Part shown: positions 1-43,032 of the stretch, piece after piece
Position numbering within the stretch: position 1 is the first letter of the stretch
How the letters are laid out: every line of letters starts with the position of its first letter
IMG/VR virus record: IMGVR_UViG_3300010885_031327
Coordinates: 1 to 43,032 of that record
Reading direction: 5' to 3' (one strand)
From: a virus
DNA: 43,032 nucleotides
Program-made: the position numbers and the translations under genes
Notes under the pieces: generated by a model
Told to the model about the DNA's origin: nothing
Databases searched by the model: none
What the model saw: the letters and a program-made list of their open reading frames with translations, nothing else

Positions 1-2
1 AC

Positions 3-326
3 TATCGTGAACACTTTAGAGAACTTAGAGCTTATCACGTTATGAACGGTATGATCCTTAGTCATATTCCGTTACACTCAGATTCAATGGGTCGTTTTGG
101 CGTTAACATTCATGGACACTTACACGCTAATCGTGTGAAAAAAGCTCGTGGAGTTGATGCTAGAACAGGAGAAATCCTGTACAGCGACGAAAACGATGTT
201 CGTTATCATTGTGTCTGCGTTGAACAAACTGACTTTGCACCTATCTTATTCGAAGAAGTTATTGCACGAATCGAAGCCGAAGGTGGCACAGTTGGATTTA
301 AGTCCGGCAACGGCCCTACGATGTAA
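3..326 (+). CDS. Metallophosphoesterase, 3' end only (partial)
   Basis: The frame is open from the window edge, so the start and the N-terminal metal ligands are missing. The visible part has an HGHLH motif, the C-terminal metal-binding signature of calcineurin-like phosphoesterases, followed by a short alpha/beta tail. Members hydrolyse phosphomono- or diesters with two metal ions; phage versions are often annotated as nucleic-acid or nucleotide phosphatases. It ends 8 bp before a P-loop kinase, so the two probably share a transcript. A kinase and phosphatase side by side recalls T4 polynucleotide kinase/phosphatase split over two genes, which is inference. The family call is fairly sure; the substrate is not known. 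Confidence 0.75.
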   Translation, partial: YREHFRELRAYHVMNGMILSHIPLHSDSMGRFGVNIHGHLHANRVKKARGVDARTGEILYSDENDVRYHCVCVEQTDFAPILFEEVIARIEAEGGTVGFKSGNGPTM

Positions 327-334
327 GGAGTATC

Positions 335-799
335 ATGCCAAAGTGTTATCAACTTATTGGGGTCCCAGCTAGCGGAAAATCTACTTGGGTCTCTAACCAA
401 GACTGGGCATTAGGATTGACTATAGTTAGTACAGATACATTTGTAGAAGACTATGCTAGAGCACAAGGTAAAACTTATTCCGAAGTGTTTGCGGATTACA
501 TGCCCACAGCAGTTAACCTAATGGCTGAACAAGTTGTAAGGGCACGTGAGCTTGGACATACTGTAATCTGGGATCAGACTAGTACTACCGTTGCTAGTCG
601 TGCCAAGAAGTTTCGGATGTTGCCGGACTATGAGCATATTGCTGTGGTGTTCCAGACACCCGACGAAGAAGAGCATCAACGTAGATTAGCAACTCGTCCG
701 GGTAAAGTTATCCCAGAGGCTGTATTGTTTGACATGGTTTGGAATTTTGAAATGCCAACTGAAGAAGAAGGCTTTAATGAAATTTGGTACACTAATTGA
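335..799 (+). CDS. P-loop kinase, polynucleotide-kinase-like (AAA_33 type)
   Basis: This 154-aa protein opens with a Walker A motif GVPASGKST (residues 9-17), then STDTF with an Asp (D34) at the place where PNK-type kinases hold the acceptor hydroxyl. Arg pairs near residues 134-140 could form the lid. Length and order match the single-domain 5'-hydroxyl polynucleotide/zeta-toxin-like kinases common in T4-like phages. The ATG has a good ribosome site (GGAG, 5-8 nt upstream). It directly follows the phosphoesterase, suggesting end-healing of RNA or DNA. A small-molecule kinase role cannot be excluded. Confidence 0.75.
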   Translation: MPKCYQLIGVPASGKSTWVSNQDWALGLTIVSTDTFVEDYARAQGKTYSEVFADYMPTAVNLMAEQVVRARELGHTVIWDQTSTTVASRAKKFRMLPDYEHIAVVFQTPDEEEHQRRLATRPGKVIPEAVLFDMVWNFEMPTEEEGFNEIWYTN

Positions 800-805
800 C
801 ATGGA

Positions 806-811
806 TATAAT
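806..811 (+). promoter_or_regulatory. Possible -10 box immediately before a small ORF
   Basis: TATAAT ends 5 nt before the ATG at 817. A -35 match is weak (TTTGGT-like, about 17 nt upstream). If used, the start site would fall on or next to the ATG. Low confidence without a -35 element. Confidence 0.3.
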
Positions 812-816
812 TTAAG

Positions 817-1029
817 ATGAAAACTAAAAAAACTAAGAAAACTGTCCTGGTATTAAATCGAGATCAAATTGGGAAACTTAACGAAATTGTTAATCACTTT
901 AAAGAGATTAATCGTTTTACCATCGAAGTTGATTACTCTAGCGGAATCGGTGCTGGTATATGTGTTTCGTTTGATTTATTTGAAGAGAACGATACCAAAG
1001 TAAATATCACAGATGTAAAAGATTGGTAA
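817..1029 (+). CDS. Small conserved-looking phage protein, unknown function
   Basis: The product is 70 aa with a Lys/Thr-rich start (MKTKKTKKT) followed by what looks like a small alpha/beta domain ending in an acidic segment. I recognise no family. There is no Shine-Dalgarno sequence, but a TATAAT lies 5 nt upstream, so the message may be leaderless. It is the last gene before a strong terminator, which supports it being a real gene closing the first unit. Confidence 0.55.
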   Translation: MKTKKTKKTVLVLNRDQIGKLNEIVNHFKEINRFTIEVDYSSGIGAGICVSFDLFEENDTKVNITDVKDW

Positions 1030-1042
1030 TTAATATATAAGT

Positions 1043-1069
1043 AATAGGACCTTAGGGTCCTATTTTTTT
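1043..1069 (+). terminator. Rho-independent terminator
   Basis: Nine base pairs, AATAGGACC and GGTCCTATT, close a TTAG loop and run directly into seven T residues. It sits 13 bp after the small ORF and 20 bp before the next promoter box, so it separates the first unit from the oxygenase island. Confidence 0.9.
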
Positions 1070-1088
1070 GGCTAGAGTTTCTAGTAAG

Positions 1089-1094
1089 TAAATA
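1089..1094 (+). promoter_or_regulatory. Late-type promoter box TAAATA, 5 nt before ATG
   Basis: GTAAATA followed by 5 nt and then the ATG at 1100. By T4 late-promoter geometry (TATAAATA at -13 to -6) the start site would be the A of the ATG, giving a leaderless mRNA. Confidence 0.6.
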
Positions 1095-1099
1095 CTAAT

Positions 1100-1666
1100 A
1101 TGAGATATCATAATGTCCTAACGCCAATGCAGTTTCCTATAAATCCACTGTATAATATTGATTATGTTTTAAATTTATTCGATCTTGTATCTACTAAAGA
1201 TCAGTCTTTGAATTTAGACGATTCTATTTTAAAATTAGAAGTTAAGAATTTGATTAATAATTCTGATTTAATTGTAGAAAAGATCAATGTATGGCGTTGG
1301 TCCGTTGACAATCAAAAATCAGAGCCCCCACACACAGATGGAAATTATCGTGGATCGAAAAGACTTGTTGGATTAAATTGGGTACTTGATGATAATAACA
1401 CCGGAGTTGAATTTTATGATGCTACTCACGGAACTGCACAGTTTAAAAAAGAAACAGATAAAAAGCATTATACAAATTGGCAGTTTCCAATAGGGACTAT
1501 CCCTTTGGTTGTATGGAACAATAAAATTCCGTCTTTAATAAACACTCAGATGCCTCATCATATAGTTGGACCTAATGGAACTTTTAGACATAGTATGACT
1601 ATAAAATTTCTAGGAAATCCATCTTATCCTGTTGTTTTAGAAAAACTACATAATTTTGTTCTTTAA
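1100..1666 (+). CDS. Predicted Fe(II)/2OG oxygenase
   Basis: This 188-aa protein carries the metal triad of the double-stranded beta-helix oxygenases: HTD at residues 78-80 in PPHTDGN, a distal His in PHHIVGP (about 153-154) and an Arg (R163) ten residues later to hold 2-oxoglutarate. The region before the HTD is predicted helical. It is the first of four consecutive plus-strand oxygenase genes but is closed off by its own promoter and a 33-bp gap. The start has no ribosome site; the late box 5 nt upstream points to leaderless translation. The substrate is unknown. A non-oxygenase cupin is the main alternative. Confidence 0.7.
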   Translation: MRYHNVLTPMQFPINPLYNIDYVLNLFDLVSTKDQSLNLDDSILKLEVKNLINNSDLIVEKINVWRWSVDNQKSEPPHTDGNYRGSKRLVGLNWVLDDNNTGVEFYDATHGTAQFKKETDKKHYTNWQFPIGTIPLVVWNNKIPSLINTQMPHHIVGPNGTFRHSMTIKFLGNPSYPVVLEKLHNFVL

Positions 1667-1688
1667 TTATTAATACTCATTTAACAAA

Positions 1689-1694
1689 TAAATA
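1689..1694 (+). promoter_or_regulatory. Late-type promoter box TAAATA, 5 nt before ATG
   Basis: ATAAATATCAAT precedes the ATG at 1700 with the same 5-nt spacing as at 1089, again predicting a leaderless transcript. It is likely the promoter of the 1700-3619 operon. Confidence 0.65.
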
Positions 1695-1699
1695 TCAAT

Positions 1700-2311
1700 A
1701 TGCAATATCCTTTAATAGACAAGATTCCAGAGTTATGTTTTCCTATAAGGATTAGAGCAAATGTAGAGCAGCTAAAAAAAGATGTTAACACTATATTATC
1801 TGCATTTGATATCACACAGGAATACATAAACGAAAAGTGTAAAACCGATCTAGGTTGGGCAATAAATCTTACTCACTTGCCCAAATTAACCGGCAACGAT
1901 CGTGCATTTGCCTATAGACAACAACATGATTTCATTAAAGAACAGAATGTTTCTGAAAATGATTTTTCAACAATGCTAGCAGAAATAAAAAATTTATATA
2001 TCGGCAAATTAATGTCGGTCATATTTGCACGGCATGGTCAAAAGTTTCAAGGACGATGCCAGCTGGTTTGGCTTTCTCCAAAGAAAAGTTATGAGATGCA
2101 TGTTGATCAACACACTCCTCATAGATATCATATTCCTATAATAACCAATGAACAATGCTATTGGCATTTTAGATATAAGAAAACAGATTGCAGTTTACAC
2201 ATGGCAGCAGACGGAACTGTATGGTATCTAAATCCGGTAATCTTAGGACATAATTTTTTCAATGACAGCGATGTTCCCAGATTGCATTTGATTTTAACTA
2301 GTGGATATTAA
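1700..2311 (+). CDS. Predicted AspH-type Fe(II)/2OG hydroxylase
   Basis: This 203-aa protein has HVD (134-136) followed by HRYHIPI, then a distal His (H184 in LGHNFFND) and Arg (R194). The spacing HxD...RxH(I/L)P...H...N...R is that of aspartyl/asparaginyl beta-hydroxylase-like proteins. These hydroxylate side chains of peptides or free amino acids using Fe(II), O2 and 2-oxoglutarate. It heads a three-gene run with the next starts at 2313 and 3074 directly abutting or overlapping. No Shine-Dalgarno is present. The substrate is unknown. Confidence 0.72.
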   Translation: MQYPLIDKIPELCFPIRIRANVEQLKKDVNTILSAFDITQEYINEKCKTDLGWAINLTHLPKLTGNDRAFAYRQQHDFIKEQNVSENDFSTMLAEIKNLYIGKLMSVIFARHGQKFQGRCQLVWLSPKKSYEMHVDQHTPHRYHIPIITNEQCYWHFRYKKTDCSLHMAADGTVWYLNPVILGHNFFNDSDVPRLHLILTSGY

Positions 2312-2312
2312 T

Positions 2313-3077
2313 ATGACAGAAAAAGAAACATTTACGCAACTGCGAGATGAACAGCTAACACAATACAGCAAGGAAGATATTGTAAACTTCGAACGTAAAT
2401 GGGGACATTTGTTATATACACCCTTAGACATTCCTGTAATCCACGATGATCTATTTTCCGAATGGTATTTTGAAAAAGCTACCCCTATTCAAAAACTTAA
2501 AGAAGATGTTGCAAATAATCAAAAAGGATATGGTGGTTTTATATCCGTGAACGTTTTCCCTCAGGGAGATCCAGATAATTCTCTTATTTGGTCGTTAAAC
2601 AATCAACCCGAATGGTTTACAAAGTTTCCAAAAATGTATCAACAAATTATGGATACCCTACCGTTAAAAACAATACATAACATTAACATGTGGAGTAGCA
2701 CAAACAAAGTTAAGGCGCATCGTGATCATAATCATTTTATAGACGTTCCATTGGCCTTTAGAATTATGTCTTTTGATGAGAATCCAGGTCCTACTCTTTA
2801 TACAGGAGAGTCTCTTCCTGACACAGAGTGGGACGAAAGCAATCCGTTATTTTATTGTAAAATTCCCAAAACTACAAATACATTTGTTTGGAATAATTTA
2901 AGAACAAAACACGGAAGTTTCCATGATCCGGCTAAACGAAAAATATTATTGATATTATCGACCTTTAATATCGATTGGAAAAAATACGACTCATTGTTAG
3001 AACGAAGCGTTAGCAAATTTGGAAATGATTATTGTTTAACTAGCACCAGACCCTTAGATGATTTTATTAACCTATGA
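2313..3077 (+). CDS. Predicted Fe(II)/2OG oxygenase
   Basis: I choose the ATG that directly follows the upstream stop (TAATATG); an in-frame GTG 12 nt earlier is less likely. The 254-aa protein has HRD (about 136-138) in KAHRDHNHF, AFRI nearby, and a distal His in TKHGSF (about 200) followed by a basic stretch AKRK. This is the HxD...H...R/K pattern of the 2OG fold. The C-terminal 40 residues extend past the fold with no recognisable motif. It is translationally coupled on both sides. The basic residue for 2OG binding is ambiguous, so this is somewhat less certain than its neighbours. Confidence 0.62.
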   Translation: MTEKETFTQLRDEQLTQYSKEDIVNFERKWGHLLYTPLDIPVIHDDLFSEWYFEKATPIQKLKEDVANNQKGYGGFISVNVFPQGDPDNSLIWSLNNQPEWFTKFPKMYQQIMDTLPLKTIHNINMWSSTNKVKAHRDHNHFIDVPLAFRIMSFDENPGPTLYTGESLPDTEWDESNPLFYCKIPKTTNTFVWNNLRTKHGSFHDPAKRKILLILSTFNIDWKKYDSLLERSVSKFGNDYCLTSTRPLDDFINL

Positions 3078-3619
3078 AAGACTTTGTATGGCAGCATTTA
3101 AATATTGTAAATATTGTTAATATTCAGGCACAACTTAAAGAATATGTGTTTAATAATTTTACAGAAAGTGAAAGTGCATTTACTAATCTTGACGTAGATA
3201 AATTATTAGAAAACTGCAAATTAATCAAAGAATATTTTGATTCTAACAAATTAACCGTAAGACGAGCAGCATTGGTTGTTCACGGACCCGGCGCCGGCAT
3301 TGGGGGAGCCCATATTGACATACAGCCATTTGATTTAGCAATAAACATAGGAATACATAATACTGTACTAACATATACCGCATTCTATAAATTAGTTAGT
3401 GGAGAACCAACTTATGTAGTACAAGCTAACGGATTACCTTTCACTAGTTATCGATCAGCAGTATTGGAAGAAATAGATCGATATACATTACATAAACCGG
3501 TTATATTCAATACCAAACAAATACATTCGGTTCATAATGATTCAACCGATAAACGAATATCACTAACTTTTAGATTTACCAGAGATCCTTGGGAATTAAT
3601 AACACCGTCTTATAATTGA
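3074..3619 (+). CDS. Predicted AspH-like Fe(II)/2OG oxygenase
   Basis: This 181-aa protein overlaps the previous gene by the ATGA junction. It shows HID (80-82) in GGAHIDIQPF, a distal HSVHND (H151) and R161 in DKRISLTFRF, the usual order for small phage 2OG oxygenases. The N-terminus contains a curious short repeat, NIVNIVNI. It is the last gene of the 1700-3619 operon; the gap that follows holds a strong independent promoter. The substrate is unknown. Confidence 0.68.
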   Translation: MKDFVWQHLNIVNIVNIQAQLKEYVFNNFTESESAFTNLDVDKLLENCKLIKEYFDSNKLTVRRAALVVHGPGAGIGGAHIDIQPFDLAINIGIHNTVLTYTAFYKLVSGEPTYVVQANGLPFTSYRSAVLEEIDRYTLHKPVIFNTKQIHSVHNDSTDKRISLTFRFTRDPWELITPSYN

Positions 3620-3644
3620 CATTTTGATACATGTGTGTTATAAT
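3616..3644 (+). promoter_or_regulatory. Perfect-consensus sigma70 promoter
   Basis: TTGACA (3616-3621), a 17-nt spacer and TATAAT (3639-3644). This exact consensus is unlike the TAAATA boxes of the surrounding oxygenase genes and implies transcription by unmodified host RNA polymerase. It drives the secreted hydrolase at 3675. Confidence 0.88.
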
Positions 3645-3663
3645 AGTTGTACTATAACACACA
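3632..3663. promoter_or_regulatory. Operator-like inverted repeat over the -10 and start site
   Basis: TGTGTGTTATA (3632-3642) and its exact reverse complement TATAACACACA (3653-3663) are separated by 10 nt. The dyad covers the -10 box and the expected start near 3651, so half of it would not be transcribed. A DNA operator for a repressor therefore fits better than an mRNA hairpin. Confidence 0.65.
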
Positions 3664-3674
3664 GATTGAATTAA

Positions 3675-4676
3675 ATGAAAATTGTATTTGCTGTTTTTTG
3701 TTTATTATTTTCTATCAATGCCAATGCATTTTTCTGGGGTATTGACCAAACATTATCCGAAAAAACAATTGACTTTTGGCAACCAGAAATTGACGAAACA
3801 TTTCAAATTCCGGAACGCCCGTATGATATCTATAATTACGAGCGACAACTAAAAAAATATAATTTAAATCATTTCAAACGAAATTTTCAATCTTATAATC
3901 AAAAAGGTAAATTATTTTCTAGTTGGAACCCTAATAAAAAACAGGACAAAGTTCCAACAATAATTATCATGCACGGTGGACATGGGGTTAATCCAATTGA
4001 ATTTCAATCTGCTGAATGGTTTAAAAATAATCTTAATGCAAATGTGTTAATTTTAGACAGCTTCTGGAGTCGTGGAAAGTTTGAAAATCATGCTACCACA
4101 ACTAAATTCGGAGTGAACGTTATGGTACTGGATATTATTGCTGCCCAACGTTGGTTAGCATTACAACCAGAAGTAGATCCGAGATACATTTATGTTTATG
4201 GTGGCAGTATTGGAGGTTGGTTGGCATTACGTATTATGACAGACGACCCATTCATAACTAAGGAAGTTAAGGGTAAAATCCGTTCTTCGTTTAGCGTGTA
4301 TCCGGTATGCCGAGAAGCTCCTCAATATGGAGGAAAGTATCCTAAAAATCGATACGGAAATTATGTTGCACACTTGGATAGTGAACCGTGGCTAGCACCA
4401 AACTTAGGTCCTTATCATAGTCCTGTATATGTTTTTACAGCAGGTAAAGATGATGCCACAAATATCGAACACTGTGCATCAAGTGTATTGACTGATGCTA
4501 AAGAATGGAAACATTTTGAAGATGCTACCCATGCTTGGGATTTACCAGTTGCCGATGGCATATGCTCTAACGCTAAGAATCCTCAAAATAAATTCCTACA
4601 ATGCAGAAGCGACTTGGTAACAAACGCAGTACTAGAAAAAATTAAATCAGTGATACAAACTGACTTAAATAATTGA
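3675..4676 (+). CDS. Secreted alpha/beta hydrolase (dienelactone-hydrolase-like)
   Basis: The 333-aa protein begins with a Sec signal peptide (MKIVFAVFCLLFSINANA, likely cut after residue 18). The mature part has an oxyanion-type segment MHGGHG near 100, the nucleophile elbow YGGSIGG with Ser178, an acid in AGKDD (D259 or D260) and His286 in DATHAW, so a complete Ser-Asp-His triad. Several Cys residues in the C-terminal half could form disulfides after export. A phage gene for an exported hydrolase suggests action on the cell envelope or on an external ester, lipid or glycan. It has its own host-type promoter with an operator-like dyad, and looks like a separately regulated cargo gene. Confidence 0.8.
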   Translation: MKIVFAVFCLLFSINANAFFWGIDQTLSEKTIDFWQPEIDETFQIPERPYDIYNYERQLKKYNLNHFKRNFQSYNQKGKLFSSWNPNKKQDKVPTIIIMHGGHGVNPIEFQSAEWFKNNLNANVLILDSFWSRGKFENHATTTKFGVNVMVLDIIAAQRWLALQPEVDPRYIYVYGGSIGGWLALRIMTDDPFITKEVKGKIRSSFSVYPVCREAPQYGGKYPKNRYGNYVAHLDSEPWLAPNLGPYHSPVYVFTAGKDDATNIEHCASSVLTDAKEWKHFEDATHAWDLPVADGICSNAKNPQNKFLQCRSDLVTNAVLEKIKSVIQTDLNN

Positions 4677-4692
4677 ACATAATAAAATTTAA

Positions 4693-6174
4693 ATGATTTA
4701 TATTTTAACCGATAGCCCCGCATCAACTGGTCCTAGGTCTATAGGAGCATACCGGCTGGCTACTGAATTGAGGCTATCTGGATACACTGTTGAAGTAATT
4801 GATTTTTTAGACAGCTGGACTCCCGAAGAAATTTTACAATATATTGATATCGGGCCTACACCCCTATGGATTGGATTTAGTAGTACGTTTAGCGGACATG
4901 GCAAACACGAAATAGAATTTGGTCAGAGAGCATGGCCTGATAAATTAACTAGATTCAACGAAAAAGATTATTGGTTTTTTAGTGAGATTAAAAAACGTGC
5001 TATTACTATTATTGGTGGTTCAAGAGCCGAACGAATGAAGCATATATACAGTCCAGATTATATAGTTACAGGATATGCCGATGCTGCCATTATTGCTATC
5101 AGCGATTTCCTATCTGGAAAAATTGATAAACTAAATTACGAGGAAGAACTGATTGAGTTGATATATAGAGAAAAACAATCATACATTTCAAAAAATATCA
5201 ATTGTGAAAAGATGTATCCAGTTAGTGATGCTAGCAATATACAAACAGTATTTCATGAAACTGATTATATACAACCAAACGAAGTATTGCCTTTAGAAGT
5301 TTCGAGAGGTTGTATATTTAAATGTGCATTTTGTGCGTTTCCTCTAAATGGCAAAACTAAAAATGATTATGTTCGTCCTAAGGCCCAACTATTAGAAGAT
5401 ATTAAATTGTATCAAGAAAAATACAAGAGTAATCGATATTTGTTTATGGATGATACGTTTAATGATACTGTTGAAAAAATGCAATTATTAAAAGAGATAT
5501 ACGACGAAGTATCACCGTTTGAATTTTGGGCATACGGAAGATTAGACTTACTGGCCTCTAAATCGGAAATGATGGAACTAGTTAACAAAATTGGTTGGAA
5601 ATATTTTAGTCTTGGAGTAGAAACATTTAACAGAAATGCAGGTAAAAAAATTGGCAAAGGTGCTGATCCTGAAAAACTAAAAATAGCACTAACAGAACTA
5701 AAAAAACTTCATCCGGAATCTTGGTTATTGTTTGAAATGATTATTGGCTTACCTGGGGAAAGCAAAGACTCAGTTGATGAAACAGTTCAATGGTTTTTAG
5801 ATAATCCTAATTTATGGGAGGAAGTTCATTTTAAAGAACTATCGATCCCCAATACAAAGTACACAACGTGGCATTCTGAGATGTCTAAGAACCCCGAAAA
5901 ATACGGTGTTCAAATAGTCAATATAGATACCTTAAGAGGTAGCCATGATTGGAAACACGACACAATGACCGTAACAGAGGCAGAACAGATTCTAACAGGC
6001 GTTAACAATAAAATTAATGATCTTAGACCAAGAAATAAAAATAATTATTTTGTTAAATTTGCAGATTTGCCAGAAGACACCGACGACAAAATCCCACAAT
6101 TACTAAAAGATTCGATTCGTCTTAAAGGTAGACAATACATTGAAAACAAATTTAAAAATAGAGGAATATCATGA
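4693..6174 (+). CDS. Radical SAM protein with B12-binding-like N-terminal domain
   Basis: This 493-aa protein has an N-terminal Rossmann-like domain (about 1-150), then the radical SAM CxxxCxxC motif in RGCIFKCAFC (C207, C211, C214) and a TIM-barrel region including FSLGVET and GLPGES. The architecture is that of B12-binding-domain radical SAM enzymes (methyltransferases, cyclases and others). I do not see the cobalamin-ligating DxHxxG, so B12 may not bind or may bind base-on. The enzyme at 10917 is a paralogue. The stop overlaps the next oxygenase by ATGA, linking this enzyme to an oxygenase partner. The reaction is unknown. Confidence 0.85.
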   Translation: MIYILTDSPASTGPRSIGAYRLATELRLSGYTVEVIDFLDSWTPEEILQYIDIGPTPLWIGFSSTFSGHGKHEIEFGQRAWPDKLTRFNEKDYWFFSEIKKRAITIIGGSRAERMKHIYSPDYIVTGYADAAIIAISDFLSGKIDKLNYEEELIELIYREKQSYISKNINCEKMYPVSDASNIQTVFHETDYIQPNEVLPLEVSRGCIFKCAFCAFPLNGKTKNDYVRPKAQLLEDIKLYQEKYKSNRYLFMDDTFNDTVEKMQLLKEIYDEVSPFEFWAYGRLDLLASKSEMMELVNKIGWKYFSLGVETFNRNAGKKIGKGADPEKLKIALTELKKLHPESWLLFEMIIGLPGESKDSVDETVQWFLDNPNLWEEVHFKELSIPNTKYTTWHSEMSKNPEKYGVQIVNIDTLRGSHDWKHDTMTVTEAEQILTGVNNKINDLRPRNKNNYFVKFADLPEDTDDKIPQLLKDSIRLKGRQYIENKFKNRGIS

Positions 6175-6947
6175 TTTATGCACCTATATTAGGAAAACCA
6201 ATAGTTGAACTAGATAAATTTGTAGATACAAATGCATTGCAAAATTTAGAAAAATATGTAGCCTTAGGAATAGCAAAAAATAAAAATCATATTTCAGTAG
6301 CATTTTCTGGTCCCGTTAATCCTGCATTAAAGACTTGGTTAGAAGAAGAAAAATATCTAGAGGTAAAAACTTCCTGGATTAATGTGAATCAGGAAATTCC
6401 AGAAGAGTTAAACAACAGCTGGTCGTCACTGACACATGATCAACAATTATTGTATACACTACTAACAACAAAAAGCAGATCTTTAAATTATACTCTTACA
6501 GTTAGGGCAATATCTAATTCATCGGGAGGCAACGGCGGAAAGTTTCACCTTAAACATCTATCTAAAGAGACAGAAGATACTGCTATTAAGAAAGATTTTG
6601 AATGTATATTTGATTGGGTTAGATCTCAAAACATATTTGACGAAATAGGTAGAGTACAGTTTTTCATAAATCCAGAAGGCAACTCTACACCCATTCATAG
6701 AGATTATGCTGATCGAACACACAACGATCAGTATATATGGATACGATTTAATAAACAAAAAGATTTCTTTGTCTACGACGAAGATACAAATGAAAAGTGT
6801 TTTGTAAATGGCTATGTATGTACATTTGATAATCATCAATGGCACGGCGGAGAACCTGGGGAATGTATGGGATTTAGTCTAAGAATTGATGGACTCTTTT
6901 CAAAATCTTTCTTAGAAAAAACTGGACTGGACAAACATTTTACTTAA
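6171..6947 (+). CDS. Predicted Fe(II)/2OG oxygenase
   Basis: The 258-aa protein overlaps the radical SAM gene by 4 bp. It carries HRD (176-178) in PIHRDYADR, the distal His in NHQWHGG (H222 or H225) and an Arg in SLRIDG (R238). The first 160 residues form an extra N-terminal region with no motif I recognise; the oxygenase core is C-terminal. Translational coupling to the radical SAM gene suggests consecutive steps on the same substrate, which is inference. Confidence 0.68.
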   Translation: MIYAPILGKPIVELDKFVDTNALQNLEKYVALGIAKNKNHISVAFSGPVNPALKTWLEEEKYLEVKTSWINVNQEIPEELNNSWSSLTHDQQLLYTLLTTKSRSLNYTLTVRAISNSSGGNGGKFHLKHLSKETEDTAIKKDFECIFDWVRSQNIFDEIGRVQFFINPEGNSTPIHRDYADRTHNDQYIWIRFNKQKDFFVYDEDTNEKCFVNGYVCTFDNHQWHGGEPGECMGFSLRIDGLFSKSFLEKTGLDKHFT

Positions 6948-6957
6948 ATAGTTGACT

Positions 6958-7569
6958 ATGTTCTCTCCCTATAAATTAACATCATTTGAAAACAATTCAT
7001 TCGAAATAGCAACTAATCTCGATCTAGCAGATAGAATAGAAAAGTTCTTTCTAAATCCACAGGTGGATTTTTTATGGAATATCAATACTAGTCGCCAGCG
7101 CATGGCCGAGGCACTTAAGCACACTAAAATGGTTGCCCTTCGACAACCGATACCTCCAGCAACATCAAACCTTACTAGTACTAACGAATGGAATCAAGTT
7201 ACTACAATTACTAATAGTAAAGTTTTGACATCATATCCTCTATTTCAAGAATTAGTCGAATGGCTCAGAACTTCACTATTAAATAGCGGTGCATCTACCG
7301 TTGAGTTTGGTCGCATCTTTTTTAGCAATCATGCTGCTAATTCCGAAATAGGACTACATACAGACGAAGGTGCATATTTCGACTATTACGACAGATTTCA
7401 TTTTGTTATCGATCAAGTAGATGACGAAAACGTATTTCACATTCGTGAAGAAGATGTATTATTACAAAAAGGCAAACTGTATTGGGTCAATAATCATGTG
7501 CCCCATTGGTTAAAAAATAGTTCTTCAAAAGATAGAATTAATTTAATAGTTGACGCTAGGCTCACATGA
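6958..7569 (+). CDS. Predicted AspH-like Fe(II)/2OG hydroxylase
   Basis: I use the ATG at 6958; a TTG two codons upstream is possible. The 203-aa protein has HTD (134-136) in GLHTDEG, then DRFHFVI, a long insert, NNHVPHW with the distal His (about 183), and KDRINLIVD with Arg (about 193). This closely follows the AspH order HxD...RxH...G...H...N...R(I/L)xL(I)VD. A TAAATA begins at the upstream stop codon, 7 nt before the ATG, so its promoter status is unclear. The gene runs into the TauD-like gene by ATGA. Confidence 0.72.
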   Translation: MFSPYKLTSFENNSFEIATNLDLADRIEKFFLNPQVDFLWNINTSRQRMAEALKHTKMVALRQPIPPATSNLTSTNEWNQVTTITNSKVLTSYPLFQELVEWLRTSLLNSGASTVEFGRIFFSNHAANSEIGLHTDEGAYFDYYDRFHFVIDQVDDENVFHIREEDVLLQKGKLYWVNNHVPHWLKNSSSKDRINLIVDARLT

Positions 7570-8459
7570 AGCAAACACTGATTAATGATAAATGGGGAAC
7601 TATTGTTGAGTTTGATAATCCCTTAGATGTTTTTAAACAAACACCCGGCTATTGGCGAGATATGATGTATGCTAGGCAGTTAATTGTCTTCAAGCGTATG
7701 AAATTTACCAAAGCCAACTATGCAAAACTCTGTGCAAGTTTTGGAAGATTATGGGGAGAACAAGATTATCAGTATAGTCACGAAAAGACAGAACCGGTAA
7801 TAGTTAAAAATTTTAAATTTGTTATCAGTCCTATTAGCAATAAAATTAGCGGTAAGTTAGGCATGAATGAAATGAAATGGCATTCTGATATCCCAAACAA
7901 ACTCGACAAGCCATTTCCAATGCGTTCTATCTGGATGGTTAATAATCCTCATCCTGATAGTGGATTAACTTCTTGGTTAAACATCGAACACGGCATTAAT
8001 TGTTTACCAACAGAGTTAAAAGAACAAATTCCTAACATAAAAATTATTCAGCAAAGCTGGTGGAAAAAAGACAGTGATATACAAGAACACGATTTTATTA
8101 AAATACATCCTATAACAAAACTACCATCATTGAGATTAAACTTTTTCTGCGATACTGAAAGAAATATAAATGATGCATGGATTAAATCTGTTAAAGTACA
8201 CGGCGAAGAACAAATTCCTAAACCTGTGTTAGGACCGTATCTTAAAAATCTACAAGAACAAAAAGAATTAGTCTACACACATAAATGGGATGAATTCGAT
8301 ATTATCATTTATGATAATTGGCCATTTGTACACAATAGAACTAAGTTAGAATTTGATAGCGATTTAGAACGTTTAATGTATAGAACAAATATCGATCATT
8401 TGTCTAATGATGATTATGTTGCTCAAGCTAGATTTGTATTAACGTTGCCCTATGAATAA
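7566..8459 (+). CDS. TauD/TfdA-family Fe(II)/2OG dioxygenase
   Basis: At 297 aa this is the usual length for TauD/TfdA enzymes. The N-terminal part (RQLIVFKRMKFT...FGRLWG) resembles their substrate lid, followed by WHSD (H106, D108), the distal His in PFVHNR (H256) and the C-terminal Arg in MYRTN (R273). Known members hydroxylate taurine, 2,4-D, gamma-butyrobetaine, clavaminate precursors or free amino acids; the substrate here cannot be read. The start overlaps the gene before it and the stop overlaps the next by 8 bp, so it is part of the 4693-9039 operon. Confidence 0.82.
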   Translation: MKQTLINDKWGTIVEFDNPLDVFKQTPGYWRDMMYARQLIVFKRMKFTKANYAKLCASFGRLWGEQDYQYSHEKTEPVIVKNFKFVISPISNKISGKLGMNEMKWHSDIPNKLDKPFPMRSIWMVNNPHPDSGLTSWLNIEHGINCLPTELKEQIPNIKIIQQSWWKKDSDIQEHDFIKIHPITKLPSLRLNFFCDTERNINDAWIKSVKVHGEEQIPKPVLGPYLKNLQEQKELVYTHKWDEFDIIIYDNWPFVHNRTKLEFDSDLERLMYRTNIDHLSNDDYVAQARFVLTLPYE

Positions 8460-9039
8460 AAATTATATTCGATTCCATATTGATAATTTTGCTGAGATAC
8501 AGAAATCGCTGCAAGAGTTGTATAGAGATCAACATACAGGAACATCGTTACAGGCGTTTCCTAAAGACTGGAATCGTGAAAATTTTTTAGAATTGTATGA
8601 TGTAGTTGATCAATTCTTTAAAAACAATAATGCACTAATTGCTTCATGTAGATTCTTTTATACACCAGCTGGTAGGACTCTAGGAGTTCATTTAGATGGG
8701 GAGAAATACAATACAGATTACTGGGCATTAAATATTCCAATTTTTGTCCCTAAATCTATGCATTGGCAAGAGTGGTTTAAATATGATGGTGAGTTAAAGC
8801 AAGAATCTAACGGAGTGTATAGTAGTTACATACAACCATTAAATCCAGAAAAACTTTTAACAATTGATAGATTAATGTTAAATTCACCACATGTATTACG
8901 TGTGGGAATATTTCACAGAGTAATTAATGATTCTTCTGAAGACAGATTGATTGTTTCTATAAGATTTAGAACTAATTCTTTAGATCAACTGTTAACACGC
9001 ATAGCAGAAACTGCTTCAAACGTTTCACCGAAGCCGTAA
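8452..9039 (+). CDS. Predicted AspH-like Fe(II)/2OG oxygenase
   Basis: The 195-aa protein shows HLD (80-82) in GVHLDGEKY, a distal His in FHRVIND (H155) and EDRLIVSIRF (R165), the usual metal and 2-oxoglutarate set. It is the last gene of the plus-strand run and its final 55 bp overlap, tail to tail, with the oxygenase gene on the other strand. The C-terminal 25 residues after the fold lie inside that overlap and are probably less constrained. Confidence 0.68.
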   Translation: MNKNYIRFHIDNFAEIQKSLQELYRDQHTGTSLQAFPKDWNRENFLELYDVVDQFFKNNNALIASCRFFYTPAGRTLGVHLDGEKYNTDYWALNIPIFVPKSMHWQEWFKYDGELKQESNGVYSSYIQPLNPEKLLTIDRLMLNSPHVLRVGIFHRVINDSSEDRLIVSIRFRTNSLDQLLTRIAETASNVSPKP

Positions 9040-9560
9040 GTAAACAAATATCTAGGCTTGTCATTTGTTGCAATGACTTGATGTATGCAACTTGTATCTA
9101 ACAGATATGCATGTCCGTTTTGACACTGATGTGTCTCAGCAACACTTGGATACATAAAATGATTTCTAGTTGACGAAGTCTTTGTTATAGCACCGGTGGC
9201 GTTTTTAATTCCGATGTTAATACTACATTTCCTATTACTTTCGTCCATGTGCTGTCTAATACTACCGTGTGTTTTAATTAAATTTACTCGCTGAACATCT
9301 AGTTGTAGTGTAGGAAAAAACTTGTGAATATAATCAACTACATGCTGTGCAACACTGGGATATTGTAAGTATAGTTTTCTGGCAAAAGAAATAGTGCCAT
9401 CACCCTGCTGATATGGTTGGTACTCGGTCCAATAAAGAGTAGTTGGATTTTCTTCCATAGCCTGTCCATACTTGTGCTTATGTATAGGTAGTGAATCTAA
9501 TATGTCAAGATCAAATTCCTCTGGTACTGTAAACTCTTTATCAAATTCAATAAAACTCAT
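8985..9560 (-). CDS. Predicted Fe(II)/2OG oxygenase
   Basis: The 191-aa protein has HMD (104-106) in RQHMDESNRK, SINIGI on the next strand, and a distal His in DTSCIHQVIATN (H160) followed by PRYLFTYGF (R170). It is the third gene of a minus-strand operon of three oxygenases (10845 to 8985), starting by ATGA overlap with the gene before it and ending inside the convergent plus-strand gene. No terminator is visible between the converging units. Confidence 0.68.
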   Translation of the reverse strand: MSFIEFDKEFTVPEEFDLDILDSLPIHKHKYGQAMEENPTTLYWTEYQPYQQGDGTISFARKLYLQYPSVAQHVVDYIHKFFPTLQLDVQRVNLIKTHGSIRQHMDESNRKCSINIGIKNATGAITKTSSTRNHFMYPSVAETHQCQNGHAYLLDTSCIHQVIATNDKPRYLFTYGFGETFEAVSAMRVNS

Positions 9561-10198
9561 TCTTCGATCCTTTTTAAAAATTTAACATTGTTCAATGATG
9601 TTAAATTGCCCCTAACAATCAATACAAATCTTGCCGAACTATTATTCACCGGAACCCTGTGTGGATATTCGTTGCCATTAATACAAAATACTGTGTTAGA
9701 TTTAGAAGGTATAATTTCATATACTTTATCTTCTACCATAGTCTGCTCAATCTTTTTTAATTCTCTACCATGCGCTAGATAGTTAGGTCTTAGCCTAGAC
9801 ATTTCTAAAAATGTTTTACTGGTATCTAATCCAAAACACAATCTAAAACCGTAGCCAGCATCTAGATCAAAATGAAAATTAAAATCATAATCGGTTTGTT
9901 CTTTTTGGCTTATTAATAAAATTATTCTACTAGTTTTAACTATGGGTAATGAATCGATAGTTTCAACTAGTCTATTAAATGGTGTAACGTCTTTATAGTT
10001 GTAATTCGGAATACCATTAAACTCTAATACACGACGATCCCATGGATATCTTCTACCGTTTCTTTCAAAGTAAGTCTGTTCTTCAGCAAATGCTTTTGAA
10101 TGTTCATGTCTAAATTTAGTAGCAGATAAGAAATCGTCTAGCTCTTGAAAAGTGATGTCCGGTAATGCTACATCTATTTCGCCTGCTATTAACCCCAT
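9557..10198 (-). CDS. Predicted Fe(II)/2OG oxygenase
   Basis: This 213-aa protein has HFD (109-111) in NFHFDLDAGYGFRL, with an Arg (R119) after it as in AspH-like proteins, then a distal His in GNEYPHRVPVNNSS (H180) and ARFVLIVRG (R190). It overlaps the AspH orthologue upstream by 10 bp and the next oxygenase by 4 bp. It lacks the DDS.H motif that marks classical AspH, so it belongs to a different subgroup from its upstream neighbour. Confidence 0.68.
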   Translation of the reverse strand: MGLIAGEIDVALPDITFQELDDFLSATKFRHEHSKAFAEEQTYFERNGRRYPWDRRVLEFNGIPNYNYKDVTPFNRLVETIDSLPIVKTSRIILLISQKEQTDYDFNFHFDLDAGYGFRLCFGLDTSKTFLEMSRLRPNYLAHGRELKKIEQTMVEDKVYEIIPSKSNTVFCINGNEYPHRVPVNNSSARFVLIVRGNLTSLNNVKFLKRIEE

Positions 10199-10845
10199 TG
10201 CTCTTCTTCTCTTAAATTTTCAATTGCTACACGATCCAAATCTACAATTAAAATAACTCTAGAATCTGTACCGTTATGCGTTGTGCCGTGAAAGGCATCG
10301 CCGTCATCAAAACACCACACCTTTCCTGGTTCCCATGCTCTTGGAGCATAATCTCCTACGTGAAACTTAGCTTCTGGATCACATATAATTCCCATATGAA
10401 ATCTAGCATACTTCGAAACCATTCCGTAATGCATGGATAGTTTTGCAGGAGGGTGCATTAAATTGAAACCCACACATCCAACTGCACTGCCGTAGGGTTC
10501 TAAAATCTTTTCTAGTGTAGGGGTTAATTCTCTTTTTTGTTTAAATCGTTGTTCTGCAAGATCATGGCTTGTTTGATCCTTACCCCATACTGCTTCGTAC
10601 TCGGGTTTCGAGCAAGATGATTCTGCTACTCTAGTAAACACAGAATTAATTTTACCTTGGTATAGTATTTTCCCATTAGATGCTTTTTGATCTACCACTC
10701 CCCCCATTTGATTATTGGGTTTAACTCCAAGGAAGTGAGTAGATAGTGTTTGAAATTCTTTCAAAATAGTATCAAAGTTTTCTCGTAGTGCAATCGAAAG
10801 AGGGTGTTCAAATACTTCAATATATCCTAGTTTAGGAGTAGTCAT
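10189..10845 (-). CDS. Aspartyl/asparaginyl beta-hydroxylase (AspH) homologue with HxG metal site
   Basis: The 218-aa protein follows the catalytic domain of human AspH motif by motif: HYG (139-141) for HTG, ARFHMGI for LRMHLGL, WEPGKVWCFDDGDAFH for WEEGKVLIFDDSFEH (distal H186), then SRVILIVDLDR (R196) for FRLIFIVDVWH. As in AspH, the usual metal-binding Asp is a Gly, leaving a two-His iron site. AspH hydroxylates Asp or Asn in EGF-like protein domains; bacterial relatives act on peptides, lipids or amino acids. It is the first gene of the minus-strand three-oxygenase operon, with a late-type box about 23 nt upstream of its likely leader. The family call is strong; the substrate is unknown. 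Confidence 0.87.
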   Translation of the reverse strand: MTTPKLGYIEVFEHPLSIALRENFDTILKEFQTLSTHFLGVKPNNQMGGVVDQKASNGKILYQGKINSVFTRVAESSCSKPEYEAVWGKDQTSHDLAEQRFKQKRELTPTLEKILEPYGSAVGCVGFNLMHPPAKLSMHYGMVSKYARFHMGIICDPEAKFHVGDYAPRAWEPGKVWCFDDGDAFHGTTHNGTDSRVILIVDLDRVAIENLREEEQWG

Positions 10846-10873
10846 AATTTATCCGATTAATAGTTTGTGGAAA

Positions 10874-10881
10874 TATTTATA
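10874..10881 (-). promoter_or_regulatory. Late promoter, exact TATAAATA on the minus strand
   Basis: The minus strand reads TATAAATA, the T4 late consensus. The predicted start near 10868 gives a 23-nt leader to the AspH gene. It is back to back with a plus-strand box at 10884. Confidence 0.75.
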
Positions 10882-10883
10882 GT

Positions 10884-10889
10884 TAAATA
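10884..10889 (+). promoter_or_regulatory. Late-type promoter box TAAATA
   Basis: TTAAATA gives a predicted start near 10895 and a 22-nt leader that contains AAGGA before the ATG at 10917. It forms a divergent pair with the minus-strand box 3 bp away. Confidence 0.6.
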
Positions 10890-10916
10890 AGGTGTAGCGA
10901 AAATAAAAAGGAAATC

Positions 10917-12440
10917 ATGGAAGTTATTTTTTGGAGCTCTGAAGCGCATACTAATAAAGTTTTTAATAGGTACCTCGGACCTTACAAAATTGCATACTGG
11001 TTGCGAGAACACAATCACACCTGCCAGGTTATTGATTTTATAACTCATTGGACTAGGGAAGAACTTTATGAAATAACTAAAAAGTTCATAACAAACGAAA
11101 CTAAAATTATTGCTATTTCCACAACATTTCTTTGCACCACTAGATATAGATGGGCCGATGGCACTAGCCCAAGGATGCCCGAACGTGTTATTTGGGCATT
11201 AACTGAATTAAAGAAAGAATATCCACACCTTAAAATTATTGTGGGTGGGTATGTATCTAATAGAATTCCATCATTTAATGTTATAGATGCCACTGTGATG
11301 ACATATAAAGGTGCTCCAGAAGATGTATTTTTGGAATATCTTGAGCACTTTACACATGGAACCCCACTCCCCTTGGGAGAATTAGAATTTAGAATAACTG
11401 ATGCTGGACCCGGTCACGAAAAGCCTATGATGACATATCATACTGCTAGGAATCCAAAATACAGTATTGAAGTTGATGATTTTAAATTTTCAAAACAAGA
11501 TTTTATATTACCAGGAGAAGCACTGCCGTTAGATGTAAGTCGTGGTTGTATATTTTCCTGTAAGTTTTGTCAATTTCCTCATTTAGGTAAAGGTAAATTA
11601 GATTACATCAGAGGAATGGAATTTTTAAAAGAAGAAATTCTGCATAATTACGAAAACTTTGGAACTACTGCTTACTACATTGCAGACGATACATTTAATG
11701 ACACTGAATGGAAAATGTCCGAGTTTTTAAAGATGACTCAAAGTCTTCCTTTTAAAATTACATTTACTGCATACCTTAGAGCAGATTTAATACATCGATT
11801 TCCAGACACTGCACACATGCTTAAAGAAGCAGGGCTCTTTGGAGCTTATCATGGTATTGAAACTCTGCACCCAGAAGCTAGTAAGATTATCGGCAAAGCG
11901 TGGAGTGGAAAACATGCTAAAGAATTTATTCCAGAATTATATCATAACATTTGGAAGAAAGAAGTTCCCATGCATACTAACTTTATAGTAGGACTACCTA
12001 AAGAAACTCGACATAGTGTAAATCAAACTCTTAGATGGTATTATGAAAATAACTTACACAGCATTAGATTTGTCGCCCTGGGCATATACAAGGCAGGTAA
12101 CGATAACACCACTTATTCTATATCGTCGGAGTTTGATAGAAACGCAGAAAAATACGGATTTACCTTTGAAGAAAACACACAGGGTATATACGGTAATCGA
12201 GGATGGAAGAACGATAACTGGACAGAACTAGAAGCTATGAAAACTGCCAGTCAGTTAAACAGAATTCTAGACAAAGACAAAGTTGGAGCACATGTCTGGC
12301 TCAACCCTGGATTAATGTTCTTGGGATGGAGCAAAGAAAGAATCTTAGAGAATAGATCGGAACGAATAGGTCTAAATGAAGCTTATATACAAACTCGTGA
12401 AAAATACAGATTGTATTACAATACTGTCATAAACAGTTAG
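10917..12440 (+). CDS. Radical SAM protein with B12-binding-like N-terminal domain, paralogue
   Basis: This 507-aa protein parallels the enzyme at 4693: N-terminal Rossmann-like domain (GPYKIAYWLREHNHTCQVIDF), CIFSCKFC (C211, C215, C218) and a barrel with YIADDTFNDT, YHGIET and IVGLPKE. The sibling has FMDDTFNDT, SLGVET and IIGLPGE, so the two probably do related chemistry. No DxHxxG cobalamin motif is seen. It is a single-gene unit with its own late-type box and a good ribosome site (AAGGAAATC before ATG). Its stop overlaps the convergent GNAT-like gene by 4 bp. Confidence 0.85.
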   Translation: MEVIFWSSEAHTNKVFNRYLGPYKIAYWLREHNHTCQVIDFITHWTREELYEITKKFITNETKIIAISTTFLCTTRYRWADGTSPRMPERVIWALTELKKEYPHLKIIVGGYVSNRIPSFNVIDATVMTYKGAPEDVFLEYLEHFTHGTPLPLGELEFRITDAGPGHEKPMMTYHTARNPKYSIEVDDFKFSKQDFILPGEALPLDVSRGCIFSCKFCQFPHLGKGKLDYIRGMEFLKEEILHNYENFGTTAYYIADDTFNDTEWKMSEFLKMTQSLPFKITFTAYLRADLIHRFPDTAHMLKEAGLFGAYHGIETLHPEASKIIGKAWSGKHAKEFIPELYHNIWKKEVPMHTNFIVGLPKETRHSVNQTLRWYYENNLHSIRFVALGIYKAGNDNTTYSISSEFDRNAEKYGFTFEENTQGIYGNRGWKNDNWTELEAMKTASQLNRILDKDKVGAHVWLNPGLMFLGWSKERILENRSERIGLNEAYIQTREKYRLYYNTVINS

Positions 12441-13030
12441 ATATTGCCGCCTAATGGTGTTATTTCTCTATATTTCTGTTTAAGAAATGTACAACGAACA
12501 ATAGTATCATTCGGCAATAAAATTCTATTGAATAGAATCTGCCAATGATGTGTGTAGACACATTTGTTCTTTGCAGGTACAAGACATTCGTCAAAGTAAT
12601 CGTAGCGTTCATCTGCCCAGTCGCTAAATGCAAAGCGTCTTAATAGTTTAGCATGCCTGGCATTCCACAACGTGTAGAATTTAAAACGACCAGTTTCTTC
12701 ATTAAACTTAATCATTTCATCTAGCAATGCTCTGGCGACATCTTTGCTGTTTTTAGATCGAATTTGTGTACCGTACCAAGCAGGTTCGTCGGAACTTTGG
12801 TAGCAGGATATTGCACCAATAATATTATCATCGTCATCAAATGCTCCAAATGCGTGATAACTTTTTAAATCTGTAAGATATGTTGTGCAGAATCCTTTGT
12901 GATAAATCTTTGCCATGGCGTGTTTGGCAAAGAAATCACTCGATTCAATATTGGAACCCATATATTTGCTGACTTCGAATAAAGGCTCTAATGCTTCTAT
13001 GTGTGTGCTATCTAATTTTTTAATAATCAT
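12437..13030 (-). CDS. GNAT-like acyltransferase
   Basis: The 197-aa protein has a central GAFDDDDNIIGAISCY, typical of GNAT strands 2-4, a segment DVARALLDEMIKFNEE at the place of the acyl-CoA-binding helix, and NARHAKLLRRFAF, like the NxxAxxLY(R)xxGF helix of GNATs. The canonical Q/RxxGxG/A loop is not clear, so acetyl-CoA use is likely but unproven. It is the last gene of the five-gene minus operon 16066-12437 and starts by ATGA overlap with the PP-loop gene. A second GNAT-like gene lies at 16120. Confidence 0.55.
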   Translation of the reverse strand: MIIKKLDSTHIEALEPLFEVSKYMGSNIESSDFFAKHAMAKIYHKGFCTTYLTDLKSYHAFGAFDDDDNIIGAISCYQSSDEPAWYGTQIRSKNSKDVARALLDEMIKFNEETGRFKFYTLWNARHAKLLRRFAFSDWADERYDYFDECLVPAKNKCVYTHHWQILFNRILLPNDTIVRCTFLKQKYREITPLGGNI

Positions 13031-13947
13031 AACGACGCCCTTAACTGTCTAATTGTTTCTTCGTAACTAATTCCGTCTAGACTCGATTCTAAACGTTTGA
13101 TTTGATTTGTTCCTATTGATTTATAGGCACTGTGATTGAAGGCTAATAGGCTTTCGAATCCGTGTGTCTTACGTTTTTTAGTAACGTATGGGCATAGTTC
13201 TTTTAAAATTTTATTCTTGCTTGACACAGAAGTTAGTTTGTAATTGTATCGGTCGGAGACTAGAGATACAATGTCTGGATTTTCCAAATAATATAACATT
13301 AATTCAGGAGTATAACTAAACCATTCATTGACTAAAGGAATGTTGAACTTATTGGTAAATCTCATTGCACTAGCATCTTCGTTTTCACGGAAGGTATAGT
13401 ACCAATGACTCTTATCCAAACTCACTGACCTAGTTAACAATGTTTCACCACCCATAACAGCCGGGGCACCTATCTTGAGAATATTGTAATAGACCATGAT
13501 ATAGGTAATTTGTGAGCATTGTAGCTGCTCACCGAATTCAGTTGCTTCACCGGATTCAAAGAAATCAATAACATCAAAGTCAATAATTTCTAAATCTAAA
13601 TCCATATGTCTAGCTAGACGTTCTGCTTCATTGATGTCAGCGGCATTGTAATTATCTTTGAATTTGATTGATACACACTTGGGTTTGATACCAATAGATA
13701 AAAAGTTGTTGACAACAATTTCACTGTCAGTACCGCCTGACAGGAATACTACTAAGTCTTTGCCAAATTCTTTATGTACACAGTCAGCAGTCCTGTGCAA
13801 TTCTTTTTCATAATTGCTGGTACGATATTGATCGGGATCAACCGCACCTACATTGACCTTGAACTTTTCAAACGAATTTTCTCTATAGCCCCATAGGCGA
13901 TCTCCGGTGCTGTAGGTTAGATGATTATTCAGCGTGAAGTTTGTCAT
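13027..13947 (-). CDS. PP-loop ATPase, asparagine-synthase-C-domain-like, no glutaminase domain
   Basis: The 306-aa protein has the PP-loop SGGTDS (70-75), then KFKDNYNAADINEAERLARHMDLDLEIIDFD, which matches the second strand of asparagine-synthase/ExsB-type ATP pyrophosphatases. Such enzymes activate a carboxylate or other oxygen by adenylation for attack by an amine or sulfur. The N-terminal Ntn-glutaminase of asparagine synthetase is absent, so the amine donor must come from elsewhere. It overlaps the desaturase gene by 23 bp and the GNAT-like gene by 4 bp. Two further proteins of this type occur at 18008 and 19159. Confidence 0.75.
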   Translation of the reverse strand: MTNFTLNNHLTYSTGDRLWGYRENSFEKFKVNVGAVDPDQYRTSNYEKELHRTADCVHKEFGKDLVVFLSGGTDSEIVVNNFLSIGIKPKCVSIKFKDNYNAADINEAERLARHMDLDLEIIDFDVIDFFESGEATEFGEQLQCSQITYIMVYYNILKIGAPAVMGGETLLTRSVSLDKSHWYYTFRENEDASAMRFTNKFNIPLVNEWFSYTPELMLYYLENPDIVSLVSDRYNYKLTSVSSKNKILKELCPYVTKKRKTHGFESLLAFNHSAYKSIGTNQIKRLESSLDGISYEETIRQLRASL

Positions 13948-14758
13948 TGCGATCCTGGTAGATTTTTTGTCTGCTTTCTTTTGTTGCTAACAAAGGTAAC
14001 ATAATAAGAGACAGGTCAAATTCTTTAGCGTTACCACTAACAGTTGATCCGAAGTCATATGATGACGCTCTGGAGTGATGATTATTGTGCCATCCTTGAC
14101 CCCATGTAATCCATGCTAGTAAAGGAACATTGCGGCTTTGATCTTTAGTATCAAAGTTTCTGTAGCCAAATCCGGGAGAATGACAGAATACATTAATATT
14201 ACTTTCCATGTATAAACTCAATGCTGCTGGAATCATAAATCCAAATAATAATATTTGCCAACCGAAGAGTGATAATACTACTGCATAGGTGGTTAAAATA
14301 ATAGCAATATAATGCTTGGCAAACCACATATGCATAGGATCTCTAATTAGATCAATAGCATATTTGGGATTAAAATATTGGTCCCAATCATGCAACCACA
14401 TGTGCCACGAATACCATTTGCCCTTAGTGGGAGAGTGAGCATCTTTTTCTGTATCAGCATATCTATGATGACTGCCTCTATGTATTGCGGCCCAACCTAA
14501 TGGACTTCCTTGTAGTGCAAGACAGCTAATCCAAAGCAATATCGGTTTTAGACCCGGACGTGCTTCAAAGGCTTTGTGACTAACATACCGATGCAGAGTT
14601 ATGGCAACTCCGATGCCTTCGATGATTACCCAACCAACAAAGGTATACAGAGCATGTTTCCATTCTAGGCCAAAGTATATCATTGCAATAAGCCCAATCC
14701 ATGCAAGAGCATGAACAGGATAAAGAACATAATACAAAAATGTGTTTATTTTAGGCAT
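13925..14758 (-). CDS. Membrane fatty-acid (acyl) desaturase, delta-9 type
   Basis: This 277-aa protein has all three histidine boxes of the acyl-CoA/acyl-lipid delta-9 desaturases: HRYVSH (56-61), HRGSHH (93-98) and HNNHH (about 224-228), with hydrophobic hairpins at about 8-50, 70-92 and 145-185. The boxes bind a di-iron centre that inserts a double bond into an acyl chain in the membrane. I start at the ATG at 14758; a TTG three codons upstream is possible. It overlaps the DUF3750-like gene by 13 bp. In an oxygenase island it suggests either membrane-lipid remodelling or oxidation of an acyl chain on a product. Confidence 0.9.
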   Translation of the reverse strand: MPKINTFLYYVLYPVHALAWIGLIAMIYFGLEWKHALYTFVGWVIIEGIGVAITLHRYVSHKAFEARPGLKPILLWISCLALQGSPLGWAAIHRGSHHRYADTEKDAHSPTKGKWYSWHMWLHDWDQYFNPKYAIDLIRDPMHMWFAKHYIAIILTTYAVVLSLFGWQILLFGFMIPAALSLYMESNINVFCHSPGFGYRNFDTKDQSRNVPLLAWITWGQGWHNNHHSRASSYDFGSTVSGNAKEFDLSLIMLPLLATKESRQKIYQDRNDKLHAE

Positions 14759-15306
14759 AATGACCAATGTTTATTATTTTTAAATCCATAAGATCTAAGT
14801 GGTCTGGAAAAATCCAAATCCAACTTGTGTATTACATATGATGCAAACGTATTACAATTAGTAGTTAATAGATTAAACTCGTTATATGGATAATCCTTGC
14901 AAATTTGTTCAATCTCTGTATATTTAAAATTGTTTAAAGCAGCGCCTAGTATTATAGGATCAGCGCCAAACCATCTAGCATCTGGAGTCCTATTACTAAT
15001 TACCACACTGTGTTCAATGTAAGCTACATCATTTATATACAACGGTTTTGCTTTTTGAACATCTAATGTTTCTAAATCTGTTAACTCTAACACTAACCAC
15101 GAATTCTTTTCTTTACTCCAGAACGCAAACCACGAATGCGTTCCGCCTAACCAACCTTTTAATGCCCATGCCCTAGCATGCAGATAATAAAAATAATCTT
15201 TATCGAGATTCAAGTCTGCAGAACTCGCATCTAATAATTTCCAATCTTTAAACAGACGATTGGTTACGTTGTTCAATTTGATAATAATTGATGTGTTGTC
15301 TGTCAT
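14746..15306 (-). CDS. DUF3750-like protein, possible permuted papain-fold hydrolase/acyltransferase
   Basis: The 186-aa protein contains GGTHSWFAFW (H57), RWFGADP, KDYPYNEFNLLTTNCNTF (C151) and a final RSYGF. The order and wording resemble DUF3750 proteins, whose W/PGPNSNTF motif falls where NCNTF lies here. A His before a Cys in this arrangement is also the mark of permuted papain-fold (LRAT/NlpC-P60-like) enzymes that act on amide, thioester or acyl bonds. Its gene begins inside the PhyH gene (59-bp overlap) and runs into the desaturase, so an acyl-transfer role is attractive but is inference. Confidence 0.5.
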   Translation of the reverse strand: MTDNTSIIIKLNNVTNRLFKDWKLLDASSADLNLDKDYFYYLHARAWALKGWLGGTHSWFAFWSKEKNSWLVLELTDLETLDVQKAKPLYINDVAYIEHSVVISNRTPDARWFGADPIILGAALNNFKYTEIEQICKDYPYNEFNLLTTNCNTFASYVIHKLDLDFSRPLRSYGFKNNKHWSLCLK

Positions 15307-16066
15307 AGGCTGCTTTCCATGCTATTAAATCTTTTTCCCAATCGCCGGTGGGGCGTGGATCTTGTATCATATAATTAAATTCGTCAACGCCATTAACAAG
15401 TATAGTACTTTCAGGACTTAAATTTAATCTTGGTTTGCAATCAGTGCTGGCAAAAATCATTCCCATAGCAACTCTAGTAGTTGCAGCGTTATTCTTGCCA
15501 CTACCGTGTATAATAAACGGACTATGGATCAGTACGTTTCCAGCAGGCACTTGAGTTTTAATTCTTTCTTTGGGGATATCAACATCAACTGTCTGTCCAC
15601 GCATTAACAAATTGCTGTCTGTTTTAACATCTTTATGCCTACGTTGAAATACAGTATGACTTCCTTGCACATATTCGAGACTGCCCTGCTCTTCAGTTAC
15701 ATCGTCAAATGCAAACCACACGGTTAGTGCTGCGGCAGCTTTATCAAAATTCCAATACGTACTATCTTGGTGAAAGCTAACATCCTTGCCATCACCGGGC
15801 TTCTTAATCCAAAACAAAGTATCCCAACAGTGAATGTTAGGTCCAATTAGTTGTTCTAGATATGCTAATAGTTTTGGGTTTCTACTAATTTCATCAACCC
15901 AAGGAAACAATACATTGCTTTTGCAACGATAATCGCTGCGCATTAGATCCAATTTTTCATCGGCATCTAACATCAGTTTCTTATACTCGGCGGCTTCTTC
16001 CTTGGACATAATTTCCAATGGGCCTACCCAACCATTAGTATCGAATGTTTGTTTAATGTTTTGCAT
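15248..16066 (-). CDS. PhyH-family Fe(II)/2OG dioxygenase
   Basis: At 272 aa this has the phytanoyl-CoA hydroxylase pattern: FHQDSTYW (H99, D101), TVWFAFDDVTEEQGSLEYVQGSH, then HSPFIIHGSGKNNAATTRVAMG with the distal His (H187) and Arg (R198). HxD is intact, so it should hydroxylate rather than halogenate. Family members act on acyl-CoAs, ectoine and many natural products. It is the first gene of a minus operon that continues with the DUF3750-like protein, desaturase, PP-loop ATPase and GNAT-like protein. A late-type box 5 nt before the ATG predicts a leaderless mRNA. Confidence 0.88.
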   Translation of the reverse strand: MQNIKQTFDTNGWVGPLEIMSKEEAAEYKKLMLDADEKLDLMRSDYRCKSNVLFPWVDEISRNPKLLAYLEQLIGPNIHCWDTLFWIKKPGDGKDVSFHQDSTYWNFDKAAAALTVWFAFDDVTEEQGSLEYVQGSHTVFQRRHKDVKTDSNLLMRGQTVDVDIPKERIKTQVPAGNVLIHSPFIIHGSGKNNAATTRVAMGMIFASTDCKPRLNLSPESTILVNGVDEFNYMIQDPRPTGDWEKDLIAWKAAYDRQHINYYQIEQRNQSSV

Positions 16067-16071
16067 GCTGA

Positions 16072-16077
16072 TATTTA
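16072..16077 (-). promoter_or_regulatory. Late-type promoter box TAAATA, 5 nt before ATG (minus)
   Basis: The minus strand reads GTAAATATCAGC then ATG at 16066. The spacing equals that at 1100, 1700, 28312 and 32672, predicting a leaderless start for the PhyH operon. Confidence 0.65.
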
Positions 16078-16119
16078 CCTGGTTTGCCTGTGTCTAGAAA
16101 AATTTCTGATATATATTGC

Positions 16120-16677
16120 ATGATGCAGGTAATTGATCTTTCTAAACAATTTGAGTACCTAGACTTGTGGTATGAATCAATCGATTACATTTGCAAAACG
16201 GCAGGGGACCTTAGAGACAACTATTCTAATTTAGACCCTATCGAGTTTGAATGCTTTACCGCAGTTGTAGAAGATAACACTATATTGTGCTTTAGCGCAC
16301 TACAAGTTTCTCCAGATGATTGGGGAACACAAATTGGACGATGCAGTACAAGGATGTGGATACATCCAGATTATAGACTTACAGGGATGAAAAAATTTGT
16401 CGGAGGTGATAAGTTTTTAAATACTACACATTGTCTACCTATACAAATAGAAAAAGCCAAATCTTTGAGATTAGATTGTATCTTTGTAAGCCGAGAAGAC
16501 AATCCACTAGGATTTAGTGAATATGTTAACTTGATTAAAATTAATACTGGTACAGAATTTACAATGCTATCCGAAAAATATAATCTATTCGGAGTAGAAC
16601 AATATGTTGCGGTTAGCATGTTGACTACAAACGGATTAACAGAATGGAATAAGTCTATGGAAAAGTTTAAAGTATGA
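16120..16677 (+). CDS. GNAT-like acyltransferase
   Basis: I start at the first of two adjacent ATGs (16120, 16123); the longer TTG frame from 16084 is less likely. The 185-aa protein has a GNAT-style core, FTAVVEDNTILCFSALQV then TRMWIHPDYRLTG and a C-terminal YNLFGVEQYVAVSM. The RxWIHPxYR segment matches the strand and loop where GNATs bind the pantetheine, although the glycine-rich loop is degenerate. It shares an ATGA overlap with the PurD-like ATP-grasp gene, tying it to the mirror-image module. Confidence 0.55.
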   Translation: MMQVIDLSKQFEYLDLWYESIDYICKTAGDLRDNYSNLDPIEFECFTAVVEDNTILCFSALQVSPDDWGTQIGRCSTRMWIHPDYRLTGMKKFVGGDKFLNTTHCLPIQIEKAKSLRLDCIFVSREDNPLGFSEYVNLIKINTGTEFTMLSEKYNLFGVEQYVAVSMLTTNGLTEWNKSMEKFKV

Positions 16678-18011
16678 GTTTCTTTGAAAAGAAAAGAGTG
16701 TTAGTTTTGGGACCAAGTCTAAGTGATGCAAGCATTGCTAGGATAATTGCAGAACAACATCCCGATATTACAGTTGATCTAATGACCAGCAATCAGCAAA
16801 CATCAATTATTCCTAATTTAAATGTCATTCCGTTTATGCTAGAGTTTGCAGGTCCAGTGGATGCAACTTTTTGGGAAAATAAATTAACCTTTTTCAAAGA
16901 AGGATCTTTTAAATACCTAACCTCTGATCTTTTAAATTTTATAAAAGAAAAAAATGAAGACTATGATTTAATTATTGCATTAGGGTTAGAATTTCAGCGT
17001 TGGGTGTCTTGGCGTAATTTAAGAAAAGCTATTAAAACTCCAATTTTATGTCCTAATCATCAAGCAGCCGCCACAGAATTTGACAAGCTCTTTACTAAAG
17101 ATATATTACTAGAGATAGGAATTCCAACACCTAAATACAATTTAATAGATTCCACAAAGGTCATTGACGAGTTAGACCGCCGGCCATTGCCTATAGTTTT
17201 TAAATTTAGTAAAAACTTTTCAGCTTTGGGCTTCGGTTCATGGGTGTTTAAAAAAAGATCCTATTACGAAACGGTGCCATTACTAGTGCAGATGACGAGT
17301 TTTGTAGAACAAGAAATATATACCGAAGAATTTATTAAGGGTAAAGAAGTTTCTGTACACTTTATTTGTAATGGCACAGAATGGCAGTACATTGGTGCTG
17401 CAAGAGACTATAAAAAAACCTACGAATACGACCTAGGAGCAAATACATCAGGCACTGGCTCGTACTCAGAGGTTAATTATTTTACAGATGAGATTAAGTC
17501 TACCGTGTTCGAATATATGGACAAGCTGATGTTGCAACTGAACAGACTAGGCATATTCTTTAAAGGCATATTTTACATGGGAATTATAATTGATGAGAAT
17601 AATGTTCCGTATATCTTAGAAATTAACTCAAGGCCGGGACTACCAGAGATGCTATCTATTCTAGGAAATGTTAAGTCAGGTACGTTGTTGGAGAATTTTT
17701 ATAGGGCTGCTACAGAAGATGAGCTACTTCCTTTTGAACAAGATAACTCTGCATCGGTGTCTATCTGCATAATACACAAAAATTACAATCACATTATGAA
17801 ATTAAACTCAAAGCTGCCGGATTTTTCTGATGCACCTAGTGACATTAAAATAGACTATGCATCGCATATGCTCAACAAGTTTAATATTTATTGCTGCTTA
17901 ACCGCTACTAGCAATACTAGATTTTTAGCAGCTGAAAAGATAAACAAATATCTCGAAACCAAAGATCTAAAAGATTTTAGATACAGAAAAGACATAGGTT
18001 TTTTAGAATGA
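16674..18011 (+). CDS. PurD-like ATP-grasp ligase
   Basis: The 445-aa protein matches glycinamide ribonucleotide synthetase (PurD) throughout: a Rossmann-like N-domain, an ATP-grasp core, ARDYKKTYEYD near 243 where PurD has ARDHKR, NTSGTGSYSE for NTGGMGAYSP, EINSRPGLPE (316-325) for EFNxRFGDPE, and a C-terminal FRYRKDIG. Mg-ATP-binding Glu and Asn are present. Changes at several conserved PurD residues suggest a substrate other than phosphoribosylamine plus glycine. ATP-grasp ligases join a carboxylate to an amine through an acyl phosphate. It is coupled by ATGA to both neighbours and has a paralogue at 20334. Confidence 0.83.
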   Translation: MSFFEKKRVLVLGPSLSDASIARIIAEQHPDITVDLMTSNQQTSIIPNLNVIPFMLEFAGPVDATFWENKLTFFKEGSFKYLTSDLLNFIKEKNEDYDLIIALGLEFQRWVSWRNLRKAIKTPILCPNHQAAATEFDKLFTKDILLEIGIPTPKYNLIDSTKVIDELDRRPLPIVFKFSKNFSALGFGSWVFKKRSYYETVPLLVQMTSFVEQEIYTEEFIKGKEVSVHFICNGTEWQYIGAARDYKKTYEYDLGANTSGTGSYSEVNYFTDEIKSTVFEYMDKLMLQLNRLGIFFKGIFYMGIIIDENNVPYILEINSRPGLPEMLSILGNVKSGTLLENFYRAATEDELLPFEQDNSASVSICIIHKNYNHIMKLNSKLPDFSDAPSDIKIDYASHMLNKFNIYCCLTATSNTRFLAAEKINKYLETKDLKDFRYRKDIGFLE

Positions 18012-19177
18012 TTCATGATAGCATAATTAAAAATAATCAAGTAGGCTATTATAAAGTTGGAGAGAAGCTGTTCCTTAACAAACTAGCAGCATTACAATGG
18101 TCTGCTCAAACAATCACTCCTGTAACCTACCATTGGTTTGATGAATCATTCGATACATTTAATCGATCACTACTAGGAACTGTGTCATTAGATGCACTCT
18201 ACAAAGAACGTGCTCAACGCCTTCGCGACAAATATGATTATCTAATTTTAAATTATTCAGGTGGTTGCGATAGTTGGAATATTTTAAAAACATTTCTAGA
18301 TAACAACATAAAATTAGATCAAGTTATGATTTGTTGGCCGTTTGGCGCATCGAAAACATATAAGCCTAATATTAAAGATGTCAGTGCTGACAATTTTATG
18401 AGTGAATGGGACTTTACTATGAAGCCCGACCTCGAATGGCTGGCCCAGTATCATCCTGATATTAAAATTGAACTAATCGATTGGGCCGAACCATTTGCAA
18501 ATAATCCTAATTTTGTTAATGAAAGATCATTTGATAAATTAAATCACTTTCACAACCTTGCTGACTTAGCTAGATCTACATTATTCTCTAAAACAGAAAG
18601 AGAAATGATAGAAAAAGGCAAAACAGTTGCAACTATATGGGGACTAGATAAACCAAATATTTCCAGGCTAGGAAATCAAATAGGCATGTCATTCTATGAC
18701 AGCGTTACCACAGTTGCTCATCCAGCACCCTGCAATCCGTTTGGTACTGAATACTTCTATTGGGATCCTAATATGCCCGTCATTGCCTACGAGATGGCAT
18801 ATCAAACTCTTAATTGGTTCAAGGCTAGACCACGTATGCAGAAGTATATTTGGAATGAATCGGAAATAGGCACAGAGATAGATACATTCTTGGTTAAGAA
18901 ACAAGTAAATTTAACTGCCTGTAGAGACAGTTGTTATACAACATGGAACAATAAGCCTACACAATTCCAAGTTAACAAGCCTGTTGACATTATTAGAGCA
19001 GACAAAGACTTTTGGCTCTACGAACACCGTGAATTATCTCACCATGTTGACAAATGGAAACCACTCTACGATGAATTGTTAAGCACTGTTGATAGAAAAG
19101 ATACTTCTATAAAAGAAGGAAAACCTGTAGGATATCGATCTTTTTCAACTAAGCGACATTACTTTGCAACTATCTGA
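18008..19177 (+). CDS. PP-loop ATPase paired with ATP-grasp (copy A)
   Basis: The 389-aa protein has an N-terminal beta-rich segment, RAQRLRDKYDYLILNYSGGCDS (PP-loop 84-89) and a long C-terminal half rich in Trp and Tyr. The copy at 19159 has RAQQIRDEYDYVVIMCSGGADS at the same place, and both share TADIS/DVSADN-like and YGIDKP/WGLDKP segments, so they are paralogues. PP-loop enzymes release pyrophosphate from ATP to activate a substrate. It is coupled by ATGA to the PurD-like ligase and its last 19 bp overlap the convergent copy. Confidence 0.75.
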   Translation: MIHDSIIKNNQVGYYKVGEKLFLNKLAALQWSAQTITPVTYHWFDESFDTFNRSLLGTVSLDALYKERAQRLRDKYDYLILNYSGGCDSWNILKTFLDNNIKLDQVMICWPFGASKTYKPNIKDVSADNFMSEWDFTMKPDLEWLAQYHPDIKIELIDWAEPFANNPNFVNERSFDKLNHFHNLADLARSTLFSKTEREMIEKGKTVATIWGLDKPNISRLGNQIGMSFYDSVTTVAHPAPCNPFGTEYFYWDPNMPVIAYEMAYQTLNWFKARPRMQKYIWNESEIGTEIDTFLVKKQVNLTACRDSCYTTWNNKPTQFQVNKPVDIIRADKDFWLYEHRELSHHVDKWKPLYDELLSTVDRKDTSIKEGKPVGYRSFSTKRHYFATI

Positions 19178-20337
19178 GTAGGAAAAAACTTTGATGTTGG
19201 GCCTAATTTATAATATTTTCTATAAAGATTAAATCCCGTACCTGTCTTATCAAGATATTTGGCATTTATTGTTTTAATAAAATTTCTAAAATCTGAATCA
19301 ACTAGTTCGTACATTCTAGTGTCATGATGTAGTTGATAAAACCAATCGTCGTGTTCTCCCAAAAACATTCTAGTTGGTTTTGCTCCTTGGAATATTGGCT
19401 TCCATGTAGATGGATAGATACATGGAACTATAGCACGTTGATAAAAACTGTTTCTAATTTTATTTTGCTGTTCAAACATTGTTTTATGTTTCAAGCTATT
19501 GTAGACCAATTTTAATACTTTTTCGTTTTCCGGTAATGCTACCCACTTGGCTACCTGATGTCCTTGTTTAACCATCATTAGAGGGAGGTCTGGAGAATAA
19601 TAAAACAATACATTTTCCACATTAGGGTAAGGTTTATCAAAGGCTGGACGTTGAACATTGACTGTGCTATCTGCAATTTGAATCCAAATATCTCCGTCGG
19701 TGCCGACTAATACTGTTGGTTTATCGATGCCGTAGACTATGGCTATCTTTTTTCCACTCTCGGCCAAGTTCCTTAAGTGTGTTAATTGTTCTAAATTGTA
19801 TCGAGCAACTCCCGAAGGATGAATCCACTCTCCTCCTCTAAACAACCAGTCGTCTGTTTTAAAATCGATCATATTTTTAAAATAATCGTTTATAGTAATT
19901 TTTACATTGGGGTGCTTGGCTTTAATATCTGCTACCAAGGGCAACTGAACTAGGTACGTTTCACTCATGGTATTAGACGCACTAATATCAGCGGTTGTAT
20001 TTTTCCAATTGTTTAAACCTGATACTGGAGCAGAAGCAATAATTTCATCCACTAGTATATTGTTATTTAAAAATGTCCAAGCAATGTTGGTACTGTCTGC
20101 GCCACCACTACACATTATCACAACATAATCATACTCATCTCGAATTTGTTGAGCACGGATTTTATAAAATTCATCTAGCGTTGTTGTTGGTTCAGTGGCC
20201 CAATCTACAGATTTTAAGATTGTATCATTGAAATTCCATTCTACATCAGCTAACGTTTTGTTAGCATACAGGATAGCGTCTAGTTTTTCAAAAAAAACCT
20301 TTCCGTTTACTGTGTAATGGCCCAATCGGTTATTCAT
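19159..20337 (-). CDS. PP-loop ATPase paired with ATP-grasp (copy B)
   Basis: The 392-aa protein carries SGGADS (77-82) and the same order as copy A: GHYTVNGKVFFEKLDA at the N-terminus against GYYKVGEKLFLNKLAA, then FYKIRAQQIRDEYDY, ISASNTMSE, YGIDKP and a C-terminal EHDDWFYQLHHD against ADKDFWLYEHRE. It follows a PurD-like ligase gene with ATGA overlap. The function is not known; the conserved pairing with ATP-grasp on both strands suggests the two proteins act together. Confidence 0.75.
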   Translation of the reverse strand: MNNRLGHYTVNGKVFFEKLDAILYANKTLADVEWNFNDTILKSVDWATEPTTTLDEFYKIRAQQIRDEYDYVVIMCSGGADSTNIAWTFLNNNILVDEIIASAPVSGLNNWKNTTADISASNTMSETYLVQLPLVADIKAKHPNVKITINDYFKNMIDFKTDDWLFRGGEWIHPSGVARYNLEQLTHLRNLAESGKKIAIVYGIDKPTVLVGTDGDIWIQIADSTVNVQRPAFDKPYPNVENVLFYYSPDLPLMMVKQGHQVAKWVALPENEKVLKLVYNSLKHKTMFEQQNKIRNSFYQRAIVPCIYPSTWKPIFQGAKPTRMFLGEHDDWFYQLHHDTRMYELVDSDFRNFIKTINAKYLDKTGTGFNLYRKYYKLGPTSKFFPTQIVAK

Positions 20338-21599
20338 TTTTGATATCCTATGTCTGTTCGATAGGTAAACTCATTCATGGTTTTGTTCTCTAAAAATTTA
20401 TATAGCGTGGCTGCTGCTTCGTCTACAGTGTCGCAAGTTGCTGTAATTGTAGAATTTAACAATCGTCTATTACGTTGTAATCCTAAACAAATATTTGGAG
20501 GTATTGGATATAAGTCGGGATTTTTAAACTTATTAGATTTATCTGCTGTTGATATTTCATAAGTTTTGTTAATTATTCTAATGGTTGCAGCAGATTTATC
20601 TGTAAATTCTATTTCAGGAATACTGTCATTGCTGGCAGCAGCATAAAATAATGTTGACAGATCATTTTTAATAATAGAAAAAATTGATTGTAACTCTGGG
20701 TCTCCAGCTCTGGTATTAATTTCTAGAACATAGGGAACATTGTCAACTATCATTATTCCTAGATATAAAATACCCACATATGGGGTCCCTCGGTTCTTTA
20801 AAAAATCTATAATTTTGTCTACATAGGTATGTATAATTGGATCAACATCAGGCACCGGCGAGTACGAACCCATCCCTGCTGTGTTATATCCCTTATCATC
20901 TTCATAACGCTTTTTGTAATCTCTAGCAGATCCTAAGTATTTCCACCCGGTAGAATTACATAGTGCGTGGAAAGAGAATTCTCTTGAGCCCGATACAAAC
21001 TCTTCAACAACAAATGATTGATTTAAAAAATCTCCTACATGCTGTTTTTGATATCGAACGCTTCCTTCTTTTTGAAGATAGTTGAATAATTCTTGATAAT
21101 TGTCATCATCAACAATAACTGTTTGGAGTCCAAAACGCCAATCTCTTTCGTATTTTAAAACAAACGGTCTTTTAATTTCAAAAAAGTTTTTAAGTATCTC
21201 TTCCCTAAACATTATTTTATATTTGGGAGTAGGGATTCCTAATTTAGTTAATAGCCGTTTGCCTGTAAATTTTGACCACTCTAACATTCCTAGATCTTTA
21301 GTAGGCATTAAAACTGGTATATTTTTTTTTATGATCTTTTCATGTAGTTGAGTCCACATTTGATAATGATGTTTAACCGGTATTATCAAATCAACTTCTA
21401 CAGTGTCTAAAAAATCCAAAACATTTACAGGAATATTGTGTATCATTTCGCCCAAAATAGTCAGCGGAATGTATTGATTAGTAGGAGGGAGAGAGTCAAA
21501 TCCCTCTGCATGATAGATTACATTAAGCTCGGATTCTTGAATTAATTTTTGACACAGCAGGTGTGCTCCTGCAGTTGTTCCTAATACCAATATTTTCAT
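20334..21599 (-). CDS. PurD-like ATP-grasp ligase (second copy)
   Basis: This 421-aa paralogue of the 16674 product is closer to true PurD: SARDYKKRYEDDKGYNTAGM (about 224-243) and EINTRAGDPE (293-302) match the phosphate-binding and metal-binding motifs, and it ends FTYRTDIG. The N-terminal domain begins MKILVLGTTAGAH, a PurD-like glycine loop. It could be a genuine GAR synthetase or a relative with a new amine or acid. It leads the minus-strand ATP-grasp/PP-loop pair from a late-type box, with an AGAGAG ribosome site partly within an inverted repeat. Confidence 0.83.
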   Translation of the reverse strand: MKILVLGTTAGAHLLCQKLIQESELNVIYHAEGFDSLPPTNQYIPLTILGEMIHNIPVNVLDFLDTVEVDLIIPVKHHYQMWTQLHEKIIKKNIPVLMPTKDLGMLEWSKFTGKRLLTKLGIPTPKYKIMFREEILKNFFEIKRPFVLKYERDWRFGLQTVIVDDDNYQELFNYLQKEGSVRYQKQHVGDFLNQSFVVEEFVSGSREFSFHALCNSTGWKYLGSARDYKKRYEDDKGYNTAGMGSYSPVPDVDPIIHTYVDKIIDFLKNRGTPYVGILYLGIMIVDNVPYVLEINTRAGDPELQSIFSIIKNDLSTLFYAAASNDSIPEIEFTDKSAATIRIINKTYEISTADKSNKFKNPDLYPIPPNICLGLQRNRRLLNSTITATCDTVDEAAATLYKFLENKTMNEFTYRTDIGYQK

Positions 21600-21620
21600 G
21601 TTTACTCTCTAAGTAAACAT
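21598..21620. repeat. Inverted repeat covering a start codon
   Basis: ATGTTTAC (21598-21605) and GTAAACAT (21613-21620) flank 7 nt that include the AGAGAG ribosome site of the minus-strand ATP-grasp gene. The ATG lies in one arm and the promoter box touches the other. It could be a DNA operator or could limit translation. Confidence 0.4.
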
Positions 21621-21625
21621 ATTTA
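21620..21625 (-). promoter_or_regulatory. Late-type promoter box TAAATA (minus)
   Basis: The minus strand reads GTTAAATATG. The predicted start is near 21614, giving a 15-nt leader with AGAGAG before the ATP-grasp start. Confidence 0.55.
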
Positions 21626-21650
21626 ACTGCTAAGTTAATTGGACAACTTA

Positions 21651-21995
21651 TTATAGAGAAAATATGATTACTGGCGTTTGACTATTGACCTGCCCTTCAC
21701 ATATCAACATATGGCCTTTGGCAAGATAGTATTCGTTTCTAACTGCTGGCCAATTAGGAATTGTAGATTTTAATATTGCTACATATTCATTAAATGCAGC
21801 CCTAGACGGATAAGTTAAAGTGTTGGTAAATGTCAACTCGTCTTGAGATAATGCAGTTTCTCTAGACAACACTATCTCTGGATTATCTATTCTTATAGAT
21901 CCTCGTAATTCTTGAATTGTTGCAAATTCTGGAGAATCGAAGAAAAACGGATGATCTTTATTTGGTCGAATTGAAGTCAGGGTCTGTTTAAACAT
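21651..21995 (-). CDS. Unknown small protein
   Basis: The product is 114 aa, mixed alpha/beta by appearance, with no cysteine-based motif, signal or membrane segment. I do not recognise it. It is supported as a gene by a late-type promoter box at 22015-22020 and a good ribosome site (AGAGGAT) in a 14-nt leader. It lies between the ATP-grasp/PP-loop module and the structural region, divergent from a fibre-like gene, so it could belong to either. Confidence 0.6.
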   Translation of the reverse strand: MFKQTLTSIRPNKDHPFFFDSPEFATIQELRGSIRIDNPEIVLSRETALSQDELTFTNTLTYPSRAAFNEYVAILKSTIPNWPAVRNEYYLAKGHMLICEGQVNSQTPVIIFSL

Positions 21996-22014
21996 GGGTT
22001 ATCCTCTTGTACAA

Positions 22015-22020
22015 TATTTA
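22015..22020 (-). promoter_or_regulatory. Late-type promoter box TAAATA (minus)
   Basis: The minus strand reads CATAAATATTG, with a predicted start near 22009 and AGAGGAT in the leader of the 114-aa gene. Confidence 0.65.
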
Positions 22021-22021
22021 T

Positions 22022-22076
22022 GTCGGTTTCAAAGTTTAAACTAAACTGAAAAAGAATAAATATACTATAAACCGAC
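22022..22076. repeat. Dyad between divergent late promoters
   Basis: GTCGGTTT (22022-22029) and AAACCGAC (22069-22076) form an 8-bp inverted repeat around a 10-bp palindrome AGTTTAAACT (22033-22042). The plus-strand box at 22057 lies inside. It may be a binding site shared by the two promoters. Confidence 0.4.
22057..22062 (+). promoter_or_regulatory. Late-type promoter box TAAATA
   Basis: GAATAAATATAC gives a predicted start near 22068 and a 23-nt leader with AGGAG before the fibre gene ATG at 22091. Confidence 0.7.
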
Positions 22077-22090
22077 TCAGGAGTTAAAAT

Positions 22091-23098
22091 ATGCCCTTAC
22101 AGCTACGCAGAGGCAATACAGCACAAGTTAATGCCATTGTTCCATTAATTGGCGAACTTATTTACGATACCCAAACGGGAAAAATACGTGTAGGTGACGG
22201 CACCACAGCAGGAGGTGTTATAGTTTCTTCTTATACCGATATTCAAGCAAAAGCAGCGGCAGGTGCAGCATTGGCAGGTGGATCACATGGTGGTATAAAC
22301 TTTACATATAATTCTGGTACGAATACTATCAATGCTAATCTAAACTACGAACTTAATCGATCTATTACCAATCTAAATGGTACCGTAACACTAGTCGACA
22401 CTGATCAGGGAACTATTACTGGTCCTCTCAATACTTCGGGTGGGACTATCAACGGTAACTTGTTAATGACTAGAAGTGCCTACAGCAATGTGGACGGTGC
22501 TGGATTTGAATTTGCTCAACATCATAACACTAGTGATGCTGTAAACTTTACATTTTATAGATCTCGAGGAACTAGAACTGCTCAATTACCTGTAATTGAT
22601 CTAGACGATATGGTAGATATTGTAGGTAGTGCCTATAACGGCACCGGACGATCACAGTCGGCTGGTATAACTTTCCGAGTTGATGGTCCAACAACTGGTG
22701 GTAACGTACCTGGAAAGATTCGATTCGTAACGAATGATGGAACTTCTTTTGCTACTAGATCCGAAATCGATTCCGATGGAATATTTAAAATCAACACAAT
22801 TCAAGCATTTTCAACTCCAGTTATTCAGTTCAATTCATTAATTAGTGGTGACATTAGCGGTAGTGTGTTCGGCGACGACTCTACTAGAATTTTAGACGGC
22901 ACCAACAATCGACTCACAGCAAGAAGTGTACAGGCAACACAGTATTTACAGATGCCTATATATGCCAATGCAGCGTTGAGAAATGCAGCAATAACAGCCC
23001 CTAGTCCGGGAATGATGGTATTTGTAACCAATAATGGGTCTAATCAGCAAAAACTTCAAGTTTATACTTCGGGCGGTGGTTGGACAGACTTATACTAA
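22091..23098 (+). CDS. Phage tail-fibre or virion surface protein
   Basis: The 335-aa protein opens with LQLRRGNTAQVNAIVPLIGE and LIYDTQTGKIRVGDGTTAGG, the N-terminal module found on many phage fibre and receptor-binding proteins. The middle is Gly/Asn/Thr-rich beta sequence (SGTNTINANLNYEL, LNTSGGTINGNLLM), and the C-terminus has SPGMMVFVTNNG and YTSGGGWTDLY, a common capping segment. No catalytic motif is seen. It has a late-type promoter and a good ribosome site, as expected of a virion gene. Confidence 0.75.
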   Translation: MPLQLRRGNTAQVNAIVPLIGELIYDTQTGKIRVGDGTTAGGVIVSSYTDIQAKAAAGAALAGGSHGGINFTYNSGTNTINANLNYELNRSITNLNGTVTLVDTDQGTITGPLNTSGGTINGNLLMTRSAYSNVDGAGFEFAQHHNTSDAVNFTFYRSRGTRTAQLPVIDLDDMVDIVGSAYNGTGRSQSAGITFRVDGPTTGGNVPGKIRFVTNDGTSFATRSEIDSDGIFKINTIQAFSTPVIQFNSLISGDISGSVFGDDSTRILDGTNNRLTARSVQATQYLQMPIYANAALRNAAITAPSPGMMVFVTNNGSNQQKLQVYTSGGGWTDLY

Positions 23099-23123
23099 TT
23101 TGAAAAGATTTCCTTTGTAATAG

Positions 23124-23151
23124 TTGACTTCAGTTACAGATAGTGTATAAT
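23124..23151 (+). promoter_or_regulatory. Sigma70-type promoter for the tRNA-like gene
   Basis: TTGACT (23124-23129), 16-nt spacer, TATAAT (23146-23151). The expected start is near 23158, the first base of the tRNA acceptor stem. Confidence 0.75.
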
Positions 23152-23157
23152 TAAACT

Positions 23158-23268
23158 GTGGTCGTGAGTGGAATTGGCAGACCTCCCGCTATGCTCATAG
23201 CATAGAGTGGGGACGGGACAAAGTCGTAGACAGAGTCTTTGTAGGTTCGAAACCTACCGACCATACCA
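23158..23268 (+). tRNA. tRNA-like gene with long, ambiguous anticodon region; anticodon unresolved
   Basis: A 7-bp acceptor (GTGGTCG with CGACCAT, first pair G-U), a canonical T arm (GTAGG TTCGAAA CCTAC), a discriminator A and an encoded CCA are clear. The D-loop core GAATTGGCAGAC resembles tRNA-Leu. At 111 nt it is about 20 nt longer than a usual class II tRNA. The anticodon arm can be read as CTATG-CTCATAG-CATAG (anticodon CAU with U33), or as an arm TCCCG/CGGGA or CCGCT/AGTGG with an oversized loop. A variable arm AAAG/CTTT is possible. It has its own sigma70 promoter, so it is transcribed; identity and function remain open. Confidence 0.7.
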
Positions 23269-23308
23269 ATTACTTTTATAAGTAAAACACATATTACAAG
23301 GAAAAATT

Positions 23309-23500
23309 ATGTCAACAACAGTAGAACAGCTCAAAGCAGACTTCGAAGCATTTTTAGCAGAAGATGGAAAGTTTACAGCAGGCAATGGCGCAGCAGGTAC
23401 TCGTGCTCGTAAAGCACTTCAAGATGTTGCCAAAGGTGTTAAAGCTCGTCGCAATGAAATCACAGCAGAAAAGAACGCACGTAAAGAAGCCAAGGCCTAA
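23309..23500 (+). CDS. Histone H1/Hc1-like basic DNA-binding protein
   Basis: The 63-aa, Lys/Ala/Arg-rich protein contains GNGAAGTRARKALQDVAKGVKARR-type sequence from about residue 25, matching the conserved GNKAAGTRARKxLQ segment of the bacterial H1-like Hc1 family. An acidic, helical N-terminal third precedes it. Such proteins bind and compact DNA, here perhaps phage or host DNA. It has a good ribosome site (AAGGA) and follows the tRNA-like gene, probably on the same transcript. Confidence 0.7.
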   Translation: MSTTVEQLKADFEAFLAEDGKFTAGNGAAGTRARKALQDVAKGVKARRNEITAEKNARKEAKA

Positions 23501-23502
23501 TT

Positions 23503-24024
23503 ATGAGCACCAAGGACAGTATCACATTTGATGATATTGAAATTGATCTAAGTGATTATGGTGCTGCTCCTCAGGCAAGCACCATGATTGACACCTTAGA
23601 TACTATTACTCTCACTGGATCGTCAAATCAATTTGCCAATATTGGCACAATAACTTTACCTAGTAGCAACACCTTTTCCTACGGTGGTGCAACAGTTGGT
23701 GGTATTACTACAATTAATAATATCAATGCCAACAGTCAATGGACTACAGGAACTTCGGGGTACACTATAAGCCCCACTTACGGAGTTAGTCCAAGCACTG
23801 TTAACATTTCTAGCACTGGTATTGATATGGCAGCAGGTACTGATATCACAGTTGATGGACAAAGTCTAAAAGAATTTATGAAGAAGATGGAACAACGACT
23901 TGCTATCCTGGTACCCGATCCGGTGAAACTTGAAAAATTTGAAGCTCTAAAAAAAGCCTACGAGCATTACAAAACAATGGAATCGTTATGTTTTGACGAG
24001 CCCGAAGAAGACAAAGAAAATTAA
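23503..24024 (+). CDS. Conserved phage protein with beta-repeat N-terminus and coiled C-terminus
   Basis: The 173-aa protein starts 2 bp after the previous stop. Its N-terminal 110 residues are Thr/Ser/Gly/Asn-rich beta sequence (TITLTGSSNQ, GGITTINNIN) as in virion surface proteins. Then comes GQSLKEFMKKMEQRLAILVP, and the C-terminal KLEKFEALKKAYEHYK forms a helix seen on many small phage proteins; the gene at 24715 ends with a similar VKKAYEQY. I suspect a minor structural role but cannot name it. Confidence 0.6.
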   Translation: MSTKDSITFDDIEIDLSDYGAAPQASTMIDTLDTITLTGSSNQFANIGTITLPSSNTFSYGGATVGGITTINNINANSQWTTGTSGYTISPTYGVSPSTVNISSTGIDMAAGTDITVDGQSLKEFMKKMEQRLAILVPDPVKLEKFEALKKAYEHYKTMESLCFDEPEEDKEN

Positions 24025-24029
24025 ATACT

Positions 24030-24722
24030 ATGCATGTTAAATTACTCAGCTACTCACAACCAACTGCAGAATTTGCCAGCATGGGTGTCGATGATGCGCA
24101 GGAACTTATTGCGTATTGTGCCCGTGTCAGCAACCCTGCCAATCAATTTAACACCGAGACATCTGAACGACTTATCAAATACTTGGTCAAGCACCAACAC
24201 TGGAGCCCACTCGAAATGGTCTCCGTCTGTTGCGAAATTGTTACAACCCGCGATATCGCACGACAGATTCTACGTCACAGAAGTTTCAGCTTTCAAGAGT
24301 TCTCCCAGCGATATGCTGATCCTACAGCTGAACTCGATGAAGCGTTTATGCTACGTGAGGCACGATTCCAAGACACCAAGAATAGACAAAATAGCGTAGA
24401 GCTGGACATGAGTGACGAGGCGCAAAAGCTAATTGCCATTGAATGGGAACGTGCTCAGAAGCGTGTATTGTTTAGTGTCAAACAAGAATATAAATGGGCC
24501 ATTAAAAACGGTATTGCCAAGGAACAGGCTCGAGCAGTTCTACCAGAAGGACTCACTGTCAGTCGTATGTACATGAACGGCACACTGCGTTCGTGGATTC
24601 ATTATATGGAACTACGTTCTGCTAATGGTACACAAAAAGAGCATCAGGAAATTGCCATTGCCTGTGCCAAGGCTATTGCTGAGATCTTTCCAATGGCTGA
24701 ATCTTTGATAGCAAATGGATGA
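24030..24722 (+). CDS. thyX: FAD-dependent thymidylate synthase ThyX
   Basis: The 230-aa protein has the ThyX signature RHRSFSFQEFSQRY (82-95), matching RHRx7S, and further conserved segments HWSPLEMVSVCCEIVTTRDIARQ before it and RAVLPEGLTVSRMYMNGTLRSW after it. ThyX makes dTMP from dUMP with methylenetetrahydrofolate, FAD and NADPH, supplying thymidine for phage DNA synthesis. The length is normal. It starts 5 bp after the upstream stop and overlaps the next gene by 8 bp. This is a confident call. Confidence 0.95.
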   Translation: MHVKLLSYSQPTAEFASMGVDDAQELIAYCARVSNPANQFNTETSERLIKYLVKHQHWSPLEMVSVCCEIVTTRDIARQILRHRSFSFQEFSQRYADPTAELDEAFMLREARFQDTKNRQNSVELDMSDEAQKLIAIEWERAQKRVLFSVKQEYKWAIKNGIAKEQARAVLPEGLTVSRMYMNGTLRSWIHYMELRSANGTQKEHQEIAIACAKAIAEIFPMAESLIANG

Positions 24723-25095
24723 GAAACTAAAAAAGTTCTGCAAGAACTATGAAGTTAAGGTAGTCAACGATACTCAGCGTTATGCTAGGTATCGTGCGCC
24801 ATCTTACTTCACTGATCCGACTCGTGCAGATATCATTAGAAACGATCTAGTTGATATGCAAACCGAAACTCTCTACACTGTGCAAATACCAGAAAGTAGA
24901 TTAAAGGCATTAGCTGAATTAGAAAATCGTTTCTACAATCATCGCAACTCCGATGGCATGCGTGACATGTTTGAAACACTAATGGACAAGGAACGAGAAG
25001 AAGCCTTCTACAGAAATTCTAACGAAGCCGTGAAAAAAGCCTACGAGCAATACAGTATCATGCTCAACTTAGCTGGATATCAAAGAAAGTTTTGA
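24715..25095 (+). CDS. Unknown phage protein
   Basis: The 126-aa product is mostly helical and charged, ending VKKAYEQYSIMLNLAGYQRKF, a tail that echoes the C-terminus of the 23503 product. No catalytic motif, metal site or membrane segment is seen. It overlaps thyX by 8 bp, so it is translated with it, and it is the last gene before an independent promoter at 25113. Confidence 0.6.
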   Translation: MDEKLKKFCKNYEVKVVNDTQRYARYRAPSYFTDPTRADIIRNDLVDMQTETLYTVQIPESRLKALAELENRFYNHRNSDGMRDMFETLMDKEREEAFYRNSNEAVKKAYEQYSIMLNLAGYQRKF

Positions 25096-25112
25096 ATCAA
25101 AAAAGATTCATC

Positions 25113-25141
25113 TTGACAGATTTTTAAACAGACTGTATAAT
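25113..25141 (+). promoter_or_regulatory. Perfect-consensus sigma70 promoter, start site at the ATG
   Basis: TTGACA (25113-25118), 17-nt spacer, TATAAT (25136-25141). Only 7 nt separate the -10 box from the ATG at 25149 and there is no ribosome site, so the mRNA should be leaderless or nearly so. Confidence 0.88.
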
Positions 25142-25148
25142 TACTATT

Positions 25149-25997
25149 ATGGCACAACACACAACCTACTGGTCATGTACTCCCTTTGCCGATTGGCTTC
25201 GCGGCACTAAGAAATTAAGTGCAGGCACAGCTGAACAATGGGACGAGTGGACAACTACTGCTCAAATGAAACACAACTTCCGCTACTGGCTAGCAGAAGA
25301 AGCACTTGGACACATCCAAGATTTTGTCACATGGCCTGTAAGGAAACTCTATGATATCAAATACTACATTAACAACCGTTGGGTTAGTCGCACTCATAGC
25401 CTTACCGCTCATGCCCGGGATATTAAACCTGGCCAGTGGCAGGACGTGGGGAACCGCTTTTTGCCTTGCTTATTCAATGAGCTGGTTGATTTTGTTGAGA
25501 TAGAACAAGCCTGGAGTCATATTGCCTGGGGCGACAAAAAAGACACTGCTAAGTATAATCCTCCATTCTGGGCTAGTGGTTGGTTCCGCTGGCGCACATG
25601 GCGTTGTCCACAAGCTGGATTAGATCACCTTGACTGGGCTGCAAGTCTAACTATGGGATCAGACTGGGGTGTAGAAGAAACTGATCCTAACTACGGTAAA
25701 CCTACTGGTCAGGCAGAACGTGCCAAAGAGATTAAAGAGCTTTACCTATGGTGGACAGTAACTTATCGTAATCGCCCCGATGCTTACGATGCTAGTGGTT
25801 GGACTGAGTACTGTGAAGCGGCACGTATTGCCGACGGCGGCAAGCTAAGTTGGTTGGGTAGTAACAAGAATCCCGAACTTAAAAAGATGAGTGATAAATC
25901 ACACAAGCTACTACAAAAAATTGAAGCAGCCTACGAAAAAGAAGATGAAGCAATGATGATTCGTTTGATCAAAGCAAGAGATAGTCTATGGACCTAA
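25149..25997 (+). CDS. Unknown Trp-rich phage protein
   Basis: The 282-aa protein is strikingly rich in Trp, Tyr and Arg, with clusters such as FWASGWFRWRTWRCP and LWWTVTYRNRPD and a charged helical C-terminus (AAYEKEDEAMMIRLIKARD). I recognise no domain. The aromatic content could suit a folded nucleic-acid- or protein-binding module. It begins an operon of four overlapping genes (25149-27043) from a perfect host-type promoter, so it is probably expressed early. Confidence 0.65.
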   Translation: MAQHTTYWSCTPFADWLRGTKKLSAGTAEQWDEWTTTAQMKHNFRYWLAEEALGHIQDFVTWPVRKLYDIKYYINNRWVSRTHSLTAHARDIKPGQWQDVGNRFLPCLFNELVDFVEIEQAWSHIAWGDKKDTAKYNPPFWASGWFRWRTWRCPQAGLDHLDWAASLTMGSDWGVEETDPNYGKPTGQAERAKEIKELYLWWTVTYRNRPDAYDASGWTEYCEAARIADGGKLSWLGSNKNPELKKMSDKSHKLLQKIEAAYEKEDEAMMIRLIKARDSLWT

Positions 25998-26323
25998 AAG
26001 CCGAAACTCCGGCTAGGAGTATCTTAAAGGTTAACGAGTGGGGTACCTCGAAGATGTACAAAGTAGTATGTGAATGCGGTAGCGACGACTGTACCCATAC
26101 TATTGATATTGAAGCAGAAGACACCGGCGTAACTGTGACCATTTATACTAAAACAAGAACCAACTTTTGGTCTAAATCACGTTGGTATCATTTATGGACA
26201 CTCTTAGTCAAAGGGCATGTAGACTTTGAAACTAACATTGTATTATCAGAACAAAGCGCCATTAATTATAGTGAAACACTAAAACAAGCTGTACATGATG
26301 TCAAAAATTTCAAAAAGTCCTGA
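25988..26323 (+). CDS. Unknown small phage protein with Cys cluster
   Basis: The 111-aa product overlaps the previous gene by 10 bp. After a short N-terminal segment it has VCECGSDDCTHTIDIEAEDTG, a CxC...C...H cluster that could bind one metal, then beta-rich sequence and a short helix. Related small proteins occur in many T4-like marine phages, but I know no function. Confidence 0.6.
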   Translation: MDLKAETPARSILKVNEWGTSKMYKVVCECGSDDCTHTIDIEAEDTGVTVTIYTKTRTNFWSKSRWYHLWTLLVKGHVDFETNIVLSEQSAINYSETLKQAVHDVKNFKKS

Positions 26324-26852
26324 ACGTCATACCTTCCAATTAGAAGGTGCAAGAGAACGTGCTGCCAAAGATGGCAAGGAAGTTCCAGAATACTATGAGA
26401 ACTTTTGGAAGTCGGCCAAAGACCAAGACGACGCTAATCTTGTAGATCCAGCGTGGCAAAAAGACAATATGGAATACGATTTAAGAAGTAGCGAATGGAT
26501 GTGCGGCAAGGTTCAAAACTCCGATACCTATGCGCAGAATCTTTATGCGGCTATGTGCAATATGCAGTTTATCAAACTAGATGTTTTACCTATCTTAAAA
26601 AATCAGCGATGGAGTGCTAGTTGGCGACACGCAGGCGGCATCATTGCCGACATGCAAGAAAAGGGCGACTATATCGATTGGTACTGTAGCGGAATCGGTA
26701 ACAACGAAGATGGCTACGGAATATGCGGACAAAAACCTGAACTAGACAGTAATGGCAGGCATTACGTTCCTGAAGGTACTGTAACTGACGAAATAGCCAA
26801 TGATCTTAAAACTTTAGGTTGGCTGGCTGTGGAGTGGGACGACAAAGAATGA
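26295..26852 (+). CDS. Unknown phage protein
   Basis: The 185-aa product overlaps the previous gene by 29 bp; the adjacent ATG at 26298 is equally possible as the start. It is acidic and Trp-rich, with a central block WRHAGGIIADMQEKGDYIDW and GYGICGQKPE, and ends EGTVTDEIANDLKTLGWLAVEWDDKE. No known catalytic motif is seen. Its place in an early-type operon suggests a host-takeover or regulatory role, which is inference. Confidence 0.6.
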   Translation: MMSKISKSPERHTFQLEGARERAAKDGKEVPEYYENFWKSAKDQDDANLVDPAWQKDNMEYDLRSSEWMCGKVQNSDTYAQNLYAAMCNMQFIKLDVLPILKNQRWSASWRHAGGIIADMQEKGDYIDWYCSGIGNNEDGYGICGQKPELDSNGRHYVPEGTVTDEIANDLKTLGWLAVEWDDKE

Positions 26853-27043
26853 GCTATATGTTGTTTGAAGTTTGGGCCGAAGCCGAAGACGGTATCGAAG
26901 ATTTAATGGGAACAACAGCAAGTCAAGCTGAGGCTTTTAAAATTGCAGAACAAGCAATTGCCGACGGTGCGGTATCGGCCATAGTTTTTCAAGAAACGGA
27001 AGAAGGTGATGCTGTAGAAATTCAACGATTTGAAATGGACTAA
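26849..27043 (+). CDS. Unknown small acidic protein
   Basis: I take the ATG that overlaps the upstream stop (ATGA), giving 64 aa; the longer TTG frame from 26819 would overlap its neighbour without reason. The product is acidic with a beta-alpha-beta look (MLFEVWAEAEDG...AFKIAEQAIADGAVSAIVFQETEE). It is the last gene before a sigma70 promoter. I do not recognise it. Confidence 0.5.
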   Translation: MSYMLFEVWAEAEDGIEDLMGTTASQAEAFKIAEQAIADGAVSAIVFQETEEGDAVEIQRFEMD

Positions 27044-27050
27044 TTACATC

Positions 27051-27079
27051 TTGACAATTTCATTGTTTAGTGTTATGAT
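27051..27079 (+). promoter_or_regulatory. Sigma70-type promoter
   Basis: TTGACA (27051-27056), 17-nt spacer, TATGAT (27074-27079). The leader of about 27 nt contains AAAGGAG, an excellent ribosome site, before the ATG at 27113. Confidence 0.85.
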
Positions 27080-27112
27080 ATATGAATTGTACAACAAAGG
27101 AGATGTAGCAAA

Positions 27113-28282
27113 ATGGCTACGAAAACAGATCATCTAGCAGTTGCTAGAGCCAGTAAAGGCAAAGACTTTAGTCCAAAATGGGATGGCTGCGAAACTTGGG
27201 ATTCTAATCAATTCCTTCGACACTTCCATACTAGTATGGCTTGGTATCGTTTAGAGGCCAGTGGTAAAGAACTTAAGCCTAAAGTTATCAATTGGATGGC
27301 GTTAAATGGATACACTAAAGATCAAATAGCAGAATTCAAAAAAACAAAAGACAATCGCTGTGGAACCACAGTGGGTGCTATTGCGGCCTGCCTGTTAAAA
27401 GGAATGCCCGCAATTAGAGAAGATTTTAATGAAGGTCGTAGTACAGCTATGTGGCTCGGTACTTCTATTAGCAAAATCATTTCAGAAGGCAAAGACGACA
27501 CTGACGATTCCGAAGAGACTAAAGAAGACAAGCCTACTACAATACAACCTAGTATACAAGAACGTGTTCGAGAAGCAGCTTATCGGATGACTGAAGAACT
27601 CGAAGATGCTATCGAATTGTTTTCTGAAGATCCAGATACATTTGATCCAAAAGCATTTAAAGTTCTTAACTTACTCAAAGGCAAAGAAGTCAAAGCCGCA
27701 CACGCTCGCATCATTAAGGGCTTTTATGCACGTAACTTAGAAGAACTATTACAGGTACCAGGTACCAAAGATGAACAGCTTAAAGAAGCGTATAGTCACA
27801 TTAGTAAAGTTAATCTAAAGAAGATTACACAGTTCTATCAAGAAATTGTCAGCGCCTGTGATATGCTGGCACAGGAAGCCAAAGTTAATAGGGCTCCTCG
27901 AAAACCCAAAGCAATTAGCAAAGACAAAGTTGTTTCTAAACTCAAGTATAAGAAGACTGACGAACCCTTAAAGCTAGTCAGTGTTAATCCTGCAGATATT
28001 ATTGGTGCTCAAGAATTGTGGATTTACAACAGTAAGTCCCGCAAGTTAGGTAGATATGTTGCAGAAGAGTTTAAAGAACTTAATGTCAAAGGTACTACGA
28101 TCACAGGTTTTAGTGAAATGAAATCCATACAAAAGACCATTCGTAAGCCAGAAGAAAAACTCAAAGAGTTTAAGGCAGCAGGTAAAATTGCACTACGCAA
28201 GTTCTTAGATGAGATCAACGCTACAGACACTAAAATGAATGGGCGTTTAAACGAAGATACTATTCTACTTAAAGTAGCATAA
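27113..28282 (+). CDS. Conserved phage protein, unknown function
   Basis: The 389-aa protein is hydrophilic. The N-terminal 120 residues (WDGCETWDSNQFLRHFH...WMALNGYTKDQIAEF) look like a helical domain. An acidic linker follows (about 125-145, DDTDDSEETKED), then a helical middle and a basic stretch RAPRKPKAISKDKVVSKLKYKK around 263-285. The C-terminus has SRKLGRYVAEEF and IQKTIRKPEEKLKEFK. Its strong promoter, strong ribosome site and basic region suggest an abundant early protein that contacts nucleic acid, which is inference. No enzyme motif is seen. Confidence 0.65.
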   Translation: MATKTDHLAVARASKGKDFSPKWDGCETWDSNQFLRHFHTSMAWYRLEASGKELKPKVINWMALNGYTKDQIAEFKKTKDNRCGTTVGAIAACLLKGMPAIREDFNEGRSTAMWLGTSISKIISEGKDDTDDSEETKEDKPTTIQPSIQERVREAAYRMTEELEDAIELFSEDPDTFDPKAFKVLNLLKGKEVKAAHARIIKGFYARNLEELLQVPGTKDEQLKEAYSHISKVNLKKITQFYQEIVSACDMLAQEAKVNRAPRKPKAISKDKVVSKLKYKKTDEPLKLVSVNPADIIGAQELWIYNSKSRKLGRYVAEEFKELNVKGTTITGFSEMKSIQKTIRKPEEKLKEFKAAGKIALRKFLDEINATDTKMNGRLNEDTILLKVA

Positions 28283-28300
28283 TGTTTGATTAGAGATTGA

Positions 28301-28306
28301 TAAATA
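28301..28306 (+). promoter_or_regulatory. Late-type promoter box TAAATA, 5 nt before ATG
   Basis: GATAAATATTGGT then the ATG at 28312, again the exact 5-nt spacing that predicts a leaderless late mRNA, here for a fibre-like protein. Confidence 0.65.
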
Positions 28307-28311
28307 TTGGT

Positions 28312-29187
28312 ATGGATAATACTACTATGGATCAACCTCTTCTAACTAATCTTAACGAAGCCCTAAAGGCTTTGATCGACGCCCATCAGCCCGATACCAA
28401 AGAAATTACACAATTTATAGATTTTCGCGCCAAAAAAGGCGGGGATAACTACGGTAAAGGAATACTATGGAGTGGGCAAGGATACACTAAACAGTTTGTT
28501 TACAACAGCAACCCAGACAGATTCTTTTCATCTGAATCAATCGATTTAGATATCGATAAGAATTTTTCTATTGACGGCGTTACAGTTCTTAATAGTACAG
28601 AATTAGGAACCAGTGTTACAAAAAGTCATCTAACACAAGTTGGCAGATTACGAGGATTAATTGTAGACGGATCTGTAAACATTAATCAGTATTTGATTTA
28701 TAACGGTGCAACTGATCGATTAGGTTTAGGTACTGAAGCTCCTAATGCTGCATTTAGTGTTGCAGAAATGGGAGTCGAAGTTATGTTAGGAACAAATGAC
28801 GACTTCCACGGAATGGTTGGTACATTTGCCAGCACTGACTTTGATATCGTTACAGATAATACTGCTCGAATCAGTATTGCAGCAAATGGTAATATACAAC
28901 TAGGCAACCCTAATAGAAATCCTGTACAGGTTAAAATTAACGGCAAATTAAGTATTGGCGTTGAGAATCCTGATCCTGCCGTTGATCTACACGTTGCCGG
29001 TGCCGTTCGCTTTAATGGACATGTGCAAATGTATGCAAGTGAACCACCGCAAGAAGGTACCTATTCAGTAGGCGACATTGTTTGGAATACCAATGCTAGA
29101 GTAGGCACTGGTGTAGGCTGGGTCTGTCTAAGAGCAGGTAGTCCGGGTTCTTGGTATCCATTCGGCGAGATTAAAGAAAGAAGTTAA
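28312..29187 (+). CDS. Virion fibre-like structural protein
   Basis: I use the ATG 5 nt after the late box; the frame is open a little further upstream. The 291-aa protein has a helical start (LLTNLNEALKALIDAHQPD), a beta-rich middle with repeated LGLGTEAPNAAF and LSIGVENPDPAVDLHVAGAV, as in fibre and needle proteins, and a C-terminal GTYSVGDIVWNT with GVGWVCLRAGSPGSWYPFG. That final block is shared by many marine phage fibre proteins. A late promoter fits a virion role. Confidence 0.72.
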   Translation: MDNTTMDQPLLTNLNEALKALIDAHQPDTKEITQFIDFRAKKGGDNYGKGILWSGQGYTKQFVYNSNPDRFFSSESIDLDIDKNFSIDGVTVLNSTELGTSVTKSHLTQVGRLRGLIVDGSVNINQYLIYNGATDRLGLGTEAPNAAFSVAEMGVEVMLGTNDDFHGMVGTFASTDFDIVTDNTARISIAANGNIQLGNPNRNPVQVKINGKLSIGVENPDPAVDLHVAGAVRFNGHVQMYASEPPQEGTYSVGDIVWNTNARVGTGVGWVCLRAGSPGSWYPFGEIKERS

Positions 29188-29188
29188 T

Positions 29189-29797
29189 ATGGGCAAGGCC
29201 CTTGTAATCGGCAACGGCGAAAGCCGTGCTGGTATAGATCTTCACCAGATTACTGATTACACAACTGTAGGGTGCAACGCTCTACATAGAGACTTTATTC
29301 CGGATCATCTTATTTGTTGCGATGCAAGAATGGTAAGAGAAGCTTTGGAAAATTCAAAAACTGATTCCTGCAAAATTTATGTAAGAGAAAATTGGCATCA
29401 ATATTTTAGAAAAATTCTAAAAAATAAACATGTCCAGGTGGTTCCTGCAATCCCTTATAGTGGCGATAAAAGAGCAGACAGTCATACACATTGGGGTTCA
29501 GGACCATATGCAGTTTTGATTGCAGCAGCCATGGATGTTGAAGAAATATATCTTTTAGGATTTGATCTATACGGAAGACAGCAATTTGTAAACAATATTT
29601 ACAAAGGAACTGAAAACTATCAAAGGTCGGAATCTTCAGCTGTTGATCCTAGCTATTGGGTTTACCAATTATCTAAAATTTTTGAATACTATCCCAATAA
29701 AACATTTAAAATTATAAATCACAATACATGGATATTGCCAATAGAATGGCAAAAAGATAATGTAGAAAAAATTGATAAGCTGTTGTTTTTTAGTTAA
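29189..29797 (+). CDS. DUF115/MptE-like protein (possible glycosyl- or sialyltransferase-like)
   Basis: The 202-aa protein begins LVIGNGESRAGIDL, then VGCNALHRDFIPDHLICCDARMV and, near 100, HWGSGPYAVLIAAAMDVEEIYLLGFDLYG. This GNGxS...cNa...D.l...D order is that of DUF115 and sialyltransferase-like folds that transfer sugars or pyrophosphate. It starts 2 bp after a fibre gene, so glycosylation of the virion or host surface is possible but unproven. Confidence 0.65.
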   Translation: MGKALVIGNGESRAGIDLHQITDYTTVGCNALHRDFIPDHLICCDARMVREALENSKTDSCKIYVRENWHQYFRKILKNKHVQVVPAIPYSGDKRADSHTHWGSGPYAVLIAAAMDVEEIYLLGFDLYGRQQFVNNIYKGTENYQRSESSAVDPSYWVYQLSKIFEYYPNKTFKIINHNTWILPIEWQKDNVEKIDKLLFFS

Positions 29798-29811
29798 ATA
29801 CCTTGTATAAT
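29783..29811 (+). promoter_or_regulatory. Sigma70-type promoter with 5' leader
   Basis: TTGTTT (29783-29788), 17-nt spacer, TATAAT (29806-29811). The transcript would have a leader of about 95 nt before the queD-like ATG, containing a possible GCGG...CCGC hairpin and an AAAGGAG ribosome site. No riboswitch is recognisable. Confidence 0.6.
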
Positions 29812-29912
29812 TAATCTATACACACAGGCACAGCGGACTTTTTACGCCATTCATCCCGCTTTATAAACTCTGCATGTCGTCAAACTTGCTACCTTAATAA
29901 AGGAGACTAGAG

Positions 29913-30419
29913 ATGGCAAATCTTCAACCAGTACAATATAAGTACACAAGCACTAAAGAATATCACGACGCATTTCCCTGCGCCTATCGCCAATGGCGAG
30001 CTGATAGTCATTGTAATCTAAATCATGGCTATTCATTTAGCATGAAATTTTACTTTGGCACCAACGACCTAGATGTGCGCAATTGGGCGGCAGACTATGG
30101 TGGTTTAAAAGAACTAAAGAAGATACTAGAGGATCAATTTGATCACACCACATTAGTCAGTGCTGACGATCCGGAATTAGAGTTCTACAAAGAAATGGAA
30201 CGCCGTAAGTTGGCAAAACTAACTATTCTTCCAGCATTAGGCTGCGAAGCACTGAGCGACATGCTTTACAAGTATGTTAATGGTGTTTACATTCCGGACA
30301 TGTGGGGTGACGGTGAAAGCAAACGCCTATGGTGCTATCGTGTAGAAGTTCGTGAGACACAGGCTAATATGGCTTTCCGCGAAGGTCATCGTGAATGGAA
30401 TGAGGATCTCTTTGCGTGA
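29913..30419 (+). CDS. queD: 6-carboxytetrahydropterin synthase-like protein (QueD family)
   Basis: The 168-aa protein has YRQWRADSHCNLNHGYSF (H33, C34, H38), WAADYGGLKELKKILEDQFDHTTLVSADDPE and, near 110, LPALGCEALSDMLYKY, all in the order of the 6-pyruvoyl-tetrahydropterin synthase family. QueD converts dihydroneopterin triphosphate to 6-carboxytetrahydropterin in queuosine/7-deazaguanine synthesis. One expected zinc ligand, the second His of HGH, is Tyr here (HGY), which may mark a subfamily. The next pathway enzyme type (QueC-like) is 2.3 kb downstream. Confidence 0.8.
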   Translation: MANLQPVQYKYTSTKEYHDAFPCAYRQWRADSHCNLNHGYSFSMKFYFGTNDLDVRNWAADYGGLKELKKILEDQFDHTTLVSADDPELEFYKEMERRKLAKLTILPALGCEALSDMLYKYVNGVYIPDMWGDGESKRLWCYRVEVRETQANMAFREGHREWNEDLFA

Positions 30420-30607
30420 ATAGCGTAGAAAAGATTTGGGCCCGGGCAACCGGGCACTTAATGGGCAGTACTGATGACGATAGGCCAGATGTGCCTATCC
30501 TTACAATAAGAGAAGCCCGTTGGGCTTTATTCTTTAAAACATTCTGGGTCATAATGCATATCGTAACCTGTTGTTTTATTATTGCAGGCATTATTAGGCA
30601 TTGGTAA
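30416..30607 (+). CDS. Small single-pass membrane protein
   Basis: A 63-aa product starting at GTG within GTGA, overlapping the queD-like stop. The N-terminal half is soluble (KIWARATGHLMGSTDDDRPD) and a single hydrophobic helix (about 42-60, FWVIMHIVTCCFIIAGII) ends it. I recognise it only as a type of small membrane protein seen in T4-like phages. The DNA encoding it has three strong hairpins in a row, reported separately. Confidence 0.6.
   Translation: MNSVEKIWARATGHLMGSTDDDRPDVPILTIREARWALFFKTFWVIMHIVTCCFIIAGIIRHW
30440..30527 (+). other. Three consecutive strong RNA hairpins inside a coding region
   Basis: Hairpin 1: GCCCGG-GCAA-CCGGGC (30440-30455), a GNRA tetraloop. Hairpin 2: GATAGGC/GCCTATC (30479-30485 and 30493-30499). 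Hairpin 3: AAGCCC-GTT-GGGCTT (30513-30527), followed by a T-rich stretch. All lie within one 192-nt ORF in an AT-rich genome. Confidence 0.55.
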
Positions 30608-30611
30608 CAGT

Positions 30612-31304
30612 ATGATAACAGTACTATGCGTTCGATTCGGTAACAAATACAACTCTGAATATGTAGAAAAACTAAGGAATATGGTGTCTAGACACCTTAC
30701 AGTTCCGTATGAGTTTGTGTGTCTAACTGATAGTCAGCATCCTATACCCGGAGTAAGATCTATCGTAAGACCCAACGAAGGATATAATAGAGGATGGTGG
30801 CACAAAGTTCACATGTTTGATCCCGGGTTAGGACTATCCGGAAGAATTCTATACTTTGATTTAGATATCATCATACATGATAATATTAACAAATTAGTAT
30901 CAGATGACACAGATACGTTCTGGGGGATTAGAGATTTCAATAGAAAATTTCATCCAGGCTGGAGTGTATTAAACAGTTCTGCGTTGAGCTGGATAGGCGG
31001 ACAACATTCTGAATTGTTTACAGATTTTAAAGCCGATCTAACTAGGGCTCAGAAGTTACACGGTGATCAAGACTGGATTTGGCAACAAGCTAAATCAAAA
31101 ATAAAGTTTTGGCCGGATAGTTGGCTGCAAAGTTACAAATGGGAAATCAGAGATAAAAGCGAAGTCATTATGCAAAACGGTAAGCGTGGATTTAAAACTA
31201 CACGAAATCCTGTAATTCCTGCAGACTGCGCTGTTTGTGTGTTTCATGGAGATCCAAACCCACACGATGTACAAGATCCATACGTGCTTGACAACTGGCA
31301 GTAA
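30612..31304 (+). CDS. GT-A-type glycosyltransferase
   Basis: I start at the ATG at 30612; the open frame extends to a TTG at 30582 inside the previous gene. The 230-aa protein begins MITVLCVRFGNKYNSEYVEK, followed by VPYEFVCLTD, a conserved GWWHKVHMFDP and the metal-binding DxD in ILYFDLDIIIHD (D83, D85). Later FHPGWSVLNSS and HGDQDWIW resemble the acceptor and C-terminal motifs of GT8/GT-A capsule-type enzymes. It likely transfers a sugar from a nucleotide sugar, to DNA, virion or cell surface; which is not clear. Confidence 0.75.
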   Translation: MITVLCVRFGNKYNSEYVEKLRNMVSRHLTVPYEFVCLTDSQHPIPGVRSIVRPNEGYNRGWWHKVHMFDPGLGLSGRILYFDLDIIIHDNINKLVSDDTDTFWGIRDFNRKFHPGWSVLNSSALSWIGGQHSELFTDFKADLTRAQKLHGDQDWIWQQAKSKIKFWPDSWLQSYKWEIRDKSEVIMQNGKRGFKTTRNPVIPADCAVCVFHGDPNPHDVQDPYVLDNWQ

Positions 31305-31316
31305 CGATGCTATACT
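31288..31316 (+). promoter_or_regulatory. Sigma70-type promoter, start site at the ATG
   Basis: TTGACA (31288-31293), 17-nt spacer, TATACT (31311-31316). The next 6 nt end at the ATG at 31323, so +1 should be the A of the start codon of uvsE. The -35 lies in the end of the glycosyltransferase gene. Confidence 0.82.
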
Positions 31317-31322
31317 AATAGC

Positions 31323-32348
31323 ATGATTAAACGTATCGGCTTTGCCTGCAAACTTATCGACGGTCCCAGCCAAATTGATGGCATTAAACAGACCGATAAT
31401 TGTAAACAATATAATACCAGCACCACTACAGTGGCCTGGTTAAATAGACAATCAAAGAACATTGCTGAAGAAAAATTGTGGGATTTAATGAAACACAATA
31501 TCGAAGCATGTCGATTGCTTGTTGAAAAGGTAGGTACGTTTGATGAAAATCTTAGAATGGTACGACTCAGTAGCGATATACTTCCTGTATATACTCAGCA
31601 GGATTGGAGCTGGTTTTGGCGGCTTCCCGATGTTAGAGCCTATTGCGAAAGAGAATTTAGAAGAGTGGGAGATCTGGCTCGCCAGAATGACGTTAGGCTT
31701 AGTTTCCATCCTGGCCAGTTCACTGTTCTTGCATCTATTAACCCAGGTATTGTAGAACGCAGCATTGAAGAGTTTGAATATCATGCAGATATGGCTCGAT
31801 GGATGGGCTATGGACGTACATTCCAAGACTTTAAAATTAATGTGCATATTTCGGGACAACAAGGTCCCGCCGGTATTCGCCGTGCTTATCAACGATTAAG
31901 CCCCGAAGCACGTAACACACTCACTATAGAAAATGAAGAAATTACACACAATCTTGAAACCTGTTTGGAACTTGCTGATCTCGTTCCGATTGTACTTGAC
32001 ATACACCATCACTGGATTAACTCGGGCGAATATATCGACCCTACTGATCAGCGTGTTCGACGTGTTGTTGATAGTTGGCGCGGGATCCGTCCTACTTGCC
32101 ATTTTAGTACTAGCCGCGAAGACGTACTCGTTGGACATTCCAGTGGAACACGTCCCGCTCTTCAGACCCTCTTAGAGTCTGGTCACAAAAAGTCAAAACT
32201 TAGAGCCCACTCTAACTTCTATTGGAATACAGAAGTAAATGAGTGGGCGCTGGGATTTAGAAATCAGTTTGATATTATGTGCGAAAGCAAGGCTAAAAAC
32301 TTAGCCTCCTTTGCACTCTACGAGCAAGCTAAAGAATTAGCCCTTTGA
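31323..32348 (+). CDS. uvsE: UV damage endonuclease (UVDE/UvsE)
   Basis: The 341-aa protein has the family's order of motifs: GFACKL at the start, MVRLSSDILP (79-88), SFHPGQFTVL with H129, INVHISGQ (H174), LTIENEE (E203), VLDIHHHW (D226, H228-H230) and later HFSTSR and AHSNFYW. It nicks DNA 5' of UV photoproducts in a TIM-barrel with metal ions, useful to phage in sunlit water. The length is normal. It appears to be transcribed leaderless from its own sigma70 promoter. Its last 12 bp overlap the convergent gene. Confidence 0.93.
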   Translation: MIKRIGFACKLIDGPSQIDGIKQTDNCKQYNTSTTTVAWLNRQSKNIAEEKLWDLMKHNIEACRLLVEKVGTFDENLRMVRLSSDILPVYTQQDWSWFWRLPDVRAYCEREFRRVGDLARQNDVRLSFHPGQFTVLASINPGIVERSIEEFEYHADMARWMGYGRTFQDFKINVHISGQQGPAGIRRAYQRLSPEARNTLTIENEEITHNLETCLELADLVPIVLDIHHHWINSGEYIDPTDQRVRRVVDSWRGIRPTCHFSTSREDVLVGHSSGTRPALQTLLESGHKKSKLRAHSNFYWNTEVNEWALGFRNQFDIMCESKAKNLASFALYEQAKELAL

Positions 32349-32630
32349 TACTGGGGCTTTTGGCTTACGAGGGGCTTTTGGCTTTGCAGTCTGTGGAGCA
32401 GCAGGTTTCTTAGAAAATTGTTGCTTTTTAGGCGCAGGCTTTTTAGCAGGTTGTTTAGCAGACGCTTGTGCAACCACTGCCTCTGGAACAACTGCTGCCG
32501 GAGCAACTATCACCGCTTCTGTTCCTAATGGCATTGCTTCGACTACTGGTGCTGCCTCAGCTTTATATGGGGCTTCCGCAGTTTGTTCTGCTGGCTTACC
32601 ACCAAATAGTTTCTTTAATAAACCGATCAT
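32337..32630 (-). CDS. Low-complexity Ala/Pro/Lys-rich basic protein
   Basis: The 97-aa product begins with an amphipathic MIGLLKKLFGG, has an Ala/Val/Glu-rich middle and a C-terminal third full of KKPAPKKQQ and KPKAPRKPKAP repeats like histone H1 tails. It probably binds DNA or RNA without a fold. Low-complexity sequence can give a false frame, but a good ribosome site (AAGGAG) and a late-type box at 32651-32656 support it. It ends inside uvsE by 12 bp. Confidence 0.6.
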   Translation of the reverse strand: MIGLLKKLFGGKPAEQTAEAPYKAEAAPVVEAMPLGTEAVIVAPAAVVPEAVVAQASAKQPAKKPAPKKQQFSKKPAAPQTAKPKAPRKPKAPVSKG

Positions 32631-32650
32631 ATTAAATCTCCTTGTGGGTT

Positions 32651-32656
32651 TATTTA
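32651..32656 (-). promoter_or_regulatory. Late-type promoter box, minus half of a palindrome
   Basis: The minus strand reads AATAAATAAAC, with a predicted start near 32645 and a 15-nt leader carrying AAGGAG for the Ala/Pro/Lys-rich gene. Confidence 0.65.
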
Positions 32657-32660
32657 TTAA

Positions 32661-32666
32661 TAAATA
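32661..32666 (+). promoter_or_regulatory. Late-type promoter box TAAATA, 5 nt before ATG
   Basis: AATAAATATCATC then the ATG at 32672, predicting a leaderless QueC-like mRNA. Together with the minus box it makes the perfect 16-bp palindrome TATTTATTAATAAATA (32651-32666). Confidence 0.68.
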
Positions 32667-32671
32667 TCATC

Positions 32672-33292
32672 ATGCTAATATCTTGCGGTTCAGAATCTGA
32701 TAAAAGAACATTAACAATCGAATTACCAACAGAACCTATCAAAATTGGCATACTAGTTAGTGGCGGATTAGATAGTAGCATTTTGTATTATCTTCTAATG
32801 TTGAAAAACAAACAATTAGGTGAGATACACGAGATTGTTCCGTTAACAGTTTTGCGTAAAGAAGGATCAAAAAACTTTGCCCAATTAGTAGTAGCCCATG
32901 TCCAAAGTGCATTTTATAAATCTTATTCCCCATCACTAATAGTAGGTGATAATACATTATCAGAACCCGAACAGGTAAAATCTGGTGTATTAGATGCAAG
33001 GAAACTAGGGTTTAAGCGTGTGTATACCGGTCTAATAGAACAACTACCAGAGCATATGATCGGCTGGGATAAGATACCCTACAACGAAAATGACTTCTTT
33101 AAGGCTCCGCTAAAGGATCTTAACAAGAGTCACGTTGTAGATTTATGCTTTCAATTCAAACAAGAAGCCTTATTCTATATTACCCATAGCTGTGCGGCAT
33201 GGGAAGTTAGTAGATGTTATAGCTGCAATGGCTGTAATGAAAGACGTTGGGGGTTTGAACAACTAGGACTAGTTGATCCGGGAACTATTTAA
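32672..33292 (+). CDS. queC: QueC-like PP-loop enzyme with C-terminal zinc site
   Basis: I start at the ATG 5 nt after the late box rather than the upstream TTG at 32642. The 206-aa protein has ILVSGGLDSS (PP-loop 30-35), an internal PLTVLRKEGSKNF, and a C-terminal C174, C182, C185, C188 cluster followed by NERRWGFEQLGLVDPG, as in QueC (CxxC...R..AF...G..DP). QueC makes preQ0 from 7-carboxy-7-deazaguanine with ammonia and ATP. The first Cys spacing is C-x7-C-x2-C-x2-C. A different PP-loop amidase or thiolase is possible. Its stop overlaps the next gene by 4 bp. Confidence 0.7.
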   Translation: MLISCGSESDKRTLTIELPTEPIKIGILVSGGLDSSILYYLLMLKNKQLGEIHEIVPLTVLRKEGSKNFAQLVVAHVQSAFYKSYSPSLIVGDNTLSEPEQVKSGVLDARKLGFKRVYTGLIEQLPEHMIGWDKIPYNENDFFKAPLKDLNKSHVVDLCFQFKQEALFYITHSCAAWEVSRCYSCNGCNERRWGFEQLGLVDPGTI

Positions 33293-33576
33293 AACTTACC
33301 CACTGGCAATTCAGTACTAGCCGGCATATCCCATATTTTCTTACGCTCAACACCCTTACGTTGAGCAAATCTTTTAGCATCACAGTTAGAACAAACATGA
33401 AAGTAATTGTTATTCAATCGTTTTGATTGAATTTTTTTCAGTGCTCTTTCAAATACACTGTCGCAATTGTCGCAACGAAATATTGCAATTGTTTTGTTTC
33501 TCATGTAAGTGTGCTCAATACCTAATTTACTGATCCTAACATACTGTACTTGTTGAGTTTTTATTTTTAAGAACAT
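33289..33576 (-). CDS. Small zinc-ribbon protein
   Basis: The 95-aa product has two CxxC pairs: CDNC (35-38) and CSNC (62-65), separated by a basic helix FERALKKIQSKRLNNNYFH, so a Cys4 zinc ribbon that likely binds nucleic acid or another protein. Similar ribbons occur in phage HNH and regulator proteins, but no HNH is visible. A late-type box lies 4 nt before the ATG, so its mRNA should be leaderless or nearly so. Confidence 0.65.
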   Translation of the reverse strand: MFLKIKTQQVQYVRISKLGIEHTYMRNKTIAIFRCDNCDSVFERALKKIQSKRLNNNYFHVCSNCDAKRFAQRKGVERKKIWDMPASTELPVGKF

Positions 33577-33580
33577 TAGT

Positions 33581-33586
33581 TATTTA
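33581..33586 (-). promoter_or_regulatory. Late-type promoter box TAAATA close to ATG (minus)
   Basis: The minus strand reads GTAAATAACTA then ATG at 33576, a 4-nt gap. One base short of the usual 5, still too short for a ribosome site. Confidence 0.55.
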
Positions 33587-33610
33587 CATTAGGCTTATAA
33601 AATTTTTAGA

Positions 33611-33616
33611 TAAATA
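33611..33616 (+). promoter_or_regulatory. Late-type promoter box TAAATA for the fibre operon
   Basis: GATAAATATC, predicted start near 33622, and a leader of about 25 nt with AGGAC before the ATG at 33647. It probably serves the fibre operon to the end of the window. Confidence 0.7.
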
Positions 33617-33646
33617 TCATAGATATCCACAAACATAGGACAAACT

Positions 33647-36600
33647 ATGGCAAGAAAAATTATTGATACTGGTGTTGTAGGCAACGACGGTACAGGCGAC
33701 AGTATTCGCGACTCGTTTAGAAAAGTAAACGACAACTTTAGAGAGTTATATAGCTCATTAGGCCTAGGTGAAAGACTAACTATTTTAGGGTTAGACGACG
33801 TCAAACCTAGTCAAAACAGTCAGCCTTATAGAGACACGGGCGGTTATTTAGGAAAAGAAAACGCAGTGTTATCCGTTAATCCGGACGGCAGTGGCGTTAT
33901 GTTTAAACAGTTAGTGCCAGGGTCTGGTGTTAGTTTAGACTTTTCTTCTAATTTAAATGAAATTGGAATTAGTTCTGAATTTTCAGCAGTAGTTGCAGAC
34001 ACAAGTCCACAGCTAGGCGGTGACCTAAGTGCATATTCGGGTGGTGTTTATCGCAAAATTAAAGACTTAGGTTCCACATCGAATCCTCAACTACCTATAT
34101 TCGAACATCAAGCAGTTAACAAAGCATACACAGATACCAAAATTGCTCGTGCAGGTGTATTTGCAATAGATCCTAGAACAAATCAAACCAATCCTGCATT
34201 TGGAACTATGTCGGGTCCTTTAATTTTAGCAAGAGATCCCCAACCATCTGACGACGAAACATATGACGGGTTAATTGCAGCTACCAAAAGATATGTTGAT
34301 AATTCTGCTTTTGGTAGCAGTGTTAATCTTTATGTTGCTACATCAGGAGCCGACGATAGAGTCGGTGTTAGTCCAGAGCTTCAAGGTCGTGCATTAGCAT
34401 ATGCATATCGTTCTCTTGAAGCGGCATGTAAACGAGCAGAAGAAATTATGCTCGACTCTCGCCTAGAAATTGGTCCTTATAAGAAAGTACTAACTTATAA
34501 TAACGGTGCTGGAGAATGTACTCTAGACTTTATTGGCGAAGCTCCTAGTTCTGGATCAGGATTCAGCGGTACAGTATTGATGAGTGTTGATACTATATCA
34601 ATTCGTGCTGTTGGTAACAATTATAGGCCTGGAGATATTTTAACACTAGTCGGCGGGACATATACTGAACCTGCAAGATACGAAGTGTTATCCATTTCAG
34701 CAGCTGGCGGTGTGTTAACTACTAGACAATTAAGTTCTGGAGTATACACTGCTCTCCCCGGTAGTACTGATGTTATTACTTCTACTGATAGTGATTTTGG
34801 TGGACTTGGTGGTGGAGCGGCAGTTGCTACTGTTGATGTAACATATAAAGTTAACAATGTTCAAATCAACAACGGTGGTAGTGGGTTTGGATTAGTATCA
34901 GTTCGTATTGCAGGTGGTGGTGGACGAGGAGCATTTGGTACTGCCGATGTCATCGGTGGCGTTGTTATTAGTGTTACTATCACTGATCAAGGATCAGGGT
35001 TTACATCATTGCCAAATGTTGTTGTTAATTTGCCAAGATTTCTAATTAGAACACAGGGGTATCGAACAGATTTTACTGGAGACTACTCAACAACAACTCC
35101 TACAACTATTCGAGGTCGAGATATTCGAGAAGGCCTATATCTACGAGGTGAAACTTCGGAAGCATTGGCACAGATATTAAGTCACTCAGGAACTTTAGAT
35201 AGCGACGGCAATGAAATATTTGATGTTGATATTAAATACGGATCTTTCCAGATTGATGAAGTTATTTCCTACGGTGATGTTACTAAAAATACACAAATAA
35301 CTATTTTAGTAGAAAGTGGTATATATGAAGAAAACTTACCCATCCGAGTACCGCAGAACGTTTCTGTTGTAGGAGATGAATTTAGACGTTGTATTATTCG
35401 TCCAAAGAAAGGTATCAGTTCAAGTCCGTGGGCATTCTTACATTTTAGAAGAGACTTAACAATTGGTGAGGCAAATGTAGATCAATTGACATTAGTTGAT
35501 AGATTATATGGACATCATTATCTACAAGACAGTGGCGCTCCGGTATATCCAATTGTTAATAACAAAGGATATTACAGAGCCGCAGCACAGTTACTATTAT
35601 TGAATAGACAATTTATACAAAAAGAAGTAATTGGATGGATTGATTCTCAAGTCATTAACAGTCAATCTCCTTTTAATACTGCGTTTGTATACAATAAAGC
35701 GTTATGTGAGCGTGATGTAGGACTATTGATTGATGCTATGGTATTTGATCTGCGATGGGGTGGTTCTAACAGAACGGTATCTGCGGCATTAAAATATTAC
35801 GGAAGTCCAAGCGCATTAATTGCTATTGGCGCTACGCAACTAAGTCAAACTATTGCGGGAATTAGAAGATTAGGAACATTGGCTCAATTGGTTGTTAGAA
35901 ATGTTCAAATACAAGAAACTTATCAGTCTATATTTCCTCAGATCGTAGACGGTGCGTATGTTGCTGAAGTAGGATCAGGCGGCGTTTCGTTTAACATCAA
36001 CTTCATTACTAATGCCAATCCTGCAGTTATATCGACTGCTACTGCACATGGTTTAACAACTGGCGATCAAATTGTCATAGACAGTGTAGAAGGGATGACC
36101 GAAATAAACGGTGACGACTATTATGTCGAAGTTATAGATACTATCTCTTTCTCTGTTTACAATAACTCATCTCTAACCACTGGAGTTGACGCCACACTAT
36201 ATGGCGAATACACCACAGGAGGCAATGCAACAAACAACGGCGGAGTTATTGGTGCATTAATTAATACCATAGTTGACGTTGTTGATAATTCCGGAAGTGT
36301 GAACTATCCTAAAGATAGTGACCAGATGGACGTTTTCTTATGTAACGATGCTGTCCGTGTTCAATCAATTACATTTCAAGGGCATGGCGGATTTGCCATG
36401 GTGCTCGATCCAGAGGGACAGATCCTTGCCAAATCGCCATATGCTCAAGAATGTGCATCCTTTACCAAGAGTTCCGGAGAACAAAGATTTGCTGGTGGAC
36501 AATATGTTGACGGCTTTACTGGTAACTTGAAATTCAAAATTATTAGTAAAGACAGCAACACATTCTTACGTGTGGGTGATTTGAAGCGTATGCCTCAGTT

Positions 36601-39600
36601 ACCAGCATCATTTATTGTTGAAGATACCGTTTATAGAATTAACTATATTAGAGATTATACGTTTAATACGGCGGGCTCTACAGCTTCGTTTGTATTAGAC
36701 GATGCCACTCCGTGGCCTTATGATATCTTTACGTACAATGAAAGCATTTGCAATAGAGACGTTGGACTTATTATAGAAGGTCTAGGATATGATATTGTAC
36801 TAGGTACTAACTATCATGCTAGAAAATCTGGATTAAGTTATCGACAAGCAAATGCTCACGTTGTTACCGAAACACAATTAGATTTAACAGTTAGAGCAAT
36901 CGAAGAAGCTCACGATATTGCCTATGGATATTTGTCATCATATCCTGTTGCACAATCAGTAGTTACAACCAGTAAGTCTGCGGTGGCAGGGATTGTTAGA
37001 AATGGAGAGGTATTTGCTCCTACGTTGTCGTTTTTACTCCCAACAGGACTATCTGCAGATTTAACCAATGCTAAAATATTACTAGAATCTAATGTTGACT
37101 TTATCAAAGAAGAAACTATTGGATACATCAATGCCACATACCCTGCATTAGTAGGAAACTACGATGCACAAAAATGTGCTAGAGATGTGCAATACATTAT
37201 TGAAGCATTAATGTACGATTTAGTCTACGGCGGTAACAGCGAGACTAGAAAAGCCGGTATTAAATATTATGACGCTGTTGGTTCTGCCGAGGCACTTCAA
37301 GTCACTCCTGGACAAAAAACAGCAACCATTGACGGTGTGGCTTATGCAAAATATGTTGCTAAACAAGTTATTCAAAATCTTGCACCAACAACAATATACT
37401 CATCGACATCTAGAAGTATAGGAACACCAGCAAGTGGCGCGGAAGTTACTATTGTTAATACATTATTAACCAACATTGAAGCTATTATTAATACAGGAAC
37501 GGCAGCGGCTAATGCAGAAGTATTACCAAGTTTAACTGCTTATCCTTATTTAAATACTGCTAAAAATGCTAGAGTTGAATTGCTGGCTAATAAGGCGGCT
37601 GTTCAAACTGAGACTATTGCATTTGTAAACGAAAATGCCAACGCCTACGAAGTTCTAATGCCTGGCAATAGATCAATGTTGTCAAACGACTATACACAGA
37701 TCAACGACCTAGGTTATGGTATTGTTGTTAACAACGGTGGCTTGGCAGAGTGCGTGAGTATGTTTACCTACTACTGCCATATCTCTTACTATTCGTTAGG
37801 TGGTGGACAGATTCGTTCTGTGGGAGGTTCAAGTGCTCACGGTAACTATGCTCTAGTTGCTGAAGGCGCTGACCCATTAGAAGTTCCTACACCCGTTTCC
37901 CTATATTATGATTTGTCTCAAGGTGTTGAGTGTTACTATCCGTCCGGAGCATATGCAAATACAGTTACTGGATTAGAACTCTTCATAACCAATTATAATT
38001 ATGTACCGTTGGAGTCCAGTGAACTTGAGGTTGATCACGGACTAGGAGCTATCTATAGATATCCTGTAACCTCTGTTGCAACTGCAGGTTTGCCCGCAGG
38101 AGTTGCTAGATTAGGTCTAGGCAGTAGTGAGGGAACAGGAATCGATGGATTGGCTGCTGTAGTACCCAACGGTACAAGATTAACTGTTAGACAGAATGCT
38201 CAAGTTGTATTAACTGGCGATGTTGTTAATGTTGCTGTTCGCCCAAGTACTGGTTTAGTATTGAGAGAAAGCCCAGACGTATATCGTATTATACAATTTC
38301 AAAATTATGTAGATCCGGCAGGCGGAACAACATTTACTATTAGTATCGGCTCTCCAGCAGTTATTACAAAAGTCGGACACGGGTTACAACCTGGATTTCA
38401 AGTACAGTTAAGTACTACTGGTGCATTACCAACTGGACTTAATACTTCTACTATCTATTACGTTCTTGCAGATAGTTGGACTCCAAACACTTTTAGAATT
38501 GGATTAACTAAACGTAGTTCTAGTATTTCTACATCGGGAACGCAATTTGGCGTACATAGTTATGTAGTGGCAGGACTTGCTCGTACTACTATGCGAGAAA
38601 ACTACAATTATGTAGATATGTCTGTTTATGCATTACAACCTTTTGTAACTACTGGACAGACATGCACAGTTAGCATTGCTGCAATCGGTGAGATTACATT
38701 AACAAGCCACGGTTTTTCTTCAGGTGATGTTGTTAAATTTACAACAACTGGATCACTACCTATTGGCCTTAGCACTACTAGACATTATTTCGTTAAGAAC
38801 ATTATAAGTCCTAATAAATTTACAGTTACTGATACAGCAACAGCACTTTCAGTTGAGCTTACTACTTCCGGTTCACAATCTGGTACACACAAAGTTGGGC
38901 TAGTTACTGGACAACCAGGCGACACTACTTTTGCAATTACAGGTCTAGGTAGTTCTGAAGCTGCTAGAGTCTTAAATTCTAAGTTTGTGTTCCAGGGAGA
39001 AGAATACGTTGTAGAAAGTTATAGTGGCGAAGCAGTTACCGGTGAACCATATGCAAGTATAACAATTACACCCCCACTAGTCGATAGTGTTGTTTATTGG
39101 AACTCAGTACCTACTTTAAAGTCAGCTGTTCCTAAAAACGAACCGGGCACATTAACAATTCGTATTTCGTTAACTCGTGTTACATCACACGATTTATTAG
39201 AAATTGGTACAGGTTCCTATGCTGATACAAATTATCCAAATGAGATCTACGGACAATCTGTAAATCCAATTAACGATGCTAACGAAACTGAAGAACGAGG
39301 AGTTGGCCGTGTTTTCTATGTTACCACTGACCAGTTCGGTAACTTTAGTGTAGGGCCGTATTTCCGTGTAGACCAAGGAACAGGCACTGTTACTTTTGCA
39401 GCGGCTATTGCGTTAAGTAACTTGGACGGTATTGGTTTTAAACGAGGCGTACCTGTTAGTGAGTTTTCAACTGATAGTTCATTCTCGGACAATGCTACTG
39501 ACACTGTCCCTACAGAAAATGCAGCTAGAGGCTACGTTGAACGCAGATTAGGCATTACACACAACGGGTCAGTTGTAAATGCCAGTACATTGATTCCACC

Positions 39601-41047
39601 TGTTACAGGCGGATTTATGGCATTAGATGGTCAGTTAGCAATGAAAGCTGACATGGATCTTGATCAATATAAAATTATTAATGTTGCCGATCCAACCGAT
39701 CCTCAAGATGCTGTAAATTTACAAAGTCTAACATTTAATAATCTCGGCGATGTAACTATTACTAATCCGAGAAGTGCTGACTTGTTTACGTTTACTGGGG
39801 TTGGTACTCAAGGTCAAAACTCTGCTGTTGTAGGCGATATTAGTCTTAACATAGATAGCACTGCACATACAGTTGATGCACAGATTAATCCAGGCGTTAT
39901 TATCAATAACGATATTAATGCCAGTGCTGCTATTGTTCAAAGTAAATTACTGTTAACTGCTGCCACAACAAGAGCAGATGCCACAGGCATTACTCAAGCA
40001 GATCGGGGTATTGCTAGTTTTGATAGCAGTCAGTTTGATGCAACAAACGGTTGGATCAGTATCAAGAATAACAGTATTATTTTAACTAGACTTGAACAAG
40101 TTGCTACTAAGACTGTTTTAGGTAATACTACTCTAGTAACAGGAAATGTAACAGCAATTCCGTTTAGTACTGTAGTTGGCGATGGCGGTGGTGTTAAAAA
40201 GAGTCAGTATAACTCCAGCACTGGATATCTACGCAGAATTGGTTTCACGGCAACAAATGATACCGACTACTCTATCGTTGATGAATCTAGTACCAATGTT
40301 GTTAGCACCCTAGTTAAGCGAGATAGTAACGGAGACTTTGCTGCTAGAAATGTCAGCATTGAAAAATTATTTCTTGATACTAAAACTGTTTTAGATACTA
40401 CAGCCAGTGCAACTGGTGGATACACGCAGGTCTACGGTTTCTTAAGTCAAGTTGGTATTCTAATTGGTGATGGTAGTGTTTCAACCGATAAGAGAACCTA
40501 CTACGATAACGACGGACATTTATTTAGAACACAAAATGGTTTGGCATATGCTCCTGTTACCGCTTCCAGTGTACAGGCTCTAGCATTAACTACTGGTGCT
40601 GCAGGAACTTTAGGTAACATTACCGGCGATTGGAGACTAACTCTTGGCAGCAAATTACAAGCAACCTATGCCGACTTAGCTGAATACTACGAAGGGGACA
40701 AAGAGTATCCTGTGGGAACAGTATTAGTATTTGGTGGAGACAAAGAGGTATCATTATCTACTTCCAAAGAAGATTATAGAGTTGCAGGTGTTGTCAGCGA
40801 TAATGCCGCATACATTATGAATACCGAATGCCCGGGTACTAAGGTATTGATTGCCTTGCAAGGACGAGTTCCTTGTAGGGTAGTTGGAAAAATTCGCAAG
40901 GGGGATTTGATGATAACATCCAGTATTGCAGGTGTTGCGGTATCAGCAGGAGGTGTTGCTAGACCGGGAACAATAATTGGCAAGTCGTTGGAAGATTTTG
41001 ACTCAGATCATATAGGCACCATAGAAGTTGCTGTAGGGAGAGCATAA
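33647..41047 (+). CDS. Giant tail-fibre/tailspike-type virion protein
   Basis: The 2466-aa protein begins IIDTGVVGNDGTGDSIRDSF with RKVNDNFRELY, an attachment-type module also present at 42380. About residues 545-600 (YEENLPIRVPQNVSVVGDE) look like a pectin-lyase-type beta-helix. Three divergent copies of a C-x-RDVGxxI-ALxYDLxxG module occur near 682, 1030 and 1172. Three HG(L/F)xxGDxV modules occur near 800, 1578 and 1687. The last 130 residues (ADLAEYYEGDKEYPVGTVL...GRVPCRVVGKI) resemble the self-cleaving Peptidase_G2-type domain of fibre proteins. It likely binds the host surface. No lyase active site can be assigned. Confidence 0.85.
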   Translation: MARKIIDTGVVGNDGTGDSIRDSFRKVNDNFRELYSSLGLGERLTILGLDDVKPSQNSQPYRDTGGYLGKENAVLSVNPDGSGVMFKQLVPGSGVSLDFSSNLNEIGISSEFSAVVADTSPQLGGDLSAYSGGVYRKIKDLGSTSNPQLPIFEHQAVNKAYTDTKIARAGVFAIDPRTNQTNPAFGTMSGPLILARDPQPSDDETYDGLIAATKRYVDNSAFGSSVNLYVATSGADDRVGVSPELQGRALAYAYRSLEAACKRAEEIMLDSRLEIGPYKKVLTYNNGAGECTLDFIGEAPSSGSGFSGTVLMSVDTISIRAVGNNYRPGDILTLVGGTYTEPARYEVLSISAAGGVLTTRQLSSGVYTALPGSTDVITSTDSDFGGLGGGAAVATVDVTYKVNNVQINNGGSGFGLVSVRIAGGGGRGAFGTADVIGGVVISVTITDQGSGFTSLPNVVVNLPRFLIRTQGYRTDFTGDYSTTTPTTIRGRDIREGLYLRGETSEALAQILSHSGTLDSDGNEIFDVDIKYGSFQIDEVISYGDVTKNTQITILVESGIYEENLPIRVPQNVSVVGDEFRRCIIRPKKGISSSPWAFLHFRRDLTIGEANVDQLTLVDRLYGHHYLQDSGAPVYPIVNNKGYYRAAAQLLLLNRQFIQKEVIGWIDSQVINSQSPFNTAFVYNKALCERDVGLLIDAMVFDLRWGGSNRTVSAALKYYGSPSALIAIGATQLSQTIAGIRRLGTLAQLVVRNVQIQETYQSIFPQIVDGAYVAEVGSGGVSFNINFITNANPAVISTATAHGLTTGDQIVIDSVEGMTEINGDDYYVEVIDTISFSVYNNSSLTTGVDATLYGEYTTGGNATNNGGVIGALINTIVDVVDNSGSVNYPKDSDQMDVFLCNDAVRVQSITFQGHGGFAMVLDPEGQILAKSPYAQECASFTKSSGEQRFAGGQYVDGFTGNLKFKIISKDSNTFLRVGDLKRMPQLPASFIVEDTVYRINYIRDYTFNTAGSTASFVLDDATPWPYDIFTYNESICNRDVGLIIEGLGYDIVLGTNYHARKSGLSYRQANAHVVTETQLDLTVRAIEEAHDIAYGYLSSYPVAQSVVTTSKSAVAGIVRNGEVFAPTLSFLLPTGLSADLTNAKILLESNVDFIKEETIGYINATYPALVGNYDAQKCARDVQYIIEALMYDLVYGGNSETRKAGIKYYDAVGSAEALQVTPGQKTATIDGVAYAKYVAKQVIQNLAPTTIYSSTSRSIGTPASGAEVTIVNTLLTNIEAIINTGTAAANAEVLPSLTAYPYLNTAKNARVELLANKAAVQTETIAFVNENANAYEVLMPGNRSMLSNDYTQINDLGYGIVVNNGGLAECVSMFTYYCHISYYSLGGGQIRSVGGSSAHGNYALVAEGADPLEVPTPVSLYYDLSQGVECYYPSGAYANTVTGLELFITNYNYVPLESSELEVDHGLGAIYRYPVTSVATAGLPAGVARLGLGSSEGTGIDGLAAVVPNGTRLTVRQNAQVVLTGDVVNVAVRPSTGLVLRESPDVYRIIQFQNYVDPAGGTTFTISIGSPAVITKVGHGLQPGFQVQLSTTGALPTGLNTSTIYYVLADSWTPNTFRIGLTKRSSSISTSGTQFGVHSYVVAGLARTTMRENYNYVDMSVYALQPFVTTGQTCTVSIAAIGEITLTSHGFSSGDVVKFTTTGSLPIGLSTTRHYFVKNIISPNKFTVTDTATALSVELTTSGSQSGTHKVGLVTGQPGDTTFAITGLGSSEAARVLNSKFVFQGEEYVVESYSGEAVTGEPYASITITPPLVDSVVYWNSVPTLKSAVPKNEPGTLTIRISLTRVTSHDLLEIGTGSYADTNYPNEIYGQSVNPINDANETEERGVGRVFYVTTDQFGNFSVGPYFRVDQGTGTVTFAAAIALSNLDGIGFKRGVPVSEFSTDSSFSDNATDTVPTENAARGYVERRLGITHNGSVVNASTLIPPVTGGFMALDGQLAMKADMDLDQYKIINVADPTDPQDAVNLQSLTFNNLGDVTITNPRSADLFTFTGVGTQGQNSAVVGDISLNIDSTAHTVDAQINPGVIINNDINASAAIVQSKLLLTAATTRADATGITQADRGIASFDSSQFDATNGWISIKNNSIILTRLEQVATKTVLGNTTLVTGNVTAIPFSTVVGDGGGVKKSQYNSSTGYLRRIGFTATNDTDYSIVDESSTNVVSTLVKRDSNGDFAARNVSIEKLFLDTKTVLDTTASATGGYTQVYGFLSQVGILIGDGSVSTDKRTYYDNDGHLFRTQNGLAYAPVTASSVQALALTTGAAGTLGNITGDWRLTLGSKLQATYADLAEYYEGDKEYPVGTVLVFGGDKEVSLSTSKEDYRVAGVVSDNAAYIMNTECPGTKVLIALQGRVPCRVVGKIRKGDLMITSSIAGVAVSAGGVARPGTIIGKSLEDFDSDHIGTIEVAVGRA

Positions 41048-42369
41048 TGCCATTTAATACAAACATCACTCCCGGTTCATCACCGTTATTGTGGAGCAAC
41101 GTTTCTGATGCATTTACAAAGATAAATGCAAATTTTGACAGCTTGGTTGCTACTGTTGGCACTGGGTCGGGATTAACACCAGTTGACTTTAACACGTTGA
41201 GTACTAATGTATCTCCATCGATTACAGGTAATTGGGATCTAGGATCATTCAGTCATGGATGGAAAGACATTTATCTAACTTCAACATTGTTTATAGGTGG
41301 TGCAGCAATTTCATCAGATGGCAGCATTGTTCAACTACCCCCAGGATCCAAAGTTGGTGATTTATTATTAGATGAGAGTTATTTCAAAACTATTGCAGTT
41401 GCCGGACAATCAGACATTGTTGCAGACATTGGAACAGATACATTAACACTTGCCAATGGTACGGGAATTACCGTAACAACTAATGCAACTACTGATACCC
41501 TCACTATTTCAAATTCAGGTGTTACCGGCCTAGTTGGAACAGTGGGACAAATTGGCGTTAGTGCTAGTACTGGCAACGTAACATTGACAAATTTAGGTGT
41601 TACTAGTGTTACCGCTGGAAGTGGTATTGCAGTTAGTGCAGGCACCGGCGGCGTTACAATTAGCAATGCCGGTATTATCAGTATTGTTACAGATCCTGGT
41701 TCCGGTATTAGTTTAGATACCAGTGTTGCTAATACTGTTAGAATTACAAATTCAGCACCGGCATCAAGTCTTTTAGCATTTAAAACCATAGCAGTATCAG
41801 GTCAAGATTCAGTGGTAGCGGACTCGTCAGCAGATACATTAACACTGGTGGCAGGAACGGGAATTACCTTAACTACCAATGCAACCACTGACACTATCAC
41901 TATCACAAATAGTACAACCAGTAGCAGTCAATTAACCAACGGTTTGTATCTTGTTGCTTTACGGGCCGGTGGAAATATTGATATAGATAATGGCTTCACA
42001 CTTAATAGATCCACAGAACTAGGAATTGTTGCTGCGGTATCAGTAGACACTGTGGTCTATACAGCAGTGGGTAATTGCTCAACTTTAAAAGCAACGGCTC
42101 AATTCATTGGACTCGAAGATGGAGGCGATGGCAGTAACCATGTTCAGTCATGCGATATTATTGTGATAAAAAGAACAGGCCCAACAGGCACTGTTTCAGT
42201 TGATGCTTCGGTATACGGAACTATTCATTCAAGTGCCAGCCCGCTTGCTACATTTGATGCACAATGGAACGCTATTAGCGGCCGGATTGAAATAACTGCT
42301 CAACCAGTGAGTTTGACAAATACAGGGCGAGTAAAAATATTTGCCACAGAAATAAACCCAGGCGCTTAA
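41047..42369 (+). CDS. Tail-fibre-like virion protein with internal repeats
   Basis: The 440-aa gene starts within the stop of the giant gene (TAATG). It begins LLWSNVSDAFTKINANFDSL, a diverged form of the neighbours' KVNxNFxEL module. An LGSFSHGWKDIYLTST segment is typical of phage fibres. Two near-identical repeats begin KTIAVAGQSDIVADIGTDT (about 114) and KTIAVSGQDSVVADSSADT (about 247), each running to TTNATTDTxTIxNS, with Gly/Thr/Val repeats between. The C-terminal 130 residues look like a compact head domain (LRAGGNIDIDNGF to the end). It is a separate fibre or fibre-tip protein of the same operon. Confidence 0.78.
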   Translation: MPFNTNITPGSSPLLWSNVSDAFTKINANFDSLVATVGTGSGLTPVDFNTLSTNVSPSITGNWDLGSFSHGWKDIYLTSTLFIGGAAISSDGSIVQLPPGSKVGDLLLDESYFKTIAVAGQSDIVADIGTDTLTLANGTGITVTTNATTDTLTISNSGVTGLVGTVGQIGVSASTGNVTLTNLGVTSVTAGSGIAVSAGTGGVTISNAGIISIVTDPGSGISLDTSVANTVRITNSAPASSLLAFKTIAVSGQDSVVADSSADTLTLVAGTGITLTTNATTDTITITNSTTSSSQLTNGLYLVALRAGGNIDIDNGFTLNRSTELGIVAAVSVDTVVYTAVGNCSTLKATAQFIGLEDGGDGSNHVQSCDIIVIKRTGPTGTVSVDASVYGTIHSSASPLATFDAQWNAISGRIEITAQPVSLTNTGRVKIFATEINPGA

Positions 42370-42379
42370 AGGAATAACT

Positions 42380-43032
42380 ATGACAAAACAAATAATAAAC
42401 GTAGGCGCCACAGCTAACGACAGAAATGGTGATAGCCTACGAGCAGCGTTCCAAAAAGTAAATACCAACTTTACAGAACTGTACACAGCACTAGGACTTG
42501 ATAACCTTACATTAAATATTGGTGCGTTTGAATTTAACGGTAGTGTAATGACTACCACAGACAGTACACCTATTGTAATCGATCAAGCAACTACAGTTAC
42601 CAGTCACTTGACAGTAGGTGGGGATGTTTTGCCCAGTGTGGCTAATGGTGGGGATCTAGGTAGTCTAGCAAGGCCATGGAACAATTTATACGTTAGCAAC
42701 AACACAATATACCTAGGCAATATACCGTTAGGTTTAGACATCAACAACAATTTAACTGTTAACGGTTTACCGGTAACTGGTGAGCCAAGCGTAACAACTA
42801 GTGCCGCTGCTCCAACAAGTCCCAGTCTAGGTGACCTATGGTACGATACTGTGTCAGGTAGAACATATGTTTATTATGATGCTAGTTGGGTCGACTCTAG
42901 TCCAGTAAGTTCAACTAACGAACTGGTTAACGGTGGTAACACAGTTAGTTTAGGATCAGATGGTAAACTAACATTGCCAAATGGTGTTAAGATTACTCCT
43001 ATTGCGTTCGATGGAATTGATCTTGAGATTGG
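42380..43032 (+). CDS. Tail-fibre-like virion protein, 5' part only (partial)
   Basis: The frame starts at the ATG at 42380 (AAAGGA 5-10 nt upstream) and is open to the window end. It begins QIINVGATANDRNGDSLRAA followed by FQKVNTNFTELYTALGL, the same N-terminal module as the giant fibre, then LGSLARPWNNLYVSNN and a segment with PSLGDLWYDTVSGRTYVYYD found in many phage fibre proteins. The 3' end and true length are not visible. Confidence 0.8.
   Translation, partial: MTKQIINVGATANDRNGDSLRAAFQKVNTNFTELYTALGLDNLTLNIGAFEFNGSVMTTTDSTPIVIDQATTVTSHLTVGGDVLPSVANGGDLGSLARPWNNLYVSNNTIYLGNIPLGLDINNNLTVNGLPVTGEPSVTTSAAAPTSPSLGDLWYDTVSGRTYVYYDASWVDSSPVSSTNELVNGGNTVSLGSDGKLTLPNGVKITPIAFDGIDLEI

What the first reader, a model, noticed from the sequence alone, without database searches (positions are those of the whole stretch)
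16674..21599. Mirror-image module: PurD-like ATP-grasp + PP-loop ATPase, duplicated on opposite strands
The order is ATP-grasp, PP-loop on plus, then PP-loop, ATP-grasp on minus, meeting tail to tail with a 19-bp overlap. Each ATP-grasp is a full-length PurD-like ligase and each PP-loop protein carries SGGxDS with a shared RAQxxRDxYDY lead-in. In both pairs the two genes are coupled by ATGA. A ligase (acyl phosphate) plus an adenylating PP-loop enzyme, kept together twice, looks like a two-enzyme pathway for making amide or related bonds. I know no described system with this pair. The copies have diverged, with copy B closer to true PurD, so they may use different substrates.
Basis: partly seen in the sequence, partly recalled or inferred. 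Interest (0 to 1): 0.85.

Follow-up and report, generated by a model that had tools for sequence, protein, structure and literature searches.

The report
Phage ligase-adenylase gene pair, twice
A phage contig carries two anciently diverged copies of a two-gene module: a purine-enzyme relative (PurD) that has kept the parts for activating an amino acid but lost its purine partner-binding parts, and an unnamed PP-loop enzyme; this suggests that the virus builds an amino-acid-derived small molecule or decoration of unknown identity.

Summary
In detail: two ATP-grasp/PP-loop gene pairs lie tail to tail (16674-19177 +, 19159-21599 -), each coupled by ATGA, with a 19-bp overlap in the middle. They are not a recent inverted duplication. 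The pairs split long ago (30-34% identity to each other, up to 61% to their own orthologues), and most other viruses carry only one.
The pair recurs. Of 14 ATP-grasp genes on 13 viral contigs, 9 abut a PP-loop gene with the same 4-nt overlap, a tenth has one gene between, and 12 of 13 contigs hold the PP-loop family. The partner trees have the same topology.
The ATP-grasp has the PurD fold and keeps all nine PurD residues that bind ATP, Mg and glycine, but all 13 full-length proteins have lost PurD's GGREH, PGN and VGPExPL loops. It probably still makes an aminoacyl phosphate but uses another amine. The PP-loop family has no Pfam, NCBIfam, PHROG or PDB match.
Both sit in a variable metabolic array beside tail-fibre genes. 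Best reading: a two-step ATP-driven amino-acid coupling module. Clavulanate and tabtoxin pathways use the same enzyme classes, so the combination is not unprecedented. Substrates are unknown.

The parts
16674..18011 (+). ATP-grasp A: PurD-derived ligase, divergent A-type
   Evidence: GARS_A E 2.6e-26; AF2 model pLDDT 84.8, top 15 PDB fold hits all GAR synthetase; PurD ATP/Mg/glycine residues kept, PurD N-domain loops lost
18008..19177 (+). PP-loop A (family PP1), SGGCDS; 4-nt ATGA overlap with ATP-grasp A
   Evidence: AF2 pLDDT 94.3; PP-loop core matches LarE/MnmA/TilS/Asn synthetase weakly
19159..20337 (-). PP-loop B (family PP1), SGGADS; 4-nt ATGA overlap with ATP-grasp B; 19-bp tail overlap with PP-loop A
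20334..21599 (-). ATP-grasp B: PurD-derived ligase, B-type
   Evidence: GARS_A E 1.1e-30; PDB PurD E 1.4e-29
16084..16677 (+). GNAT-like protein (family 34), 4-nt overlap with ATP-grasp A; likely third gene of operon A
   Evidence: relatives in L003, L107 and L019; the GNAT assignment is by eye, no Pfam or PDB hit
15248..16066 (-). PhyH-type 2OG dioxygenase, accompanies the A-type pair
   Evidence: PF05721 E 2.8e-22; also in L003, L004 and L025
14746..15306 (-). DUF3750/PPPDE-type papain-fold protein with invariant GTHS and NCNTF, accompanies the A-type pair
13925..14767 (-). Fatty-acid desaturase-like membrane protein with His boxes
   Evidence: PF00487 E 4.5e-15; found in 9 of 13 ATP-grasp loci
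13027..13947 (-). Second PP-loop protein of another family (PP2, SGGTDS)
12437..13030 (-). Small GNAT-like protein (family 39)
   Evidence: Same order GNAT39-PP2-desaturase in L003; assignment by eye only
10917..12440 (+). Radical SAM protein of the surrounding array
   Evidence: PF04055 E 1.2e-14
1100..10845 (.). Array of small 2OG-type oxygenases (Asp_Arg_Hydrox, TauD and similar) plus a second radical SAM protein (4693-6174)

Best explanation
Each pair is a two-enzyme, ATP-driven amino-acid coupling module carried by an environmental tailed phage, probably T4-like. Shown: the two genes are coupled by overlap, conserved and co-inherited; the ligase is a PurD-derived ATP-grasp with the ATP, Mg and glycine-binding machinery intact and PurD's N-domain loops gone; the partner is a member of a large, unnamed phage PP-loop family with an intact SGGxDS motif. 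Inferred: the ligase turns an alpha-amino acid (glycine or similar) into an aminoacyl phosphate and joins it to an amine that is not phosphoribosylamine. The PP-loop enzyme then (or beforehand) adenylates a carboxylate or amide oxygen of the same intermediate with release of PPi, so that a second nucleophile closes an amide, amidine or ring. Neighbouring 2OG oxygenases, desaturase and GNAT-like proteins would trim the product. The product would be an amino-acid-derived small molecule made in the infected cell. The A and B pairs probably use different substrates.
For: Adjacency: 9 of 14 ATP-grasps overlap the PP-loop gene by exactly 4 nt, a tenth is one gene away, and 12 of 13 contigs carry the PP-loop family. 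Co-inheritance: same tree topology for 9 pairs, Mantel r 0.86, p 1e-4; within B type r 0.77, exact p 0.007. Active site: E100, K103, K143, E185, E192, D212, K214, R287 and E292 (2YW2 numbering, roles from PMC8880213) are kept in all 13 full-length proteins, with two conservative changes in one protein, while GGREHA, PGN and VGPExPL are lost in all 13. Fold: top 15 PDB hits are GAR synthetase, TM about 0.8. The phage clade is separate from the sampled PurDs with 100/100 support. Context: 2OG oxygenases, PhyH, desaturase, GNAT-like and radical SAM proteins, and AMP-ligase, SDR and BKACE in related arrays. Precedent: clavulanate and tabtoxin clusters combine a PP-loop synthetase, a 2OG oxygenase and an ATP-grasp ligase, and a jumbo-cyanophage secondary-metabolite cluster has been predicted (PMC7824862).
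Against: No substrate or product is known and there is no biochemistry. Most members of the PP-loop family occur without the ATP-grasp, often beside TctC-type binding proteins, so the PP-loop's own reaction does not need this partner. L101 has the ATP-grasp without the PP-loop, and L103 and L100 have a different arrangement. That amino-acid binding is kept rests on three residues. That the lost loops bind phosphoribosylamine rests on my knowledge of the family, not on a test here. The congruent trees show co-inheritance, not a shared pathway.
Confidence: 0.45

Rival explanations
1. The pair decorates a surface polysaccharide or lipid: the ATP-grasp adds an amino acid to an amino sugar or aminolipid, and the PP-loop makes an amide or amidine as in O-antigen amidotransferases, to change host receptors or exclude other phages.
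For: The array lies beside tail-fibre genes (22-43 kb), like the hypervariable host recognition cluster of T4-like pelagimyophages with LPS and radical SAM genes (PMC7029224). Desaturase and GNAT-like genes are near. One family member weakly matches WbuX, E 0.029.
Against: No clear glycosyltransferase, nucleotide-sugar or aminotransferase gene turned up in the window array. The WbuX match is one of 79 members and at noise level.
Confidence: 0.22
2. The two genes are co-transferred cargo with separate functions; adjacency reflects hitch-hiking in a hypervariable island, not a shared pathway.
For: The island is full of unrelated metabolic genes in shifting order. Most PP-loop relatives lack the ATP-grasp.
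Against: The same order and the same 4-nt overlap persist across pairs of 30-60% identity while other neighbours change. Congruent trees.
Confidence: 0.15
3. The pair hypermodifies a macromolecule: DNA 7-deazaguanine, tRNA or a protein.
For: A QueC-like gene lies at 32642-33292; FolE-like and QueE-like genes lie near L006 (read from sequence). PP-loop enzymes often act on bases.
Against: The QueC-like gene is 11 kb away and not linked to the pair. QueC-like genes also occur on contigs without the ATP-grasp. No RNA- or DNA-binding domain was found.
Confidence: 0.08
4. The ATP-grasp is a working PurD (purine supply during infection) and the PP-loop is incidental.
For: PurD fold and catalytic residues.
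Against: GGREHA, PGN and VGPExPL lost in 13 of 13; separate clade; no purine genes nearby; two copies in one virus.
Confidence: 0.03
5. The PP-loop protein is a LarE- or MnmA-like sulfur transferase, adding sulfur to the ligase product.
For: LarE is among the best PDB fold matches.
Against: Only the nucleotide-binding core matches (E at best 4.5e-3, TM below 0.35). The best Cys column reaches only 20% of 79 members.
Confidence: 0.05

Closest known systems
PurD, phosphoribosylamine-glycine ligase (GAR synthetase)
   Same: Same domain architecture and fold; the nine ATP, Mg and glycine residues are kept
   Different: Lacks the GGREHA, PGN and VGPExPL loops; separate clade; phage-borne, paired with a PP-loop gene, no purine neighbours
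Clavulanic acid pathway: beta-lactam synthetase, clavaminate synthase, N-glycyl-clavaminic acid synthetase
   Same: PP-loop adenylating enzyme, 2OG oxygenase and ATP-grasp amino-acid ligase in one pathway (PMC8954882)
   Different: No member of the phage PP-loop family matches Pfam Asn_synthase; the ligase here is PurD-derived. The analogy is at class level
Tabtoxin pathway: TblS, TblC, TblD, TblF
   Same: PP-loop synthetase, 2OG oxygenase, GNAT domain and a D-Ala-D-Ala-ligase-like (ATP-grasp) enzyme (PMC3927611)
   Different: Non-homologous or distant enzymes; bacterial cluster
LarE / MnmA / TilS / asparagine synthetase PP-loop enzymes
   Same: PP-loop nucleotide-binding core with SGGxDS
   Different: Different N- and C-terminal parts, no sequence-profile match, no conserved cysteine
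Jumbo-cyanophage secondary-metabolite cluster (PMC7824862) and pelagimyophage host recognition cluster (PMC7029224)
   Same: Phage-borne islands rich in 2OG oxygenases, or with radical SAM cassettes beside tail fibres
   Different: In the passages read, neither a PurD-like ligase nor a PP-loop enzyme is named in these islands; carbamoyltransferases, a halogenase or glycosyltransferases are named instead

Membership tests
PurD (GAR synthetase) | PurD domain architecture with ATP-grasp fold | tested here: met
   Foldseek top 15 all GAR synthetase, TM about 0.8; GARS_A above cut-off
PurD (GAR synthetase) | ATP, Mg and glycine-binding charged residues | tested here: met
   9 of 9 positions in 13 proteins, two conservative changes in L101 (roles from PMC8880213)
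PurD (GAR synthetase) | Conserved N-domain loops GGREHA, PGN, VGPExPL (phosphoribosylamine site by family knowledge) | tested here: not met
   Lost in 13 of 13 while conserved in the bacterial PurDs aligned
PurD (GAR synthetase) | Groups within PurD in a tree | tested here: not met
   13 phage proteins form one clade, 100/100, apart from seven bacterial PurDs
PurD (GAR synthetase) | Makes GAR / complements purD | not testable with these tools
   Needs an experiment
PP-loop (HUP-type) ATP pyrophosphatases | SGGxDS motif | tested here: met
   S, second G and D invariant, first G and last S at 90% or more, in 79 members
PP-loop (HUP-type) ATP pyrophosphatases | PP-loop core fold | tested here: met
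   Model pLDDT 94; core aligns to LarE with probability 1.0, but E only about 6e-3
Asparagine synthetase / beta-lactam synthetase | Asn_synthase domain by profile | tested here: not met
   0 of 79 members match PF00733 at E 0.05
LarE sulfur transferase | Conserved catalytic cysteine | tested here: not met
   No column above about 20% Cys
QueC | QueC profile match | tested here: not met
   1 of 79 members, at E 0.02; no conserved Cys for a zinc site
Clavulanate/tabtoxin-type pathway | PP-loop + 2OG oxygenase + ATP-grasp ligase encoded together | tested here: met
   class level only
Clavulanate/tabtoxin-type pathway | Homologous pathway-specific enzymes (BLS, CAS) | tested here: inconclusive
   BLS: no Asn_synthase match. 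CAS not compared directly; a TauD-family oxygenase is present at 7566-8459

The most novel reading that the evidence does not exclude
A phage-encoded biosynthetic pathway for a new class of amino-acid-derived small molecule: a PurD turned aminoacyl ligase hands its product to a PP-loop enzyme of an undescribed family that closes an amide, amidine or strained ring, with oxygenases tailoring it. The phage would use it against competitors or to reshape the host.
Probability: 0.3. Interest if true: 0.85.

Novelty: new variant of a known kind. Interest (0 to 1): 0.62.

Why it matters
It gives a clean, testable case of a core-metabolism ligase (PurD) being re-tooled by phages: the activating half is kept and the acceptor half replaced. 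It also brings out a partner family that is abundant in environmental phages (at least 353 pattern-selected relatives in IMG/VR) yet absent from Pfam, NCBIfam and PHROGs by profile. If the pair makes a small molecule, these phages carry biosynthetic islands whose products are unknown.

Tried and rejected
Ordinary PurD with purine neighbours: rejected. The PurD hits in the GenBank phage collection that carry annotation are bacterial-type purD genes in bacterial or doubtfully labelled contigs. Sulfur transferase: rejected as leading idea for lack of a conserved Cys. Recent inverted duplication: rejected by the trees. Cellular relatives: pattern-based scans of GTDB contigs found none for the PP-loop and only one genuine purD for the ATP-grasp; absence is not proven, since the scans depend on short conserved stretches. 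Papers: no held paper has ATP-grasp, PP-loop and phage together. GNAT-like family 34 and the PPPDE-like family gave no usable PDB profile match. Enrichment tests of neighbours (desaturase, PP3, GNATs, PhyH; uncorrected p 0.01-0.03) do not survive strict multiple-test correction. Promoter and terminator scans were no better than shuffles.

Full report
What is there. Both pairs are joined by ATGA and the tails overlap by 19 bp. The window is an IMG/VR virus record of 43,032 bases. Tail-fibre and other structural-type genes fill much of 22-43 kb, along with ThyX, a UV-damage-type endonuclease and a QueC-like gene.

More than chance. A and B are homologous (ATP-grasp 34%, E 1e-56; PP-loop about 30%, E 7e-41). 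Scans of viral contigs gave 14 ATP-grasp genes of this kind on 13 distinct contigs (a fifteenth, on the contig of L005/L091/L099, is the window's own virus or a near-identical one). Nine of the 14 are directly followed by a PP-loop gene with exactly the same 4-nt overlap: window A and B, L003, L004 (only the ligase tail is on the contig), L006, L092, L102, L104 and L107. L105 has one gene between. L103 has a more divergent PP-loop directly upstream, L100 has one 2.4 kb away, L106 has two about 20 kb away, and L101 has none. The two partner trees have the same branching for nine pairs; the Mantel correlation is 0.86 (p 1e-4), and 0.77 within B type (exact p 0.007). This shows co-inheritance; it does not by itself prove one pathway.

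Not a recent mirror duplication. The A-type ligases (window A, L003) and the B-type ones split at the base of the phage clade. The PP-loop partners fall in two distant parts of the PP-loop tree. Other viruses carry A or B, one ligase per contig searched. The window therefore holds two old paralogous modules that lie tail to tail.

The ligase. Its fold is GAR synthetase: the 15 best PDB fold matches to the A model (pLDDT 84.8) are all PurD, with TM about 0.8. A published analysis of Aquifex PurD (PMC8880213) lists the charged residues that hold ATP (K103, K143, E185, E192, K214), Mg (E100, K214) and glycine (D212, R287, E292). All are kept in the 13 full-length phage proteins, with two conservative changes in L101 only. 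The PurD-conserved stretches GGREHA, PGN and VGPExPL are gone in all 13. From knowledge of the family these N-domain loops form the phosphoribosylamine site; that step is inference. The reading is that the activating half of PurD is kept and the acceptor half replaced.

The PP-loop partner. The family (PP1) has at least 353 pattern-selected relatives in viral contigs. It has no convincing hit in Pfam, NCBIfam, PHROGs or PDB by profile. The model is very confident (pLDDT 94.3). Its nucleotide-binding core resembles LarE, MnmA, TilS and asparagine synthetase only weakly (best E 4.5e-3, TM below 0.35). Full-length fold relatives are six uncharacterized proteins of uncultured Caudovirales. SGGxDS is intact and no cysteine is conserved, which argues against sulfur transfer. 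In most loci PP1 has no ATP-grasp; it often precedes a TctC-type solute-binding protein.

Surroundings. The first 22 kb is an array of metabolic genes: small Asp/Arg-hydroxylase-type, TauD-type and PhyH-type 2OG oxygenases, two radical SAM proteins, a desaturase, a second PP-loop protein, GNAT-like proteins and a papain-fold DUF3750 protein. The A-type pair is accompanied by PhyH and DUF3750 genes in the window, L003 and L004. Related arrays add TctC and DctP binding proteins, P450, Rieske, AMP-ligase, SDR and BKACE. T4-type portal genes occur in 9 of 28 related contigs, including the 235-kb L107 contig; the window itself, a fragment, has none. Such islands beside tail fibres are known from T4-like pelagimyophages (PMC7029224), and a secondary-metabolite cluster has been predicted in jumbo cyanophages (PMC7824862).

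Mechanism and verdict. Best supported is a two-step ATP-driven coupling module: aminoacyl phosphate by the ligase joined to a new amine, then adenylation and a second bond by the PP-loop enzyme. Shown: conservation, coupling by overlap, active-site retention, loss of PurD loops. Inferred: amino acid as donor, the order of steps, the product class. The same enzyme classes work together in clavulanate and tabtoxin biosynthesis, so the logic is known while these families and their phage setting are not. Novelty: new variant of a known kind. Interest 0.62.

Noticed in passing
L012-L089, e.g. L012:11107-11994, L023:11259-12173: Phage contigs carry TctC-type (and DctP-type) solute-binding proteins, most with signal-peptide-like starts: 72 TctC copies in 53 loci, often directly after the PP-loop gene. 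No matching permease was noticed, but none was specifically searched for.
   Followed up: partly
window 1100-10845: Dense array of about ten small 2OG-type oxygenases (Asp_Arg_Hydrox, TauD and unassigned) with a radical SAM protein in a phage.
   Followed up: partly
window 13027-13947, 32642-33292: Two further PP-loop proteins: one close to QueC/NAD synthetase by profile, one QueC-like; so four PP-loop genes in one 43-kb contig.
   Followed up: partly
L048:9108-9986, L056:16111-17259, L105:5442-7060 and 16761-18224: Related arrays encode Rieske and P450 oxygenases, and an AMP-binding ligase with SDR and beta-keto acid cleavage enzymes.
   Followed up: no
window 14746-15306: DUF3750/PPPDE-like protein with invariant GTHS and NCNTF, next to or near PhyH in four viruses; possibly a permuted papain-fold acyl transferase or peptidase.
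   Followed up: partly
GenBank phage records MT835991, OQ572412, CAKLQH020000004 and others: Records in the phage collection hold bacterial-type purD genes; several look like host contamination.
   Followed up: no
window 24030-24722, 31323-32348: ThyX thymidylate synthase and a UV-damage-type endonuclease.
   Followed up: no
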